64,000 nt of DNA, from positions 3,042,686-3,106,685 of the forward strand of contig OX459105.1 of NCBI GenBank assembly GCA_949775045.1, in the 5' to 3' direction. A program made the translations under genes and the position numbers. Source of the stretch: Metridium senile (Eukaryota; Cnidaria; Anthozoa; Actiniaria; Metridiidae). A model generated the notes under the pieces. That model was not told the DNA's origin. It did no database searches and was given only the letters and a program-made list of their open reading frames with translations. Every line of letters starts with the position of its first letter. Positions within the stretch are counted from its first letter, which is position 1. Below, piece after piece: positions 1-64,000 of the stretch.

Positions 1-103
1 CAATTAGATATATTGAAAATTATGTTAATATCTCTTTTTAAGAATATCAAATAGATTACTTCTATATCTAAATCTTTGACACCAAATACTTGTTTATACT
101 TAC

Positions 104-245
104 GGCATGTGCATCCAAACAGTTCTATTCTCATACATATAGCAGTATTCCAGGACTGTGGATAGACTCTAACATATCTGACTGTGACTGGATGACTCAA
201 CCATCTAACAACAATGCTAGTCCTGTCAGAATTACCTTGAAATAC
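104..245 (-). CDS. Gene C F5/8C domain 4, second exon (intact)
   Basis: It encodes VFQGNSDRTSIVVRW and then VRYVRVYPQSWNTAICMRIE to LFGCTC. The 142-nt length keeps the frame. This is the intact counterpart of the frameshifted gene B exon at 37656-37798, from which it differs by one missing T (plus strand) near 170. The next exon (Ig) would lie beyond the left edge. Confidence 0.87.
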
Positions 246-3200
246 CTGTATTGAAAATCATAAAACACATAGAACAGGGTGAACAGTTGCAAAAACTATA
301 GAACTATTGATCAGTAAAGAGACCACAACCTTTTCAAAATAACGTGAGAATATATGTAAAATATTTTTAAGAAATCCATCCGACCTCTTTTCAAAGGTAA
401 AAGCCATTTTTTTTACCAAACAATTATAATGTGAGCGTACATACTTATGTTTTATATTTTATGTACTTAAAAGTACCCTAACTTAATAAAATTTTCTCTA
501 CAGTGTAAAAGTACAGAACAATTTAATATCCATAGTACGTTTTATCAAGTTTGTCTGCCAGTGATACATAGTTATTCAAATTGGTTACCATGCACACTTC
601 AACCAATGAAAACTAAAACTATTTCTAGGAAAAAAAAAAAAAAAAACATGAATAGATCAAATTAAAATATATCCATCAGTTTGAATGACAACAAAGAAGT
701 TGATCATAATTATTATTTATAATACCTTAGCAGAGGGTTGATCTCCCCTGTAATCATTCCATACACTCCCATTTATACTGTACTTCAGAGTGTAAGTCTG
801 GACCCATTCATTATTAGTGTGGTCACCCTGTGTAGCTATACCAGTCAATGTAGCCATCTTACCCAGGTCAATTTGTATGTATTCTGTATTAGATGATGTA
901 TTACTGCACCATGATGCATCACCATAGAGACGACCAAATGATGCAGCATGAGAGCTGTTCCATTGAGACGATGACGTCATCTTGCTATCTTTGACTGATC
1001 CACCTTTCTCTAAACCAAATGGTGAGCTACAAGCTGGATGGGAATTAAACAAGCAATTTAAAGTCAAAGCCTTTATAAAGTAAGGCACTCCAGACTGTTT
1101 TTTGATTTTATTATTATCATTTAATATATTTTGACAAAAAAGGAAAAAGAAACAGTACATGAAAGGAGAAGAATACATGTCAGAAGCCTCGGTTGAAGCT
1201 CAATATAATTTGTAACATTACTCAGGTGAATTAATTCATTGTATGTAATATATAAAATATGAGCGGGAGACCTTTATGGACATTTAAAAAGGTCGAACGC
1301 GAATATTATTATGTGACTTATCAAATCACAATATTCATTTAAGTCATTTACTAATTAGTTATTGAAGAAAAGTCCAAGATTAATGCACATTTCTAGTAAT
1401 GAAGTGATCATTACATTATGATCATGCGCAGTGTCATTCTTGACATCCCACATTTGAAAGAGGTCTTGTAAGGTACAGTAGGAGGCGGCTAGGAAAGTGA
1501 GATGGTTCGAAAAACCGGCAAAGGTCGATGATGCGATGAGACCTTTGCTAGTTTTTATGCCATCAGCACTATTAACTTTGATAAAGATCTGATATTTTAT
1601 TCATCTGATCTTTATCAAAGTTGATGAAACTGATGCATAAAACATCAATCCTTTATAGGGATTTAAAGGTCTGTACATGTGACCACAATAGACAACCACG
1701 ATTGGACTAATAGGTCATGGATTATTCATGAATTTGATAATTCCTGGTTGTTTTTTCAAGTGTTAGTTTGTTTATTCACATTTGTTTTTTTTTTTTTGTT
1801 TGCTTATTGCTATCAATTGAGTTAAAACCCTTCTTCAGGATGATCCAAAACCAAATGCAATGTTTACAAGTGCATCAAAGAGATTACTTACTTGCTGGTA
1901 CTCCATAAACATCAACTCTCATTGCTGCCAAAGATTTAAACTCTGTTGGGTAAAACTTTAGAAACTTAGTCTTGGTTGGAACAGCCAGGGTATTTGTCAC
2001 AATGGTCGTCCTGTCTCTATTGCCTGTAAAATCCTATTGGGAATGGAAGATGATTATTTATTGTTTATTTTAATAAATATTTAGAGAGGGTATCTAGTTT
2101 AACATATCTAATTTGAATAGAACTTTGTTAAAGAAAGATAATAAATAGATAGATATAAAACAGAGTTGCCTATTAATTTACGATAAAGATAAAAAATCAT
2201 AACTAAGTGCGTTTGAAATGCCTTTTGCAAGAAATTTTGCAGATTTTTAATTTGTTGCATATTAAGGATAGGTAATATAATGAAATTTGTAACACAGTGA
2301 AAAATATTGACTTTACTTTACTGACGTTTCGAGTTTTAGACCTTCGTCGGAGTAAATAAGTTAGACTAAGAGAGATACTGAGTATAAATAAGAAGCGGGA
2401 AAAGTGATGAACCAATCAAAAATGAAATGGAAAATGTAGGAGGACTTAAATTATGAACAACAATGGAAAACTTAATTGAAAGAGAATCGTTCATTTTTGC
2501 CGAAAGGTTGCTGAGGAATAAATTAGTCGCCTTTCTTTAGATTTACGGTTATTGTTAGTTCCAGTAATGCGACATAAAGTGAGAGCTGTCATGTGATTAA
2601 TGTTATGATTAGCAGAATTAAAATGGCGGGAGACTGGCTTTGTGTTGTCGTTAGTATTTATATCACGAGCGTGATCGGGGAAGCGATCGCCAAGACATCT
2701 ACCAGTTTCTCCGACATAAAACTGGTTACACAAAGCACATTGAATACAATAAATAACATTAGGGGTAATACAAGTAAAATGGTAACTAATACAATGCGAA
2801 GATTTAGAACCAGTAACAGATGTACGTGTAACAATATAGGGACATGTATTGCAACACTTACGAGAACAACGGAAAGTGCCAGGATCTTTGTCATTACGCC
2901 CTTGACAAGAAAATTACGAATATTATTGTAAGTTGCAGCGCCATTAATTTGAAAAATTACATACAATTCCTCTTTAATCAGGCTCAATTTCAATTTCAAT
3001 TTTAGAATGAATAAAAACTTGCAAGCTGAGATATAACGTATGGGCTTCCTCCTTTAACCAGGGGACCGCGCTCTGTCATTGGACGATAGGACTGATAACT
3101 AGTATATTCAAGATGGCCAGGGTTTCGTTGTTATCGTTTAAACACAGAAGGAAAATGAACACAAACGACAGTAAATTCATGTTTTATTGATCCTCAAGTG

Positions 3201-6200
3201 AGTATGTTGTGTTTTATTTAGTCCACTAACAAACATTGCTCACGACTCGACGCAAAGAGTATCCTACAGTCCGTGCTTATATTATCAAACCCTGCATCTG
3301 ATTCATTAATGTTATGAAATATTGTAAATAGTATTTTTATCAACTTTTAAAGTTTATTGTACCTTATCTGCATTGTTTTCTTGGTAATATCTCCAGTTAA
3401 CATTGTCCAGAGATATTCTCAGCTTGTATTTCTTGACATATTCATCATTGCCATAACCATTTCCTTGAGTAGCAACAGCACATACATACACAACAGAACC
3501 AAGATCTATTTGTAGCCAGTCACCAACATTTGTTGTTTTAGGTTCCCAAGCTATGCTAAGTCTGAGTCTTGCATTACTGGCTATATAGACACTACTAAAA
3601 TAAGAACTTGCAGAAAATCTGTGATCAGGAACAAGACTGGAATATGGTAAACCAACAGACAACTTGGAACAAACTGAAATAAACAACGAAATATCCTAAT
3701 TTGTATGCTAAATATAATGGTAAGGATAATTTGCAGAATCGTGTTCGAAAAACTTCCATAGAGTTCTTGCATTTGCATTCAACACATCAGCAAAAAGTTG
3801 CACTGAATAGTACTAGTAATTATAATAAATTCATTCTAAATCCTTTGTTGATGTAATAAGTATGTTTTAAGTTTTGACTTACAGGTACTTTCACATATCT
3901 TTTGACGATTTGATTCCAAAGTTAGTTTCCATGTCTTAATTTTATCGGAGTAATTCAAACATTGGTGTGTCAATATGTTATAGTAAGGGTTTCTTGTACA
4001 TTTTATTTCCACTTTAAAGATCATAACGTTTGTTATTTCCATGTCATTATTATATCCAGATAGTTATCCACATTTTTACTCCTTGGTATGATTAATGATT
4101 TCCACTGAAATTTGGCATTGGGAGAGAAAGAGTAGCCTTCATCAAAGCTAGCTCAGACGTTCTTTGTTCAACTTAGCAACAATTGTTTGAAGTTTAATAA
4201 AAAAAAATTGTAACTTAGGAACAAACTTTGGAATCCGATGTTCAATTATGTAATTTTTTATGGAATCGAATAGAATTTTGAAAGCGCAGGTGGAATTGAA
4301 GTCAATGTGTTTTAGATTCTCAAATCAATGTAAAGAGTATTCCAAAAAATAAAAACGCTACAAGAACAATCAGTAGAACGAAGCCAGTTGCAAAGTACAA
4401 TTATTGAAGCTGTTATAACAGTTATATGTTAATGTTCTAAAACAATGGATTCAAATCACAGCTCTTGGGCAAAAACAAATACTTAATTGAACCGAAAGCC
4501 TCAACTTGAATCCACTGTTCAAATCATTTGCATGTAGCTATATTTATTTCAAATGCGTTCGGTGTATGAGTAGAATAAAGATATACATGAGAAAAATATC
4601 GCCTTGGGGTCTGCAGTTGCCCTATACTTCATTGTATGACTGCACATCCGGCGTGAATGGTCCTTGTGGTGTAGTGGTTAACACATTGAACTAGAAAACC
4701 GAAACAGTGGGTTTGAGTCCCCCCAAGGGCAATTGATATTTTCCTCATGTACATGTATCTATAATAACAGCAATTTTAACAACATCAGATATAAACAATG
4801 CTTGAAAATAAATTCCTTGTAATAGAATAAATATATGAATTATATAATTATGAAAAAATTGAAAATAGAATTGCTTTTAAAAAAAAATAAAATGCCTCAA
4901 CATTTGTCCAAATGGAAAAATTTAATACAAGCGATTGAAAGTTTTTATTAGTCATAGTATAATGAGGAAAAATATTGAATGCATAAAATGCAAATTAAAA
5001 AATTAGATTAGAAAATAATATTGTTGTTTAGCACAATACAATTTAGTTTATTTATTTATTTATCTATTTATTTATTTAATTTTTTTTCTGTTCTTACTAT
5101 TTACTAATTTATATCAATATAAAATACCTTGTAAAAAATATTAATAAGAAATAACAGTACTAATACATTATTGTAAACAATAGCTATCGTTAAAATCTAG
5201 GATACAGCCTTTAATACTGAATCCATTAATTGTTAAAATATAGAAAAAATCTAGGATTCAAAACTTAGTACTGAATCATTAATTGTAAAATAATTGAAAA
5301 AAATCTAGGTTTCAGTACTTAGTACTGAATCCATTAATTGTAAAATAATTGAAACAAATCTAAGATACAGTGCTTATATTTTAATTATGTAATGATGTAC
5401 TGTTTTATCATTGGAATAAAAGTATTAAAAAAAAAAAAAAAGAATAAATATATCCATACCCGTATTCTGTTGCACCCCATACAGTTCTGTTCTCATACAA
5501 CTTGTAGTCCCATAGTCACTCTTAGCATTGATACGGATGTTCTGACTGACTGTTCCTTCATACAACAGATTCTTAACAATTGTATCAGAATCAGTGTTGC
5601 CAACAAAGTCCTGTAATCATTGTTGAGAATGTGCCCATGTATTAATTTGTTTATTATATAAAATACAGTGTATTAAATCAACAAATTATTTCAACATGTT
5701 GAAAACATAGACACACGTGATCAATTGAAATATCAACACCGGACACACAATTTTGTGATACGATTTTTATTAGTGTCTGAAATCCCTATAACACAAATTA
5801 TGTTACATACTAATTTAAAATAAAACTACATGTAAATACCTCAATAACGTTATTGTGCTTGTAGTCTGTGAATGAGGATCCATCTGTTGATGTCTGTATC
5901 TGATAAGTCTGTACCCACTGATCTGACTTATGGTCACCCTGTGTTGCTACACCACAAATAATGTAAGGTGAACTCATCATCTTTACTTGGAGGTATGGGG
6001 ACGAGTCTGATGTGGCATCACACCATGATGACCCTGCTGTGTAACCAAGCCTACCATTTGATGGACGAGTGCTGGCATTGTATAGAGATGATGATGTCAT
6101 ACTGTTAGCTGGTATCTTAGCAACACTGGCAACACCAACAGGTAAAGATTTGCAGCTAAAGTCTAAAAATATAAAAATATTATATATATATTAATATATA

Positions 6201-9200
6201 TATATATTATATTTATAATATTATAATCTAAAATATAAAAATGATTATTCAACGATCAAATTTAGTCTACTAGCCAATATAAATCAGCATTTCTTAAAAC
6301 TTTTACGCTTTTTTGTTTAGTGAAATGATCAAAGATTGCCTTTTATCAATGGTTAAAATCAAAATCAATAATCAAAATCAATGTGTCTATTCGCCCATTG
6401 TCACTGGTTTTTAATTTGAATGGATATTTTAAACAAAAAAATACTAGATGTTTTTTACATTTTGCTGTGATGATACCATAAACATTGATTTAAATTATCA
6501 AGAGAAATCAATACCTTTTGAATCATCCCCATACACCTCTACTCGTAATGCCTTGAAGGTTTTATATTGTGTTGGTGTAAATCTGATCAGCTTTGCCAGG
6601 ACAGGAATGACCAGATCATTCTTGACAGCAGTATTGCTGTCTGTATTACCAGAAAACAACTATAAAAAAAAAAAAAAAAAACCATTTGAAATCATGACAA
6701 CTTATAGATCGAGCGGGGAGTAGAGAACTGAGTTTCAGAGAGTAGAGAGTAGCAACTAGGGACAAGAGAAGACTAGACACAACAATAGACTAGACTAGAC
6801 TAAACACAGAACTTCCTCAATAAAATGTTAAAGATAATTATTATTTCTATTTCTTTTATATTCAGTGGTTAAAATCAAACAAATCGACGTTCCGTTAACT
6901 GTTGAGTTATAGAGAACGCTTCTCAGCCAATCAGAGCGCGCGATTTATATCAAATATTTGATAAACAACAATAGACTAGACTAAACACAGAACTTATGGT
7001 TGTGCCTTCCTGAATAAAATGTTAAAGATTATTGCTGCGAGCAAAGCGAGTAGTGACACCAATTTTGACGCTATCAATTCTCATTTATGTTTTTGTATTT
7101 ACATACATTTAGATTTGGAAACTGCGTGTAGGATTAAGCTTCAGAACCTTTGAGTATGAACCATTCAGGTAATTTATATTTATGGTATAAGCCAATCCTA
7201 GACATTCAGACATTCCGCGGCTAGTTGCGAAATACGTTTTCGGCTGCTACTGATTACTCGGCACCTTTTATGTTTTTGATTGACGGCAACCAAAAACTTT
7301 TTTTACAACTTAGATATATATATGTTGGTCTGATCCGCGGTTATATTAAATTGCGTATGGTCAAAGGTCATGGGTTCAAATCCCGTTGAAGTCCCGATTT
7401 TTTTACGGGCTAACATAATTGCAATTACTTTAATTGCTTTACTCCGCGACGATCATATACTCATACACAATTTAGTATTTTACAACTAGTTGTTGGAATG
7501 CTTGTTTTTGCAGAAAGAAGGAAACTGCAGTAAAAACCTAACTTAGAAAACAAAAGTCTCTGCTGTTCTATCAGCAATATATAAAAAATAATATAAACAA
7601 AACGCAAATGCCTAACAGTAACCAAAACCGTTCCTGTCTCGAGTCACCATTTTGACAAACAATCCTTTGCGCACTTCAAAGAAGATGACAACAGTTTAAG
7701 AGTAAATGTCAGTAAGAACCGAGCAACCCGTGGCCACACTCAAAAAATGGATTTCGCTCATATTCCGTTTAAACGTATGAAATAGGTTACTTTTAAACGT
7801 GTCAAGGTTCGTTTTTCGAAAAACTGAATATTTTTCGAAAAAATCTGAAAAAACGATTTGGACCGTTTTCGGTCTCAAATTAGCGAAATTCAAGCGTGGA
7901 ATATACAGTCGAAAAACTTCCCTCGTGTGCAAAAGCAAGGCCTGCCAGCGAAACTCTGTTTTCGTGTATGGAACAAACAGATATTCAACGTTAATTTCAG
8001 AGTAAAATATTGTCGTTTCCTTGTTTTATAAAGGAAATAATCGCTCATCAATCAGCACGACTTTGCAGGTCAAAATAAATTACATTTTACTACCATTTTA
8101 TCATGGACATTTTCTCCATGTGCACGTGCTTCATATTCTAGCTACTCAATCGTCAAATGATAAGCTTTAAATTGGTGTAAAAATATTTCTGGGCTTTTTA
8201 CTTAAAGGTCCCGTACGAGTAGCTTGAAGTTGACACATTTTGCATAAATTTCGAGTGACCATTGGACTGAATTGCCTGATGCGATAAGACTGATACCATT
8301 AAAAAGTAGAATTTATACGTTTACAAGCTTGCATACTTCCTAATAACAATAACAAAAGTATATAAATGATACACATAGGATTCTTGTAATTATAATATTT
8401 CATTATTAATATCCAACAAGACACTACTAGATTATTATGCTACTCGTAGTATTTCGCTAATTGTAAACAACTGTTCTTTCATGTACTTTAGATTGTTTTG
8501 CCGTTTCAAATAATCTCCACTAAGCCAAACATAATGTTAGAATAACATCAGTTCAATAAAGGTTTGTTCGTGGGAAAAGAGCCGTCAATATTGCTTTGTT
8601 TTACGAAATCATACAACTGCGACCTCACGGGGTAGGACAGGGGAAATTTTTTTGAGTGAAAACGATGAAAACGCTTTTTTAAAAGCTTTTTTAAAAAATT
8701 GAGAAACCTTCTAAAATGATATGTTGAAGTTTTCTTGGTTTGATGATGATCATGTACATATGTACACTACGTTCTATTTTAGTTCGCTGTTTTTAAACAT
8801 TTTTGTATTAAAGTTTGTATACTAGAAACGGCAAATCAATTTGACATGTCATGTGTCGTGTATATTTCATTGTGTGTAATAATTGCACTTAGATGTCTAC
8901 TAAAACCATTAAGGTAGTTCGGGACCCAGCCGTTGTACGTAACATTGTTGCCACTTCGACGTTGTCGAAATTTTCTAACTTCGGATATGATATCTCTTTC
9001 AATCTAATTTAATTAGATAAATTAATATAGTATTTTCCATTTTCTCTGATATAAATAGAATAATATTATATCAATATAGCATATATTTTTTTCATTCGTT
9101 ATTCATCATTATTTTTCTTTCATATATTTATTCTAATAAAATAACTTTTGTATCCCCTATCAATATCAATAAAAATACATTGTGCATGCATGTGTTTAAT

Positions 9201-12200
9201 ATATTTATAAAAAGCTGATATATATTTGTAAATACTAAGTTAAAATTACCCGCCTCGACTAGCCTGCGTTACATCCGGTCTATTCCCCGCCGGATGTAAC
9301 GCAGGCTAGCCTCGACTAGCTCCGCTATTTGCGGGTATGTGTATATTAGTTGTAATTTCATGTTGAAATCAAATAAAGTCAAAGTCAAGTCAAAGTCTAT
9401 TAAGATGCTAAAGGAAATCTGCAAAAACCTTGAAATTGCTATCGACGACATCAAGTCGATCCAAAAGAAAGGTCCCTTATATTGAGAAAATCTCCAAGTC
9501 AGTCGTAATCAATAACTGCATATGCTTAACGTGAACAATAATTACAGCTTTTAAAAACATGTTTATGTGTGTATCAATCAGGGGGAAAGGTATGGATAAT
9601 GCTCGTCGGGAATTGTCAAAGACACCCCTTAAAATAGTCCTTTTTAAAAGGGTGTGGCATGGACGATGTTTGACCCTTATTAAGAGATATAAGATAAACC
9701 ATAAAACAAAAATCGTGCGAATATGCCAAGCAAAGCGATGGGTCTTCCGTTTGAATACCCTAAAATATACAAAGAAATGCGAAGATTCTAGATTTCAATT
9801 TTAATACCATAAAAAAATACGCTGATTTTTTGCTCCCAAACGATACGACGGACATGCGAATAGTTTTACCCAAATGTCCCCCCGGGATATGAATTGAATT
9901 CCAAGGCAATAAACATGTTTTACTAGCTGTATATTACAATATCCTGCATGTACATTATAGCATTGGATGTGAAAAAAATAAAATAACCTATAGTACCCCA
10001 ATAACGAATAACAAATCCATCTACCCAGGGCTACCCCCTTAGACAAAAGTTGTATGTTTGTCTACCAACCAAAACATGAAAACTACCGCAAGCAGAATAG
10101 TTTTATTTCCAAAGCAATATCAACGGCCTTTTTTCCCACGAAGAAACTGTTATTGAACTGATGTTATTCTAACATTATGTTTGGCTTAGTGGAGTTATTT
10201 GAAACGGCAAAATAATCTAAAGTACATGAAAGAACAATTGTTTACAATTAGCGACCGGCGGTAAGTATTAAATAACGAAATACTACGAGTAGCATAATAA
10301 TCTAATAGTGTCTTGTTGGATATTAATAATGAAATATTAAGTACAAGAATCCTATGTGTATTATTTTTATACTTTTGTTATTGTTATTAGGAAGTATGCA
10401 AGCTTGTAAACGTATAAATTCTACTTTTTAATGGTATCAGTCTTCGAAATTTATGCAAAATGTGTCAACTTCAAGCTACTCGCACAGGACCGTAAAGTAA
10501 AAAGCCCAGAAATATTTTTACACCAATTTAAAGCTTATCATTTGACGATTGAGTAGCTAGAATATGAAGGTAATCTGAACACGTGCACATGGAGAAAATG
10601 TCCATGATAAAATGGTAATAAAATGTAATTTATTTTGACCTGCAAAGTCGTGCTGATTGATGAGCGATTATTTCCTTTATAAAACAAGGAAACGACAATA
10701 TTTTACTCTGAAATTAACGTTGAATATCTGTTTGTTCCATACACGAAAACAGAGTTTCGCTGGCAGGCCTTGCTTTTGCACACGAGGGAAGTTTTTCGAC
10801 TGTATATTCAACGCTTGAATTTCGCTAATTTGAGACCGAAAACGGTCCAAATCGTTTTTTCCGATTTTTTCGAAAAATACTCAGTTTTTCGAAAAACGAA
10901 CCTTGACACGTTTAAAAGTATCCTATTTCATACGTTTAAACGGAATATGAGGGAAATCCATTTTTTGAGTGTGGCCGCTAAAGATCGATTTTGCTCGTTT
11001 CTTACTGACATTCACTCTTAACACCTTAACCCCTGAAAATGTATATTAAACTGTATTTACCAGCCCCTTAGAAACTTTTAAAAATCCATGTTATTGCATA
11101 TTTCCAATCAGCAACGAAGTCTGATTATTACCCGTTTATCCCCAAACAGTTAATCCACCTTTTACTCAAATGAAGGCTTAACATGTGAAATGATAGTAAC
11201 TCCATGCCTTGTTACTCTAGGCTTGTCATTACAATTGTTACTCTAGGCTGTATTACCATTACCTTGGGTGAGTTGCTATTGTCTGAGTATGTGATCCATA
11301 AGTTACCATCACTTGATGTTGATATCTTGTACTGTGTTGTCCATTCAGAGAAAACACTCCTAGCATTCCCTTTTGTAGCTACAGCACAGATAACAAACAC
11401 TTTACCCAAATCTATCTGTAGATAGTCATCAGGATCACCATTGCCATTTGGTTGCCAACAACGGTCAGAACTAAACCTTGCTTTCTTGGCTCCATATTCG
11501 GCTCTTAATTCAGAGTTTGCTGTAAAGCTGCTGTCTGGTATGATACTACTGTCATCAAGACCAACAGCAGAACATCCATCTTGACAACCTGAGTGAGGGA
11601 AAAAGTTAAAATTTAAAAAAAGTCAAAACTGTAAAACGTGATTAGAAATTAAGTATATAAAAAACGTATATAGCTAATTCAATTAACTTTGTCGCTGATT
11701 TATAATGCCTAAAGCCTAATCGTCAGACCGAAAGGGATCGTGGGATATATTTTAACGAGGCGAATGAGGCGTGCAAAGCGTGTAAAACATTCAACATGTA
11801 TTTGCAAGTGTTCCTCAGTGGAAACAAAAGCACAAATTACGGTTTAGGAAACTTGAAAACTCATGAAATTTTAAAATCCCATGACCACTTTCGCTCTCAA
11901 GATTAGACTTTAGGCTTGTTTCAGCGACAAAGTTAATTGAATTGGCTATATAAAAGATGTGCGTGCGCTTGAGTTATGAATGGATATATCTATCAGCCTT
12001 GATGAAAAGTCTATAAGGTCATAGTATTTCAAGAAGTTTAGGTAATTTTTATGTGACGATTATTTTGGTTGAAAGAAGGTTGACTTTTTGTTTGCAGCTC
12101 AGTTGCATATTGCACACTGCATATTACCAGGATCGAAAAGTTATAAAACAAAGTCTTTAATTAATTAATTAATTAATTAATTAATTAATTAATTAATTAA

Positions 12201-15200
12201 TATTAGTAGTCCATTTTCATTCATATGTTTAGTGTGAGCTAGCACTTGATCTACTAATTTGAAGATTTAAGTTTGTTATTTCGAGGTTTATTTTACAATA
12301 CATAAAATCCAATTCATATAAGTTAAGCTAATATTAATTGATTTATTAACTAACTAATAAATTGATAAGTAGATCATTCATGAGTAGATGGAGTGCTCAA
12401 ACTAAACATACGAAAGAAGTAGTACTACCGCTAATATTTAATTAAAAGGTGATAATAGATTAAATTATATTAATGTAAATCGATGTTTCGGTATGTGCTT
12501 GTCAAATATGTTTTCACAATCAGATTATTATCAATCGCTTTATTTAGAGACAAAAATATTCAATCAACAAACAATTTTGTTCCTAGTTTACCAGCTAAAA
12601 AATATAATTTGTGGCTAATTTTATTTATATAGTTTCAAGAGTCTAGAAAACGCGTGACTATATTGCGTGACTGTAATATTGATTACACAATCTCGATAAC
12701 GAAACAACGGAAATAAATCAAATTTCAAGGATTAATTTTTTGTTTGACGACATATAAATATACATGTATATTTAGACTGTTTTAATATCGGCAGGTGAAA
12801 ACGCTCAACAAACACGTACAAATAAAATATGCTAATAAATCGATAACAAGAGAAGAAATACTGACATCTTTTGCAGGCTTCAGCACGGTGGCTTCAGAGT
12901 GTGGACTGTACCTTTCATTGCGACAACGACTCTTGGAAAAAATGTTTATAGTATTTTGGTGGCTTCTTTTAAAATATTCCCGTTGTGATAATTCATTCTT
13001 TTGTTTGAAATGTTTTCATTTACTTTTTAAACGGCGGGGACTTATAACATATATTACGTCTTATTTCTCTATGTGGTATATTTTTAAGTTGACGACAGTT
13101 TGCTGTCCTGACTGTAAAGTAACAGAGATTTTTTGACACTGCAAAAGAAAAAAAAAAACACCACAAAGACGGAGTAGAAAAGTCGGTTTAATTTTCCGTG
13201 CATTAAATTACAAAGTACTTATGCTGTCAGATGTATTTAAAAAATCTTCGCCTAATGCTAACGCGCTCTAATTCGAAACAAGTAAAAGGGTAACGAAACT
13301 CTTTCGCGACGACGTCCCTCGAGAGCTCTCTTCCTTCCTTTATATTAAAAAAACATTACCCAAAACTAATAGATTATATTCGATTTAAGATTGCTAGCCA
13401 TAAATGTGTGAAACAATTATTAGTTATTTAGGAAGTAATCGTATTTAGTTATCAACTACTTCGATAGAACAGTTCTCATTTAACCCGTGTCTCATTTAAC
13501 CCGTGAGACAAAGTATATTAGTTAAAGCACGATATTCGAATTACAAGAAAAGAACAAAATTAAGCCGTGAAACTTTCTTTACTGTATTAGCCGATACTTA
13601 AATACATCGTTAATTCCATCGTGTTCTTGTGTTATTATTTCAATATCACGCTTTGACTAATGCCTCTTCTACACGAATCCGATCCGGCTGAAACCGCATA
13701 GAAATATTTGCGTCCACACGAATCCTGTTGATCGTTTTCTATTCAAAAGTATGCGGTTTCAGTGACCGGATTCACTGGATTCATGTGGACGATAGGCCGA
13801 TTCGCATCAAAAAGTATGCGGTTTCAAAAGTATCCGGATCCGTGTAGCCGGGGTCTAATACACTTTGTTTGACGGGTTTATGAGAACAGCTCTGTATATT
13901 ATGCAGTATATTTCGGTATTAATAGAGTGTTTCCTGTCTATAAAATGTCACTACCATAAATTAAAGCAAAGTAAACATAGAATATAATCCATTATTTTCC
14001 ATCACTAACCTGTAGTTTTTTGAAGCAATAAGATTACAATCACGGTACGGAAGTGAAATACAACATGATCGTCTGCCATGTTTCGTGAAGGTAATGTACA
14101 CAACGTTGGTAGAAATTTAGTATATAAAAACGTAAATAAAATAAGCGCGTGAAAATTAGCTGAAAATATAATGGATATCTGTCAGCCTTGCATGATTAAA
14201 AGTCATTTCAAAGATCATATTATTTCAAGTTTAGGTTATTTTTATTGCACGGTTTTTTTTTGTTGTTGTTGAAAGAAGGTTGGCTTTTTGTTTGCAGCTC
14301 AGTTGCATCAGTTGCACACTGCATGTTAGCCTGTCAGGGGGGTTTGGGAGAAAGGGGAAGAGCTAGGAGAGAGGAGAGGAAGGGGAGAGAGGGAATGGGG
14401 CGATGGGCATCTCCCCTTGAGCCTGTTCACAGTTGATCGCCTTCCCCGAAAGGAATTATTGGTCGCTATTTTTGGTTAGCAATTTTCAAGCATTTTCCGA
14501 GTATACAATGTAGACTTTTCTTGTTGATTGAAATATAATCCCACCATGAGTTTGACTATAGCGTTAACAATTAATTGAAAGAAGGAATAACTAGTATTTC
14601 ATAATTTTTCTTGGCAAAATAATGGGAAATGCTAATCAAAATATGATGTTGAATCCTCAATTCTGATTGGTTGACCTTGTGTTTGTTCTGAAGGTCAACT
14701 CAGCTGAATGTTTCCGTATGTACAGGTGAAATGTGCAATAATGTGATTCTTATTAATCATTTTAGACAAAAAGTATTCAATCAACAATCAATTTTGGTCC
14801 TAGTTTACCAGCTAAAAAATATAATTTGTGGCTAATTGATATAGTTTCAAGAGTCTATAAAATGAGTGACTATATTGCGTGACTGTAATATTGCTTACAC
14901 AATCTTGATAACGAAACAACGAAAATAAACCAAATTTTCAATATTAATGTCTTTCGAGGACACATACAAAAAAATTAAACCCGTTTTCAAATATTTTATA
15001 TTTAGACTATTTTGATATCGGCATGTGAAAAGATCGGAAACGCTCAACAAACACGTACAAATAAAACATGCTATGCTAATAAATCGATAACAAGAGAAGA
15101 AATGCTGACATTTTTTGCAGGCTTCAGAGTGTGGACTGTATACTTCATTGCGACAACCATTTTTGAAATAACTGTTTATAGTATTTTGGTGGCTTTTGAA

Positions 15201-16120
15201 CTTATGATATATGCTACGTCTTATTATTACTCTATGTGGTTCATTTTAAACGTGACGACAGTTTGCTGTACTGACTGTAAAGTAACAGAGATTTTTTGAC
15301 ACTGCAAAAGAAAAAAAAAACCACCACAAAGACGGAGTAGAAAAGTCGGTTTAATTTTCCGTGCATTAAATTACAAAGTACTTATGCTGTCAGATGTATT
15401 AAAAAAATCTTAAGCTTCTCCTAATGCTAACGCGCTCTAATTCGAAACAAGTAAAAGGGTAACGAAACTCTTTCGCGACGACGTCGCTCGAGAGCTCTCT
15501 TCCTTCCTTTATATTAAAAAAAAATTACCCAAAACTAATAGATTATATTCGATTTAAGATTGCTAGCCATAAATGTGTGAAACAATTATTAGTTATTTAG
15601 GAAGTAATCGTATTTAGTTATCAACTACTTCGATAGAACAGTTCGGGAACAGTTCTCATTTAACCCGTGAGACAAAGTATATTAGTTAAAACACGATATT
15701 CGAATTACAACAAAAAAACAAAATTAAGCCGTGAAACTTTCTTTACTGTATTAGCCGAACTTAAATACATTGTTAATTCCATCGTGTTCTTGTGTTGTTA
15801 TTTTAATATCACGCTTTGACTAAGACCCCGTCTACACGGATCCGGATAGTTTTGAAACCGCATACTTTTTGATGCGAATCGGCCTATCGTCCAACGAGGC
15901 CTAATATACTTTGTTTCACGGGTTAACGAGAACAGCTCTGTATATTATGCAGTCTATTTCGGTATCAATAGAGTGTTTGCTACCTTTAAAATGTCATTAC
16001 CATAAAGCAAAGTAAACATAGAATATAATCCATTATTTTCCATCACTAACCTGTAGTTTTTTGCAGCAATAAGATTACAATCACGATACGGAAGTGAAGT
16101 AAAACACGATCGTCTGCCAT
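104..16120 (-). CDS. Receptor gene C, 5' portion: signal peptide plus four F5/8C (discoidin) domains, continues beyond left edge
   Basis: This is a multi-exon gene read on the minus strand. The exons in reading order are 16051-16120 or 14010-14079 (alternative first exons), 11263-11588, 6515-6659, 5840-6162, 5460-5610, 3363-3673, 1892-2033, 726-1033 and 104-245. Reading phases agree at every junction, and the visible coding length with one first exon is 1,918 nt, ending in phase 1 as in gene B. After the signal peptide come four F5/8C domains, each made of a long exon (308-326 nt) and a short exon (142-151 nt). F5/8C domains bind sugars, lipids or proteins outside the cell, so this is an extracellular recognition region. 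By analogy with the neighbouring paralogue B, Ig, FN3, transmembrane and tail exons should lie beyond position 1. Unlike B, all four domains here are open. No function has been shown; a recognition receptor is an inference. Confidence 0.85.
246..725. other. Gene C intron, no feature seen
   Basis: This AT-rich intron separates the two halves of F5/8C domain 4. Apart from a run of A near 630-647 I see nothing in it. Confidence 0.6.
726..1033 (-). CDS. Gene C F5/8C domain 4, first exon
   Basis: It opens TCSSPFGLEKGGSVKDSKMT and contains GRLYGDASWCSNTSSNTEY, IQIDLGKMATLTGIATQGDH and WVQTYTLKYSINGSVWNDYR. The acceptor is CAG before CTTGTAGC and the donor is GTATTA. The length of 308 nt is identical in gene B (38335-38642). 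Confidence 0.88.
1538..1672. repeat. Hairpin MITE-like element in gene C intron
   Basis: 'gagacctttgctag' on the left pairs with 'ggatttaaaggtct' on the right, and an inner perfect pairing joins 'aactttgataaagatc' with 'gatctttatcaaagtt'. The rest of the 1,034-1,891 intron shows nothing recognisable. Confidence 0.6.
1892..2033 (-). CDS. Gene C F5/8C domain 3, second exon
   Basis: It encodes DFTGNRDRTTIVTNTLAVPT through FLKFYPTEF to AMRVDVYGVPA and ends in phase 1. The 142-nt length equals the gene B copy at 39203-39344. Confidence 0.87.
2203..2960 (-). mobile_element. Penelope-like retroelement fragment (C-terminal GIY-YIG region)
   Basis: On the minus strand an open stretch reads GTFRCSRKCCNTCPYIVTR, then NVIYCIQCALCNQFYVGETG and RCLGDRFPDHARDIN, KPVSRHFN and so on. 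The cysteine-rich lead followed by 'FYVGETGR.L..R...H' is the hallmark of the GIY-YIG endonuclease end of Penelope-like and related elements. The reverse transcriptase part is missing. The downstream stretch 2,300-2,420 ('gacgtttcgag', 'ttcgtcgg') is the usual 3' tail of such copies. A dead fragment in a gene C intron. Confidence 0.75.
3363..3673 (-). CDS. Gene C F5/8C domain 3, first exon
   Basis: It opens with a split valine, then CSKLSVGLPYSSLVPDHRFS. The core motifs DWLQIDLGSV and AVATQGNGYG are present, followed by YKLRISLDNVNWRYYQ. It ends in phase 0 at DK. Confidence 0.87.
4661..4730 (+). repeat. tRNA-like sequence (SINE head or tRNA pseudogene)
   Basis: 'tggtgtagtggttaacac' fits a pol III A box and 'gggtttgagtcc' a B box with one change. 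The ends 'ccttg' and 'caagg' could pair as an acceptor stem. The anticodon stem does not pair well, so I do not call a working tRNA. Confidence 0.5.
5190..5385. repeat. Tandem repeat, about 66-bp unit, ~3 copies
   Basis: 'aaatctagg...tactgaatccattaattg' recurs three times with small changes in the gene C intron 3,674-5,459. A short TTTA run lies at 5,045-5,080. Nothing else seen in this intron besides the tRNA-like piece. Confidence 0.75.
5460..5610 (-). CDS. Gene C F5/8C domain 2, second exon
   Basis: It encodes DFVGNTDSDTIVKNLLYEGT and continues to CMRTELYGVQQNT, ending in phase 1. The same 151-nt length is kept in gene B (45304-45454). Confidence 0.85.
5840..6162 (-). CDS. Gene C F5/8C domain 2, first exon
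   Basis: The codon split with the previous exon gives Asp, then FSCKSLPVGVASVAKIP. The core reads GRLGYTAGSSWCDATSDSSP, then YLQVKMMSSPYIICGVATQG and WVQTYQIQTSTDGSSFTDYK. This is a clear F5/8C first half. It differs from the gene B copy by one codon in length. Confidence 0.87.
6178..6216. repeat. AT-dinucleotide-rich run
   Basis: A mostly alternating TA tract near the acceptor of gene C F5/8C domain 2. Confidence 0.7.
6515..6659 (-). CDS. Gene C F5/8C domain 1, second exon
   Basis: It encodes LFSGNTDSNTAVKNDL through IRFTPTQY to ALRVEVYGD, the C-terminal strand set of an F5/8C domain ('F.GNTD..T.V...ARYIRI.P...'). Acceptor TATAG and donor GTATTG flank it. A 4.6-kb intron holding a long-inverted-repeat element separates it from the first half. 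Confidence 0.85.
6779..7030. repeat. Direct repeat pair in gene C intron
   Basis: 'acaacaatagactagacta' with following 'aacacagaact' and 'aataaaatgttaaagat' occurs at 6,779-6,842 and again at 6,964-7,030, flanking about 120 bp. Confidence 0.6.
7700..11017. mobile_element. 3.3-kb long-inverted-repeat element flanked by TTAA
   Basis: Arms of about 0.9 kb (7,700-8,585 and 10,122-11,017) are inverted copies of each other. The ends read 'gagtaaatgtcag' and, inverted, 'gagtgaatgtcag', and each is bordered by TTAA (7,696-7,699 and 11,018-11,021). A TTAA duplication is the sign of piggyBac-type insertion. The 1.5-kb middle has no transposase that I can recognise, so it is non-autonomous. It lies in the intron splitting gene C F5/8C domain 1. 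Confidence 0.7.
9258..9308. repeat. Short near-perfect palindrome
   Basis: 'tagcctgcgttacatccgg' pairs with 'ccggatgtaacgcaggcta' around a loop of about 11 bp. It sits inside the loop of the 3.3-kb element and is probably a small nested MITE. Confidence 0.75.
11263..11588 (-). CDS. Gene C F5/8C domain 1, first exon
   Basis: The frame is open through the exon and begins CQDGCSAVGLDDSSIIPDSS, the usual discoidin opening (cysteine, then a 'PDS' segment). It contains YLQIDLGKV and AVATKGN, which match the conserved 'W/YLQIDLG...ITGVATQG' core. It ends in phase 0 at SPK. The paralogous exon in gene B lacks 14 nt and is out of frame. Confidence 0.85.
11673..11946. mobile_element. MITE with TA flanks in gene C intron 1
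   Basis: Terminal inverted repeats begin 'gctaattcaattaacttt' on the left and, inverted, 'gccaattcaattaacttt' on the right, with 'tttgtcgctga' further in. TA borders both ends. No coding capacity. Confidence 0.75.
12155..12200. repeat. TTAA microsatellite
   Basis: About eleven tandem copies of the self-complementary tetramer TTAA, in gene C intron 1. Confidence 0.85.
13661..13858. repeat. Hairpin MITE-like element, full copy (partial copy at 15,824-15,895)
   Basis: 'tctacacgaatccgatccg' on the left pairs with 'cggatccgtgtag' on the right, with 'aaaccgcata' repeated in both orientations. The equivalent place in the second copy of the duplication keeps only about 70 bp of it. Confidence 0.65.
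14010..14079 (-). CDS. Gene C first coding exon, downstream duplicate (signal peptide)
   Basis: A second signal-peptide exon encodes MADDHVVFHFRTVIVILLLQ then KTT, with the same donor, phase and strong start context as the copy at 16051-16120. It came from a tandem duplication that also copied about 2 kb of intron. Homology to the other copy stops roughly 30 bp upstream of the ATG, so this copy seems to lack the conserved 5' flank. It could be used from its own promoter, be spliced in from the upstream one, or be unused. Confidence 0.7.
16051..16120 (-). CDS. Gene C first coding exon, upstream copy (signal peptide)
   Basis: The exon encodes MADDRVLLHFRIVIVILLLQ followed by KTT and ends in phase 1 with a GT donor just left of 16051. 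The start has a strong context (A at -3, G at +4). The hydrophobic run IVIVILLL fits a signal peptide. The leftover G joins the GT that opens the exon at 11263-11588 to give Gly before the first cysteines. The DNA upstream of the ATG (16,121 on) matches the region upstream of the gene B start, so this copy keeps the ancestral 5' flank. Confidence 0.8.
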
Positions 16121-17784
16121 GGTTCGCGAAGGTATGCGCACAACCTCGTTTGCAAACTAGAGTTTGTTTCTTGCGTGACGCTAAGGAACAACTAAAATAT
16201 CTAATGGAAGGTCAGTAAGATCAGACGACGGGGGAGGGGACGGTGAGTTCAACCGACTATAAGTTTTTTTCTTTCATTTGATTAGGAGTAAAATAAACAA
16301 TAACGATCGAAGAAATAGATAAAGCTAAAGAAACGAGAAAACCCCTTAACTGTTACTGTCAATGACACCACATTGTCCAACGCATCTATTATACAACAAT
16401 GATGATGATCTTGGTTCAAAACTACAAAAAGCAGAAAATGTACTGGGTAAAATTACGAAACGTAAGAAGGCATAAGCAGAAAACAGAAAACTTACATTCT
16501 GGTGCTACGACGCATCTTGACTGTGACTAACTGAATTTACATACGGACTACGCTAAACACTGAATATACGAGATACTCAAATCCTCAAGGGAACGTAACA
16601 AAAACAAAGGCGAGAAAGTGAACCAAAACAAAGGATAACAAGACAACTGTAGGAATGAAGATTTAAACGCAACATTAAGTACAAAATATTCTGCTGATTT
16701 TTATCCATATCCAAAAACGATGATACAATATAATATAAACAAGTTAATAATTAAGATATAAAGAAAAAACGATCAAGAGAAATAAATATATAGCAAGGAG
16801 AAAGTAAGAATACAATTTTATTGTTTTTATAGTAGTTATGTTTCCTTAGAAATAACTGAATACATGTGATTAACTGTTAGCTTTGAACATCAGACAAACC
16901 ACTGCTATCTGATTAGCGGAACACCGGAGAAAAAACGCACTGCGCACGCTCGGAAGACGGTTTTACAATAAAATTACCGGCGTTCGGGAAATCTTAAAGT
17001 TAAGAAAGTTCGTGGAACGTTAGTGCTTATATTTCCCTATCACATCACATAACTTTTTTCTTTCTCTTGTCAAATAATACAACAGAAATTCGCATAATAC
17101 ATAACCACACGAAAACACGAACCCTTCGTAAAATCTTCATTTAGTCCTTTGTTGTGCTTACGCATGCGCCGTGCGTTTCTCACCCGAGTCGTTAAGCGGA
17201 CTTTTGGTCTTAAACGTCAGTAAGCTGAACTCATACAAAGTGTCGTATAACTGAATTAAAGTTACGGAAAACATTCGCGACATCATTTTGACATAACTTT
17301 TTTTTTGCATAAATGATTTTTTATAGGGATATAAACTTTAACTATGATATCATTAAAAATGTATTTCAAAAAATATTATTTAGAGCGAGATTTGTTTGAA
17401 AAAGCTAGTATTAAAAGTAGGTGTTACTGTTTACACATTTATTAAAGCCAGATTTCACAATTTGTATTTAGCACAAATTGTCTAACTTTGGAAGCATATA
17501 GATGAAAAGTTATTTCTTTGATACTTCACAAACGAAAAGTCTCAAACCGTGGCTGGTTTTGTTATTTAGGTCTTTGTTTAAGTTATCACCACAAGTGTCA
17601 TAGCAACACAGTTTACTTTTTGATGTACTGTGTACCGTGGTTAATAATGATTAAATTATATTGCGATCTTCACAAAAATGCCTTTTAAGCCTGCGATAAC
17701 GATAGTCCAGTCTACTTTATTGATTTGTTTTTATGTTATCAACAGTAAGCTGCTTATCCCACTAAATTCTTGGAACGACTGAAT
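16121..17784. promoter_or_regulatory. Intergenic region between genes B (3') and C (5'): putative gene C promoter and gene B 3' flank
   Basis: No coding sequence is seen. The 400 bp next to the gene C start match the flank of the gene B start almost base for base (compare 54,629-55,040), including the block 'gacgacgggggaggggac' and 'gcgtgacgct'. Such conservation 5' of two paralogous starts points to promoter or 5' UTR. The part near 17.4-17.78 kb matches 61.5-62.1 kb next to the gene A stop. I cannot name a TATA box or start site. Confidence 0.45.
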
Positions 17785-18171
17785 TCATATTCGAAGTTCA
17801 TTACTAGCTGAATTACTATCCATATGTAGTCTTTGGTATGCAGAGTTTTGTATGTCCATTATAAGTGGCTGGTAGTTTGAAGAATCACCACATTCACCAC
17901 TACTCAACAGTACCTTAGCCTTTGTGGTTTGATTAAGCTCCTCATAAACTGATCCTTGGTTTTGCTGGCTTATATCAAGTGCCTGGTACGTTCCACTTGG
18001 CAAATCACTAGCTGAAGTATTACCTTTGCCGTGGGATGTGGATGGCATGGTAGGATGTGAAGTGTTCTGACTGTTCTGGTACTCGTCGATGGAATCGTAT
18101 ACTTGGGAAATAGTTGTAGGGATGTTACTCAATTGAATACCTCCATCTGGTCCTCTATCAACTCTGGTATT
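17785..18171 (-). CDS. Gene B exon 27: tyrosine-motif tail and stop
   Basis: The last 128 residues include VYDSI, EYQN, TYQAL, SVYEEL, SNYQPL and SAYQRL. SVYEEL, SNYQPL and SAYQRL each fit (S/I/V/L)xYxx(I/V/L). YQPL and YQRL are separated by 8 residues (IMDIQNSA), matching the ITAM pattern YxxL/I-x6-8-YxxL/I. The region between is rich in Ser, Thr, Gln and Asn, with no folded domain. It ends SASNELRI then a stop, as in gene A. Confidence 0.88.
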   Translation of the reverse strand, partial: NTRVDRGPDGGIQLSNIPTTISQVYDSIDEYQNSQNTSHPTMPSTSHGKGNTSASDLPSGTYQALDISQQNQGSVYEELNQTTKAKVLLSSGECGDSSNYQPLIMDIQNSAYQRLHMDSNSASNELRI

Positions 18172-21100
18172 CTAGGAAAAAATAAAGCAACATACTGGAG
18201 ACATATTTGGATTAATTATTAAAATTGGTATAGATTTTAAAGTGCCCCAGAATACTCTATACTAAAACTGGACATTTTCTTAGTACCAGCACTGTCCGAT
18301 ATAGAGGGGTTTATAAATATTCTTATTAAAGTGCCGTAAACATTGTCCTTTTTAATTATAGTTTGTTAAAAACGTGTAGTTTGAAGATAGAATAAGAACA
18401 TGGCTCACCTCATAAACAACTTGTTGTGGCGAATCTTTTTCTTCATATTTTGAATTCCTGCATAGTAAAAACACTATAGTTATCTATTTAAATACTATAA
18501 TCGTTTTGGGTAATAGTCCCCTACACAGTTCTCTGCTCCATCTTAAAAGGTAGCCGGGCCTTTGCACCGAAGCGAGACGAACGTTGAGCTTGCAATGATA
18601 GGGAAATGTTAATACCCTGCGGGACAATTATTCACGTGTCTCTATCATTGCAAGCTCAACGTTCGTCTCGCTTCGATGCAAAGGCTTGGCTACCTTTCAA
18701 GATGGCGCAGGGAACTGTGAAGGGGACTATCGATCGGTTCATGGTGAAACATTCTACCTTTTGGTTGACTGTTCTTCAACTGAAACATAAATAATTAAAA
18801 ATATTAAAATAACACTAAGGCAGTTATTAGTAGTGATAAAAACAGTTTTGATGACGATGATTAATGATAATCAATAATAATGAATCTAAAAATATATCAT
18901 ATACAGTTGACTCTCTCGTGAGCCTCCATCCTCGAACCAGAAGAAAGCGGTTATGAATCTAAAAATATATCATATACAGTTGACTCTCTCGTGAGCCTCC
19001 ATCCTCGGACCAGAAGAAAGCGGTTATGAATCTAAAAATATATAATATACAGTTGATTCTCTCGTGATCCTCCATCCTCGAACCAGAAGAAAGCGGTTAT
19101 GAATCTAAAAATATATCATATACAGTTGACTCTCTCGTGATCCTCCATCCTCGGACCAGAAGAAAGTGGTTATTAATCTAAAAATATATCATAAACATTA
19201 ACACTGTTAAAAGGCTTGCAAAATAAGAAATAGAATTACGAGAAGACCAGTTGTCATTTTTGTAATTTGTATATTTCGGTCTTTATCCAAAGACCATCAA
19301 CTGCAAATGAATAAATTCAACTAAGATAAGTAAACAAAGATAAACTTTGGATTAAGACCGAAATATACAAATTACAAAAATGACAACTGTTCTTCTCGTA
19401 ATTCTATTTCTCATCAAACTATATGCCCAAAAGAATATATTTATACTTGCAAAATAATATAAAACACTAAACGTACCTTTCTTTCTCAAGTATAGGTTGT
19501 AAATCAGAAGTAGGATAATGATCACTATGAACACCACATTGAATGATAGTGAGATGAGGAAATTCGTTTCTGCAGTTGCTAGAAAGAAATCATGATATGC
19601 ATGTCAATAAATACAAATACATAAGCCAGCCATTAATTATAACTCACAGAAAATGTCCTCTTGTGATTGTCCTTTCTTTCCATCTTCTAAAACAAGAAGT
19701 TAAGATACACCTATTTCAATTAACGTTGTCCATCTGGAATGGTTGATCTGAGACCGGTAGGAATTGTGGTAGTTCGTTAAACTGCAAATACACTATTATA
19801 TTCACGCTCGAATATTAATGTTTACTTCTGAAATACTGTTATTCATAATTCAGCACCATTCAAGTGTGATTAAAACAATGTATTTGGTATTTAATGTACT
19901 CCCACAATTCCTGTCGGTCTCAGATCAACCATTCCAACGCAATGCAAGGCGGGACATTTGTCTAACAATTTGTATTAACCCGAGCGTTTCAACAATCAGA
20001 AGATAACTTCTGCTGAAGTTGTCAAAACGTCAGACAAAAACACCATCATTAGTGTTTTTTCAAGACTATACAAGCCAATATTCATTTAATTAATGCTCTC
20101 AGTTAAAAAGTTTTTATATTTCATTTGGCGACAGTTAGTGTGTTAAGTAACATAAGGTTATTCTGACACAAAGTTTAGAGGGCCAAAGAAAGACAGCGGT
20201 ATCTTTAAAGTTTGGTACAGTTTTGCAAATACTAAAAGCATGATATGCAGAATAGTACCAAATAGCGTTTCTACTGTTTTGTAAAGAATAAACACTAAAA
20301 GCATGCAACATAATAAATTAACACTAAAAATGTTTTAGATACTAGTTACCTTTGCTCACTGGGACTTTAACCTCTGCAATTTTTACCATTCCACCATACA
20401 AGTCCTCAAATAATAAAGAAAAGTGTATATAAGTGAGAGAATAAAATATTCCCCTTCACAGTTTACAGTTTCTGCTGACCTTTGCAATCAAGCAAGACGA
20501 ACATTGAGATACGTACAATGATAGTGTCACATGCATAATTGTCCAGCAATGTGTCAAAATATATTTATCCCTGCAAGAGAGCTGATAAGGGTCACAGCTT
20601 GTTCTGCTGCAATGATATCCATAATATACAAAATAGCTACAGAGACAATCGTTGCATCACAACCTGCTATTTCGAAACTTCAGTTGGATTATAATATTTT
20701 CATTTTTTCTTCTGTCAAGGTGGAGGTGAAGCTTATGTAAACCTGTCAACTGATTAGTTAATTTGATGTAAGCCCCGCCTCTAAATTGATTGACGGATCG
20801 AAAAAAATCAAATTAATTGAAATGTCCATTTGCTAGTCGTGATGCAATAATTTTCTCAGAAAACAACACATATGACATTAACTAATTGGCTCAAGTGCAC
20901 TTTATTAGTAGTAGTGTAGGGACCGAATTAGCCTTTTTTAGTGAGGTTCGTGAGAATCGAGTGATTGCGGTGATCTGGTGATCCAGGTGATCGGGGTGAT
21001 CGGGGTGATCCGGGGAGCAGGGGGGAGTTTGCAGTTCTTTTTACGGTATCATGATTAAGTGGAAAATTCATTGTTGTCCAAAGACGGACTTAACCGAGAA

Positions 21101-24100
21101 ATGATTGGATGTGACGCAGGCAAGAGGATGGTCGCTTCAAAGAGAGTCAACTGTATTTAGTATATTTAGTATACTTACTGTCTTTCCACATTGAAACACT
21201 TCATACTGTTTACCCTCCTCCAATTTGACATTTTCATAATTTCCATACTTTTTGCCATCCCCAAGGGTAAACGTCTCTGTATTTGGAGGCAATTCAGCTG
21301 CATTTTTGGCTATTTCTTTACATGTCAATTTGGAGCATTCAGGAGAACGCTTTTTTCTCTTCTTATCTTTAACTTCATGAATATAAACCAAGACAAGACT
21401 GACACAAATAAGTAAATTATATAAAATTAATAAAGTAACAATTAATTCAACTGTATTCATTTGACTCAAATATGCAACTAGCTGTTGCCTAATGACTAAC
21501 AGACTGGGGATTGTTGTCACTGCAGCCGTGTTGTTGTGTGTATAATATATACTCTATCACCATATAAACACAACAATCAACATCATCATCATAACAACAC
21601 CACAGTCAACATCATCATCGTCATAATCATCATCATATAATCATCAAAATCAACATCAGCATCATCATCATAACAACACCACAATCAACATAAGCACCAC
21701 CATATTAACACCACAATCAACATAATCATCATTATCATGATATTAACACCACATCAACATCAGCATCATCGTATTAATATCATCGTCATCATAATCGTTG
21801 TTATACATGTCTTACTCAAGCTTTCCATTGATATCACTTATCTTCCACAATGTGATGTTGCCAACAGCAGAAGTAATTGTACTGACATAACCTCCTTTTG
21901 GTACAGGTGGTTCTGTTGGAAAACGTTTTATATAGGTATACACCTATTTCAATTAACGTTGTCCATCTGGAATGGTTGATCTGAGACCGATAGGAATTGT
22001 GGGAGCTCGTTAAACTGCAAATACACTATTATAATCACGCTTGAATATTAATGTTTACTTCTGAAATACTGTTATCCATAATTCAGCACCATTCAAGTGT
22101 GATTAAAACAATGTATTTGGAAGTTAATGAGCTCCCACAATTCCTATCGGTCTCAGATCAACCATTCCAGATGGACAACGTTAATTGAAGTAGGTGTATG
22201 TTAACTTGTCATATGTTTGCAAACATAATTGTAATTGTAATATTAGCACCACTATAAACATCATCAACATATTAGCACCAACAGCATCATATCGACATCA
22301 TATCAACAACACCATTGTCAATACAACCTCTGCAGACTCAGAAGTAAGAGCAACCTGACTGAGTGACTGAGTGACTGAGTGACTGAGTGACTGAGTGACT
22401 GAGTGACTGAGTGACTGAGTACTAATTGAAAAATTTAGCGCTGGCTGTTAAAATAACACCTACAAACAGTTTCTGTTAGGGCGAGTCCATTCAAACCATT
22501 CATTGAAGGTTGAGAACAATAACTGTTCTTACCACTGTTTAAAATATCTCTGAAATTGATTTTGCTGAGACTTTTAAAAAAAGATTTTGTAGTCATGGTA
22601 GATTGGTTGCATACATTCATAACTTTATATCTTTCACATGTACGCCAAAACGACAAATTAAATTTTCAGTGGAAACTAGTTTCGCTTTTCACATTTTACA
22701 TAATTTCTAACGGATTGTAATACAGTGGACTGAGGTTAACTAAAGACGAAACTAGTTTCCACTGAAAATTTAATTTGTCGTTTTGGCGTACGTGTGCAAG
22801 ATATATAGTGTTTAAAATTATTTGCATATAACTATAATAATAACAACTATTGTACCACATGTTTAGATCCTAATTATCACAAAAAAACCTACTTGATTAT
22901 TTGTATTTTGTTTGAAAACACAAATATATAAATTAGAAAAATTGATAGATCGAAGGACTGTATTGGGATAACATTGAAGCTTGCTTAAAGAATGGATGTA
23001 GAATAACAAAACTGGGACATCATTCTAAATGAAGTTCGACTGAATCGAAACTGACTGGTGACTTGTTCGTCCAATTCTGAGAAATTTCGTTAAAAATAAC
23101 ATTTATCTATCACTTTTAAAAAGGTTTGATGTATTCTAAACCTGAATGAACGGTATATTAATCCATAAGTACAGCGAAACCAAACGAATGTGTAATAGAT
23201 GATAATGCAGATAGGGCGACGAACGTTTATGCTTTTTCAAAAATGGTTATTTTGACAGTCAAACTCAAAACAAACATACTAATGACAAACACAATTGTAT
23301 GGTATAAGATAATGAGAGATGATTATTATAGAAAGTTTCAAGATAGAGCACTGGTTATGAATAGTCGGCAAACTGGTTCTAGGACCTCGGAGAAACGACT
23401 CAACTGTTTGCGAAATGACCGGTAACCTGTGAGTGATGATAAGACTGACTTAACTAATGTTTGCATGTAGAACAATTATCACTACACAATACCTCCAACT
23501 TCTGTATCACCTATTACTTTGTTGCTGTCCTTTCCTTTACCACATTCAGTCGTAGCTGACACAGTAAACCTGTATCTTGTAGCTGGACACAGATCAGTCA
23601 CTGTGGTAGTTAAACTTGTTGAAAATGTTGTACGGTTTGGTAAAGGAAAACCAACCCAAGAAAAATCATAAGTCTTCCAACCATAGATAGTGATCTATAT
23701 ATAATAAATAAACTATCCTTAGCTATATGATTATCATAATTAATGGTGATAATAGTGTTTACAAATATCATGATGATAAAGATGATCGTTGCTGATGCTG
23801 ATAATGATGATGATCAAAAATGATTATCATGACATGATGATGGATGTGATGTGATGCGATGTAGTAATGTAATGAGGTGATTCTGATAGTTTCTGATAAG
23901 CCTCTTGGCGTTTTGTTAGTAATCTTCTCTTGTCAACTTAATTATATTTGTGCATGTATTACGCGCATTTGATCATATGCACATGTTAATTTGCGCGAAA
24001 CAAATATTAAATTATTATATATATTGTATATTTATAATGGCAAAGAAATAAATTTCCATAAGCTCCCAATTAAATGACGACCTTCATATTAATGACAATG

Positions 24101-27100
24101 ATTATGGTGATGAAGAAACCAGCCAAGATTTACAGGCAATATCAGCTCTCCCATGGGCAAAGATCGCCTGAAAGACCACAGCGATCCTTTCCTCGCCAAG
24201 GCCAGAAATAGAATGACCCTAACAGTTGTCTCTCAGAAAAAGGCTTAGGTGTGCTGGCCAAGACTAAAATAATTGGAGACTAACTGCAGCAGGCTAGTCA
24301 AATACAGACGAATGATAATGAATGGATAAATGAATAAATGAATAAATGAATGAAGTTAAATATAATCAGAATGATAATCATGATAACAGTATGTTTGATG
24401 CAATTAATCTTACTGTATAATGTTTCACTGGATTAGCAAGAAGTTGCAGGGGTGACCACTTCAGCTTTGCTGTGCGTTTATCCATTTTAACAACCTCTAA
24501 GTCTCTGGGTGGCCCTGGTACTGTATTCATCAAAGAACAGTAAAACAATCAGGCTTCTTATTACAAACAAGCTATAGGGTGCAATAATGTGAATATACAA
24601 CCAAGCCATGCCTTGGTGTGCCTGACCTTCAGCATCATAATCCATTTAGTCATCTTAAACATCCTCATCATCTTCTTGACCACAATATCCATCGTGGTAT
24701 CACCAACACCATTTTCATTATTGTATTCACCAACATAAAAATCATCATCATTGCCATCAGCACCACCATCACCATGATCAACATTGTCATCACCATCATC
24801 ATTGCCATTTCCGTCGCCATTATCATAATTGCAATCACCATCATTGCCATTAACCACCACCACCACCATCATTGCCACCACCATCGTCATCGTCAACACC
24901 ATCATCGTCATCACCAATATCATCATTGTCATCACCATCATTTTCATCACCATCATAGTTATCGTTGCCATCACCATCATCACCATGATCATCTTAATCA
25001 TTATTATTATCCCCATCATATCTTATGCTGTCTTTACCTGATGTTTTTAGTTCAATCTTTTCACTATATTGACCAGCTCCTTTGATTGTGTAAGCCCTTA
25101 CTTTAATGTTGTATATAGCACACTGTGGTAGATCATGAAGAGCAAGACTACAATTGTGGTTGGCACTACCACGGCATGGTACCTCTCCACATGATACATT
25201 AACCATCATCTTTTTTATTGGATTAGGATTGATCTTTACATTCTCCAGTTCATAGATAATTATGCGGCCGTTTGTGGAAGGTAATGGTTGGAATGATATA
25301 TGGAATGTTGTTGTGTTGTATTCAACTACTTTTGGCTTGGCTGGGCTGACAGGAGCTGAATTACAAATGATTGAAACTGATTGATTAATTTGCTTGGATT
25401 ATTTTATTTTATACTATTTTATTTTTAGAGTATGACACAAAAACAGCATATAACCACTTTTAAAGTATTTTTTACCCAATAACATTTTATGTATTAAAAC
25501 ATACAGCTATATTGTCGAAGCGATTTGATTTAATTTCAATCTATTCAGTTTGATTCATTCAATTTGATTTGGTTGGATTTAAGAAAGAAATCCCATTATT
25601 GACAATGGGATAATATGATCATAATTAATTTCAGTTTGATTCAATAGGTAGGGAAATTGGATAAGAGATGTGACAGCAAAGCAAGCATGATTGTTTAGAT
25701 ATAGACAGAAAAACCATCTGTCTAGCAAAAATATCTGCATGCTTTGCAGCCGCAATTTATACTCAATTTGCCCAACTCAATTTGCAATCGGTTGTAATTG
25801 TATTTCTTTCCAAGCCAATGTGATAAAGTTTCATTCAACCCAATTGATTTCATCAATGATTGTATTTCAATGAATCCAGCTTTGATTGATAAAAGAAAAC
25901 AAAACTTTCACATGAGTTTAGGACTACATCTTATTCATTGATCCAATAAATTTTAACCCAATTCTGTTCATTATTCTTACCATACTCATTAATGTCTACA
26001 GATTCCACTACTTTTACTCCATCATTGACAGTATAGGCACAAACTTTAATTTTGTAACTTAATCCACCACAAACATCAAATGTATAAGAATATATATTGT
26101 TGTCCAATGATTCTGCTTTTTCATCTCCTGTCTTGCCATATGACACTTTGTAATGTCTAATGATTCCATTAGGAGAGGAAGGATGATTCCATTCTATTTT
26201 CACTTTAGGTCCAGTAGAGTCAACTGGGTCAATGACTGTTGTTTTCACAACAGTAGGTTCTGAGGGTGCTAGTGAAAATAATCAAATAAAAAATTAAACA
26301 AAAATGAACTATTAAATTGCAATAAAAAACATTGTGATCAAGGGATGAGAAAACAGGAAAGCGTAAATGATGAATATTCTATAGCTATTTTGTGTTATCT
26401 TTTCTTGCTGCAGTATTTAATGGGATTTAATTTTTTAGGATAAAACAAATGTTCCTATCAAATGAGCTTTGTCCCTAGATTGCAGATTCATATCAATCTA
26501 CCCAGTGTTTTGGGGGTTTACGTACGGTGGGCGAATCTAGCTTTGTAAAAACAAACTAAGCAAACAAACTTAGCTAAAGGTATTATTAGCAGCTAATTAA
26601 AAGCAGGATTAGCACGAATTGCCAAGGCTTATTTCTATGCCCATAGGTTTAGTCAAGATTTAAACCAGGATAAGCATCAACCCAGGAGTATATATCTCTG
26701 ACTATAGTTTTTATCAAGAGTTAAACCAGGACAAGCACTAACATGGGATTATGTATATAAGTTTTATTGAGGGTTAAACAAAGATTTATACTAATTGGCT
26801 TTTGAAAAAAGGTTCACAATAAGCTTGTACTTACGTCCTTCATGTGTTCTTATAGTGATATCGTTTGTGTAAGGACCATCTCCTACTGATGTATAAGCGA
26901 GTACTTTGAAGGTATATTGTGTGTACATGTCAAGGTTGTACAGGACAGTACTAGTACCAGGACAGTCTTTGATTGATGGAGGGGAACAGTCATCAGTCTT
27001 GCAGTACCAGAGTTTGTATCCTTTTATAAGACCATTTCGTTTATCACTGGGTGGTAAATCCCATGATAGACTAATATTTGTAGAACTGATGGCAGTCCCT

Positions 27101-30100
27101 TTGAAAATCTCAGGAGTAGCATCTGGTTCTAAAGACATTCAGATATGACATTTTCAATCACTTAGTGATGTTGGAGACCAAAATAATATAAAAATTCCAT
27201 CTGATCATCAAAATATCACTACCTCAACTATAAGCTATACTCAATGTTGTCATGTTTGAAATGTAGATCACTGCCTTTTTATCAAAGTTCATATGTACAA
27301 TCATTTCAAAAACATGTTGTCCAGGTTTTAGCAACAAGCATTTGCAATATGCCAAAACTAAAATGAATGTTTTTACAATCAATTCTGTTCATAAAAAGTC
27401 TCATTTCAATACATCATGATCAGCACAAAACCAATTATATTGGTCTGGTTTGACGATTGAAATTATAAATATAGGCAAAGGGATTTTAGCAGAATAATTA
27501 TTATGTTTAATGTACGTGACGAGAATGATGCAGCTCCATTAATATTAATATAAAATAATTCATATAAAATTGATGGATATATTGTTTGCACTCTAAGTGT
27601 TTGATTTTGTCTGTCTGTTTGTTGGTTTGTTTTTCCGTTTTAGCTCAGATCAGGTCTCATCATCTATTTGCATACGTGACACTTACCATCTTCCCTCGTT
27701 TTACGTTTTAACACATGACTACTTGCAGGACCATATCCTTTGTCATTACGAACTTTTACAGTAATGGTATACTCGGTCCATTTATCCAGTCCCGTCAGAG
27801 TATGTGAAGTACTTTGACCACCATTGATAATAGCTTCATGTGACCCTCCCCCTGAGGTTTTAGAGTAGGTCACTTTGTATCTAGATGGAGCACATCTGAT
27901 ACCAACAGGAACCTGTAATGTGACGGTCTGTTGTCAAGTCATCAGTAGCAATATTGGCAATCATAATAAAACAAAATTGTTGAGAATTACAAAGCAGTAC
28001 TAATATATCATTGAAATAGTTAGCAAACAAGATTGCAGCTGATTCATATCAAATTATTTGTTTTCTTCATTAACAACTAATAAATACTATTTTGATATAA
28101 ACAATATAAATCTGTTATTTATTAATAAATGGCCTATTTGGTACAACAAGTAACTGCAGTTAATAATGACTCTCTCGTAAGTGACCACTGTATACACATT
28201 GTTATCGTCTTAAATAAATTCAACATTTTGTGTTTATTGAAAGGATCTGTCAAAAAACGTGAACCCTAAAGATGGTCGTGGTCGTTTACGAAAGTGGTCG
28301 CTTACAAGAACGTTTTTATAGAGTGGATATGGGAAACAAAACGGGAAATTGAAGGAGTGGTCGCTTACAGGAGATGGACGCTTACGAGAGTGGTTGTTAG
28401 GAGAGAGTCAACTGTAGTAGTTATCCATGGATTTAGTATGTCTGCATGCACTCAAATGTAATAATTATCATCAGCATATCTATGCGTATGTACATGATGG
28501 GCCATTGTTTTGTAATGTAAATGATGGTTTCATGGATTGTCAAAAAGATATTATAGGTAAATTCATTGGAGGACGAGGGAATTCCACGTTGAATTTCACT
28601 CGAAAAATCAATATCGCATGAATCGCGGAGTCCGCGGAGCGATGAATGCGATATTGATTTTTCGAGTGAAATTCCACGTGGAATTCCCGAGTCCAAAAAT
28701 GAATTTTCCTTGAATCTCATTTCTTCAATTTAAGCTTCAAAAACCAGACGCGCGCGTTCCGCCGTTCCCGCCATGCGATTCAGAAACCGGATGAGAGGGT
28801 ATTCCACGCTAAATACCCTCGCATCCGGTTTCGTTCTCAGCCAATCAGCGCGCTTTAAAATAATGAAGTATGAGATTCTATAGAAAACTCTACATGTTTT
28901 GGAAGGAATTTAGGAGCAAACAAAACTGGCAGAAAGTAAGGAAGGATAATCTAAAGGAGAGATGGCAAGAAAAAGATACATAGGGGAGAGAGTAAAAGAG
29001 GGGCATGATGTATCCAGTCATACCTGCCATGTTACAAGAATACTTTGAGATGTCTGTGCTACTGCTGTAACACCACCAGGAGCAACTGTAGGTACTGTGT
29101 TGTAAAATAATTATATCAAAACAATAAAAATGCAAACCTTGACTGGCATTTTATAAATAATTTAGAATTATTATGACATGCCAACATTCTGACAGTCTAT
29201 TTGACTCTAATGATAATCATTAGATCATTGCTCATAGGCAATATGCCTAGGGGTGTACATTAGGTTCTAGACAGAAACACAGCGTTCAAAAGTAGTAACT
29301 ACAGCCAATGCAACTGCACAGTTGAAACACTTTGTTTCATATTATAATACATTAAGTCATACTTGTCCTTTACAGGTATTTACACAAAAACGTATTCGTA
29401 AGTTGGTGAACCATTACTGTAATGAGATAAACATCACACAGCCAATCACACAGCCAATCACACCTCATGCAAATGATATGATATAGTGTGTTAAGTCCAA
29501 AAAGAGCATTCCTCAACAGCATTTCGCACTTGGGATACAATTTCTTTTGCTGGATGCGAAGCCACTTATGTCTGTGAGACAAATTGGCATTTAACCACAA
29601 CGTATTTGACGTCTTAATATGGATAGGGCATTACACATAAATATTAAATAGACACAAGTGGACATTTATTAATATTGGTTTAATTTATAAAATATTTTTG
29701 GACGTTTTTGTGCATCTCCCTGTCCACTATAAAAACATGGTAACCAGCCAATTAGATTGTGCATTTTGATACAATTATTAATTAGAAAATAGTCACAGCA
29801 AAACTGAGTGCGACTTGAGCCAATCTCGAACCCCGAGCCTTCGTTCCTCTTGGCCAGCCGAGTAACGTAAGACTCTGGGGGACCGGAATTCTCTGCTTGA
29901 CCCTTGAAAAAACAATGGTCAGACCGGAAACAGACGAAGTAAAAGCTCTGATTGGTCCATCATGTAAACAAATGTACATTCAAAATGTAAATTTTACGAT
30001 TACATGTAATACGACGTCAACGGTTCTTTAATACTAGATAGAATATTAAATATCGTCGTTTATGGAATATATACGAGTCGCGAAGCGAAGAGATATTGTA

Positions 30101-33100
30101 TCGCCGCTAAGCGATGATTATCGAGTCGCGAAGCAAATTAGAATACACACAAAATACTCCTTTAAACTATAAATTCTAAACCTTGACAATCCTCAGACCT
30201 CTGGCGTCCAGTTATTTACTAAAGGTCAATCGTACCACGAAAGCAAACTAATAACAGTTGGAAAACTATAAATAATTCGACGATTAAAGCGATCTGAATT
30301 GAATGAAGGAGATTTAGACGCGTTTTCATATCATTATATAAATCCTGATGGCCGTTAAAAAACCTTCCTCAACTTTAAGAGCGTATGTCACGAAGCATCA
30401 AACAACTACTGGCAATGGTCAAAAATCCAATTTTGTCAATACTTTTATATTTTGTACCCTATTATATCCCAATCATCACAATCTACTTCATTAGTAAAAA
30501 TATTGCTTAGTTTTCGAGAAATAAATATTTTTGTGAGAGTGGGTGAATATGCTAATTTTAGCGATCTCAGATTACCCCACTTCAATGGCCTGGCGTGACG
30601 AAAGTATTCAACCTTTGAAATTTTAAGTAACATAATATTCTTGTTCATTATTTAGACATTATATTATGTAGTTTTCAATGATTAAAATCAAAAACTAAAT
30701 TTTTTACGAATTTTCTTGTCGACCATACTTTTTCTGCTTCTAAAAATAGCCTCAGAAGAATGGACTTTTAAACTATGTGCGATACAACCAAATCCAACGA
30801 CATTCTCGATTTATAAAGAAGAAGTGATGGCCTTGATGCTGATATAAAAATTTACGTCCGTATTTTGGTTGTATGGCATGAACAGCGATCTCAAAGTTGG
30901 TTAAAATTCAACTTTAGCGAGTCTGAAATTGACATGTTTTGTCTAGCCGTTACTCGTTTTGCATGTAAACTATCGCCAAACTATTGCGAAAATCTTCCAT
31001 AGATTTATAAAACCACTCACCTTAGCTATTAAATGAATACTAGTTTCAACCAACATCTGTTATATTAGTTATCTCTGGGATAAAAGCAATGCATACATCC
31101 CGACGTGCATGTAACGCAATGTGCTCAAATAACTGTCAACAATTGTTTTGCTTTGTATGACCGATCACCTATTAACTTTTTTGAAAGTTTTGCACGAATA
31201 CAAAACACTGCCCATGATAGCTCGTTTAATAACAGTTAAAATAGTTATTTGAATAGTAATTTTTCAGAGATAGTTGAGGCAACTAAAAGCTATGTCAATA
31301 TTTTTAGCCGTACGTGTTTATATCGATAACACACAGGCAGCCCATCGCATGGCATTAACGCAAGCTCTTGATGTGTGGTGTTCTATATTTAAAATATCTA
31401 ACGATAATTTTCGGGTATCATGTAAATTGTACATTTTGTGAAAAAACAAATACTAATTTGAAAACTAGTTATTAGCCATTTGATTGTGTTTCACTTGGTA
31501 GTCCTTTCACGAAATTATTTGCGTAATTTTACTAAGTTTTAAAAAAGCAGTCTTTCTCTCGCAAAGCGTAATATTTAAATACTACAAATTTAAATAATAT
31601 ATTCTAAAAAGACTTAACAATGCCCTCTCGTTATAGTGATACGAAAATATTAAGTTATTAACAGAGAGGGACGAGGGGGGGGGGGGGGGGGGGGTTGATG
31701 AAAGGGAAGATACAAAATATTTATTTAGTGTGCGTAAGTGACACTGATGACTCTGTACTTGTAAGTACAGTATCATTTTTTAATTGGATTCATCGCATCA
31801 TCGTACATATGGGTTGAAATCAACAAGGTTTTTTACTGAAGGAGCCATTTGGACATCCCATCCTCCCCGCCCTGTTCAAAAAAGATTGAAGGCTGATATC
31901 TCCTGTATAAAGCAAATATAATAAATATATAAAAAAATATATAAATATAAACGGTTGTTATATACCTTTTTTACGGCAGTGTAATAAAAATAATACTACC
32001 GATATTGTAAATAATGATACTATTATAAGAAGAAAAATGATATTTTAATCACAACAACGATGAATACCGTACTTGAAAAATGAAGTATCTAATAATATAG
32101 ATAATGATATATATCATAGTCATCTATTAATCATCATCATTAATAATTTATGCTCATATGTTTTGCATGTGTAAACGACCAACTTTGCTTTTAATTTTTT
32201 CTTGCAATGTGTGCACACCCTGAAGTACATATAAGTTTATCAGTATCAGGCTGTCCTATGAAAAAGGATCAATCATCCATACATTAATTTACATTAATTT
32301 GAACGAGTACGCCAGCTTTTTAATAGCCACTGAGTTGAGTATTTATTAATGCCCGTAACGGACTTCGGTTGCTTCCCTTGTTTTGTGAAATTGTGAAATT
32401 TCCCATATTTATTGGTGTTTGAAACATGGCAGCACGTGATAGTGTCAGTTCAATCTCACTTTCAGGACCAAAAAACTGCAAACTTATGCAGTTGACTTGA
32501 GATGTCTCTCTTGCACGGAGGGGGCGTGAAGGGGGTAGTAGGTGGTTCGAAACCGGCGCAAAACCGCTAAAAAAAATCAACAAAACAATTGCACTAAAAT
32601 TTGCTAAAAATCGCGACCGCAAGATTTGTAAAACCCCTAAGTAGTTCGACAATTAATCTGAAGCCTTACATTTTGATAATGCATCTTAGAAAAACATATC
32701 ATGATTATGTATTTACAACGCTTGTCAATCAAATGATTTGGAAAATTTAACGTAAGGGGTGGACCATTTAACTTTTGAGGGGGGGGGGGGGTGGAGGGGG
32801 TGGATGATTTTGAAAAAAAATTTCCTGCACGGCCCAGAGAGCCGAAAAAAAAATTCCTGCAAGCCAAAATTGCCACTGAAATCTTTGCTTTTCTATAAAA
32901 TAAATTCCGTGCGCATGCCAGCGGGCTAAAAAAAATTTCCTGCACGGACAAAATCATACCCCCCCCCCCCCTCAAAAGTCAAATGGTCCACCCCTAAACT
33001 CAACATCTGCTCGGATTCATATCCTTATTAAATCATCGTACATTTTTCTGTGATAATAAATGAGAATTGGCAAGTACAAGCAGCAAATGAAATCGTATAT

Positions 33101-36100
33101 GATCAGAGATGGCCAAAAAAATATAATACAACAATGCGACACTGCTTTGTCAGATTACATGTTTTTGAACAGATTGCGTTACATGCACATAGGAATATAT
33201 ATATATTAAATATATGCAAGCTTAATAACTTATATAAACATAAGTTGGTTGAAACTATCATTCATCTAGTAACTAAGGTTGGTGGTCTTTACAAATTTAT
33301 GGAACTTCAAGAGCTTTAATACACTAGTGTCATGTAATGGGCTGCCTGTTTGTTATCGATATAAACACGTACGGCTAAAAACATTGACATAGCTTTTAGT
33401 TGCCTCAACTATCTCTAAAAAATTACTATTCAAATAACTATTTTAACTGTTATTAAACGAGTTATCATGGGCAGTGTTTTGTATTCGTGCAAAACTTTCA
33501 AAAAAGTTAATAGGTGATCAGTCATACAAAGCAAAACAATTGTTGACAGTCATTTGAGCCATTGAAATAAAAATGCACGTCGGGATGTATGCATTGCTTT
33601 TATCCCAGAGATAACTAATATAACAGATGTTGGTTGAAACTAGTATTCATTTAATAGCTAAGGTGAGTGGTTTTATAAATCTATGGAAGATTTTCGCAAT
33701 AGTTTACATGCAAAACGAGTAACGGCTAGACAAAACATGTCAATTTCAGACTCGCTAAAGTTGAATTTTAACCAACTTTGAGATCGCTGTTCATGCCATA
33801 CAACCAAAATACGGACGTAACTTTTTATATCAGCATCAAGGCCATCACTTCTTCTTTATAAATCGAGAATGTCGTTGGATTTGGTTGTATCGCACATAGT
33901 TTAAAAGTCCATTCTTCTGAGGCTATTTTTAGAAGCAGAAAAAGTATGGTCGACAAGAAAATTCGTAAAAAATTTAGTTTTTGATTTTAATCATTGAAAA
34001 CTACATAATATAATGTCTAAATAATGAACAAGAATATTATGTTACTTAAAATTTCAAAGGTTAAATACTTTCGTCACGCCAGGCCATTGAAGTGGGGTAA
34101 TCTGAGATCGCTAAAATTAGCATATTCACCCACTCTCACAAAAATATTTATTTCTCGAAAACTAAGCAATATTTTTACTAATGAAGTAGATTGGGATGAT
34201 TGGGATATAATAGGGTACAAAATATAAAAGTATTAGCAAAATCGGATTTTTGACCATTGCCACGATTTACAAGCCGATGTCTGATGCTACCTGACATACG
34301 CTCTTAAATGTTTCATTAGTGAGGAAAATGGCTTAGAAAATATTTAACATGCTACTAGGTCAATAATATTTTGAATGTCATTAACGTACTAAGTAACACA
34401 GGATGCCCAAACCCACAGATCATTATAATATTAACTAAGCATATGCATTTCAAACCGGAACTCCAAAATTGGAGCAGAAAATTCCGTTCCCCCAGAGTCT
34501 AATGTCGGGCGCCATAAGACCGATGACAAAAAGCCAGACGTGACTCTGGGCTCGAGATTGGACTAAAGTTCTCTTTATATTTTATCAAGTGTGTCTATAA
34601 CGCAATGGCCTAGCAACTTTCTGTTGTATAATTTATTTGAAATAGAGACTGGTATAAGAACAGACGAACTGTGAAACCCAGGAAATAGTTCATAGGTCTT
34701 GTAGCCATTTGGAATGTGCATTATATCAGTCAAGGTGTTTTGTGCGCGTGCTTATGACGCCATTCATTTGAAAGATTGGAAAAACAGCAAGCGAAGGGTT
34801 CAAATCAGCGTGTGCGAGCGTGCAGCCGATGGAAAATAGTTCATATGTTATTTTTTGACCAAAAAGAGTGCTCATTATTATTGTGCTACAGTATATTGTA
34901 AATTATAATATAGCTTAGATAGTACGTAAGCTCTGATTGGTTTATTCACTCAAAAAAGCTATGCTCTATTTCACCGGTAGAGGTTTTTGATTGACAGCTC
35001 ACAATTTTAATAAGACTATTTCTGTAAGCCACTACATTTACTAAAATCGGTTATTAAAATATAAAAAGACTTCCCATCTTATGACCTTTCTGTTAACCTA
35101 TAAAACCCTAAAGCCTACGGTGCAATGACATTCAAACGCGACAAAAATTATAGACATGGTTTTGAAAATACGCCGCCTTTAGACAAACTGTAAAGTTGGA
35201 AGTCAAACGTTGAATTTGATCAAAGCAAACAAAAACAAAAGGAAAACAGCGTTTCAAAGTGGCAATACTTTTTACTTCAGTTTATCCTTGAAATATGAAG
35301 ATAATTTTTAAGATAATTTCATAGTGAAGAAGTGAGATTTTTTTGCAATTGAACTTGATTAATCTTGAACAAATACATGTTGAATTTATCGACGGAAAAA
35401 TATTATATTTTGTTTTAAAACAAACAAACACACAATCAAGTACAGAATTATATATGTGTTTTCTTGTTTTTTTTATTCTTATAAATAAACCACATTTGAA
35501 AACACGCAATGTGAACAAAGACAAATAGGCAGATTTACAATTATCTTTCAATTGTCTCGTCAAAATGAAAACAGAAACTGATCAACTTTAAACCTGCAAA
35601 CGTTTGTAAATAAATAAATACATACTTTCAGCAGCCTAAGCAATCTTGTAGATGTGGTCTTTGTTCTTTTTAACTTGAAAACGTTGTACACAACAAGCTT
35701 GTCTTGTTCAAACTGTTTTTTTTTTCTCTCAGTGAATAAATTGCTGTCAGTCGGCTCGGCTTTCACCACTCAAATAAAGTTCAAATTCGCTTGAATTGCT
35801 GTATATATGTCAGTCTCATGCAAGAGTTCAGCTAAAGGTTTTTGTTTTTAGGCACAGAAATCAGCCAAAGTTATATTTTAACGGGTTTTTAAGTCAAATT
35901 CCTTCTTTTTAGCTAGCAAAAATAACCCGGGAAGAAAGTGAACAGCCCCTTGGTCCCTTTTGGTCAAGATTGCTCAATAGTACACTGATTGTGATTGGTT
36001 CATTGGGCACTGGTGTTAGTTTTGAGAATTACAATTTTAATCAGCAAATAAAACTACGTTTTTACGGGAAAACCTGCATTGCTATATTATAAAAGCAATA

Positions 36101-39100
36101 GAAGCCAGTTCCTATGACTCTACCAGTGAAATAGAGCACTTGGGATGTTGTTAGAAACACTTGAAAAAGTTATAAAATCACTCGCTTTCAGCTCGTGATT
36201 TTATAACTTTTCTCGTGTTTCTCCCAACATTCCGCGTGCTCTATTTCACCGGTAGAGTCATAGGAACTGGCTTTTATTGCTTAATTATAATGGTTTTCTA
36301 TGTAAATGCATTATTAAAATTGAAAACTAGTAGCCTACCTTCAGTGTCTGTCTTGAAAGTCTTTGTGTTACTCCATGGTCCCTCACCAAGTTTACTAACT
36401 GCCTTGACAGAAACATTATATGATGTACAGGCCAAAAGACTGCTGATTGTATGACTAGCAGCTGTGTGTGTTACACTGATAGTCTTTGTTGTATCACTGT
36501 TCCAATATTTTATCACATATGTTTGTATACTGGCCTGAGATGCTTTCAAAGATGGTTTACCCCAACTGACAACCGCTGACCTGCTGAGGATACTTCCAAC
36601 AGTAGATAACGAAGGAGCAGATGAATATTCTGATAAACAAAATATATCAAGTAAACCCGAGAAACACATATGGATAATGGCTTTATGTTACTCCATGGTC
36701 TCTCACCAAGTTTTCTCAATGCCTTGATAGCAACATTATATAATTTACAAACTGATAGACCGCTGACGGTTCGATTAGTAAATTGGTATGGTACACTGAT
36801 AGTCTTTGTTGTACCACTGACGTCCCAATTATTATTTTAAGTCTCACTCAGAAAGATAGGAAACTTACCAAGGTTTACTAGAACCTCTGCACCTTTGATA
36901 GAATCTGCACTAATATTATATTTAGCATATTTTGCTCTGCATACAAAAACGTTTCTGCATGTCACATTTGTACACCTTAATGAAATAAAAAGGTCATAAA
37001 ATTAAATTTAAGAAGCACATATATTTAAAGCTATGACAAATCAACAAACCTAAAAAACATATAAAATATTGCTGATAAATATAAAAAATTCCTTTAAATC
37101 ACTGTAATTAATTACACTACAAATTGATGATTACCATGATGACAGCATCAAATGATAACAGCCATAACCGATGACGACATTGACACATGACAAAACTTTC
37201 AACTCATGATACCACCAACTGATGACAGTACCAACGAACTAATGACAATACCATCTGATGGCATCACCATCATTACTGTACAAAATAATGTACTTACTGG
37301 TAAGTGATGATCACATTATTCACGTTGGTGTAATTTACTCGTAACACAGACTTGACAGAGCTAGCAGTACGTGTTATACCACCAGACAGATTTGTTACAT
37401 CACTATTACCAGAATACCAGTCAATGTACTGAATCAATGGTTCCTGGACAATACATTCCAAGTCAACGTAACTACTGGATGCTGCCGTAAGGATTTTGTT
37501 GGATAATGCTTTTATCTCTGGGGGTGAAGCTGAAAATGTCAATGCAATTAGATATCGTGGAAAATATGTTATTAGTATCTTTTTTTTAAGAATGTCAAAT
37601 AAAATATTACAATATATATCTGAATCTTTTAAATCAAATACTTGTTTATACTTACGGCATGTGCATCCAAAGAGTTCTATTCTCATACATATAGCAGTAT
37701 TCCAGGACTGTGGATAGACTCTTAACATATCTGACTGTGACTGGATGACTGAACCATCTAACAACAATACTAGTCCTGTCAGAATTGCCTTGAAATACCT
37801 GTATTGAAAATCATAAAGCATTGAATAGAACAGAGTGAATAGTTGCAAATACTGTTGTTCAGTACCATTTAGCAATAAAGAGACTACAATCGTTTTAAAA
37901 TATAGTGAGAATAACATATTTTGAAGAAAACAATCTGACCAGCCATTTTGCCCTCTATCCTTCAGCAATGTGGAGGTTTCTGGTACAAAATGCCTGAAAT
38001 ATATTACTCTTTTCAAGGCTAAAAGCATGGGTTTTTTATAGTCAAATATAGTGTGTATACTTATATTAAGTACCATAAATTAAAATATATTTTACAAGAA
38101 TATAGTAAAATTTTCTCTACAGTGTAATAGTACTAAACAATATAATATCCACAGTATGTTTTATCAAGTTTGCTTCCTGTGATACATTATTATTTAAATT
38201 GGTGACCATGCACATTTCAACCAATGAAAACTAATAAAAACTATTTCTAGAAAAAAACCATGAATACAACAAATTAAGATATACCCATCAGCTTGAATGA
38301 CATCAAAGAAGTTGAGCATTATTATTAGTAATACCTTAGCAGAGGCTTGATCTTCCCTGTAATCATTCCATAAACTTCCATCTAAACTGTACTTCAGAGT
38401 GTAACTCTTGACCCATTTATCCATAGTGTGGTCACCCTGTGTAGCTATACCAGTCAATGTAACCATCTTTCCCAGATCAATCTGTATGTATTCTGTATTA
38501 GACGATGTATTACTGCACCATGATACATTTCCATAGAGACGACCACCTGATGCAGCTTGAGAGCTGTCCGATTTAGACGATGACATCATCTTGCTATCTT
38601 TGACTGATCCACCTTTCTCTACACCAAATGGTGACCTACAAGCTGGATGGGAATTAAACAAGCAATTTAAAGTCAAATCCTTTTACAAAGTAAGGCACTT
38701 TGTATTACAGTTTATTTATTAATTTACAAGATTTTTTTAATATTATTTACTGCATGTACGACTCGCCATACCATATCCACTTACAAAAGCTTTTGATGAT
38801 TTTTTTATTTTGACATTTTCCCATCTCAATGGACCAATCAGGTACAAGTTCATTTCGACAGGCAGAGACTTTAGAAACTTTGATGTCTGTAATTGGTCTG
38901 ATTGAAAATAATGTCAAAAATTAATCAAAAGTTTTTTTAAGTGACTATGGTATGTCAAGTTGCATAGTAAGATAGAAGAAAAAGTGCATGACAGGATCGG
39001 AAGAAGAATACAAGGCAGAAGCCTTGATTGATCAGCTCCATGGCTTGTGTAGCATTGCTCAGGTGTATTTATTTATTGTATGAGGCAATTAATTCCTGGT

Positions 39101-40275
39101 TGTTTTTTTCAAGTGTTTGTCTGTCAATTGAAATGAAGCCCTTCTTCAGCATGATTCAAAACCAAATACAATGTTTACAAATGTATCAAAGAGATTACTT
39201 ACTTGCCGGTACTCCATAGACATCAACTCTCATTGCAGCATACATCTCAAACTCTGTTGGGTAAAACCTTAGAAACTTAGTCTTGGTTGGAACAGCCAGA
39301 GTATTTGTAACAATGGTCGTCTTGTCTGTATTGCCTGTGAAAACCTAATAGGAATGGAAGATTGTTTAACTGAAAATATGCATATATTTCATCTTTAATC
39401 AATTTCAATGCGAATTTTAAAATGACCGATTCAAATATTGTAATTAAACTGATGCTACGAAAGCGAACGGACTGGACACGAAAAGACTTAGAAGCGAACT
39501 AACTTAGAAGCAAAAAGACATGTTTTCGAAAATATACATAATTGTATTTTGGTTGGCTTTAAGTTGCATATGTAAACCTTTAGAGAACAAACATCTCTTT
39601 CAATTATTCTATCAAACATTTTGACTTGGATAATTATATAACTATTGAAACAGTAATGGTTTTGAACAGGCGGGTTTGAAATTAGATGCTGTACCATCAA
39701 CTCAATCTATAGCTACTGTTATTTTGTTCATTTAAGTGATCATGATCGAATACACATCAATATTATAAATACCACATGCAAACTTTCATTTTTCATATCA
39801 ATTTATCATCAAACTTTTTTAAATGAAATCCTATGAATGATATTGATAGATGATCAAAAACTAATTAATCAACACAATAATAATTACAACATGACTTTAA
39901 TTAAGCTAGAAATCACAACTCTTACAGCACTCTGACTATGAGTTCATTAGCATATTGTGACAATACATGTAGAAGTGTGTTTTTTATTAAATAAATATAT
40001 AGAGGATATTACACGGTGGCGCGAAGATATGAATTTTATTTTCGAGTGGTGAAAACAATATTTTACGAGTGAGCGCAGCGAACGAGAAAATAAAACTCAT
40101 ATCTTCAAGCCACCGTGTAATGTTCTTTTTATTATATGGACAAAGTGAAGCAAACAAAATTAAGAATAAATGTTGAATTTTAATTTAATGTAAAGAAATA
40201 TTCATTACAAGTGAACGTGCTGAAAGTCGCACAACTGACCCGGGAACTGAATAAAGTTCAGCAAATATTGATATC

Positions 40276-40306
<31 letters not shown>

Positions 40307-43300
40307 TTTTAATTTAAGCTTACTGACTTTGGCTCTCCTCGCTGGAAGATTTGAGAAATGGGCGGGAAAGTTGTTTTGATTTGACGTACATCCGGGACTT
40401 TTTGGTACATAACTTTTTCATATCTTCACTAGTGAAAATATGGAAAATACAAGTGTTTTAGTTTCCGGTAACACACTACTATCCATATAATAAATTTATA
40501 TATATATAATGAATGAATGAACCAGAAAACTCCATAAAAGCTCAATTCCTAAAGCATTATTGTAGCTAACATTTTGAATTCTCAGGATTCTCCAACAATT
40601 CCAAGCCTGTAACAAATAAGCTAGGAATTCCTAGGACTTTCTAGAATTTCCCAGCAATTCCAAGCCGCGGCCTGAATCAAGTAGTTTGCAAATATTCCTA
40701 GGAATTTCTAGGATTTCGGGTCCCAATTTACCGTGAAAAATCACACCTTCATTCCTAGGAATTCCTGAGAATTCCTAGGAATTTCCAAGAATAAAATCGT
40801 ATGAATTGATAGGATATTTTCTAGGAAATCCTGGGAAATTCCAAGCTTTTTTCGCAGGGGTAAAAGCATGCAAATTATTTTCACAATCAGACAACCTTCA
40901 GATTAGTGAAATATAATTGATTAAAAAATAGCTCATCTGTAAGTTGCGCCTGCAATGCATTATTCGCCAAAATATCAAACTGTTGTCCAATTTAATTATT
41001 TTAGAAGCTCAAATATTTCTCCGATATAATTATACATAAGGCCTTCAGTTGGCCTTCTCCAGTGTATAGTCATATAGTCAATGATCATACAACGTTAGGT
41101 TCAATGTCAGCCATGTTCACTGCAAGGAATTGTTTGTGTGATATTTTTTTCTCTGTTATTAGTTATCAATATCGTGTATCACATTTATTGTGACATTCTT
41201 TAATTGTAAATTTTGTGTGTGTATATTGTGTTAATTATTTAAAAAAAGAAAGGATATGTCGGATGGTGGTACATTGAAACGCTTAAGCTTATGTAAGGCA
41301 TAAAGCCTTTGGTTAGCCTTCTTCAGAACATAATCACAATGATCATATCAGGTTAGATTGTCAGATATGATCACTACAAGAAATTTAAACAACCCAACAG
41401 ACTCAATGAGGACCCCACTCACAACAATTGGTTGACATAAGTAACTATTATACTGAAGTCAATTGATATCATCTTCTTAGGATTCAATTGCATGTTATTA
41501 CACTTAGCGAAATTCTATATGTCGTCAATAAAATATAGCAAGACAGAGGGGCTATTTCTAGGAATTATCTCCAAACTTTGCACGCAGCACTGAAAATGAT
41601 TGTTGACCATGACTGCGAAAAGCAATACAGTAAAAACACGCAAATAAGAACAAGTAGGTTAAGAACACCCAGCCTGAATTTTGGCGTATTAAGTACCATG
41701 TAAATAAGAACCCAATCAGCCTGAAAAATTAAAAAGTGTTCTTAAAAAAATAAGATCAATATTTATGTGCTAGACCTGTATTGCAGTAATAGAGTTTAAT
41801 TCAATTCAATTTTATTATAAATTTATATAATTACAATAACATAATTAGCAATACACCTAATCAGGGTAGGCCAATGGACTACAAATGAAATGAGAAGAAA
41901 AACAAAAAGAGATACACAGTAATACAATACAGAAACTGTAGTGTATATATAGTATATAGTAATATACATTTTAGAAACATTTATTTTAAGAACACCTTAA
42001 GAACACCTCCAGGCTGATTTTACCGTAAACACACGTTAAATAAGAACAAAATCAGCCCGAACTCCAAAAATGGGTGTTCTTATATGCGGGTTTTTACTGT
42101 AGTCCCAACTTCATCCCCAAGGAATGTGTCCTTCCTTAAGGTATAGATGTGATTACGAAGAAGTAAAGCATAAGAATCCCAGTCAACCACAATGCATTGC
42201 ATGCTTGACATTGCCAAATAATCACTAGACACCATTTTCCTAGCCATCGTGCAGCCGGTTTAATTACCCGTAATATTATTATTACGGGTAATTAAACCGG
42301 CTGCACGCAGGCTACATTTTCCTTGGCATTTTCTTTTCATACATGTATGTAGATATCTGATAAGTTCACAAATGCCATTTCTGTATATTTTATGATGGTT
42401 TTGAAATGTATATTTCGAATACAATGGTTGCTACCGATCTGCCCATCCGAGAATGATCAAAAAGTGTCTTGAAAATGTATTTTTTCTAAAACATTCAACC
42501 TACTAACTTACTTTTGAATCAAAGGAGTGAGAGTTAGGTATTGGGGGTTCTCAATCACACTAAAAGACAAGACAAGTCAACTCAGCATATTCGCTGAACA
42601 TAAACAGAGCTTTCTCCTTACCCAGATGGAAAACATAATTTCAAGCACACTTTTAATACATCGTCAAGTCTGAAAAGCAACTCTGAACAATAGTAAACAG
42701 CTTTGTATATATTTTATCATAACGTAATTAATTATTTCATGAATTTAATACTGTCATTAGTATTTATTGATAAACCTACAGATTGTTGCAGCATGCATGC
42801 ATGACTCATTCTACTGCATATATAACCCGCATGTAAACAATATAATATAGGAGTGCAATTGAAGGGGTCAAAATGAAAACGACCTAAGTGACTTTTTTTA
42901 GCTAATTTTCAAACCTTGCCCAAATCAACCCAAAGTACTCCAAACAACTGAAGGATGGAAATTAAAACAATCTAAATCACTTTTCAGTTAATTTTAATTT
43001 CAAACCTTGCTCAAATGAAGTTTTTTCCCGAGTCCACGTTTTGGGTATCCATGGCAGCTACTGCTGTGTTGTAAAATCCAGGGCTCAAGTGTGTTCAAAT
43101 CGTTTCAAGACATCATTTGAAGACTGTACTGCAGGCTCAAAGTTGGCTTGAATCGGAATTTCGTTAAGTTAAGAGTCATGTTTTGCCTTTAGTTACTACT
43201 GGAAGAGCATCATTAAGCTTCAAGGTAGCAAAGAACTCACTTTCTGAAAAAAGTCAGCGAGGCGTTTCACTTTGTTCAGCGAAAAACTGTTTGGTTGTTG

Positions 43301-46300
43301 TTTGAACTCGTTTTGGCCGCAACGAAACAAAGTGAAGCTTGTAGATGAGGCATGATCGTCCGGGGTGGTGTAGTCTTGAGAAAGACTGATGGTGTTGATG
43401 TCTGACTTTTCGACAACCTGAGCGTGAAGCTTGGAGTTCGACTAGAGGCAAATTCTCGAACCTACAAGGGCATTTTAACGAAGTTGTGACCATAGAGAAA
43501 CACAACAAGCGCATAATTTTGGCAGAAACCCGAGGTGACTCGAGACTTAATATTAGTTTGTTGTAGCACTATGCCATGAATGGCGTGCCGAAAGATGGCC
43601 GTGATTACCCACAGTCCTTTGCGGTCGTAAATTACGGAGAGCACGTGCTTATCAAAATGGTTCTAATCAAATTACCGTAGCTCTGTTCGGGAATTGAAAT
43701 AAAGTATAAAAATTTGCTTGAGTCATAGCACAAGGATTGAATTTTGTTGTAAAAAAAAGACTTTCTAGCTGATGAAAAAAAAATTTCGATAAAATTCCAA
43801 GGTCAAAAAAGTATAATTTTACTATTAAAAAACGGTCATTTCTGACTTTTTTGCAAAACTTTAAATACAGTTTTTTGTGCTAAATCGAATCGCTGGTTTC
43901 TTGTGACTGATTTGATTGAAGATGTTAATATTTTTTTTATTATTATATATTGCGGAGAAATAGTGAAGTAGTTTATCGATTTTTGACGCTGATCGAAGTT
44001 CACGGACGAATGATCGGTTGTTAAGCAAAACCATAACGTAACTATGGACCAATTTTCTTCTTTTTTGACAAAAAATCGTGGAAAGTGGATAGCAAACCTT
44101 AATATTTGAACTAAAAGAAGTTGTTTGGTAATTTTGGGATGATTTGTGCAAAATTTGAATTCATTTTTATTTTGGCCCCTTCAATTGTGGTTGACTGTGA
44201 TTCTGTATATATCCCTGGCCTGATATTTGCTTGAAAAAATTAGAAGGTATTCCAGTTACATGATCTCACTAAAACTGAACATATTACATGATTCAAGATC
44301 AGAACGCAATGTTTACTTCAGTCCATAATTGAAACATTCGCAATAATAAAAGCAAATACCATACCAATAAAACTTCTTTCTTTGATATATTACAGTTGAT
44401 ATATATGTAGGAAAAGCGATTTGGGTGAAATTACTTTTTTTAAGATGAGACAACTTGGGCGAAAGTGCATTTGGACGAACTGACCCATATTCCCCACGAG
44501 ACATTCCATAACAACTCTATTTACTCTGCGGGTCACTTTCCCATAGCAAATGAACTAGCTGTTTACATTACATAACGCTACTAAATACATTTCCTTTCAT
44601 TTTTCAAGACTGATATTTATAATTAACAGAACATCCTAAAATCACATTATACGTATTTACAAAGTTCCTAACAAGCCAAAAAGACGAAAAATGCAGTCCA
44701 ATCCATATTCTATCCAGTCCAATAACAATACTATCTTATCAACTTTTAAATTTTATTGTACCTTATCTCCATTGTTGTCTTGGTAATATCTCCAGTTAAC
44801 ATTGTCCAGAGATATTCTCAGCTTGTATTTCTTGGCATATTCAGGAGCAACATAACCATTTCCTTGAGTATCAACAGCACATACATACACAACAGAACCA
44901 AGGTCTATTTGTAGCCAGTTCACAGTTAAAACATTGTTTGTTTTAGGTTCCCAGGCTTTATTATGCCTGAGTCTTGCATTACTGGGTATATAGCGATTAT
45001 CATAAAAAGAACTTGCAGTAAATCTGTGATCAGGAACAAGACTGGAATATGGTACACCAACAGACATCTTGGAACAAACTGAAATACACAAAAAAATGAT
45101 TCATATTTGATTCAGACTTTTTGTATCAATCTCTCAATTTTTTTTATTTGCATTGATTGACAGCGTTGTATTTTTGTAATAATAGTATGTTACATACAAT
45201 TTATATATTCTAGAAAACCAATTCACACTACGTTGTAATAGCCTGTAATAGCCTCCGGAATTTAATTTGCAAAAGTCAAATCAGATACAAACATTTTCCA
45301 TACCTGTATTCTGTTGTACCCCATACAGTTCTGTTCTCATACAACTTGTAGTCCCATAGTCACTCTTAGCATTGATACGGATGTACTGACTGACTGTTCC
45401 TTCATATAACAGATTCTTAATAATTGTACCAGAATCAGTGTTGGCAACAAAATCCTGTGCATAGAGATAACAATTAGCAATTAGACTTTTGCAGAGGAAA
45501 GAAAACTTGAGGCTTGAAAACAGTGAAACCTTTATGGCAATGGAAAGAACAACATACTAAACAAACTCAACTAACTTATGATCTGCACTTCGACATCCTC
45601 CTTTCTAATATTGTTAAGTTATAAATGATATAATCATTAATCTTTTTACCTTAATAACATTATTGTGCTTGTAGTCTGTGAATGAGGATCCATCTGTTGA
45701 TGTCTGTATCTGATAAGTCTGTGTCCACTGATCTGACTTATGGTCACCCTGTGTCGCTACATCACAAATAATGTAAGGTGAATTCAAATTTACTTGGAGG
45801 TATGGGGACGAGTCTGATGTAGCAGCACACCATGAAGACCCTGCAGTGTAGCCAAGCCTACCATTTGATGGAGTAGTACTGGAATTGTATCGGGATGAAG
45901 ATGTCATGCTGTTATCTGGTATCTTAGCAACACTGGCAACACCAACAGGTAAAGATTTGCAGCTGAATTCTTTAATTGACAAAAATGATTATAATTATGA
46001 GAAATTTGACAAACAAACAAACAAACAAACAAACAAACAAACAAACAAACAAACAAACAAACAAACAAACAAACAAACAAACAAACAAACAAACAAACAA
46101 ACAAACAAACAAACAAACAAACAAACAAACAAACAAACAAACAAACAAACAAACAAACAAACAAACAAACAAACAAACAAACAAACAAACAAACAAACAA
46201 ACAAACAAACAAACAAACAAACAAACAAACAAACAAACAAACAAACAAACAAACAAACAAACAAACAAACAAACAAACAAACAAACAAACAAACAAACAA

Positions 46301-46513
46301 ACAAACAAACAAACAAACAAACAAACAAACAAACAAACAAACAAACAAACAAACAAACAAACAAACAAACAAACAAACAAACAAACAAACAAACAAACAA
46401 ACAAACAAACAAACAAACAAACAAACAAACAAACAAACAAACAAACAAACAAACAAACAAACAAACAAACAAACAAACAAACAAACAAACAAACAAACAA
46501 ACAAACAAACAAA

Positions 46514-46604
<91 letters not shown>

Positions 46605-49600
46605 AATAAATAAATAAATTAATAAATGAATAAATAAATAATAAAAATAAAAATGAATGAATGAATGAATGAATGAAACAATCAACCATCTATCAAATTC
46701 AATCCACTAACCAATATTAAACCAGTGAAAACATATTTGTCAATCCCAATATGAACCAGCATTTCATCATAGCCTAACAGTATATTAAACAGTAAGCCTG
46801 ACATGGTTGGCCAACAACTAACTACTTTTGTAAATGTCCATATATTTAAACCAGCAAACACCGAGATAATAAAGCAACCTTCCACTCCGGTCAGACAAAC
46901 AAAGCATATCAACTTAGTTCCATTTTTACCAACTGATAAAACAACTTTCTAGCCTGTTAGTCAAAGAAATATCCAATGCACTGGCTGCCAACCCAACCAG
47001 CTAGTTAGCATATAAACAGTTCAAGATAAATCAGTACCTTTTCCATCAATCCCATACACCTCTACTCGTAATGCCTTGTAGTCGTTATATTGTGTTGGTG
47101 TAAATCTGATCAACTTTGCCAGGACAGGAATGACCACATCATTCTTGACTGCAGTATTCTTGTCTGTATTACCAGGAAACAGCTGTAAAAAAAAAAAACC
47201 ACTTGAAATTACCTATTTCTGCTCATTATAGGCATTGATGTTACACCCATAAAGACTATGTTTCTTGAAATAGATATTTATACTACTATTTTGAGGAGAT
47301 TGATCAATCGCCACGTGATTTAACTGACGAATCAGAGCAATTTTAATTTATCCACTACAAATATATCTTCAAATAGTAAGTATAAACAACGACAGTCTAC
47401 GTCTTTTAATAACTCTAAATCTTAAAGACAACTTTACAGTAGGAGTCAAATTATTCATCATCTCAAAAAGTTCTGATAAGGGAAATCCAACTATAGAATA
47501 AAAATGGAGTGACACCACGCTCTTTTCCGAGTTATAGCACGAAAACCCTTTAAATTTTTATTTCGCCAAGTTCTTTTTTGTCCGTGCGGGACTGGTAACT
47601 AGTTTCCTATAAGATTATATAAACAAACTTTAACATTTTTTGGTTCTCTGGTATCTCTAGAATCTAATTATGATCAGTTTAATTCGTAAATCTTGCCCAA
47701 AACACTAATTTATGTGACGCATTATAGTTCCAAAAATCGACATTAACGATTTCTCATGAACGCGGGTCTAAATTCAAAAGATTTTTTTTGCAGAGTTGAT
47801 GTGCTTGTCTTGTGAATGCATAACGTTCCCATGATTTTCAAATCGGAATATAATAAAGCTTTAAAAACGAGATTATGTGAATTTGACGTACAACGTGAAT
47901 CGTGACACATGTTGGCGGAAAAGATGCTTTGATTTTCACGTAAAGCAGCAGTTAACATAATTTATTTACTCTATAAAATAGAAAAATGAATGTACATGAA
48001 TTCTAAGTGGATAAAACAAAATGGTTAGCCTTCTATATTTAAAACAAAAAAAAATAAAAACATTTTAAACTGCCCAGTACTTTTAAAAGAGGAAAAAGAG
48101 AAAAAGAATACTACTAATTCAATACAATCCTTGTTCCAGTTTCAATACTTCCCCAGTCGCCACTAGCTCTTACTGCGCATTCTCGACGAGCTATCTTGGC
48201 TCTGGCATACCCAACTGAATCCGGCCACATGATTGGTCCTTAGAGAAAACAAAGCGATGGACCGGAAGTTCAAAAATAACGGTCGATTCCCAACAAAACC
48301 GAAAATATATCAGAACATTGCTTATACAGACAACCTTAATACGGGGTAAGGAAAGTTAATCATCAAGAACTGTTGTCATACCTAGATTTCTCAGAATTCT
48401 TCGCGTGGTCTGAATATATTTTTCTTGACTGGAATTGTGTAATCATTGACCCGTAAATAACGACTGTGATTTTACTTCAACTTGCGGCCACTGACTCGCT
48501 ATATTCTCATCAAAATCCTTCTAATTCTTTAAGCCTATTAAAACAATTTCTACCAGTGGTTCCGATCAAGATATTATATAATTAAATGTATATTTATAAT
48601 TTAACATAAAATGTGATTTCATTCTGTTATCAATAACGTCTAAGAAGACGAATATTCCCACACAAATTATATTATTAACCTCCTATTGCGACATAGCAAC
48701 CAATCAGGTTGAAGGATTTTAATCAAACATGTGCAGTGCAAAAATACCCAGATTCTGGGTTTCCGGTTTTGAGTATGCCAGAGCCAAGATAGCTCATCGA
48801 GCCTGAACATGCGCAGTAAGAGCTAGCGGCGAATGGGGACGAGATTGAATCGTGTCGAAACTCAAACTCTGCGCAGTCGTAGAGAAGCTCAGTTGGTTGA
48901 AGAAGATCGGTGCCAAACTCCTCCAGATTAAAGTGCTTATATATGAAGTCAAAAATGGGACATATTTCCCTCAATTCTAGACATCTTAGTTTATTCCCGT
49001 TGTCAGAATTCAATTTGAAGCACTTGGGAATATTTTATCGATATTTAAACTTCGTTGTGACCACGCCCTGGCCGGGATTTTTTGGTCTGGGGCGAGTTAC
49101 CGGAAGTGACGACACAAGTTACTGCATTGAAGTGTCAACTGAGGATTCTTTTTGACAACTTTACTTCAAGAGAAGTTGTAAAAGTATATCTAGTCTCGTT
49201 TGTTGTCAACATTTCACGCAAGATTCATTCGACAATAATTATAATGTTGAAGGAACAGACTATGTAAGGAAGGAGAAAGCTCGAAACGACCGGTAATCGA
49301 TAATAAACTCGCCATGATAAAATGTTCGATATTAAGCGCTTTCGTAACTTGGCAATAAACTCGGCAAAAACTTACATTTTTCAAACTTATTGTAACACTA
49401 AGACATTAGTTAAAGGTTTATTATCATTATTGGAGTGTTTAGGTTTAATCATACACAGTGATTTGAATCGAAGTGTTGTGTTTGTGTTTCGGCCCGGCGA
49501 GGTTATTATAGCGCTTTCAAAACTGATCGCTTGTCGGCAATAAACTCGGTAAAAACTTACATTTTTCAAACTTATTATAACACTAATACATTAGTTAATG

Positions 49601-52600
49601 GTTTGTTTCATTATTGGAGTGTTTAGGTTTGATCATACACAGAATAACATGTGCTTTATTACGTGATTTGAATCGAAGTGTTGTGTTTGAGTTTCGGCCC
49701 GACGGGTTTATTACAACCGATGTTGTAAAGCGCTTTCAAAACTGATCGCTTGTCGGCAATAAACTCGGCAAAAACTTACATTTTTCAAACTTATTATAAC
49801 ACTAATACCTTAGTTAATGGTTTATTATCATTATTGGAGTGTTTAGGTTTGATCATACACAGAATAAAATGTGTTTTATTACGTGATTTGAATCGAAAAG
49901 TTGTGTTTGTGTTTGTGTTTCGACCCGACGGGTTTATTACAACCGATGTTGTAAAGCGCTTTCAAAACTGATCGCTTGTCGGCAATAAACTCGGCAAAAA
50001 CTTACATTTTTCAAACTTATTACTGATAACACTAATACATTAGTTAATGGTTTATTATCATTATTGGAGTGTTTAGGTTTGATCATACACAGAATAACAT
50101 GTGTTTTATTACGTGATTTGAATCGAAGTGTTGTGTTTGTGTTTCGGCCCAACGGGTTTATTACAACCGATGTTGTAAAACGCTTTCAAAACTGATTGCT
50201 TGTCGGCAATAAACTCGGCAAAAACTCGCATTTTTCAAACTTATTATCACACTAATACATTAGTTAATGATTTATTACCATTATTGAAGTGTGTTTGATT
50301 TAAAGTAAACACCGTAATAAATCAGTTTATTTCGTATATTTTTGTGTAGAAGTGACACTCGTTGAATGCTACACTAAGACAATTTGTTTTCCTTGAGATA
50401 TCAATAATTTTACTTTAGGATGTGTTTGTATATGTATATTATATCCTTATGTATATTATATACATAAATCGTATCTATTTATATTTAGAAAGCTCGAACT
50501 GACTGTACGCTAGCTCGTACGCTTATCGAGCTGGTCACGTGAGAGTAACTTGTGTCGTCCCAGATTACTGTCGACCTAGTCTCTAAATTCAAGTTCTACC
50601 TGGCACAGGAAGCCCAAAACGTCACTTTCACGCGCGAATAACTCCCCCTGGATTTGCCCGATCAGGCTTATACATATATCATTTTAAATCTCACGATGTC
50701 TAGAATTGAGGGAAATATGTCCCATTTTTGACTTCATAAGCACTTTAACGTTGATTACGGTGGACATAGATGTGAACACGACCACAGTCAAGCTGATATT
50801 AACTGTAAATCACATTTTGACCCAGAATCCTTTGCAAGTATTGATCAACCTCCTCTGGCTGTCTTCTAAATATCAGCTATTTTCTAGACTGTTTTGTCAA
50901 TAACACCTTGTGTGAACATGGTGCAGGATTTCAGAAAAGTGAAAAAGGCAAATTGATGCAAATTATGCAGACCTTTAATCATTTTCTCACAACCCCACAC
51001 CTCATTCCACCCAGGTGATCTGGCTTCGAAGCGCGCAAAGGATTGTTTGTCAAAACGATCGAATAGTTCCAAAATGGCGCCCGGAGAAAAAAACAATTTC
51101 GGTTACTTTTAAGGCATTTGCGTTTTGTTTTTATTCTTTTTTATCCTTGATAGGGCAGCAGTGAACTTTATTGTCCAAGTAACATAAAACATTTTAATAG
51201 TAAATTTATTTTAAGGATGTATTTATCGAAGATTAACACGGGAAACAACTCCCTCGAACGACGCCATCTTGGAAGTGTTGGCGATGCGATAGAAATGCTT
51301 CTGATTGGCTTACACAAGCAAAGTGCGCGCGCGAAATCACCTGGTCTACATTATACTATAACTGAGGTATCTCTCGTGACTGCCTCTTTTTATAGGTGTA
51401 CAACTATCTTTGTCATTCTAAGCTTAATTAGTATTTACTTACCTTGGGTGAGTTGTTATTTTCTGAGTATGTGATCCATAAGGTACCATCACTAGAGGTT
51501 GAGATCTTGTATTCTTTTGTCCATTCTGATGTATAGTCATTCCCTTTTGTAGCAGATAACAAACACTTTACCCAAATCTATCTGTAGATAGTCATTAGGA
51601 TCGCCATTGCCATTTGGTTCCCAACAACGGTCAGAACTAAACCTTGCTTTCTTGGCTCCATATTCAGCTCTTAATTCAGAGTTTGCTGTAAAACTGTTGT
51701 CTGGTATGATATTACTGTCATCAAGACCAACAGCAGAACATGCATCCTGACAACCTGAGGGAGAAACGAGGAAAAATTAAAAACAAAATAAAAACAAGAA
51801 ATAAAAAGGACAGACAATATATGACATTATTAATTATATGGCATGAACTACTTCCGGTAAAATCTCGCGCTGTGGTTGGCTATTTGACGGGCGAGATCCA
51901 GCCGTAATGACCGTGGTCAATATGGAAAATCTTTGACATTTTTTTAACTATTATATATATAAGTTGTTTTTAATTATCTAAAGAACATAACGTTTGTTCA
52001 CATACCTCAATAATAGTTCAAAAGTATACTAGTTTATCTATCCTTGTAAACAACACCCAACGGCGGTGAGTTGAGCTATTTTTTTTTGCCGATATGTCGT
52101 TGCTTTTCATTCACGTTAAAATGCTTTAAAATTCACAATAAGTTTGTCTACTAAATTTAGCATACAAAAGGTTCAAACATCTTAAAAAAGGTCGGTTTAC
52201 TTGATTCTTTTGAAGTCAGCGATCCAAATGCTTTCATCTTCTTCATAGATTATGACACAGTCAAATTAATTCCGTCAACAGTTGACGATGATTTTGGTTA
52301 AAGTTATTCTTCTTATTTATCGAAAAATAAGCTTCTCTTCTTCTGCTCTTTTTCTCGATGCAAACGTCCACAAGCTAGACCGACGAATTTCAACTCGTTT
52401 CAACATCCATCGTGGCTAGCTCACTTGTTTATGTCGGCTAAAATCCTTTGTAAAACTTGTTTTTTGTTTCTTGACTTTCTTTGAAGTTGAGATATAAACA
52501 AAACCCTTTGTCTTTAAATGATCTTTGATTTGGAATGATGGAGAAAGCTGCAGTAATTTCAATAGTCTATTTTGGCATTAGAATTTCTGTAAGTTTGTCG

Positions 52601-54628
52601 AGGCATTCGTCACATGCTGAATAAAAACCGGTTTCAACAGGTTTCAACCCGCTCTTCTTCAGTAAAACTACTGGGAAGCCATTCGAAAGCAACGCGCGTC
52701 GTAAAATATCAAAAAAAATATTGCTTTCTCTCTTTTAAATAGCCATATAATAAACAACTTATTAACCTCGTTTGCTCGGTCTGTACAGAGAAATATCAGC
52801 CGTCGGTCTTTTTGCACAGCCCCTGATATTTCTCTGTACAGACCTCGCGCTCGGTTAATAAGTAGTTAGTATTTGTTAGTTTGCTGCTTATTTTAGATGA
52901 GAAAAGAGTTAAACATTTCTTAGATTTATTCAAAAGTTATTTTGCAGGACCTAGTCGCGTGACCTCAACAATCAAAAGAGATATAAGTAGCACAAAATAA
53001 ATTTCAGGCCTCATAAGATTTTGCCAAAACAAACATTCCTATATAACTTGAAAACCTGAGCTATTGGAATTTTTTTTTGAAAACAAGGCTAGCCTGTCAG
53101 TCATACAAATCTTTGTTATTTTTGATAGAGATATCGAGATAAAACTTTCTGAGAATGTTTGTTCTCATATTCTTTTAAGAATGCTGCAATTCATTTTGTG
53201 CTTCTCTGAAAACTTTTAATTGTCAACGTCACGTGACCTGGGCCTTATCTTGTTTGAACTAGTGATCTTTTGATGTCAATCAAATACTTGCGATCCCTCG
53301 GCATATATTATCGGTTTTCATTGACGTCATCAAAAATATTTCAGGCAGTTTCAGAGACCTCAACCCAATAAAAGTACTTTTACGTGAAAGAGTGAGTAAA
53401 ACTATGTAAATTGGCAAACATTCAACTCAAACCAAAGTTTTTGCAGGCTTGCTTCAAAATATTGCCTTGAAATGTGATAATTCAGTTTCTTTTGTGTTTA
53501 CAGTTTTCTTTACTTCTAAACTCATATTATAAGTCAGGATTGTATAATTGAGGTTATATTTCATTTGACGACAGTTACTGTGTCAAGTAACACAGGTTAT
53601 TTTGATACTACGAAAAGAAGAAGACAGGCTCCAAAGAAGACAGCGTTATCTTTACAGTTTGGTACAGATTTGCATATTAATTGAAAAGGTCGTTTGCTTT
53701 AAATTACAAAATACTAATGTTGACATATGTTTTGCAAAACAAACAAGACCTAACTTAGTGCTAACGCGCCTAAGAAGTTAAAACAATTATTCAAAATAAG
53801 TAAAGGCAAACGAAACTCCATCGCGACGTCCGACGAAATATAAACATTACCCAACACTGATATTCGATGTAAGAGTGCAAGGTATAAAGCCGTGAAACAA
53901 CTACTAATTATTTAGAAAGTAATAGTGTTCAGTTAGAGTGGTTTTCATTAACCCGTGAAACAAAGTGTATTAGTTAAAGTGTAATAGTCAATTAACAACA
54001 AAAGAACACAATGGAATTACAGTGTATTAAAGAGTGATACACTAAAGAGTGTTTCACGGGTTTATGAAAACGATTGTACAGTTACTTGGATAGAGCTATT
54101 CCTCTTAAATAACCCGTGAATCAAAGTGTATTAGTATTTAGTTATAAACTACTTGGATATTGTATAAGAATTCACTTAGACATTATTAAAACACACAGCT
54201 CACATCACAATAAATCACATTAGTCACGCTGTTCTGATCCAGTGACATCCACAAGTTCGAACAAAATAGTGCAATTAGATTAACTTATATTTACTTCTGT
54301 TTTACGGTTAGAGTGGTTTTCATTAACCTGTGAAACAAAAGTTACTTATTATAATAAATAGTAATAGCAAGAATCAAACACAAGAAAACAAAATGATTAT
54401 AGCGTAATAGTCAAAAATGTATTTCACGGGTTTATGAAAATCACTCTATATATTATGCGCTGTATTTCGGTATTAATAGAGTGTTTCCTACCTATAAAAT
54501 GTCATTACCATAAAGCAAAGTAAACATAGAATATAATCCATTATTTTCCATCACTAACCTGTAGTTTTTTGCAGCAATAAGAATACAATCACGATACGGA
54601 AATGAAATACAACACGATCGTCTGCCAT
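17785..54628 (-). CDS. Receptor gene B: signal peptide - 4x F5/8C - Ig - 6x FN3 - TM - ITAM-like tail (two frame-breaking changes)
   Basis: Gene B has 27 exons on the minus strand, listed separately below, with about 4,964 nt of coding sequence (around 1,650 codons). Extracellular order is signal peptide, four F5/8C domains, one Ig domain, six FN3 domains and a phosphatase-receptor-like juxtamembrane region; then one transmembrane helix and a tail of repeated tyrosine motifs. There is no kinase or phosphatase domain, so any signalling must go through recruited SH2 proteins (inference). Two changes break the frame: an 8-nt loss in the first F5/8C exon and an extra base in the last. All F5/8C modules begin and end in phase 1, so leaving out modules 1 and 4 gives exactly 4,056 nt, a continuous frame. 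It is therefore either a decaying gene, a gene rescued by module skipping, or partly affected by sequence error. No known gene name can be given. Confidence 0.82.
18409..18457 (-). CDS. Gene B exon 26: tail segment with YENT site
   Basis: It encodes RNSKYEEKDSPQQVVYE, read in the frame set by the microexon. With the next exon it forms VVYENT, a Y-x-N site of the kind bound by Grb2-type SH2 domains. Gene A has RNYEEKTSPQPIVYE in the same place. Confidence 0.78.
18516..18727. mobile_element. MITE with TA flanks beside the gene B microexon
   Basis: Ends read 'gtcccctacacagttctct' and, inverted, 'gtccccttcacagttccct', bordered by TA. Inner arms carry 'gaacgttgagcttgcaatga' and its inverse. It lies 30 bp from exon 25. 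A diverged half copy seems to lie at 20,455-20,530. Confidence 0.75.
18758..18779 (-). CDS. Gene B exon 25: 22-nt microexon in the tail
   Basis: It encodes VEEQSTK and enters in phase 1 and leaves in phase 2. Without it the transmembrane exon cannot join the next tail exon in frame. The same 22-nt exon, same phases, occurs in gene A at 63257-63278 (VKEQPAK). Confidence 0.75.
18881..19193. repeat. 73-bp tandem repeat, four copies plus a partial
   Basis: Units start 'tgaatctaaaaatatatca' at 18,881, 18,954, 19,027 and 19,100, with a partial at 19,173. Each carries 'gttgactctctcgtgagcct' or a near variant. It lies in the intron between the transmembrane exon and the microexon. Confidence 0.9.
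19226..19411. repeat. Inverted repeat (65-bp arms) ending near the TM exon
   Basis: 'agaaatagaattacgagaag' and 'tttgtatatttcggtctt' on the left are inverted on the right around 50 bp. The right arm stops 65 bp from gene B exon 24. Confidence 0.8.
19477..19578 (-). CDS. Gene B exon 24: transmembrane helix
   Basis: It encodes a short lead (STAETN) then FLISLSFNVVFIVIIILLLI and YNLYLRKK. About 22 hydrophobic residues followed by Arg-Lys-Lys make a single stop-transfer helix, tail inside. Phase 1-1; gene A has the same exon. Confidence 0.85.
19648..19686 (-). CDS. Gene B exon 23: membrane-proximal linker
   Basis: A 39-nt exon encodes EDGKKGQSQEDIF, with acceptor TTTTAG and donor GTGAGT. Gene A has the matching exon 63660-63704 (GKKGQSHEDCTC). 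Phase 1-1. Confidence 0.7.
19706..19935. mobile_element. MITE copy 1 (right end truncated)
   Basis: It starts 'tacacctatttcaattaacg' and runs parallel to the full copy at 21,941-22,196, but its right arm breaks off after 'gatcaaccattcc'. Confidence 0.75.
20350..20404 (-). CDS. Gene B exon 22: juxtamembrane segment 3
   Basis: A 55-nt exon encodes DLYGGMVKIAEVKVPVSK in phase 0 to 1, flanked by AG and GT. It continues the phosphatase-receptor-like segment. It is short, so the call rests on phase and context. Confidence 0.55.
21179..21356 (-). CDS. Gene B exon 21: juxtamembrane segment 2, phosphatase-receptor-like
   Basis: It encodes KKRSPECSKLTCKEIAKN, then LPPNTETFTLGDGKKYGNYE and NVKLEEGKQYEVFQCGKT. 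The pattern 'LP......LGDGK.YGNY.N..L..G..Y.VF' resembles the membrane-proximal region of receptor-type tyrosine phosphatases. The acceptor is weak (AAGAAGAG) but is the one that keeps phase 2 to 0. No phosphatase catalytic domain follows. Confidence 0.7.
21540..21800. repeat. CAT/ACA-rich low-complexity tract
   Basis: Irregular runs of 'catcatcat' and 'caacatcatc' fill most of the intron between exons 20 and 21. Confidence 0.8.
21816..21912 (-). CDS. Gene B exon 20: juxtamembrane segment 1
   Basis: It encodes EPPVPKGGYVSTITSAVGNI and TLWKISDINGKL, phase 1 to 2, with donor GA|GTAAGA. Extracellular linker between the last FN3 and the membrane. No matching exon is seen in gene A. A MITE begins 28 bp from its acceptor. 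Confidence 0.65.
21941..22196. mobile_element. MITE copy 2 (complete), next to exon 20
   Basis: Ends are 'cacctatttcaattaacgtt' and, inverted, 'cacctacttcaattaacgtt', bordered by TA. Arms of about 70 bp. It lies 28 bp upstream of the exon 20 acceptor. Confidence 0.82.
22353..22421. repeat. Octamer repeat GAGTGACT, about eight copies
   Basis: Eight perfect tandem copies of an 8-bp unit in the intron between exons 19 and 20. Confidence 0.9.
22635..22796. repeat. Inverted repeat with 49-bp near-perfect arms
   Basis: 'tacgccaaaacgacaaatta' with 'gtggaaactagtttcg' on the left is inverted on the right with almost no mismatch, loop about 60 bp. The high identity suggests a young element. Confidence 0.8.
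23493..23694 (-). CDS. Gene B exon 19: FN3 domain 6, second part
   Basis: It encodes ITIYGWKTYDFSWVGF, then LTTTVTDLCPATRYRFTVSA and TTECGKGKDS. It matches the last FN3 of gene A ('LYPATRYRFTVSATTECGEG') very closely, fixing the alignment of the two genes. Ends in phase 1. Confidence 0.87.
24414..24520 (-). CDS. Gene B exon 18: FN3 domain 6, first part
   Basis: It encodes VPGPPRDLEVVKMDKRTAKL and KWSPLQLLANPVKHYT, the 'P.P..L.V......L.W.P' start of an FN3 domain. Phase 1 to 0. Confidence 0.8.
24600..25020. repeat. ATC/CAT trinucleotide-rich tract
   Basis: About 400 bp of imperfect CAT, ATC and ACC triplets between exons 17 and 18. Open frames over it are low-complexity (His/Ile or Met/Val/Asp) and not genes. 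Its end abuts the donor of exon 17. Confidence 0.88.
25038..25355 (-). CDS. Gene B exon 17: FN3 domain 5
   Basis: It encodes APVSPAKPKVVEYNTTTFHI, SFQPLPSTNGRIIIYELENV, VSCGEVPCRG and YNIKVRAYTIKGAGQYS. The B-strand tryptophan is replaced by Phe (SFQPLP); otherwise it is a typical FN3. Four cysteines lie in the middle. Phase 1-1. Confidence 0.85.
25981..26268 (-). CDS. Gene B exon 16: FN3 domain 4
   Basis: It encodes PPSEPTVVKTTVIDPVDS, VKIEWNHPSSPNGIIRHYKV, SYGKTGDEKAE and LSYKIKVCAYTVNDG. FN3 landmarks (W, 'YKVSYG', 'YKIKVCAYT') are present. Phase 1-1. Confidence 0.87.
26835..27128 (-). CDS. Gene B exon 15: FN3 domain 3
   Basis: It encodes EPDATPEIFKGTAISSTNIS, LSWDLPPSDKRNGLIKGYKL, WYCKTDDC, then YTFKVLAYTSVGDGPYT. 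Two or three extra cysteines in the C-E region suggest a local disulphide. Phase 1-1. Confidence 0.88.
27687..27912 (-). CDS. Gene B exon 14: FN3 domain 2, second part
   Basis: It encodes VPVGIRCAPSRYKVTYSKTS, then LTGLDKWTEYTITVKVRND, KGYGPASS and a linker REDG. It completes the domain begun in exon 13 in the same frame and ends in phase 1. Confidence 0.85.
28153..28418. mobile_element. MITE-like element with 'actctctc' ends
   Basis: The left end 'taatgactctctcgtaag' is answered by inverted 'cagttgactctctcctaa' on the right; inner 'gtggtcgcttac' blocks repeat. In the intron between exons 13 and 14. Confidence 0.6.
28561..28706. repeat. Hairpin element, about 60-bp arms
   Basis: 'gggaattccacg', 'gaatttcactcgaaaaatca' and 'atatcgcat' on the left are inverted on the right around a GC-rich loop of about 25 bp. 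A second small hairpin follows at 28,783-28,832 ('gaaaccggatgagagggtat'). Confidence 0.82.
29024..29085 (-). CDS. Gene B exon 13: FN3 domain 2, first part
   Basis: It encodes VAPGGVTAVAQTSQSILVTW plus Q, strands A and B of an FN3 domain. 62 nt, phase 1 to 0. A 7.25-kb intron with a large inverted-repeat element precedes it. Confidence 0.75.
29086..29819. other. Gene B intron stretch, nothing recognised
   Basis: The stretch between exon 13 and the 4.7-kb element holds only short frames; I see no feature in it. Confidence 0.55.
31676..31695. repeat. Poly-G run
   Basis: An uninterrupted run of about 16-18 G inside the 4.7-kb element. Confidence 0.85.
32755..32995. mobile_element. Nested MITE with G-run arms
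   Basis: 'aggggtggaccatttaactt' on the left is inverted on the right as 'caaatggtccacccct', each next to a long G or C run; inner arms share 'aaatttcctgcacgg'. It is inserted in the larger inverted-repeat element. Confidence 0.8.
34562..36094. other. Gene B intron stretch with scattered repeat pieces
   Basis: Apart from a diverged piece of the 36.1-kb hairpin family near 34,970 I see no gene or ordered repeat. Confidence 0.5.
36095..36280. repeat. Hairpin MITE-like element beside exon 12
   Basis: 'gcaatagaagccagttcct' with 'gaaatagagcac' is inverted on the right side; the centre pairs 'gttataaaatcac'. The right end is 60 bp from the exon 12 donor. A related 'ctctatttcaccggtagag' piece lies near 34,970. 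Confidence 0.82.
36339..36629 (-). CDS. Gene B exon 12: FN3 domain 1
   Basis: A whole FN3 domain lies in one exon: YSSAPSLSTVGSILSRSAVV, SWGKPSLKASQ, TYVIKYWNSD, TSYNVSVKAVSKLGEGPWS, KTFKTDTE. The W in strand B, 'Y.V.YW' in strand C and 'Y.V.V.A....G.GP.S' in strands F-G are diagnostic. Phase 1-1. Confidence 0.87.
36681..36834 (-). pseudogene. Decayed duplicate of FN3-1 exon fragment
   Basis: Between exons 11 and 12 there is a degraded copy of part of exon 12: 'gttactccatggtc' with 'tctcaccaag', and later 'acactgatagtctttgttgt', match 36,361-36,500 in order. Several small gaps and no usable splice edges make it a relic of an extra FN3 repeat. Confidence 0.75.
36869..36975 (-). CDS. Gene B exon 11: Ig-like domain, last part
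   Basis: It encodes CTNVTCRNVFVCRAKYAKY and then a stretch ending VLVNLG. 'VFVCRAKY' supplies the F-strand cysteine ('Y.C.A'). Phase 2 to phase 1, consistent with both neighbours. Confidence 0.78.
37298..37529 (-). CDS. Gene B exon 10: Ig-like domain, first part
   Basis: It encodes PSPPEIKALSNKILTA, then YVDLECIVQEPLIQYIDWYS and onward to VLRVNYTNVNNVIITYQ. The 'LEC' cysteine and 'DWYSG' tryptophan are the B- and C-strand landmarks of an Ig fold. It enters in phase 1 and leaves in phase 2. Confidence 0.8.
37656..37798 (-). CDS. Gene B exon 9: F5/8C domain 4, second half, with one-base insertion
   Basis: The exon is 143 nt where the gene C copy is 142. The plus strand reads 'actcttaacat' here and 'actctaacat' in gene C, so the reading strand has AAGAG in place of AGAG. 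The first part (VFQGNSDRTSIVVRW) and the last part (VYPQSWNTAICMRIELFGC) are each perfect F5/8C sequence but lie in different frames. The extra base sits in an A run, so a sequencing error is possible. Confidence 0.82.
38335..38642 (-). CDS. Gene B exon 8: F5/8C domain 4, first half
   Basis: It opens CRSPFGVEKGGSVKDSKMMS and has GRLYGNVSWCSNTSSNTEY, IQIDLGKMVTLTGIATQGDH and WVKSYTLKYSLDGSLWNDYR. The frame is open; the length equals gene C. Confidence 0.88.
39203..39344 (-). CDS. Gene B exon 7: F5/8C domain 3, second half
   Basis: It encodes VFTGNTDKTTIVTNTLAVPT, then FLRFYPTEFEMYAAMRVDVY and GVPA; 142 nt, ends in phase 1. A 5.4-kb intron precedes it. Confidence 0.87.
40003..40127. repeat. 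Hairpin MITE-like element in gene B intron 6
   Basis: 'attacacggtgg', 'gaagatatga' and 'ttttattttc' on the left pair with their inverses on the right around about 35 bp. Confidence 0.78.
40555..40860. repeat. Cluster of 'attcctaggaat'-type motifs
   Basis: About 300 bp hold many overlapping self-complementary 'cctagga' and 'gaattcc' words in irregular spacing, likely a decayed tandem or hairpin repeat. Confidence 0.6.
40861..42248. other. Gene B intron 6 stretch, repeat debris
   Basis: Two similar words ('aaggccttcagttggccttc' near 41,039 and 'aaagcctttggttagccttc' near 41,303) look like 3' tails of retroelements, and 'gaacacc'/'aataagaac' words near 41.6-42.1 kb pair loosely as a hairpin. 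No coding sequence. Confidence 0.45.
42249..42306. repeat. Perfect 27-bp-arm palindrome
   Basis: 'gtgcagccggtttaattacc' plus 'cgtaata' is exactly inverted across a 3-4 bp centre. No mismatch in the arms. Confidence 0.9.
42856..44187. mobile_element. 1.3-kb element with short terminal inverted repeats
   Basis: The left end 'caattgaaggggtcaaaat' matches the inverted right end 'caattgaaggggccaaaat'. The interior shows only short open frames with no recognisable domain. It lies in gene B intron 6. Confidence 0.6.
44762..45078 (-). CDS. Gene B exon 6: F5/8C domain 3, first half
   Basis: It opens CSKMSVGVPYSSLVPDHRFT and contains NWLQIDLGSV and the core AVDTQGNGY (Asp where gene C has Ala), then YKLRISLDNVNWRYYQDNN. 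It is 6 nt longer than the gene C exon, in frame, within the loop before NWLQ. Confidence 0.87.
45304..45454 (-). CDS. Gene B exon 5: F5/8C domain 2, second half
   Basis: It encodes DFVANTDSGTIIKNLLYEGT through IRINAKSDYG to CMRTELYGVQQNT; 151 nt, phase 0 to 1. The intron to exon 4 is about 195 bp. Confidence 0.85.
45650..45969 (-). CDS. Gene B exon 4: F5/8C domain 2, first half
   Basis: It opens with a split Glu then FSCKSLPVGVASVAKIPDNS. The core GRLGYTAGSSWCAATSDSSP, YLQVNLNSPYIICDVATQGD and YQIQTSTDGSSFTDYK are present. The acceptor lies about 40 bp from a 500-bp AAAC repeat. The exon can also join exon 1 directly in frame (G + AA = Glu). Confidence 0.87.
46010..46676. repeat. Very long AAAC microsatellite followed by AAAT and AATG runs
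   Basis: About 125 uninterrupted AAAC units (46,010-46,510) pass into about 23 AAAT units and then a few AATG units. It ends about 40 bp upstream (in reading sense) of the exon 4 acceptor of gene B; on the gene strand it reads as (GTTT)n. Open frames over it in all readings are artefacts. Confidence 0.97.
47038..47182 (-). CDS. Gene B exon 3: F5/8C domain 1, second half
   Basis: It encodes LFPGNTDKNTAVKNDVVIPV and onward to ALRVEVYGIDGK, open in its own frame, 145 nt as in gene C. Upstream phase is lost because of the change in exon 2. Confidence 0.83.
47183..48156. other. Gene B intron 2 stretch, nothing recognised
   Basis: No feature beyond short A runs; the short open frames show no domain. 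Confidence 0.5.
48157..48848. repeat. Inverted repeat pair (about 70-bp arms)
   Basis: 'tagctcttactgcgcat' and 'agctatcttggctctggcat' occur at 48,163-48,218 and inverted at 48,775-48,835. Gene B intron 2. Confidence 0.75.
48929..50749. mobile_element. Element with inverted ends enclosing a 220-bp tandem array
   Basis: 'aagtgcttat' and 'gtcaaaaatgggacatattt' on the left are inverted on the right (50,696-50,749), and 'gacgacacaagttac' near 49,115 is inverted near 50,545. The enclosed DNA is largely the tandem array 49,337-50,290. Unclassified, probably a non-autonomous DNA element. Confidence 0.6.
49337..50290. repeat. Tandem array, 185-226-bp unit, about 4.5 copies
   Basis: 'ggcaataaactcgg' recurs at 49,351, 49,536, 49,755, 49,981 and 50,205. 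Units share 'tcattattggagtgtttagg' and 'acgtgatttgaatcgaa'. The first unit is shorter. Open frames in it repeat with the unit and are not genes. Confidence 0.9.
50750..51442. other. Gene B intron 2 stretch near exon 2, nothing recognised
   Basis: No coding match or ordered repeat seen. Confidence 0.5.
51443..51754 (-). CDS. Gene B exon 2: F5/8C domain 1, first half, frameshifted
   Basis: It aligns closely to gene C 11263-11588 with the same splice edges. It lacks 8 nt near 51,550 (gene C 'tagctacagcacagat', here 'tagcagat') and 6 more nt nearby. The 8-nt loss removes the AVA of the conserved ICAVATKG core, shifts the frame and brings in a TGA within a few codons. Without the shift the exon would be an ordinary F5/8C half. 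Confidence 0.8.
52757..52863. repeat. Hairpin element in gene B intron 1
   Basis: 'cttattaacc' and 'ctgtacagagaaatatca' on the left are inverted on the right around about 25 bp. The rest of 51.8-53.5 kb shows nothing I can name. Confidence 0.75.
53934..54450. repeat. Two hairpin MITE-like copies with 'acccgtgaaacaaagtgta' arms
   Basis: The word 'cattaacccgtgaaacaaag' and its inverse 'tttcacgggtttatgaaaa' bracket 53,934-54,075 and 54,308-54,445, with another in between. Related arms occur in gene C intron 1 at 13,485-13,890 and 15,650-15,935, at the same distance from the first exon. Confidence 0.7.
54559..54628 (-). CDS. Gene B exon 1: signal peptide
   Basis: It encodes MADDRVVFHFRIVIVFLLLQ then KTT and ends in phase 1 at a GT donor. 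The start context (A at -3, G at +4) is strong. It is nearly identical to the two gene C first exons, and the 5' flank is shared with 16,121 onward. Confidence 0.8.
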
Positions 54629-55044
54629 GTTTCGCGAAGGTATGTATACAACCTCGTTTGCATACTAGAGTTGGTTTCTTACGTGACGCTAATAAGGAAC
54701 AACTCAAATATCTAATGGAAGGTCAGTAAGATCAGACGACGGGGGAGGGGACGGTGAGTTCAACCGACTATAAGTTTTTTTCTTTCATTTGATTAGGAGT
54801 AAAATAAACAATAACGATCGAAGAAATAACTAAAGCTAAAGAAACGAGAAAACCCCTTAAGGAACTGTTACTGACGATAACACCACATTGTCGAACGCAT
54901 TTATTAAGCAACAATGATGATGATCTTGGTTCAAAACTACAAAAAGCAGAAAATGTACTGGGTAAAATTACAAAACGTTAAATGAATAAGCAGAAAAGAG
55001 AATACTTACATTCTGGTGCTACGACGCATCTTGACTGTGATTAA
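54629..55044. promoter_or_regulatory. Putative gene B promoter/5' UTR flank
   Basis: This stretch is nearly identical to 16,121-16,520 next to the gene C start, sharing 'gacgacgggggaggggac' and 'ggtgagttcaaccgactat'. Position and conservation suggest promoter or 5' UTR; no core element is certain. Confidence 0.45.
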
Positions 55045-55824
55045 AGGCCCAGTATCGACCGGGATGCTTTGCGTGCCTCGACCTAATTTCGTGTATCACG
55101 AAATTATCAAAGTTCACAATGTCTTCTCAATCCAAATAATCCTAAGTAATCATGCTAATATCTCAAAACATTTCACTGTATTTAAGTTCTCTATGTATAT
55201 TTTACAACATCTGTGCCGGAATATTTTGTATATTTTCCGTAAATAGATGTAAATAACAAGCTTTGATGTTTGAGTATGTTTGAGTAGATTACAATCAACT
55301 CGGCCGCTTCGCAGGCATCTCATTCCGAACCACGGACTAGCAGTTAAAATATGCCATAGAGCTGCTCAGACGAGACGATAATATACTATGGACATTAAAA
55401 ATACTTATTAACTTTATATTTGGAGCTCAACTTTCTTAAACATATTTTTACTACAACGATTGCTTAATAATAACAAAGCGGACAAATCGAGTACTTGATC
55501 ATTATCGTTACTTTGATAATACAACAGAAATACACATAACATACCATGCCCAATCCTTTATTATATTCACCGCATACTATTACACGATAGTTTTCTTCTC
55601 AGGGATGCATTTAAGGATATTCAGAAACACTCAAAAGCTCAAAGGTTCGTCGAAAAAGTTCGCTACTTTCATGTCTGTTGATATGTGATATTTTTCGTAT
55701 CTCCGTACGGCCATGGACTTTGAACTCACGTGGTTTTTGGCCAATTAGAGAGCGCCATTTAACAATAACGCTATTTCAAAACAAAAACAAACGGCCGCAA
55801 AGCATCCCGGTCGATACTGGGCCT
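55045..55824. mobile_element. 780-bp element with TTAA duplication
   Basis: Inverted ends 'aggcccagtatcgaccggga' begin and end the element, each bordered by TTAA (55,041-55,044 and 55,825-55,828). The paralogous site at about 16,530 reads 'gactaactgaattt' without the insert. No transposase; a piggyBac-type MITE is the best reading. Confidence 0.85.
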
Positions 55825-56385
55825 TTAACTGAATTTACATACGCTAAACACTGAATATACGAGATACTCAAATCCTCAAGGGAACGTAACATAAACAAAG
55901 GCTAGAAAGTGAACTAACACAAAGGATAACTAGACAACTTTACGAATGAAGATTTAAACGCAACATTAACAACCACAAATTCTGTTGATTTCAATGCATA
56001 TCCAAATACGATTATAATACAAAATAAACAAGTTAATAATTAAGATATTAGGAAAAAACGGTCAAGAGAAATAAATATATAGCAAGATGCGAGTAAGAAT
56101 ACTATTTTATTGTTTTTATAGTAGTGATGTTTCCTTAGAAATAAATTACATGCACAGCGCGAAATTCGAAATTTCCGTAATCGGAAATTTGGCCGGAAAT
56201 TCGATAGTAACGAATTTCCGTCAAATTTACGGCGACGGAAATCCATTTTGCCAAAGCTGAGCACTTCGTCACATTTCCGTTATGCGTTTACGGTAGTTTG
56301 CGACGTATACCTACTGGTGAATGTTTCCGTTGAATTAAATGCATACGGAAATCAAGAAGTATAAGAGACTGACCGTTATATATTG

Positions 56386-56389
<4 letters not shown>

Positions 56390-56417
<28 letters not shown>

Positions 56418-56418
56418 T
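56390..56418. repeat. Poly-G run in the CACTA-like element
   Basis: About 28 G with an early interruption. Length may vary between alleles or reads. Confidence 0.85.
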
Positions 56419-57139
56419 AGTGGCAATTTGTTTGTGTAATGCTTGTTTTACGCTTGGATCGACATTTCTTTCAGAAGTTGGAATTGGTCCGTCCCTTATA
56501 GTTTCACAATATGATATATCTAGCTTTTTCGCTTGACAAGGGATACTTAAACTACCAAACTTTAATCAAGATAGGTGACCGTTTAGTAATTGTATAAGTC
56601 AGAGTTTGTAACTAACTTTGAATACGTATTTTCCGTACGTCGTAAAATAAAGTTTATTGTATTGTATTGTCAACTTGAGTTGCCGTCTTTCATTTTAGAA
56701 CAATTACCCATTGATGAAGGAAAGTTTTTAACTTGTTTTATTTGTGGAAGGGCAGTTAATAAGTGAGACGACGAATGTTATTCTTCGGATCAGAGTTAAT
56801 AAACGATTTATATCGTTTAAAGTTGAAAAATTATTTTTCAAAGTAAATGTTAACAAACAAAAAAAGTTGTCTCTATAATTTAAATAACAATTAAAAAAAT
56901 ACAAAAATCTGACTGTTAATTGAATTTTTCGGTACTGATGCGAACTGATATAATATAGCTAAATATAGCTTTTTTAAAGCTACTTGAGCTGAATATTCTT
57001 GAAGTATAGCTGTCTTATATGCTGTCTTTTTGGAAGTGTATCATTTAAAGGCTGTTTTCGCCTGTTGCCGTCGCACGGCCTGCTTAACGCTTATAAATAT
57101 CCGCAATTTGTAATGGCCTTATTTTTCATTTGACCGCAC

Positions 57140-57505
57140 GTGCTGGCACGTCGTATTAGGGGATTACTGTATTACGAGATTGTCCCCCACCCTCTAACAA
57201 TCGGTGACGTCAGACGTCTAAACGAGCGGGAAAATCAGTTACGTTGGGCAATCGAACACATCGGACAAGTTCACGCCGTATTCAACGGTTTATTTCGTAG
57301 TTCACTCTCTGTACTAGACAAGCATTTAGCAAAATTTATTGGAACCGATGAAGAAATCAATTTTGACGATCTAAAGAGGGAAATGGAGCTCCTAAAGAAG
57401 ATTTCAAAGCTCTTAAAGAATCGAGAAGAGACCGGGATGGTTCGAACGACAAATACACATCGCAAGAAGAAGGAAATCGATCTCAATTGCTGTGTAAGTA
57501 AGTGA
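57140..57505 (+). CDS. Unrecognised ORF inside the CACTA-like element
   Basis: A 121-codon frame on the plus strand. I do not recognise it. The middle and C-terminal part is charged and probably helical (for example RRLNERENQLRWAIEHIG, then LDKHLAKFIGTDEEINFDDL and KREMELLKKISKLLKNREE). It looks more protein-like than random frames here, with few low-complexity runs, and it stops 20 bp after a possible donor. It could be an exon of an element gene, a captured host exon, or chance. Confidence 0.4.
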   Translation: MLARRIRGLLYYEIVPHPLTIGDVRRLNERENQLRWAIEHIGQVHAVFNGLFRSSLSVLDKHLAKFIGTDEEINFDDLKREMELLKKISKLLKNREETGMVRTTNTHRKKKEIDLNCCVSK

Positions 57506-58251
57506 AATTATTATCATCAAACATCTCATTTACCTATTTGACAATTATACTGGCTGGATCTCTGCGTTTTATATCAATCGAAGTAATGTTAGATTGTATT
57601 AAAATCGACTGTACAGCACTTCCCGCGCTTTTCTAGATCTAATATTGTATTTGTAGGAAGCGTTGTTACTATATGAATACATTAAACTACATACATTAAT
57701 GTATACAACCGAATTATTCCTTTACAAGGAGATATAGCGCGTTATATTTCTATATTGAAAACATTATGAGGTATTGTAATTTCAATAAATTAAATCACTA
57801 AATCATGAAATGCTATACTTAATTCATTGTGAGCACAAAGGTCATTATCGTGACAAATTATTAGGCCTATCGTTCATGTCAATATTTGCTTTAAACCACA
57901 ACCATATTTATAGAAGAAAAAAATAGAACATGCAAAACTCCTTTTAATATCAGATTTGATAAATCACTTCTGTCTAATATCAAAGTGGAATAAAGTTCGT
58001 TTTTATAATGATTTAGATTATAATATGTAGGCAACTAATAGTTTATGGGTTTTCCCTGTGTTTAGTGAGATTTATCTTGTAATGTAACACTTCGTAAACC
58101 ACAAATAATATACATTATTCCTTATATTATTCAATTATGTGACTGTTTTTTTATAATGTTTTAGAAAGAAGTACACAGAGTTTACCGTCAAAGAGCTTTC
58201 AAGGATACTGACCTAAGTCTGTGGAGCTATGAAGAAGGGTTAAGATAAGAG

Positions 58252-59815
58252 TTAAGCCGTCTTTGAATGGCAGAACAACATTTAGACAGAACTGATATTA
58301 TGTTTAGCCGGGTGTTTAGGCATTGATAGACTGTGTAAGGTTTTTAGATATATAATAAAGTTTGTCTTCGACAGGCCATCCGTCTTCGCGCGGAAAGCTA
58401 GTCGGTGCAGTTAGCCGTCTTTGAATGGCAAAACAGCATATAGACAAAACTTTTATTATATGTTTAGGCATTGATAGGCTGCGTAAGGTTTTTAGATATA
58501 TAATAAAGTTTGTCTTCGACAGGCCATCCGTCTTCGCGCGGAAAGCTAGTCGGTGCAGTTAGCCGTCTTTGAATGGCAAAACAGCATTTAGACAAAACTT
58601 TTATTATATGTTTAGGCATTGATAGGCTGCGTAAGGTTTTTAGATATATAATAAAGTTTGTCTTCGACAGGCCATCCGTCTTCGCGCGGAAAGCTAGTCG
58701 GTGCAGTTAGCCGTCTTTGAATGGCAAAACAGCATTTAGACAAAACTTTTATTATATGTTTAGGCATTGATAGGCTGCGTAAGGTTTTTAGATATATAAT
58801 AAAGTTTGTCTTCGACAGGCCATCCGTCTTCGCGCGGAAAGCTAGTCGGTGCAGTTAGCCGTCTTTGAATGGCAAAACAGCATTTAGACAAAACTTTTAT
58901 TATATGTTTAGGCATTGATAGGCTGCGTAAGGTTTTTAGATATATAATAAAGTTTGTCTTCGACAGGCCATCCGTCTTCGCGCGGAAAGCTAGTCGGTGC
59001 AGTTAGCCGTCTTTGAATGGCAAAACAGCATTTAGACAAAACTTTTATTATATGTTTAGGCATTGATAGGCTGCGTAAGGTTTTTAGATATATAATATAG
59101 TTTGCTTCGACAGGCCATCCGTCTTCGCGCGGAAAGCTAGTCGGTGCAGTTAGTCGTCTTTGAATGGCAAAACAGCATTTAGACAAAACTTTTATTATAT
59201 GTTTAGGCATTGATAGGCTGCGTAAGGTTTTTAGATATATAATAAAGTTTGTCTTCGACAGGCCATCCGTCTTCGCGCGGAAAGCTAGTCGGTGCAGTTA
59301 GCCGTCTTTGAATGGCAAAACAGCATTTAGACAAAACTTTTATTATATGTTTAGGCATTGATAGGCTGCGTAAGGTTTTTAGATATATAATAAAGTTTGT
59401 CTTCGACAGGCCATCCGTCTTCGCGCGGAAAGCTAGTCGGTGCAGTTAGCCGTCTTTGAATGGCAAAACAGCATTTAGACAAAACTTTTATTATATGTTT
59501 AGGCATTGATAGGCTGCGTAAGGTTTTTAGATATATAATATAGTTTGTCTTCGACAGGCCATCCGTCTTCGCGCGGAAAGCTAGTCGGTGCAGTTAGTCG
59601 TCTTTGAATGGCAAAACAGCATTTAGACAAAACTTTTATTATATGTTTAGGCATTGATAGGCTGCGTAAGGTTTTTAGATATATAATATAGTTTGTCTTC
59701 GACAGGCCATCCGTCTTCGCGCGGAAAGCTAGTCGGTGCAGTTAGCCGTCTTTGAATGGCAAAACAGCATTTAGACAAAACTTTTATTATGTTTAGACAT
59801 TGATAGGCTGCGTTA
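58252..59815. repeat. 148-bp satellite array, about ten copies
   Basis: 'cgtcttcgcgcggaaagc' recurs at 58,381, 58,529, 58,677, 58,825, 58,973, 59,120, 59,268, 59,416, 59,564 and 59,712, a steady 147-148 bp. Inner units differ by only one or two bases; the first and last are diverged. It lies within the CACTA-like element. Confidence 0.95.
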
Positions 59816-60612
59816 ATGTTTTGGGGGGGCTTGACGTTTTATTGTAATATTAATGCCTAAGTATTTCAGATGTTTTTCTCGATGGGAAGAAGAGTTCTGT
59901 GGTCGGTGCAAGCAACAAATCTCCTCGCCCAATGCCAAAATCCATACCTTGTTGGACAGCCAAAGAAGAAACAAAACCTCCCTCTGCTTTTCAGGAACAT
60001 ATAATAACTAACCGCCCTTAAGTAATGATATTACTATTAATGCATACTAGTTTTCCAAAATATCATCAAATATTAGTATAAAATTTACTAATGTAGAAAT
60101 TGTACTTGACTAGATTGTAATATCAAACATACAATAAAATCAAATGAATAAAATATATACAAATGTGAATATGTTTATATGTTTATCAATGCAATCTTTA
60201 TGGGGAAAAGCATTATGGGGAAATTTGAAGCGCTAATATATAAAAGCTGCAAAAATTAGTGCCGATTGAATAAATAATAAACACGATCGTACAGGCGAAA
60301 AGCGAGAAAATTAGCTAGAAGACGTATACGGTCCTGATTGATGAGTATAATGCATTGAAACATGAGTTTTCGTTGATCGGACACATGCGTTTCCGACTAC
60401 CTTATAGCCAACGGAAACAAGGTCCGGTTTTTTAGTGCGGTTCCGTAGTATACGGAGAAACGGAAACGTGAGTTTAAGACACGTTTAAGTCGACTTATAC
60501 TATTGATTAAGGGACGGAAACTAGAGCCTTTACCTCATGATTCCGCTATGTTTCCGTCGACGGAAATTGTCAATTTCGCACTGTGATGTGATTAACTATT
60601 AGCTTTAAGCAT

Positions 60613-60754
60613 CAGGGGCCGGTTGTACGAAGGGTGAATAGCGCTATCCACCGGATAAATCCCTATCCAGCGGATAAAATCTATAAAAAACCTATGCAGT
60701 GGATAACTTTTATCCGCGGATAACTTTATCCACCCTTCGTACAACCGGCCCCTG
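60613..60754. mobile_element. 140-bp MITE with 'ggggccggttgtacgaaggg' ends
   Basis: The ends are exact inverses and the inside repeats 'ccggataa' and 'ttatccg' words. The paralogous site ('aacatcagacaaacc' near 16,890) lacks it. Confidence 0.88.
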
Positions 60755-61007
60755 ACAAAACATTGTTAACTAATTATAATAAGCGGACGAATGATCTAAA
60801 ACGTCAGTAGGCTGAACTCAAACATAGTGTCGTAAAACTGAATTACAGTTACGGAAAACATTCACGACATCATTTTGACCCAAACGTTTTTTTTTTGCAC
60901 AAATGATTTTTTTACAATGATATTAACTTTAACAAATAATATCATATTAACTATGATATGATTAAAAAAATATTTCGTAAAATATTATTTAGAGCGATAT
61001 GTTTTTG

Positions 61008-61495
61008 AGACGCGTACGCTGAAAGATTTATTTTAAGTGATGATGCATGTAAGAAGTAGGCAACTCTCTATTGTTCTGCTGCAATAGCAACCTCCCCACA
61101 TAAGAATGTCTCAGTTTTCAGACTGAAAGTATATCAGCCTATAGGTAACACATTTTAAAAATAAAATGTGCAAAAACTCTGTTTTGGAACAAAGTTTCTT
61201 TTGTACTAAAAGATCTCGTCCAATCATAAGCGCTCAAAACAATAGCCAAAACACGTTTACAATTTGATATGTTCCCAACATAGAAAGTTTGATATATAAA
61301 GGCTCAGGAAATCTTAGATGAAAAGGGAATTAGATATCAAATAAAATATTAAAAAATCCGCTTAGTTTTGAAATTATGGCAGATTTTCATGTTCTAACCA
61401 ATGAGATCGACGGATTAGACAATGCACAGTTAGCACCATTCTGCATTCCATTGCCGTTTGCCTGCCTCGTTCTTACACATATCATAAACTTAAAG
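61008..61495. other. About 490-bp segment absent from the paralogous intergenic region
   Basis: Flanks match 17,381-17,405 and on, but this stretch has no counterpart there. I see no clear inverted ends or coding sequence. It is either an insertion here or a deletion in the other copy. Confidence 0.55.
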
Positions 61496-61752
61496 TATTA
61501 AAAGTAGGTGTTACTGTTTACACATTTATCAAAGCTAGATTTCACAATTTGTATTTAGCACAAATTGCCTATCTTTGGAAGAATATAAGTGAAAAGTTAT
61601 TTATTTTATACTTCACAAAAGAAAAGTCTCATTCCGTGGCTGTCTCTGTTATTTACGTCTTAGTTTTTAAATTATCGCCACAAGTGTCATAGCAACACAG
61701 TTTACTTTATGGTGCAATATTATGTACCGTGGTTTTAAATGATTAAATTATA

Positions 61753-62042
61753 CACCTATTTCAAAAATCGTTCTTGCAAACAAAGCCACAGTCCACACTC
61801 TGAAGCCTGGAAAGGATGTCGTTTTTTCTTCTCTTGTTATTGATTTATTCATAGCATATTTTGATTGTACGAGTTTGTGCTATATGACCATAACAAGTTG
61901 TTGTTGTGGTAGATATAAATATAAATATTCATTTTAAAAACGTGCAATAAATCACAAATTAAGTCCATAAAACCGATATCCTTTGCAGGCTTCAGAGTAT
62001 GTACCGTGGCTTCGGCTGCGACAACGATTTTTGAAATAGGTG
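61753..62042. mobile_element. MITE with TA duplication near the gene A stop
   Basis: Ends 'cacctatttcaaaaatcg' and, inverted, 'cacctatttcaaaaatcg', bordered by TA; the empty paralogous site near 17,660 has 'aaattatattgcgatc'. Its inner sequence ('ttcagagt', 'tttgcaggcttcag') is shared with 12.87-12.95 kb and 15.11-15.17 kb, so copies of this family also sit in gene C intron 1. Confidence 0.85.
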
Positions 62043-62132
62043 TATAACGATCTTCACAAACCATGCCTTTTATGCCTTTTATGTTATCAATAATAAGCTA
62101 CTAATCCCACTAAATTCATTGAACGACTGAAT

Positions 62133-62510
62133 TCATATCCGCAGTTCATTGCTGGCTGATTTACCATCCATATTTAGTGTTTGGTATGGAGAGTTTTGTA
62201 TGTCCATTGTAAGTGGCTGGTAGTTTGAAAAATCACCAGATTGACCACTACTCAACGGTACCTTAGCCTTTGTGGTTTGATTAAGCTCCTCATAAACTGA
62301 TCCTTGGTCTTGCTGGCTTATATCTAGTGCCTGGTACGCTTCACTTATTAAATCACTAGCTGAAGTGTTACCTTTGCCGTGGGGTGTGGATGGTATGGTA
62401 GGAGGTGAAGTGTTCTGGTACTGGTCAATGGAATCGTATACTTGGGAAATAGTTGTAGGGATGTCACTCAATTGAATACCTCCGTCTGGTCCTCCATCAA
62501 CTCTGCTATT
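62133..62510 (-). CDS. Gene A tyrosine-motif tail and stop
   Basis: It contains VYDSI, QYQNT, AYQAL, SVYEEL, SNYQPL and SPYQTL. YQPL-x8-YQTL again fits the ITAM pattern. Every tail tyrosine of gene B's last exon has a counterpart here, while the residues between vary. It ends SASNELRI. Confidence 0.88.
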   Translation of the reverse strand, partial: NSRVDGGPDGGIQLSDIPTTISQVYDSIDQYQNTSPPTIPSTPHGKGNTSASDLISEAYQALDISQQDQGSVYEELNQTTKAKVPLSSGQSGDFSNYQPLTMDIQNSPYQTLNMDGKSASNELRI

Positions 62511-64000
62511 CTAGAAAACAATATATAAAGCAAGTCAACGTACTGGAGATATATTTGGAGTAACCATTTAAACTAGTCAACAACATGGTCCCAGCCCTAG
62601 CCGGCATAGAAGGATATGATCCGTCTTATTAAAGTGCAGATGAAAATCCCATAATTGCTTTTAATTGCAATTAATTTTTTTTTTAATGTAGTTTGTTTAA
62701 AAAACGTCTAGTTTGGAAAGAGAATGAGTGTTTCTCACCTCGTAAACAATTGGTTGTGGCGAAGTCTTCTCCTCATAATTCCTGTACAATAAAAAAGTAT
62801 TTAGTCAACTAATGTAATAGTGAGATTGGAGTTTCAAATAGCTACAACATATAATACAACTTCATTACTGGTCCACTTGATTGTGACAGGAAAAAGAAAC
62901 GAGGACCTACGTCCCAACTGAAATCCAGAACCAGATTTACACCTAACTTACAACATCATTTAATTTGGAATAATAAATAATGTCATTGTTTTGTGTAGAG
63001 ATAAGGCATTTGATTTTTAATAGTGTGTGGGGATGAATCTTCCAAATTAACATTTCATCAGTTCTCGATCACGCAAAAAATATCGTTTAACGTTATATTT
63101 AACAACGGCAAAAAAAAAAAACACAAAATACATCGAGCGAGCTTAAAACATTTTAGCGTGAATAAAAAGATCGAGCAAACGTATAATTCAGTGGCCCACC
63201 CTCAATCAAATATCGATTGGTCGTTCTCTAAATTGGTTTATGGTTAAACGATTTACCTTTTAGCCGGCTGTTCTTTAACTGAAACTAAACAATACGAATA
63301 TAGATAAACAACAATAAAATATTTATATTAGTGATCAAAGTATTCTCGTTTATAATGAATGTAGTTACAGCAATAATAGAGTCATCAATTTAACGATAGT
63401 TTATACACATTAATATGATAGGAACACTAAACGTACCTTGATTTTTCAAATATCGTATGTAAACCAGAAGTACAATAATGATCAACAGCAACATCAAAAT
63501 GAAAGACAATGCAATGTAGAATGAATTCTTGTCTGTACTACCTGTAAGGAAATTGTAAAATAAATTATGTGAATATCAATCAGCCAGCCGGCCAGCCAAC
63601 CAGCCATGTACTTTCTCAATAAGATGAAAATGGTAAAATGTCAATAATGTGAAACTTACAGCTACATGTACAGTCTTCATGTGACTGGCCTTTCTTTCCA
63701 TCTCCTAAAATAAAAGTAAATAAATAAAACAGTTATGTTTCTAATTTCATTCCAAGAGGTCTAACAACTAGTGTTTCCTTGATACTTACGCTCAGGTTTT
63801 GTTTGATTTAATTGTTCTTCACTGTCCTCTCCTTCACCACATTCAGTCGTAGCAGACACAGTAAACCTGTACCTTGTAGCAGGATACAGACCAGTGATGG
63901 TAAATTTTGTAGAGTTTGTTACAACTTTTCCATTCAGAGAGCTATCGTTAAAAGGACAGGTAGGATGTGAAGTTTGACCAGAATACTTGATCTGTGGAAG
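62133..64000 (-). CDS. Receptor gene A, 3' portion: last FN3 - TM - ITAM-like tail; starts beyond right edge
   Basis: Six minus-strand exons are visible: 63790 to beyond 64000, 63660-63704, 63437-63541, 63257-63278, 62739-62781 and 62133-62510. Phases agree throughout. The protein ends like gene B: FN3, linker, single transmembrane helix, microexon, YEEK/VYEN segment and a tail with YxxL/I motifs. It differs by going straight from the FN3 exon to the linker exon across an intron of only 85 bp, so the three juxtamembrane exons of B (97, 178 and 55 nt) are absent. Those three exons total 330 nt, a multiple of three, so either form is in frame. The two tails are highly similar over about 110 residues, which implies retained function in A and recent duplication or constraint. 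Confidence 0.85.
62739..62781 (-). CDS. Gene A tail exon with VYEN site
   Basis: It encodes RNYEEKTSPQPIVYE, then joins the last exon as VYENS. It is two codons shorter than the gene B exon. Confidence 0.78.
63257..63278 (-). CDS. Gene A 22-nt microexon
   Basis: It encodes VKEQPAK, phase 1 to 2, flanked by CAG and GTAAAT. Homologue of gene B 18758-18779. Confidence 0.75.
63437..63541 (-). CDS. Gene A transmembrane exon
   Basis: It encodes CSTDKNS then FYIALSFILMLLLIIIVLLV and YIRYLKNQ: one hydrophobic helix with a basic cytoplasmic edge. Phase 1-1, 105 nt. Confidence 0.85.
63660..63704 (-). CDS. Gene A linker exon
   Basis: 45 nt encode DGKKGQSHEDCTCS, counterpart of gene B exon 23, with two cysteines (CTC) that B lacks. 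Phase 1-1. Confidence 0.72.
63790..64000 (-). CDS. Gene A last FN3 exon (partial, runs off right edge)
   Basis: It encodes IKYSGQTSHPTCPFNDSS, then FTITGLYPATRYRFTVSATT and ECGEGEDSEEQ, strands C to G of an FN3 domain. It aligns to gene B exon 19. Ends in phase 1 after KPE. Confidence 0.85.

Follow-up and report, generated by a model that had tools for sequence, protein, structure and literature searches.

A conserved ITAM-type tail and a phosphatase paralogue in a discoidin-Ig-FN3 receptor array of the sea anemone Metridium senile

The receptor array and its gene models

The window analysed here is a 64,000-nucleotide stretch of chromosome 11 of Metridium senile (assembly jaMetSeni4.1, C11:3042686-3106685), and positions given without a contig name are counted within it. 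The genome searched represents one haplotype, 389,276,800 bases in 169 contigs with 17,565,098 bases in C11; a second haplotype has been deposited (GCA_949775035.1). The assembly description lists 390.9 Mb in 250 scaffolds, 17.57 Mb for chromosome 11 and HiFi sequencing with a QV of 55.0 (PMC11362738). The window covers part of a tandem array of F5/8C-Ig-FN3 receptor genes with at least seven ectodomain copies (A-G), and all features of genes A, B and C described below lie on its minus strand. The encoded family is predicted to consist of type I receptors, with a signal peptide, four F5/8C (discoidin) domains, an Ig-like domain, six FN3 domains, a transmembrane (TM) segment and a tyrosine-bearing tail.

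Gene B runs from a signal-peptide exon, MADDRVVFHFRIVIVFLLLQKTT (54559-54628, phase 1 donor), through discoidin 1 (47038-51754; exons 51754-51443 and 47182-47038), discoidin 2 (45304-45969, two exons), discoidin 3 with its variable loops (39203-45078; exons 45078-44762 and 39344-39203) and discoidin 4 (37656-38642; exons 38642-38335 and 37798-37656) to a two-exon Ig-like domain (36869-37517). FN3-1 (36339-36629), FN3-2 to FN3-5 (25038-29094; exons 29094-29024, 27912-27687, 27122-26835, 26268-25981 and 25340-25038) and the two-exon FN3-6 (23493-24520; 24520-24414 and 23694-23493) follow. The 3' part comprises a 39-nt exon encoding an extracellular juxtamembrane linker (19648-19686), the TM exon (19477-19578), a 22-nt microexon (18758-18779), a small cytoplasmic exon ending in VVYE (18409-18457; pooled dN/dS of 0.32 in frame across B-F) and the tail exon (17785-18171), an open frame of 128 codons (18171-17788) closed by a stop (17787-17785).

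The microexon carries the frame from the TM exon to the tail; without it the frame breaks, because the phase 1 donor of the TM exon misfits the small exon. A scripted comparison recovers it, 22 nt long each time, in B, C, D, E and F, and AG and GT flank it. A weak donor 4 nt downstream was considered as the cause of the gap between TM and small exon and was dropped, since the 22-nt microexon fits better. By visual inspection, sequence matching the microexon is present in L006 and L008 as well. The linker exon was found in B, C, E and F (45 nt in C) and not in D.

Two further exons encode the halves of a seventh FN3-like domain, the first at 21816-21912 and a membrane-proximal, PTP_tm-like second at 21179-21398, whose acceptor was placed by eye and for which Fn3_PTPRU scores below the cut-off. 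This domain of gene B is probably a relic or skipped, because its donor is out of phase with the linker exon and no exon that would join the two was seen. A hydrophobic stretch at 21553-21399, considered as a second TM segment with its own tail, was ruled out by comparison with the Actinia protein P0005: the 21179-21398 exon is the second half of the seventh FN3-like/PTP_tm domain, and the hydrophobic stretch is intron. An in-frame stop at the same site in gene D falls within the intron and was dismissed.

Gene B carries two frameshifts, both in extracellular exons: compared with gene A, discoidin 1 exon 1 has an 8-nt deletion and discoidin 4 exon 2 a 1-nt insertion. Read errors are unlikely to account for them given the QV of 55, and gene B is probably a pseudogene in this assembly. 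The working members are therefore more likely to be its paralogues, and the sequence-only reading of this DNA, which had treated gene B as the receptor, has to be corrected in favour of the open members C and E. Both frameshifts, the microexon and the linker exon were absent from that reading.

Gene A (104-14079) has its signal-peptide exon at 14079-14010, with a second copy 5' of it, and discoidins 1-4 from 11588 to 104. Its model stays open down to a second repeat of the FN3-3 type, which lies below the window, and its 3' region yielded neither a tail match nor a TM exon resembling those of B-F. Gene C enters the window with its 3' exons (62739-63991), namely the second half of FN3-6 (63991-63790), the linker (63704-63660), the TM exon (63541-63437), the microexon (63278-63257) and the small exon (62781-62739), followed by the tail exon with its stop (62133-62510); its open model extends past the window end. 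The models of genes C (1545 amino acids) and E (1537) stay open from signal peptide to tail, and every internal splice site in them is GT-AG. Gene D has one in-frame stop, located in an FN3 exon, and gene F has a tail frameshift along with one additional FN3.

In C and E the tail joins the TM segment and the ectodomain in frame by splice phase, which bears out the earlier assignment of the tail to an F5/8C-Ig-FN3 ectodomain. The composition proposed there, four discoidins, one Ig and six FN3 domains, stands for the four F5/8C domains and five fn3 stretches that Pfam calls in paralogue E; the Ig domain and the sixth FN3 have no Pfam call in E and are assigned by exon homology and by the Ig_3 domain of the Nematostella protein P0009 at the matching place. 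Pfam finds neither a cytoplasmic PTP domain nor a tyrosine kinase domain of the DDR type in E, calling F5/8C and fn3 only, and the gene C tail exon terminates in a stop.

Tail motifs, their conservation and relatives in other cnidarians

The translated tail exon of gene B reads ...VYDSIDEYQN...TYQALDISQQNQGSVYEEL...NYQPLIMDIQNSAYQRLHMD... and contains YDSI, YQAL-x10-YEEL and YQPL-x8-YQRL. The last of these matches the ITAM pattern, and TYQAL...VYEEL forms a second YxxL/I pair with x10 spacing. The five motifs named in the sequence-only reading (YQPL-x8-YQRL, SVYEEL, TYQAL, VYDSI and VYENT) are all present in the open minus-strand frame, VYENT arising where the small exon (18457-18409) joins the tail exon. 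The family thus carries YxxL/I-x6-8(12)-YxxL/I in a cytoplasmic tail that follows a TM segment. Shuffling the 152-residue gene B tail 100,000 times gave p=0.0004 for five or more YxxL/I motifs, p=0.012 for an ITAM with x6-8 spacing and p=0.001 for two x6-12 pairs. ITAM-type spacing as in gene B is uncommon among shuffled tails.

A genome search with the tail returned 12 places. Full-length matches lie at 3.060, 3.105, 3.136, 3.169, 12.985 and 13.016 Mb of C11 and at 4.395 Mb of C14, a nearly full-length match at 15.986 Mb of C1, and shorter pieces at 3.197 (two) and 3.230 Mb of C11 and at 4.415 Mb of C14. The eight longest matches were aligned and the four shorter pieces set aside. The tyrosines do not vary freely, the outcome that the sequence-only reading had set against the tail: each of the six tail-exon tyrosines is the same in 8/8 aligned tails, dispersed copies included, and so is the +3 residue of each of the five YxxL/I motifs. 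Of the 122 other columns, 47 are invariant (Fisher test on the tyrosines, p=0.004). The pooled tail dN/dS of 0.70 (B, C, D and E) indicates weak constraint outside the motifs. Two of the eight aligned tails, both near 13 Mb of chromosome 11, end in a late TAA.

A search with full-length gene E (7997 candidates scored) returned 42 proteins, its close relatives coming from the sea anemones Actinostola, Exaiptasia, Actinia and Nematostella and from corals. The gene B tail alone found no match in the protein collection, and the tail region of P0005 alone found only the query itself. A hydropathy scan of the 42, with the motif search run on all except the eight with longer tails, gave a TM segment followed by a tail of <500 residues with a YxxL/I-x6-12-YxxL/I pair only in P0005 and P0014, both from Actinia. 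The coral proteins P0015 and P0017 carry tails that are rich in tyrosine but lack this spacing, and the Exaiptasia models P0002 and P0006 stop soon after the TM segment, with no tail visible there.

P0005 (Actinia tenebrosa uncharacterized protein LOC116291753 isoform X2) resembles the array members in its four F5/8C stretches, FN3 array, TM segment and colinear tyrosine tail. It differs in lacking the N-terminal part, as an incomplete predicted model whose alignment with E begins at residue 134, in keeping a membrane-proximal PTP_tm domain (29.6 bits, cut-off 26.3; no PTP domain is listed) and in an Ig_3 score below the cut-off. Its tail aligns with that of E from the TM segment to the end at 28% identity and closes with YQPL-x7-YESL. 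The motifs of E and P0005 pair as VYENT/VYANT, VYDSI/TYEQI, YQAL/YDSI, LYEEL/IYETI, YQPL/YQPL and YQRLH/YESLH.

These data bear on two other views of the tail. Its YxxL/I motifs could be AP-2 sorting signals of an endocytosed adhesion or scavenger receptor that does no SH2 signalling: YxxPhi is the clathrin-adaptor sorting consensus, YQPL, YQRL, YQAL and YEEL match it, and the ectodomain is adhesive in type. One sorting motif usually suffices for endocytosis, however, and here six conserved, colinear tyrosines with two ITAM-spaced pairs are kept between Metridium and Actinia at the low tail identity given above; moreover, VYENT has no hydrophobic +3 residue. We therefore consider a pure sorting function unlikely.

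The second view concerns gene decay. The array may be largely dead, given the frameshifts of B, the stop of D, the broken tail of F and the late TAA of the two 13-Mb tails on chromosome 11. The same lesions, together with the exons of the phosphatase-type seventh FN3 that are retained in genes B and D, could mean that this is a family of phosphatase receptors in which most tail-bearing members are relics and the tail exon persists through copying of the array. We regard this as highly improbable, since C and E are open across more than 1530 codons, the tyrosines are invariant in all eight aligned tails including dispersed copies, and the Actinia relative shares the motifs. On these comparisons the tail is a genuine, conserved, ITAM-type tail on a predicted discoidin-Ig-FN3 receptor family.

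A phosphatase paralogue and candidate SH2 partners

The Nematostella receptor-type tyrosine phosphatase P0009 has four F5/8C domains, Ig, FN3 and two phosphatase domains, its Ig_3 (34 bits, cut-off 30) lying between discoidins and FN3, and it shares about 40% identity with the Metridium copies over discoidin 4, Ig and FN3-1. P0010-P0012, P0016 and P0020, proteins of similar name from Nematostella and corals, list F5/8C, fn3 and PF00102, as known from their domain listing rather than domain order. In these proteins phosphatase domains take the place where the ITAM-type tail stands in the tail-bearing members.

Metridium is predicted to encode the same kind of protein, a receptor-type tyrosine phosphatase, within the array. 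Gene G has ectodomain exons for discoidin 4, the Ig domain, six FN3 domains and the seventh, FN3-like one, preceded by the second half of discoidin 3; the stretch examined for it yielded neither the first half of discoidin 3 nor discoidins 1 and 2. Downstream of these exons lie phosphatase exon matches at C11:3234534-3244259. A hydrophobic open reading frame at C11 3249288, similar to the TM segment of P0009, is located between ectodomain and phosphatase exons. The PTP exons read VHC then SAGVGRTG in the first domain and VHC then SDGVGRSG in the second. By its exon matches, gene G thus combines a TM segment with tandem PTP domains, the first bearing HCxxGxxR[ST]. This phosphatase twin had not been foreseen in the sequence-only reading.

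Across about 317 residues (discoidin 4, Ig and FN3-1) gene G is closest to F (88.0% identity), followed by C (85.0%), A (84.2%), D (82.6%) and E (81.4%); identities among these five paralogues themselves range from 80.4% to 89.0%. A tree, from which gene B was excluded because its discoidin 4 is broken, groups G with F with a support of 0.90. Most simply, the ITAM-type receptors and the phosphatase receptors would have arisen through a swap of 3' ends within one family. The earlier statement that the domain combination has no named kin is therefore modified: the ectodomain falls within a cnidarian group in which receptor tyrosine phosphatases also occur, one of them in the array, and for a discoidin-Ig-FN3 receptor family with an ITAM-type tail a literature search of titles and abstract openings found no prior paper. 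Additional PF00102 clusters, known from their PTP domains alone, lie at 3.353-3.362 and 3.424-3.431 Mb of C11. Raised expression of PTPRD-like genes has been described for stimulated Nematostella immune cells (PMC13319465).

A genome search for SH2 domains gave 46 matches. Two of these, separated by about 500 bases, are at C11:15270110-15271079. The N-SH2 frame has SYK as its best match (E=2.9e-48), as does the C-SH2 frame (1.2e-34), with ZAP-70 second and SHP-2 far weaker (7.4e-22 and 4e-17). Kinase exons with HRDLAARNVLVV follow downstream on the same strand from about 15275391, and the separate SH2 and kinase exons together make up a candidate tandem-SH2 kinase of the Syk type. According to PMC5978004, vertebrate-like Syk/Zap70 kinases among invertebrates are confined to those with both CARD-CC and Bcl10. 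Elsewhere, three SH2 and two PTP pieces lie on one strand at 14.136-14.149 Mb of C9, an arrangement that by its coordinates would suit an SHP-type phosphatase.

Discoidin loops, proposed signalling and known systems

We compared the discoidin loops among paralogues A-F, with B discoidin 1a and 4b left out. The tip loops of D1 and D3 give dN 0.38 and dS 0.49, the same loops of D2 and D4 dN 0.05 and dS 0.03, and the discoidin framework dN of about 0.05 and dS of 0.14-0.15, a contrast that is post hoc because the loops were picked by eye after viewing the alignment. With a wider loop set it becomes smaller (dN 0.24 for D1 and D3 versus 0.08 for D2 and D4). The dN/dS ratio does not single out D1 and D3, being 0.78 there (bootstrap pN/pS 0.45-1.54) and 1.84 in D2 and D4, where the value comes from 5 synonymous differences summed over all pairs. 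Positive selection at the tip loops is thus unsupported by these ratios. Since dS is raised along with dN, the pattern rather suggests mosaic exchange at the D1 and D3 tips. A D3 query matches lactadherin, the factor V/VIII family and neuropilins. The loops that diverge in D1 and D3 line up with loops of the factor VIII C2 domain, those of D3 at the places of its membrane-binding spikes.

The whole explanation that we favour, by a modest degree, is an array of ITAM-type receptors together with a phosphatase paralogue of shared ectodomain, the two having opposing outputs in a recognition task. We infer the signalling, the ligand and any role in allorecognition from sequence. A ligand bound at the discoidin tips would cluster the receptor, Src-family kinases would phosphorylate the paired YxxL/I motifs, and Syk would dock via both SH2 domains and then signal. 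Phosphatase receptors with nearly the same ectodomain would meet the same ligand or cluster and remove phosphotyrosine, and a phosphatase receptor with a near-identical outside could in this way switch off the ITAM-type signal. Because phosphotyrosine would be erased, we propose that the balance of the two outputs sets a threshold. The likely job would be the recognition of other cells, of microbes, or of self versus non-self.

Alternatively, the genes may encode engulfment or adhesion receptors similar to Drosophila Draper, clearing cells or matrix with no self/non-self function, with the diversity of the array reflecting duplicate decay and gene conversion. Discoidin domains of lactadherin and factor V/VIII, the families matched by the D3 query, bind phosphatidylserine; the joint rise of loop dS and dN fits mosaic exchange, and several array copies are broken. 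Against this, at least seven copies (A-G) with both ITAM-type and phosphatase outputs exceed the needs of housekeeping uptake, and the variation is concentrated at the D1 and D3 tips and not in D2 and D4, for loops chosen by eye. Clearance is in our view possible but doubtful as the sole function.

A more specific form of the recognition hypothesis would make the array a self/non-self locus of sea anemones, with activating and phosphatase receptors of common ectodomain next to each other, D1 and D3 tips that sense the neighbour and are diversified by mosaic exchange, and, in Metridium senile, action in a step that precedes the attack on foreign clones by catch tentacles; this we put forward as a long shot. 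Catch tentacles are treated in PMC3493586, which refers to studies of how Metridium senile uses them in aggression, and anthozoan allorecognition is described, with Alr loci named, in PMC7563517. No named gene for clonal recognition in sea anemones was found in literature titles, abstract openings and passages. Genes C, E and G and the Syk homologue provide concrete candidates for tests of such recognition.

Among known systems, the Alr proteins of Hydractinia are not known to have a discoidin-FN3 build. They are like the array in that cnidarian allorecognition candidates carry ITAM or ITIM domains, and ITIM and hemITAM motifs are also described in Botryllus (PMC12065747). The array members can further be compared with Drosophila Draper, a single-chain receptor with an ITAM-type tail. 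Draper has an ectodomain of EGF repeats and works with Src and the Syk-family kinase Shark, and we know of no phosphatase twin for it. Its link to Src and Syk-family kinases is the subject of a reference in PMC5978004. The opposition of an activating tail and a phosphatase output is reminiscent of vertebrate paired immune receptors and of CD45/CD148. The inhibitory partners of vertebrate paired receptors use ITIMs, and to our knowledge CD45 and CD148 share no ectodomain with ITAM receptors, nor do we know of a vertebrate phosphatase fused to the recognition domains of an ITAM receptor. In contrast to these vertebrate systems, the putative phosphatase partner in Metridium has a shared ectodomain, and if the proposed scheme is correct, cnidarians would balance activating and erasing receptors by fusing a phosphatase to the same recognition domains.

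Gene A and a related gene outside the window

The ectodomain common to the receptors of the array is encoded in gene A by window positions 104-14079 together with 3034926-3042685 of the contig (C11, OX459105.1), and the signal-peptide exon of this gene is present in two copies. Searching down to C11 3018000 revealed neither a match to the cytoplasmic tail nor a transmembrane exon like those of the paralogues B-F; the stretch searched does hold an unrelated hydrophobic open reading frame (ORF) at C11 3030811.

Also related is gene Z (C11:3009658-3017727), with six FN3 matches and one discoidin match. An ORF at C11:3008063 resembles the transmembrane ORFs of the array and reaches a stop shortly past the membrane segment. 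Judged from this early stop, gene Z may be a tail-less member of the family.

Repeats within and beside gene B

An intron of gene B harbours a pair of inverted repeats of ~1 kb with 94% identity (window 30374-31374 and 33304-34308), and a long microsatellite with a 4-base unit, translating as TNKQ, occupies positions 46010-46520, likewise in a gene B intron. Between genes B and C lies a tandem repeat (58316-59838), whose unit of ~148 bases was inferred from the spacing of ORFs.

Weak domain matches

An open frame on the plus strand (window 57134-57505) weakly matches the middle domain of polyphosphate kinase, scoring 20.2 bits against a cut-off of 31. On the minus strand, the ORF at 2491-2913 shows weak, below-cut-off likeness to the GIY-YIG domain (E 0.0077) and possibly derives from a mobile element.
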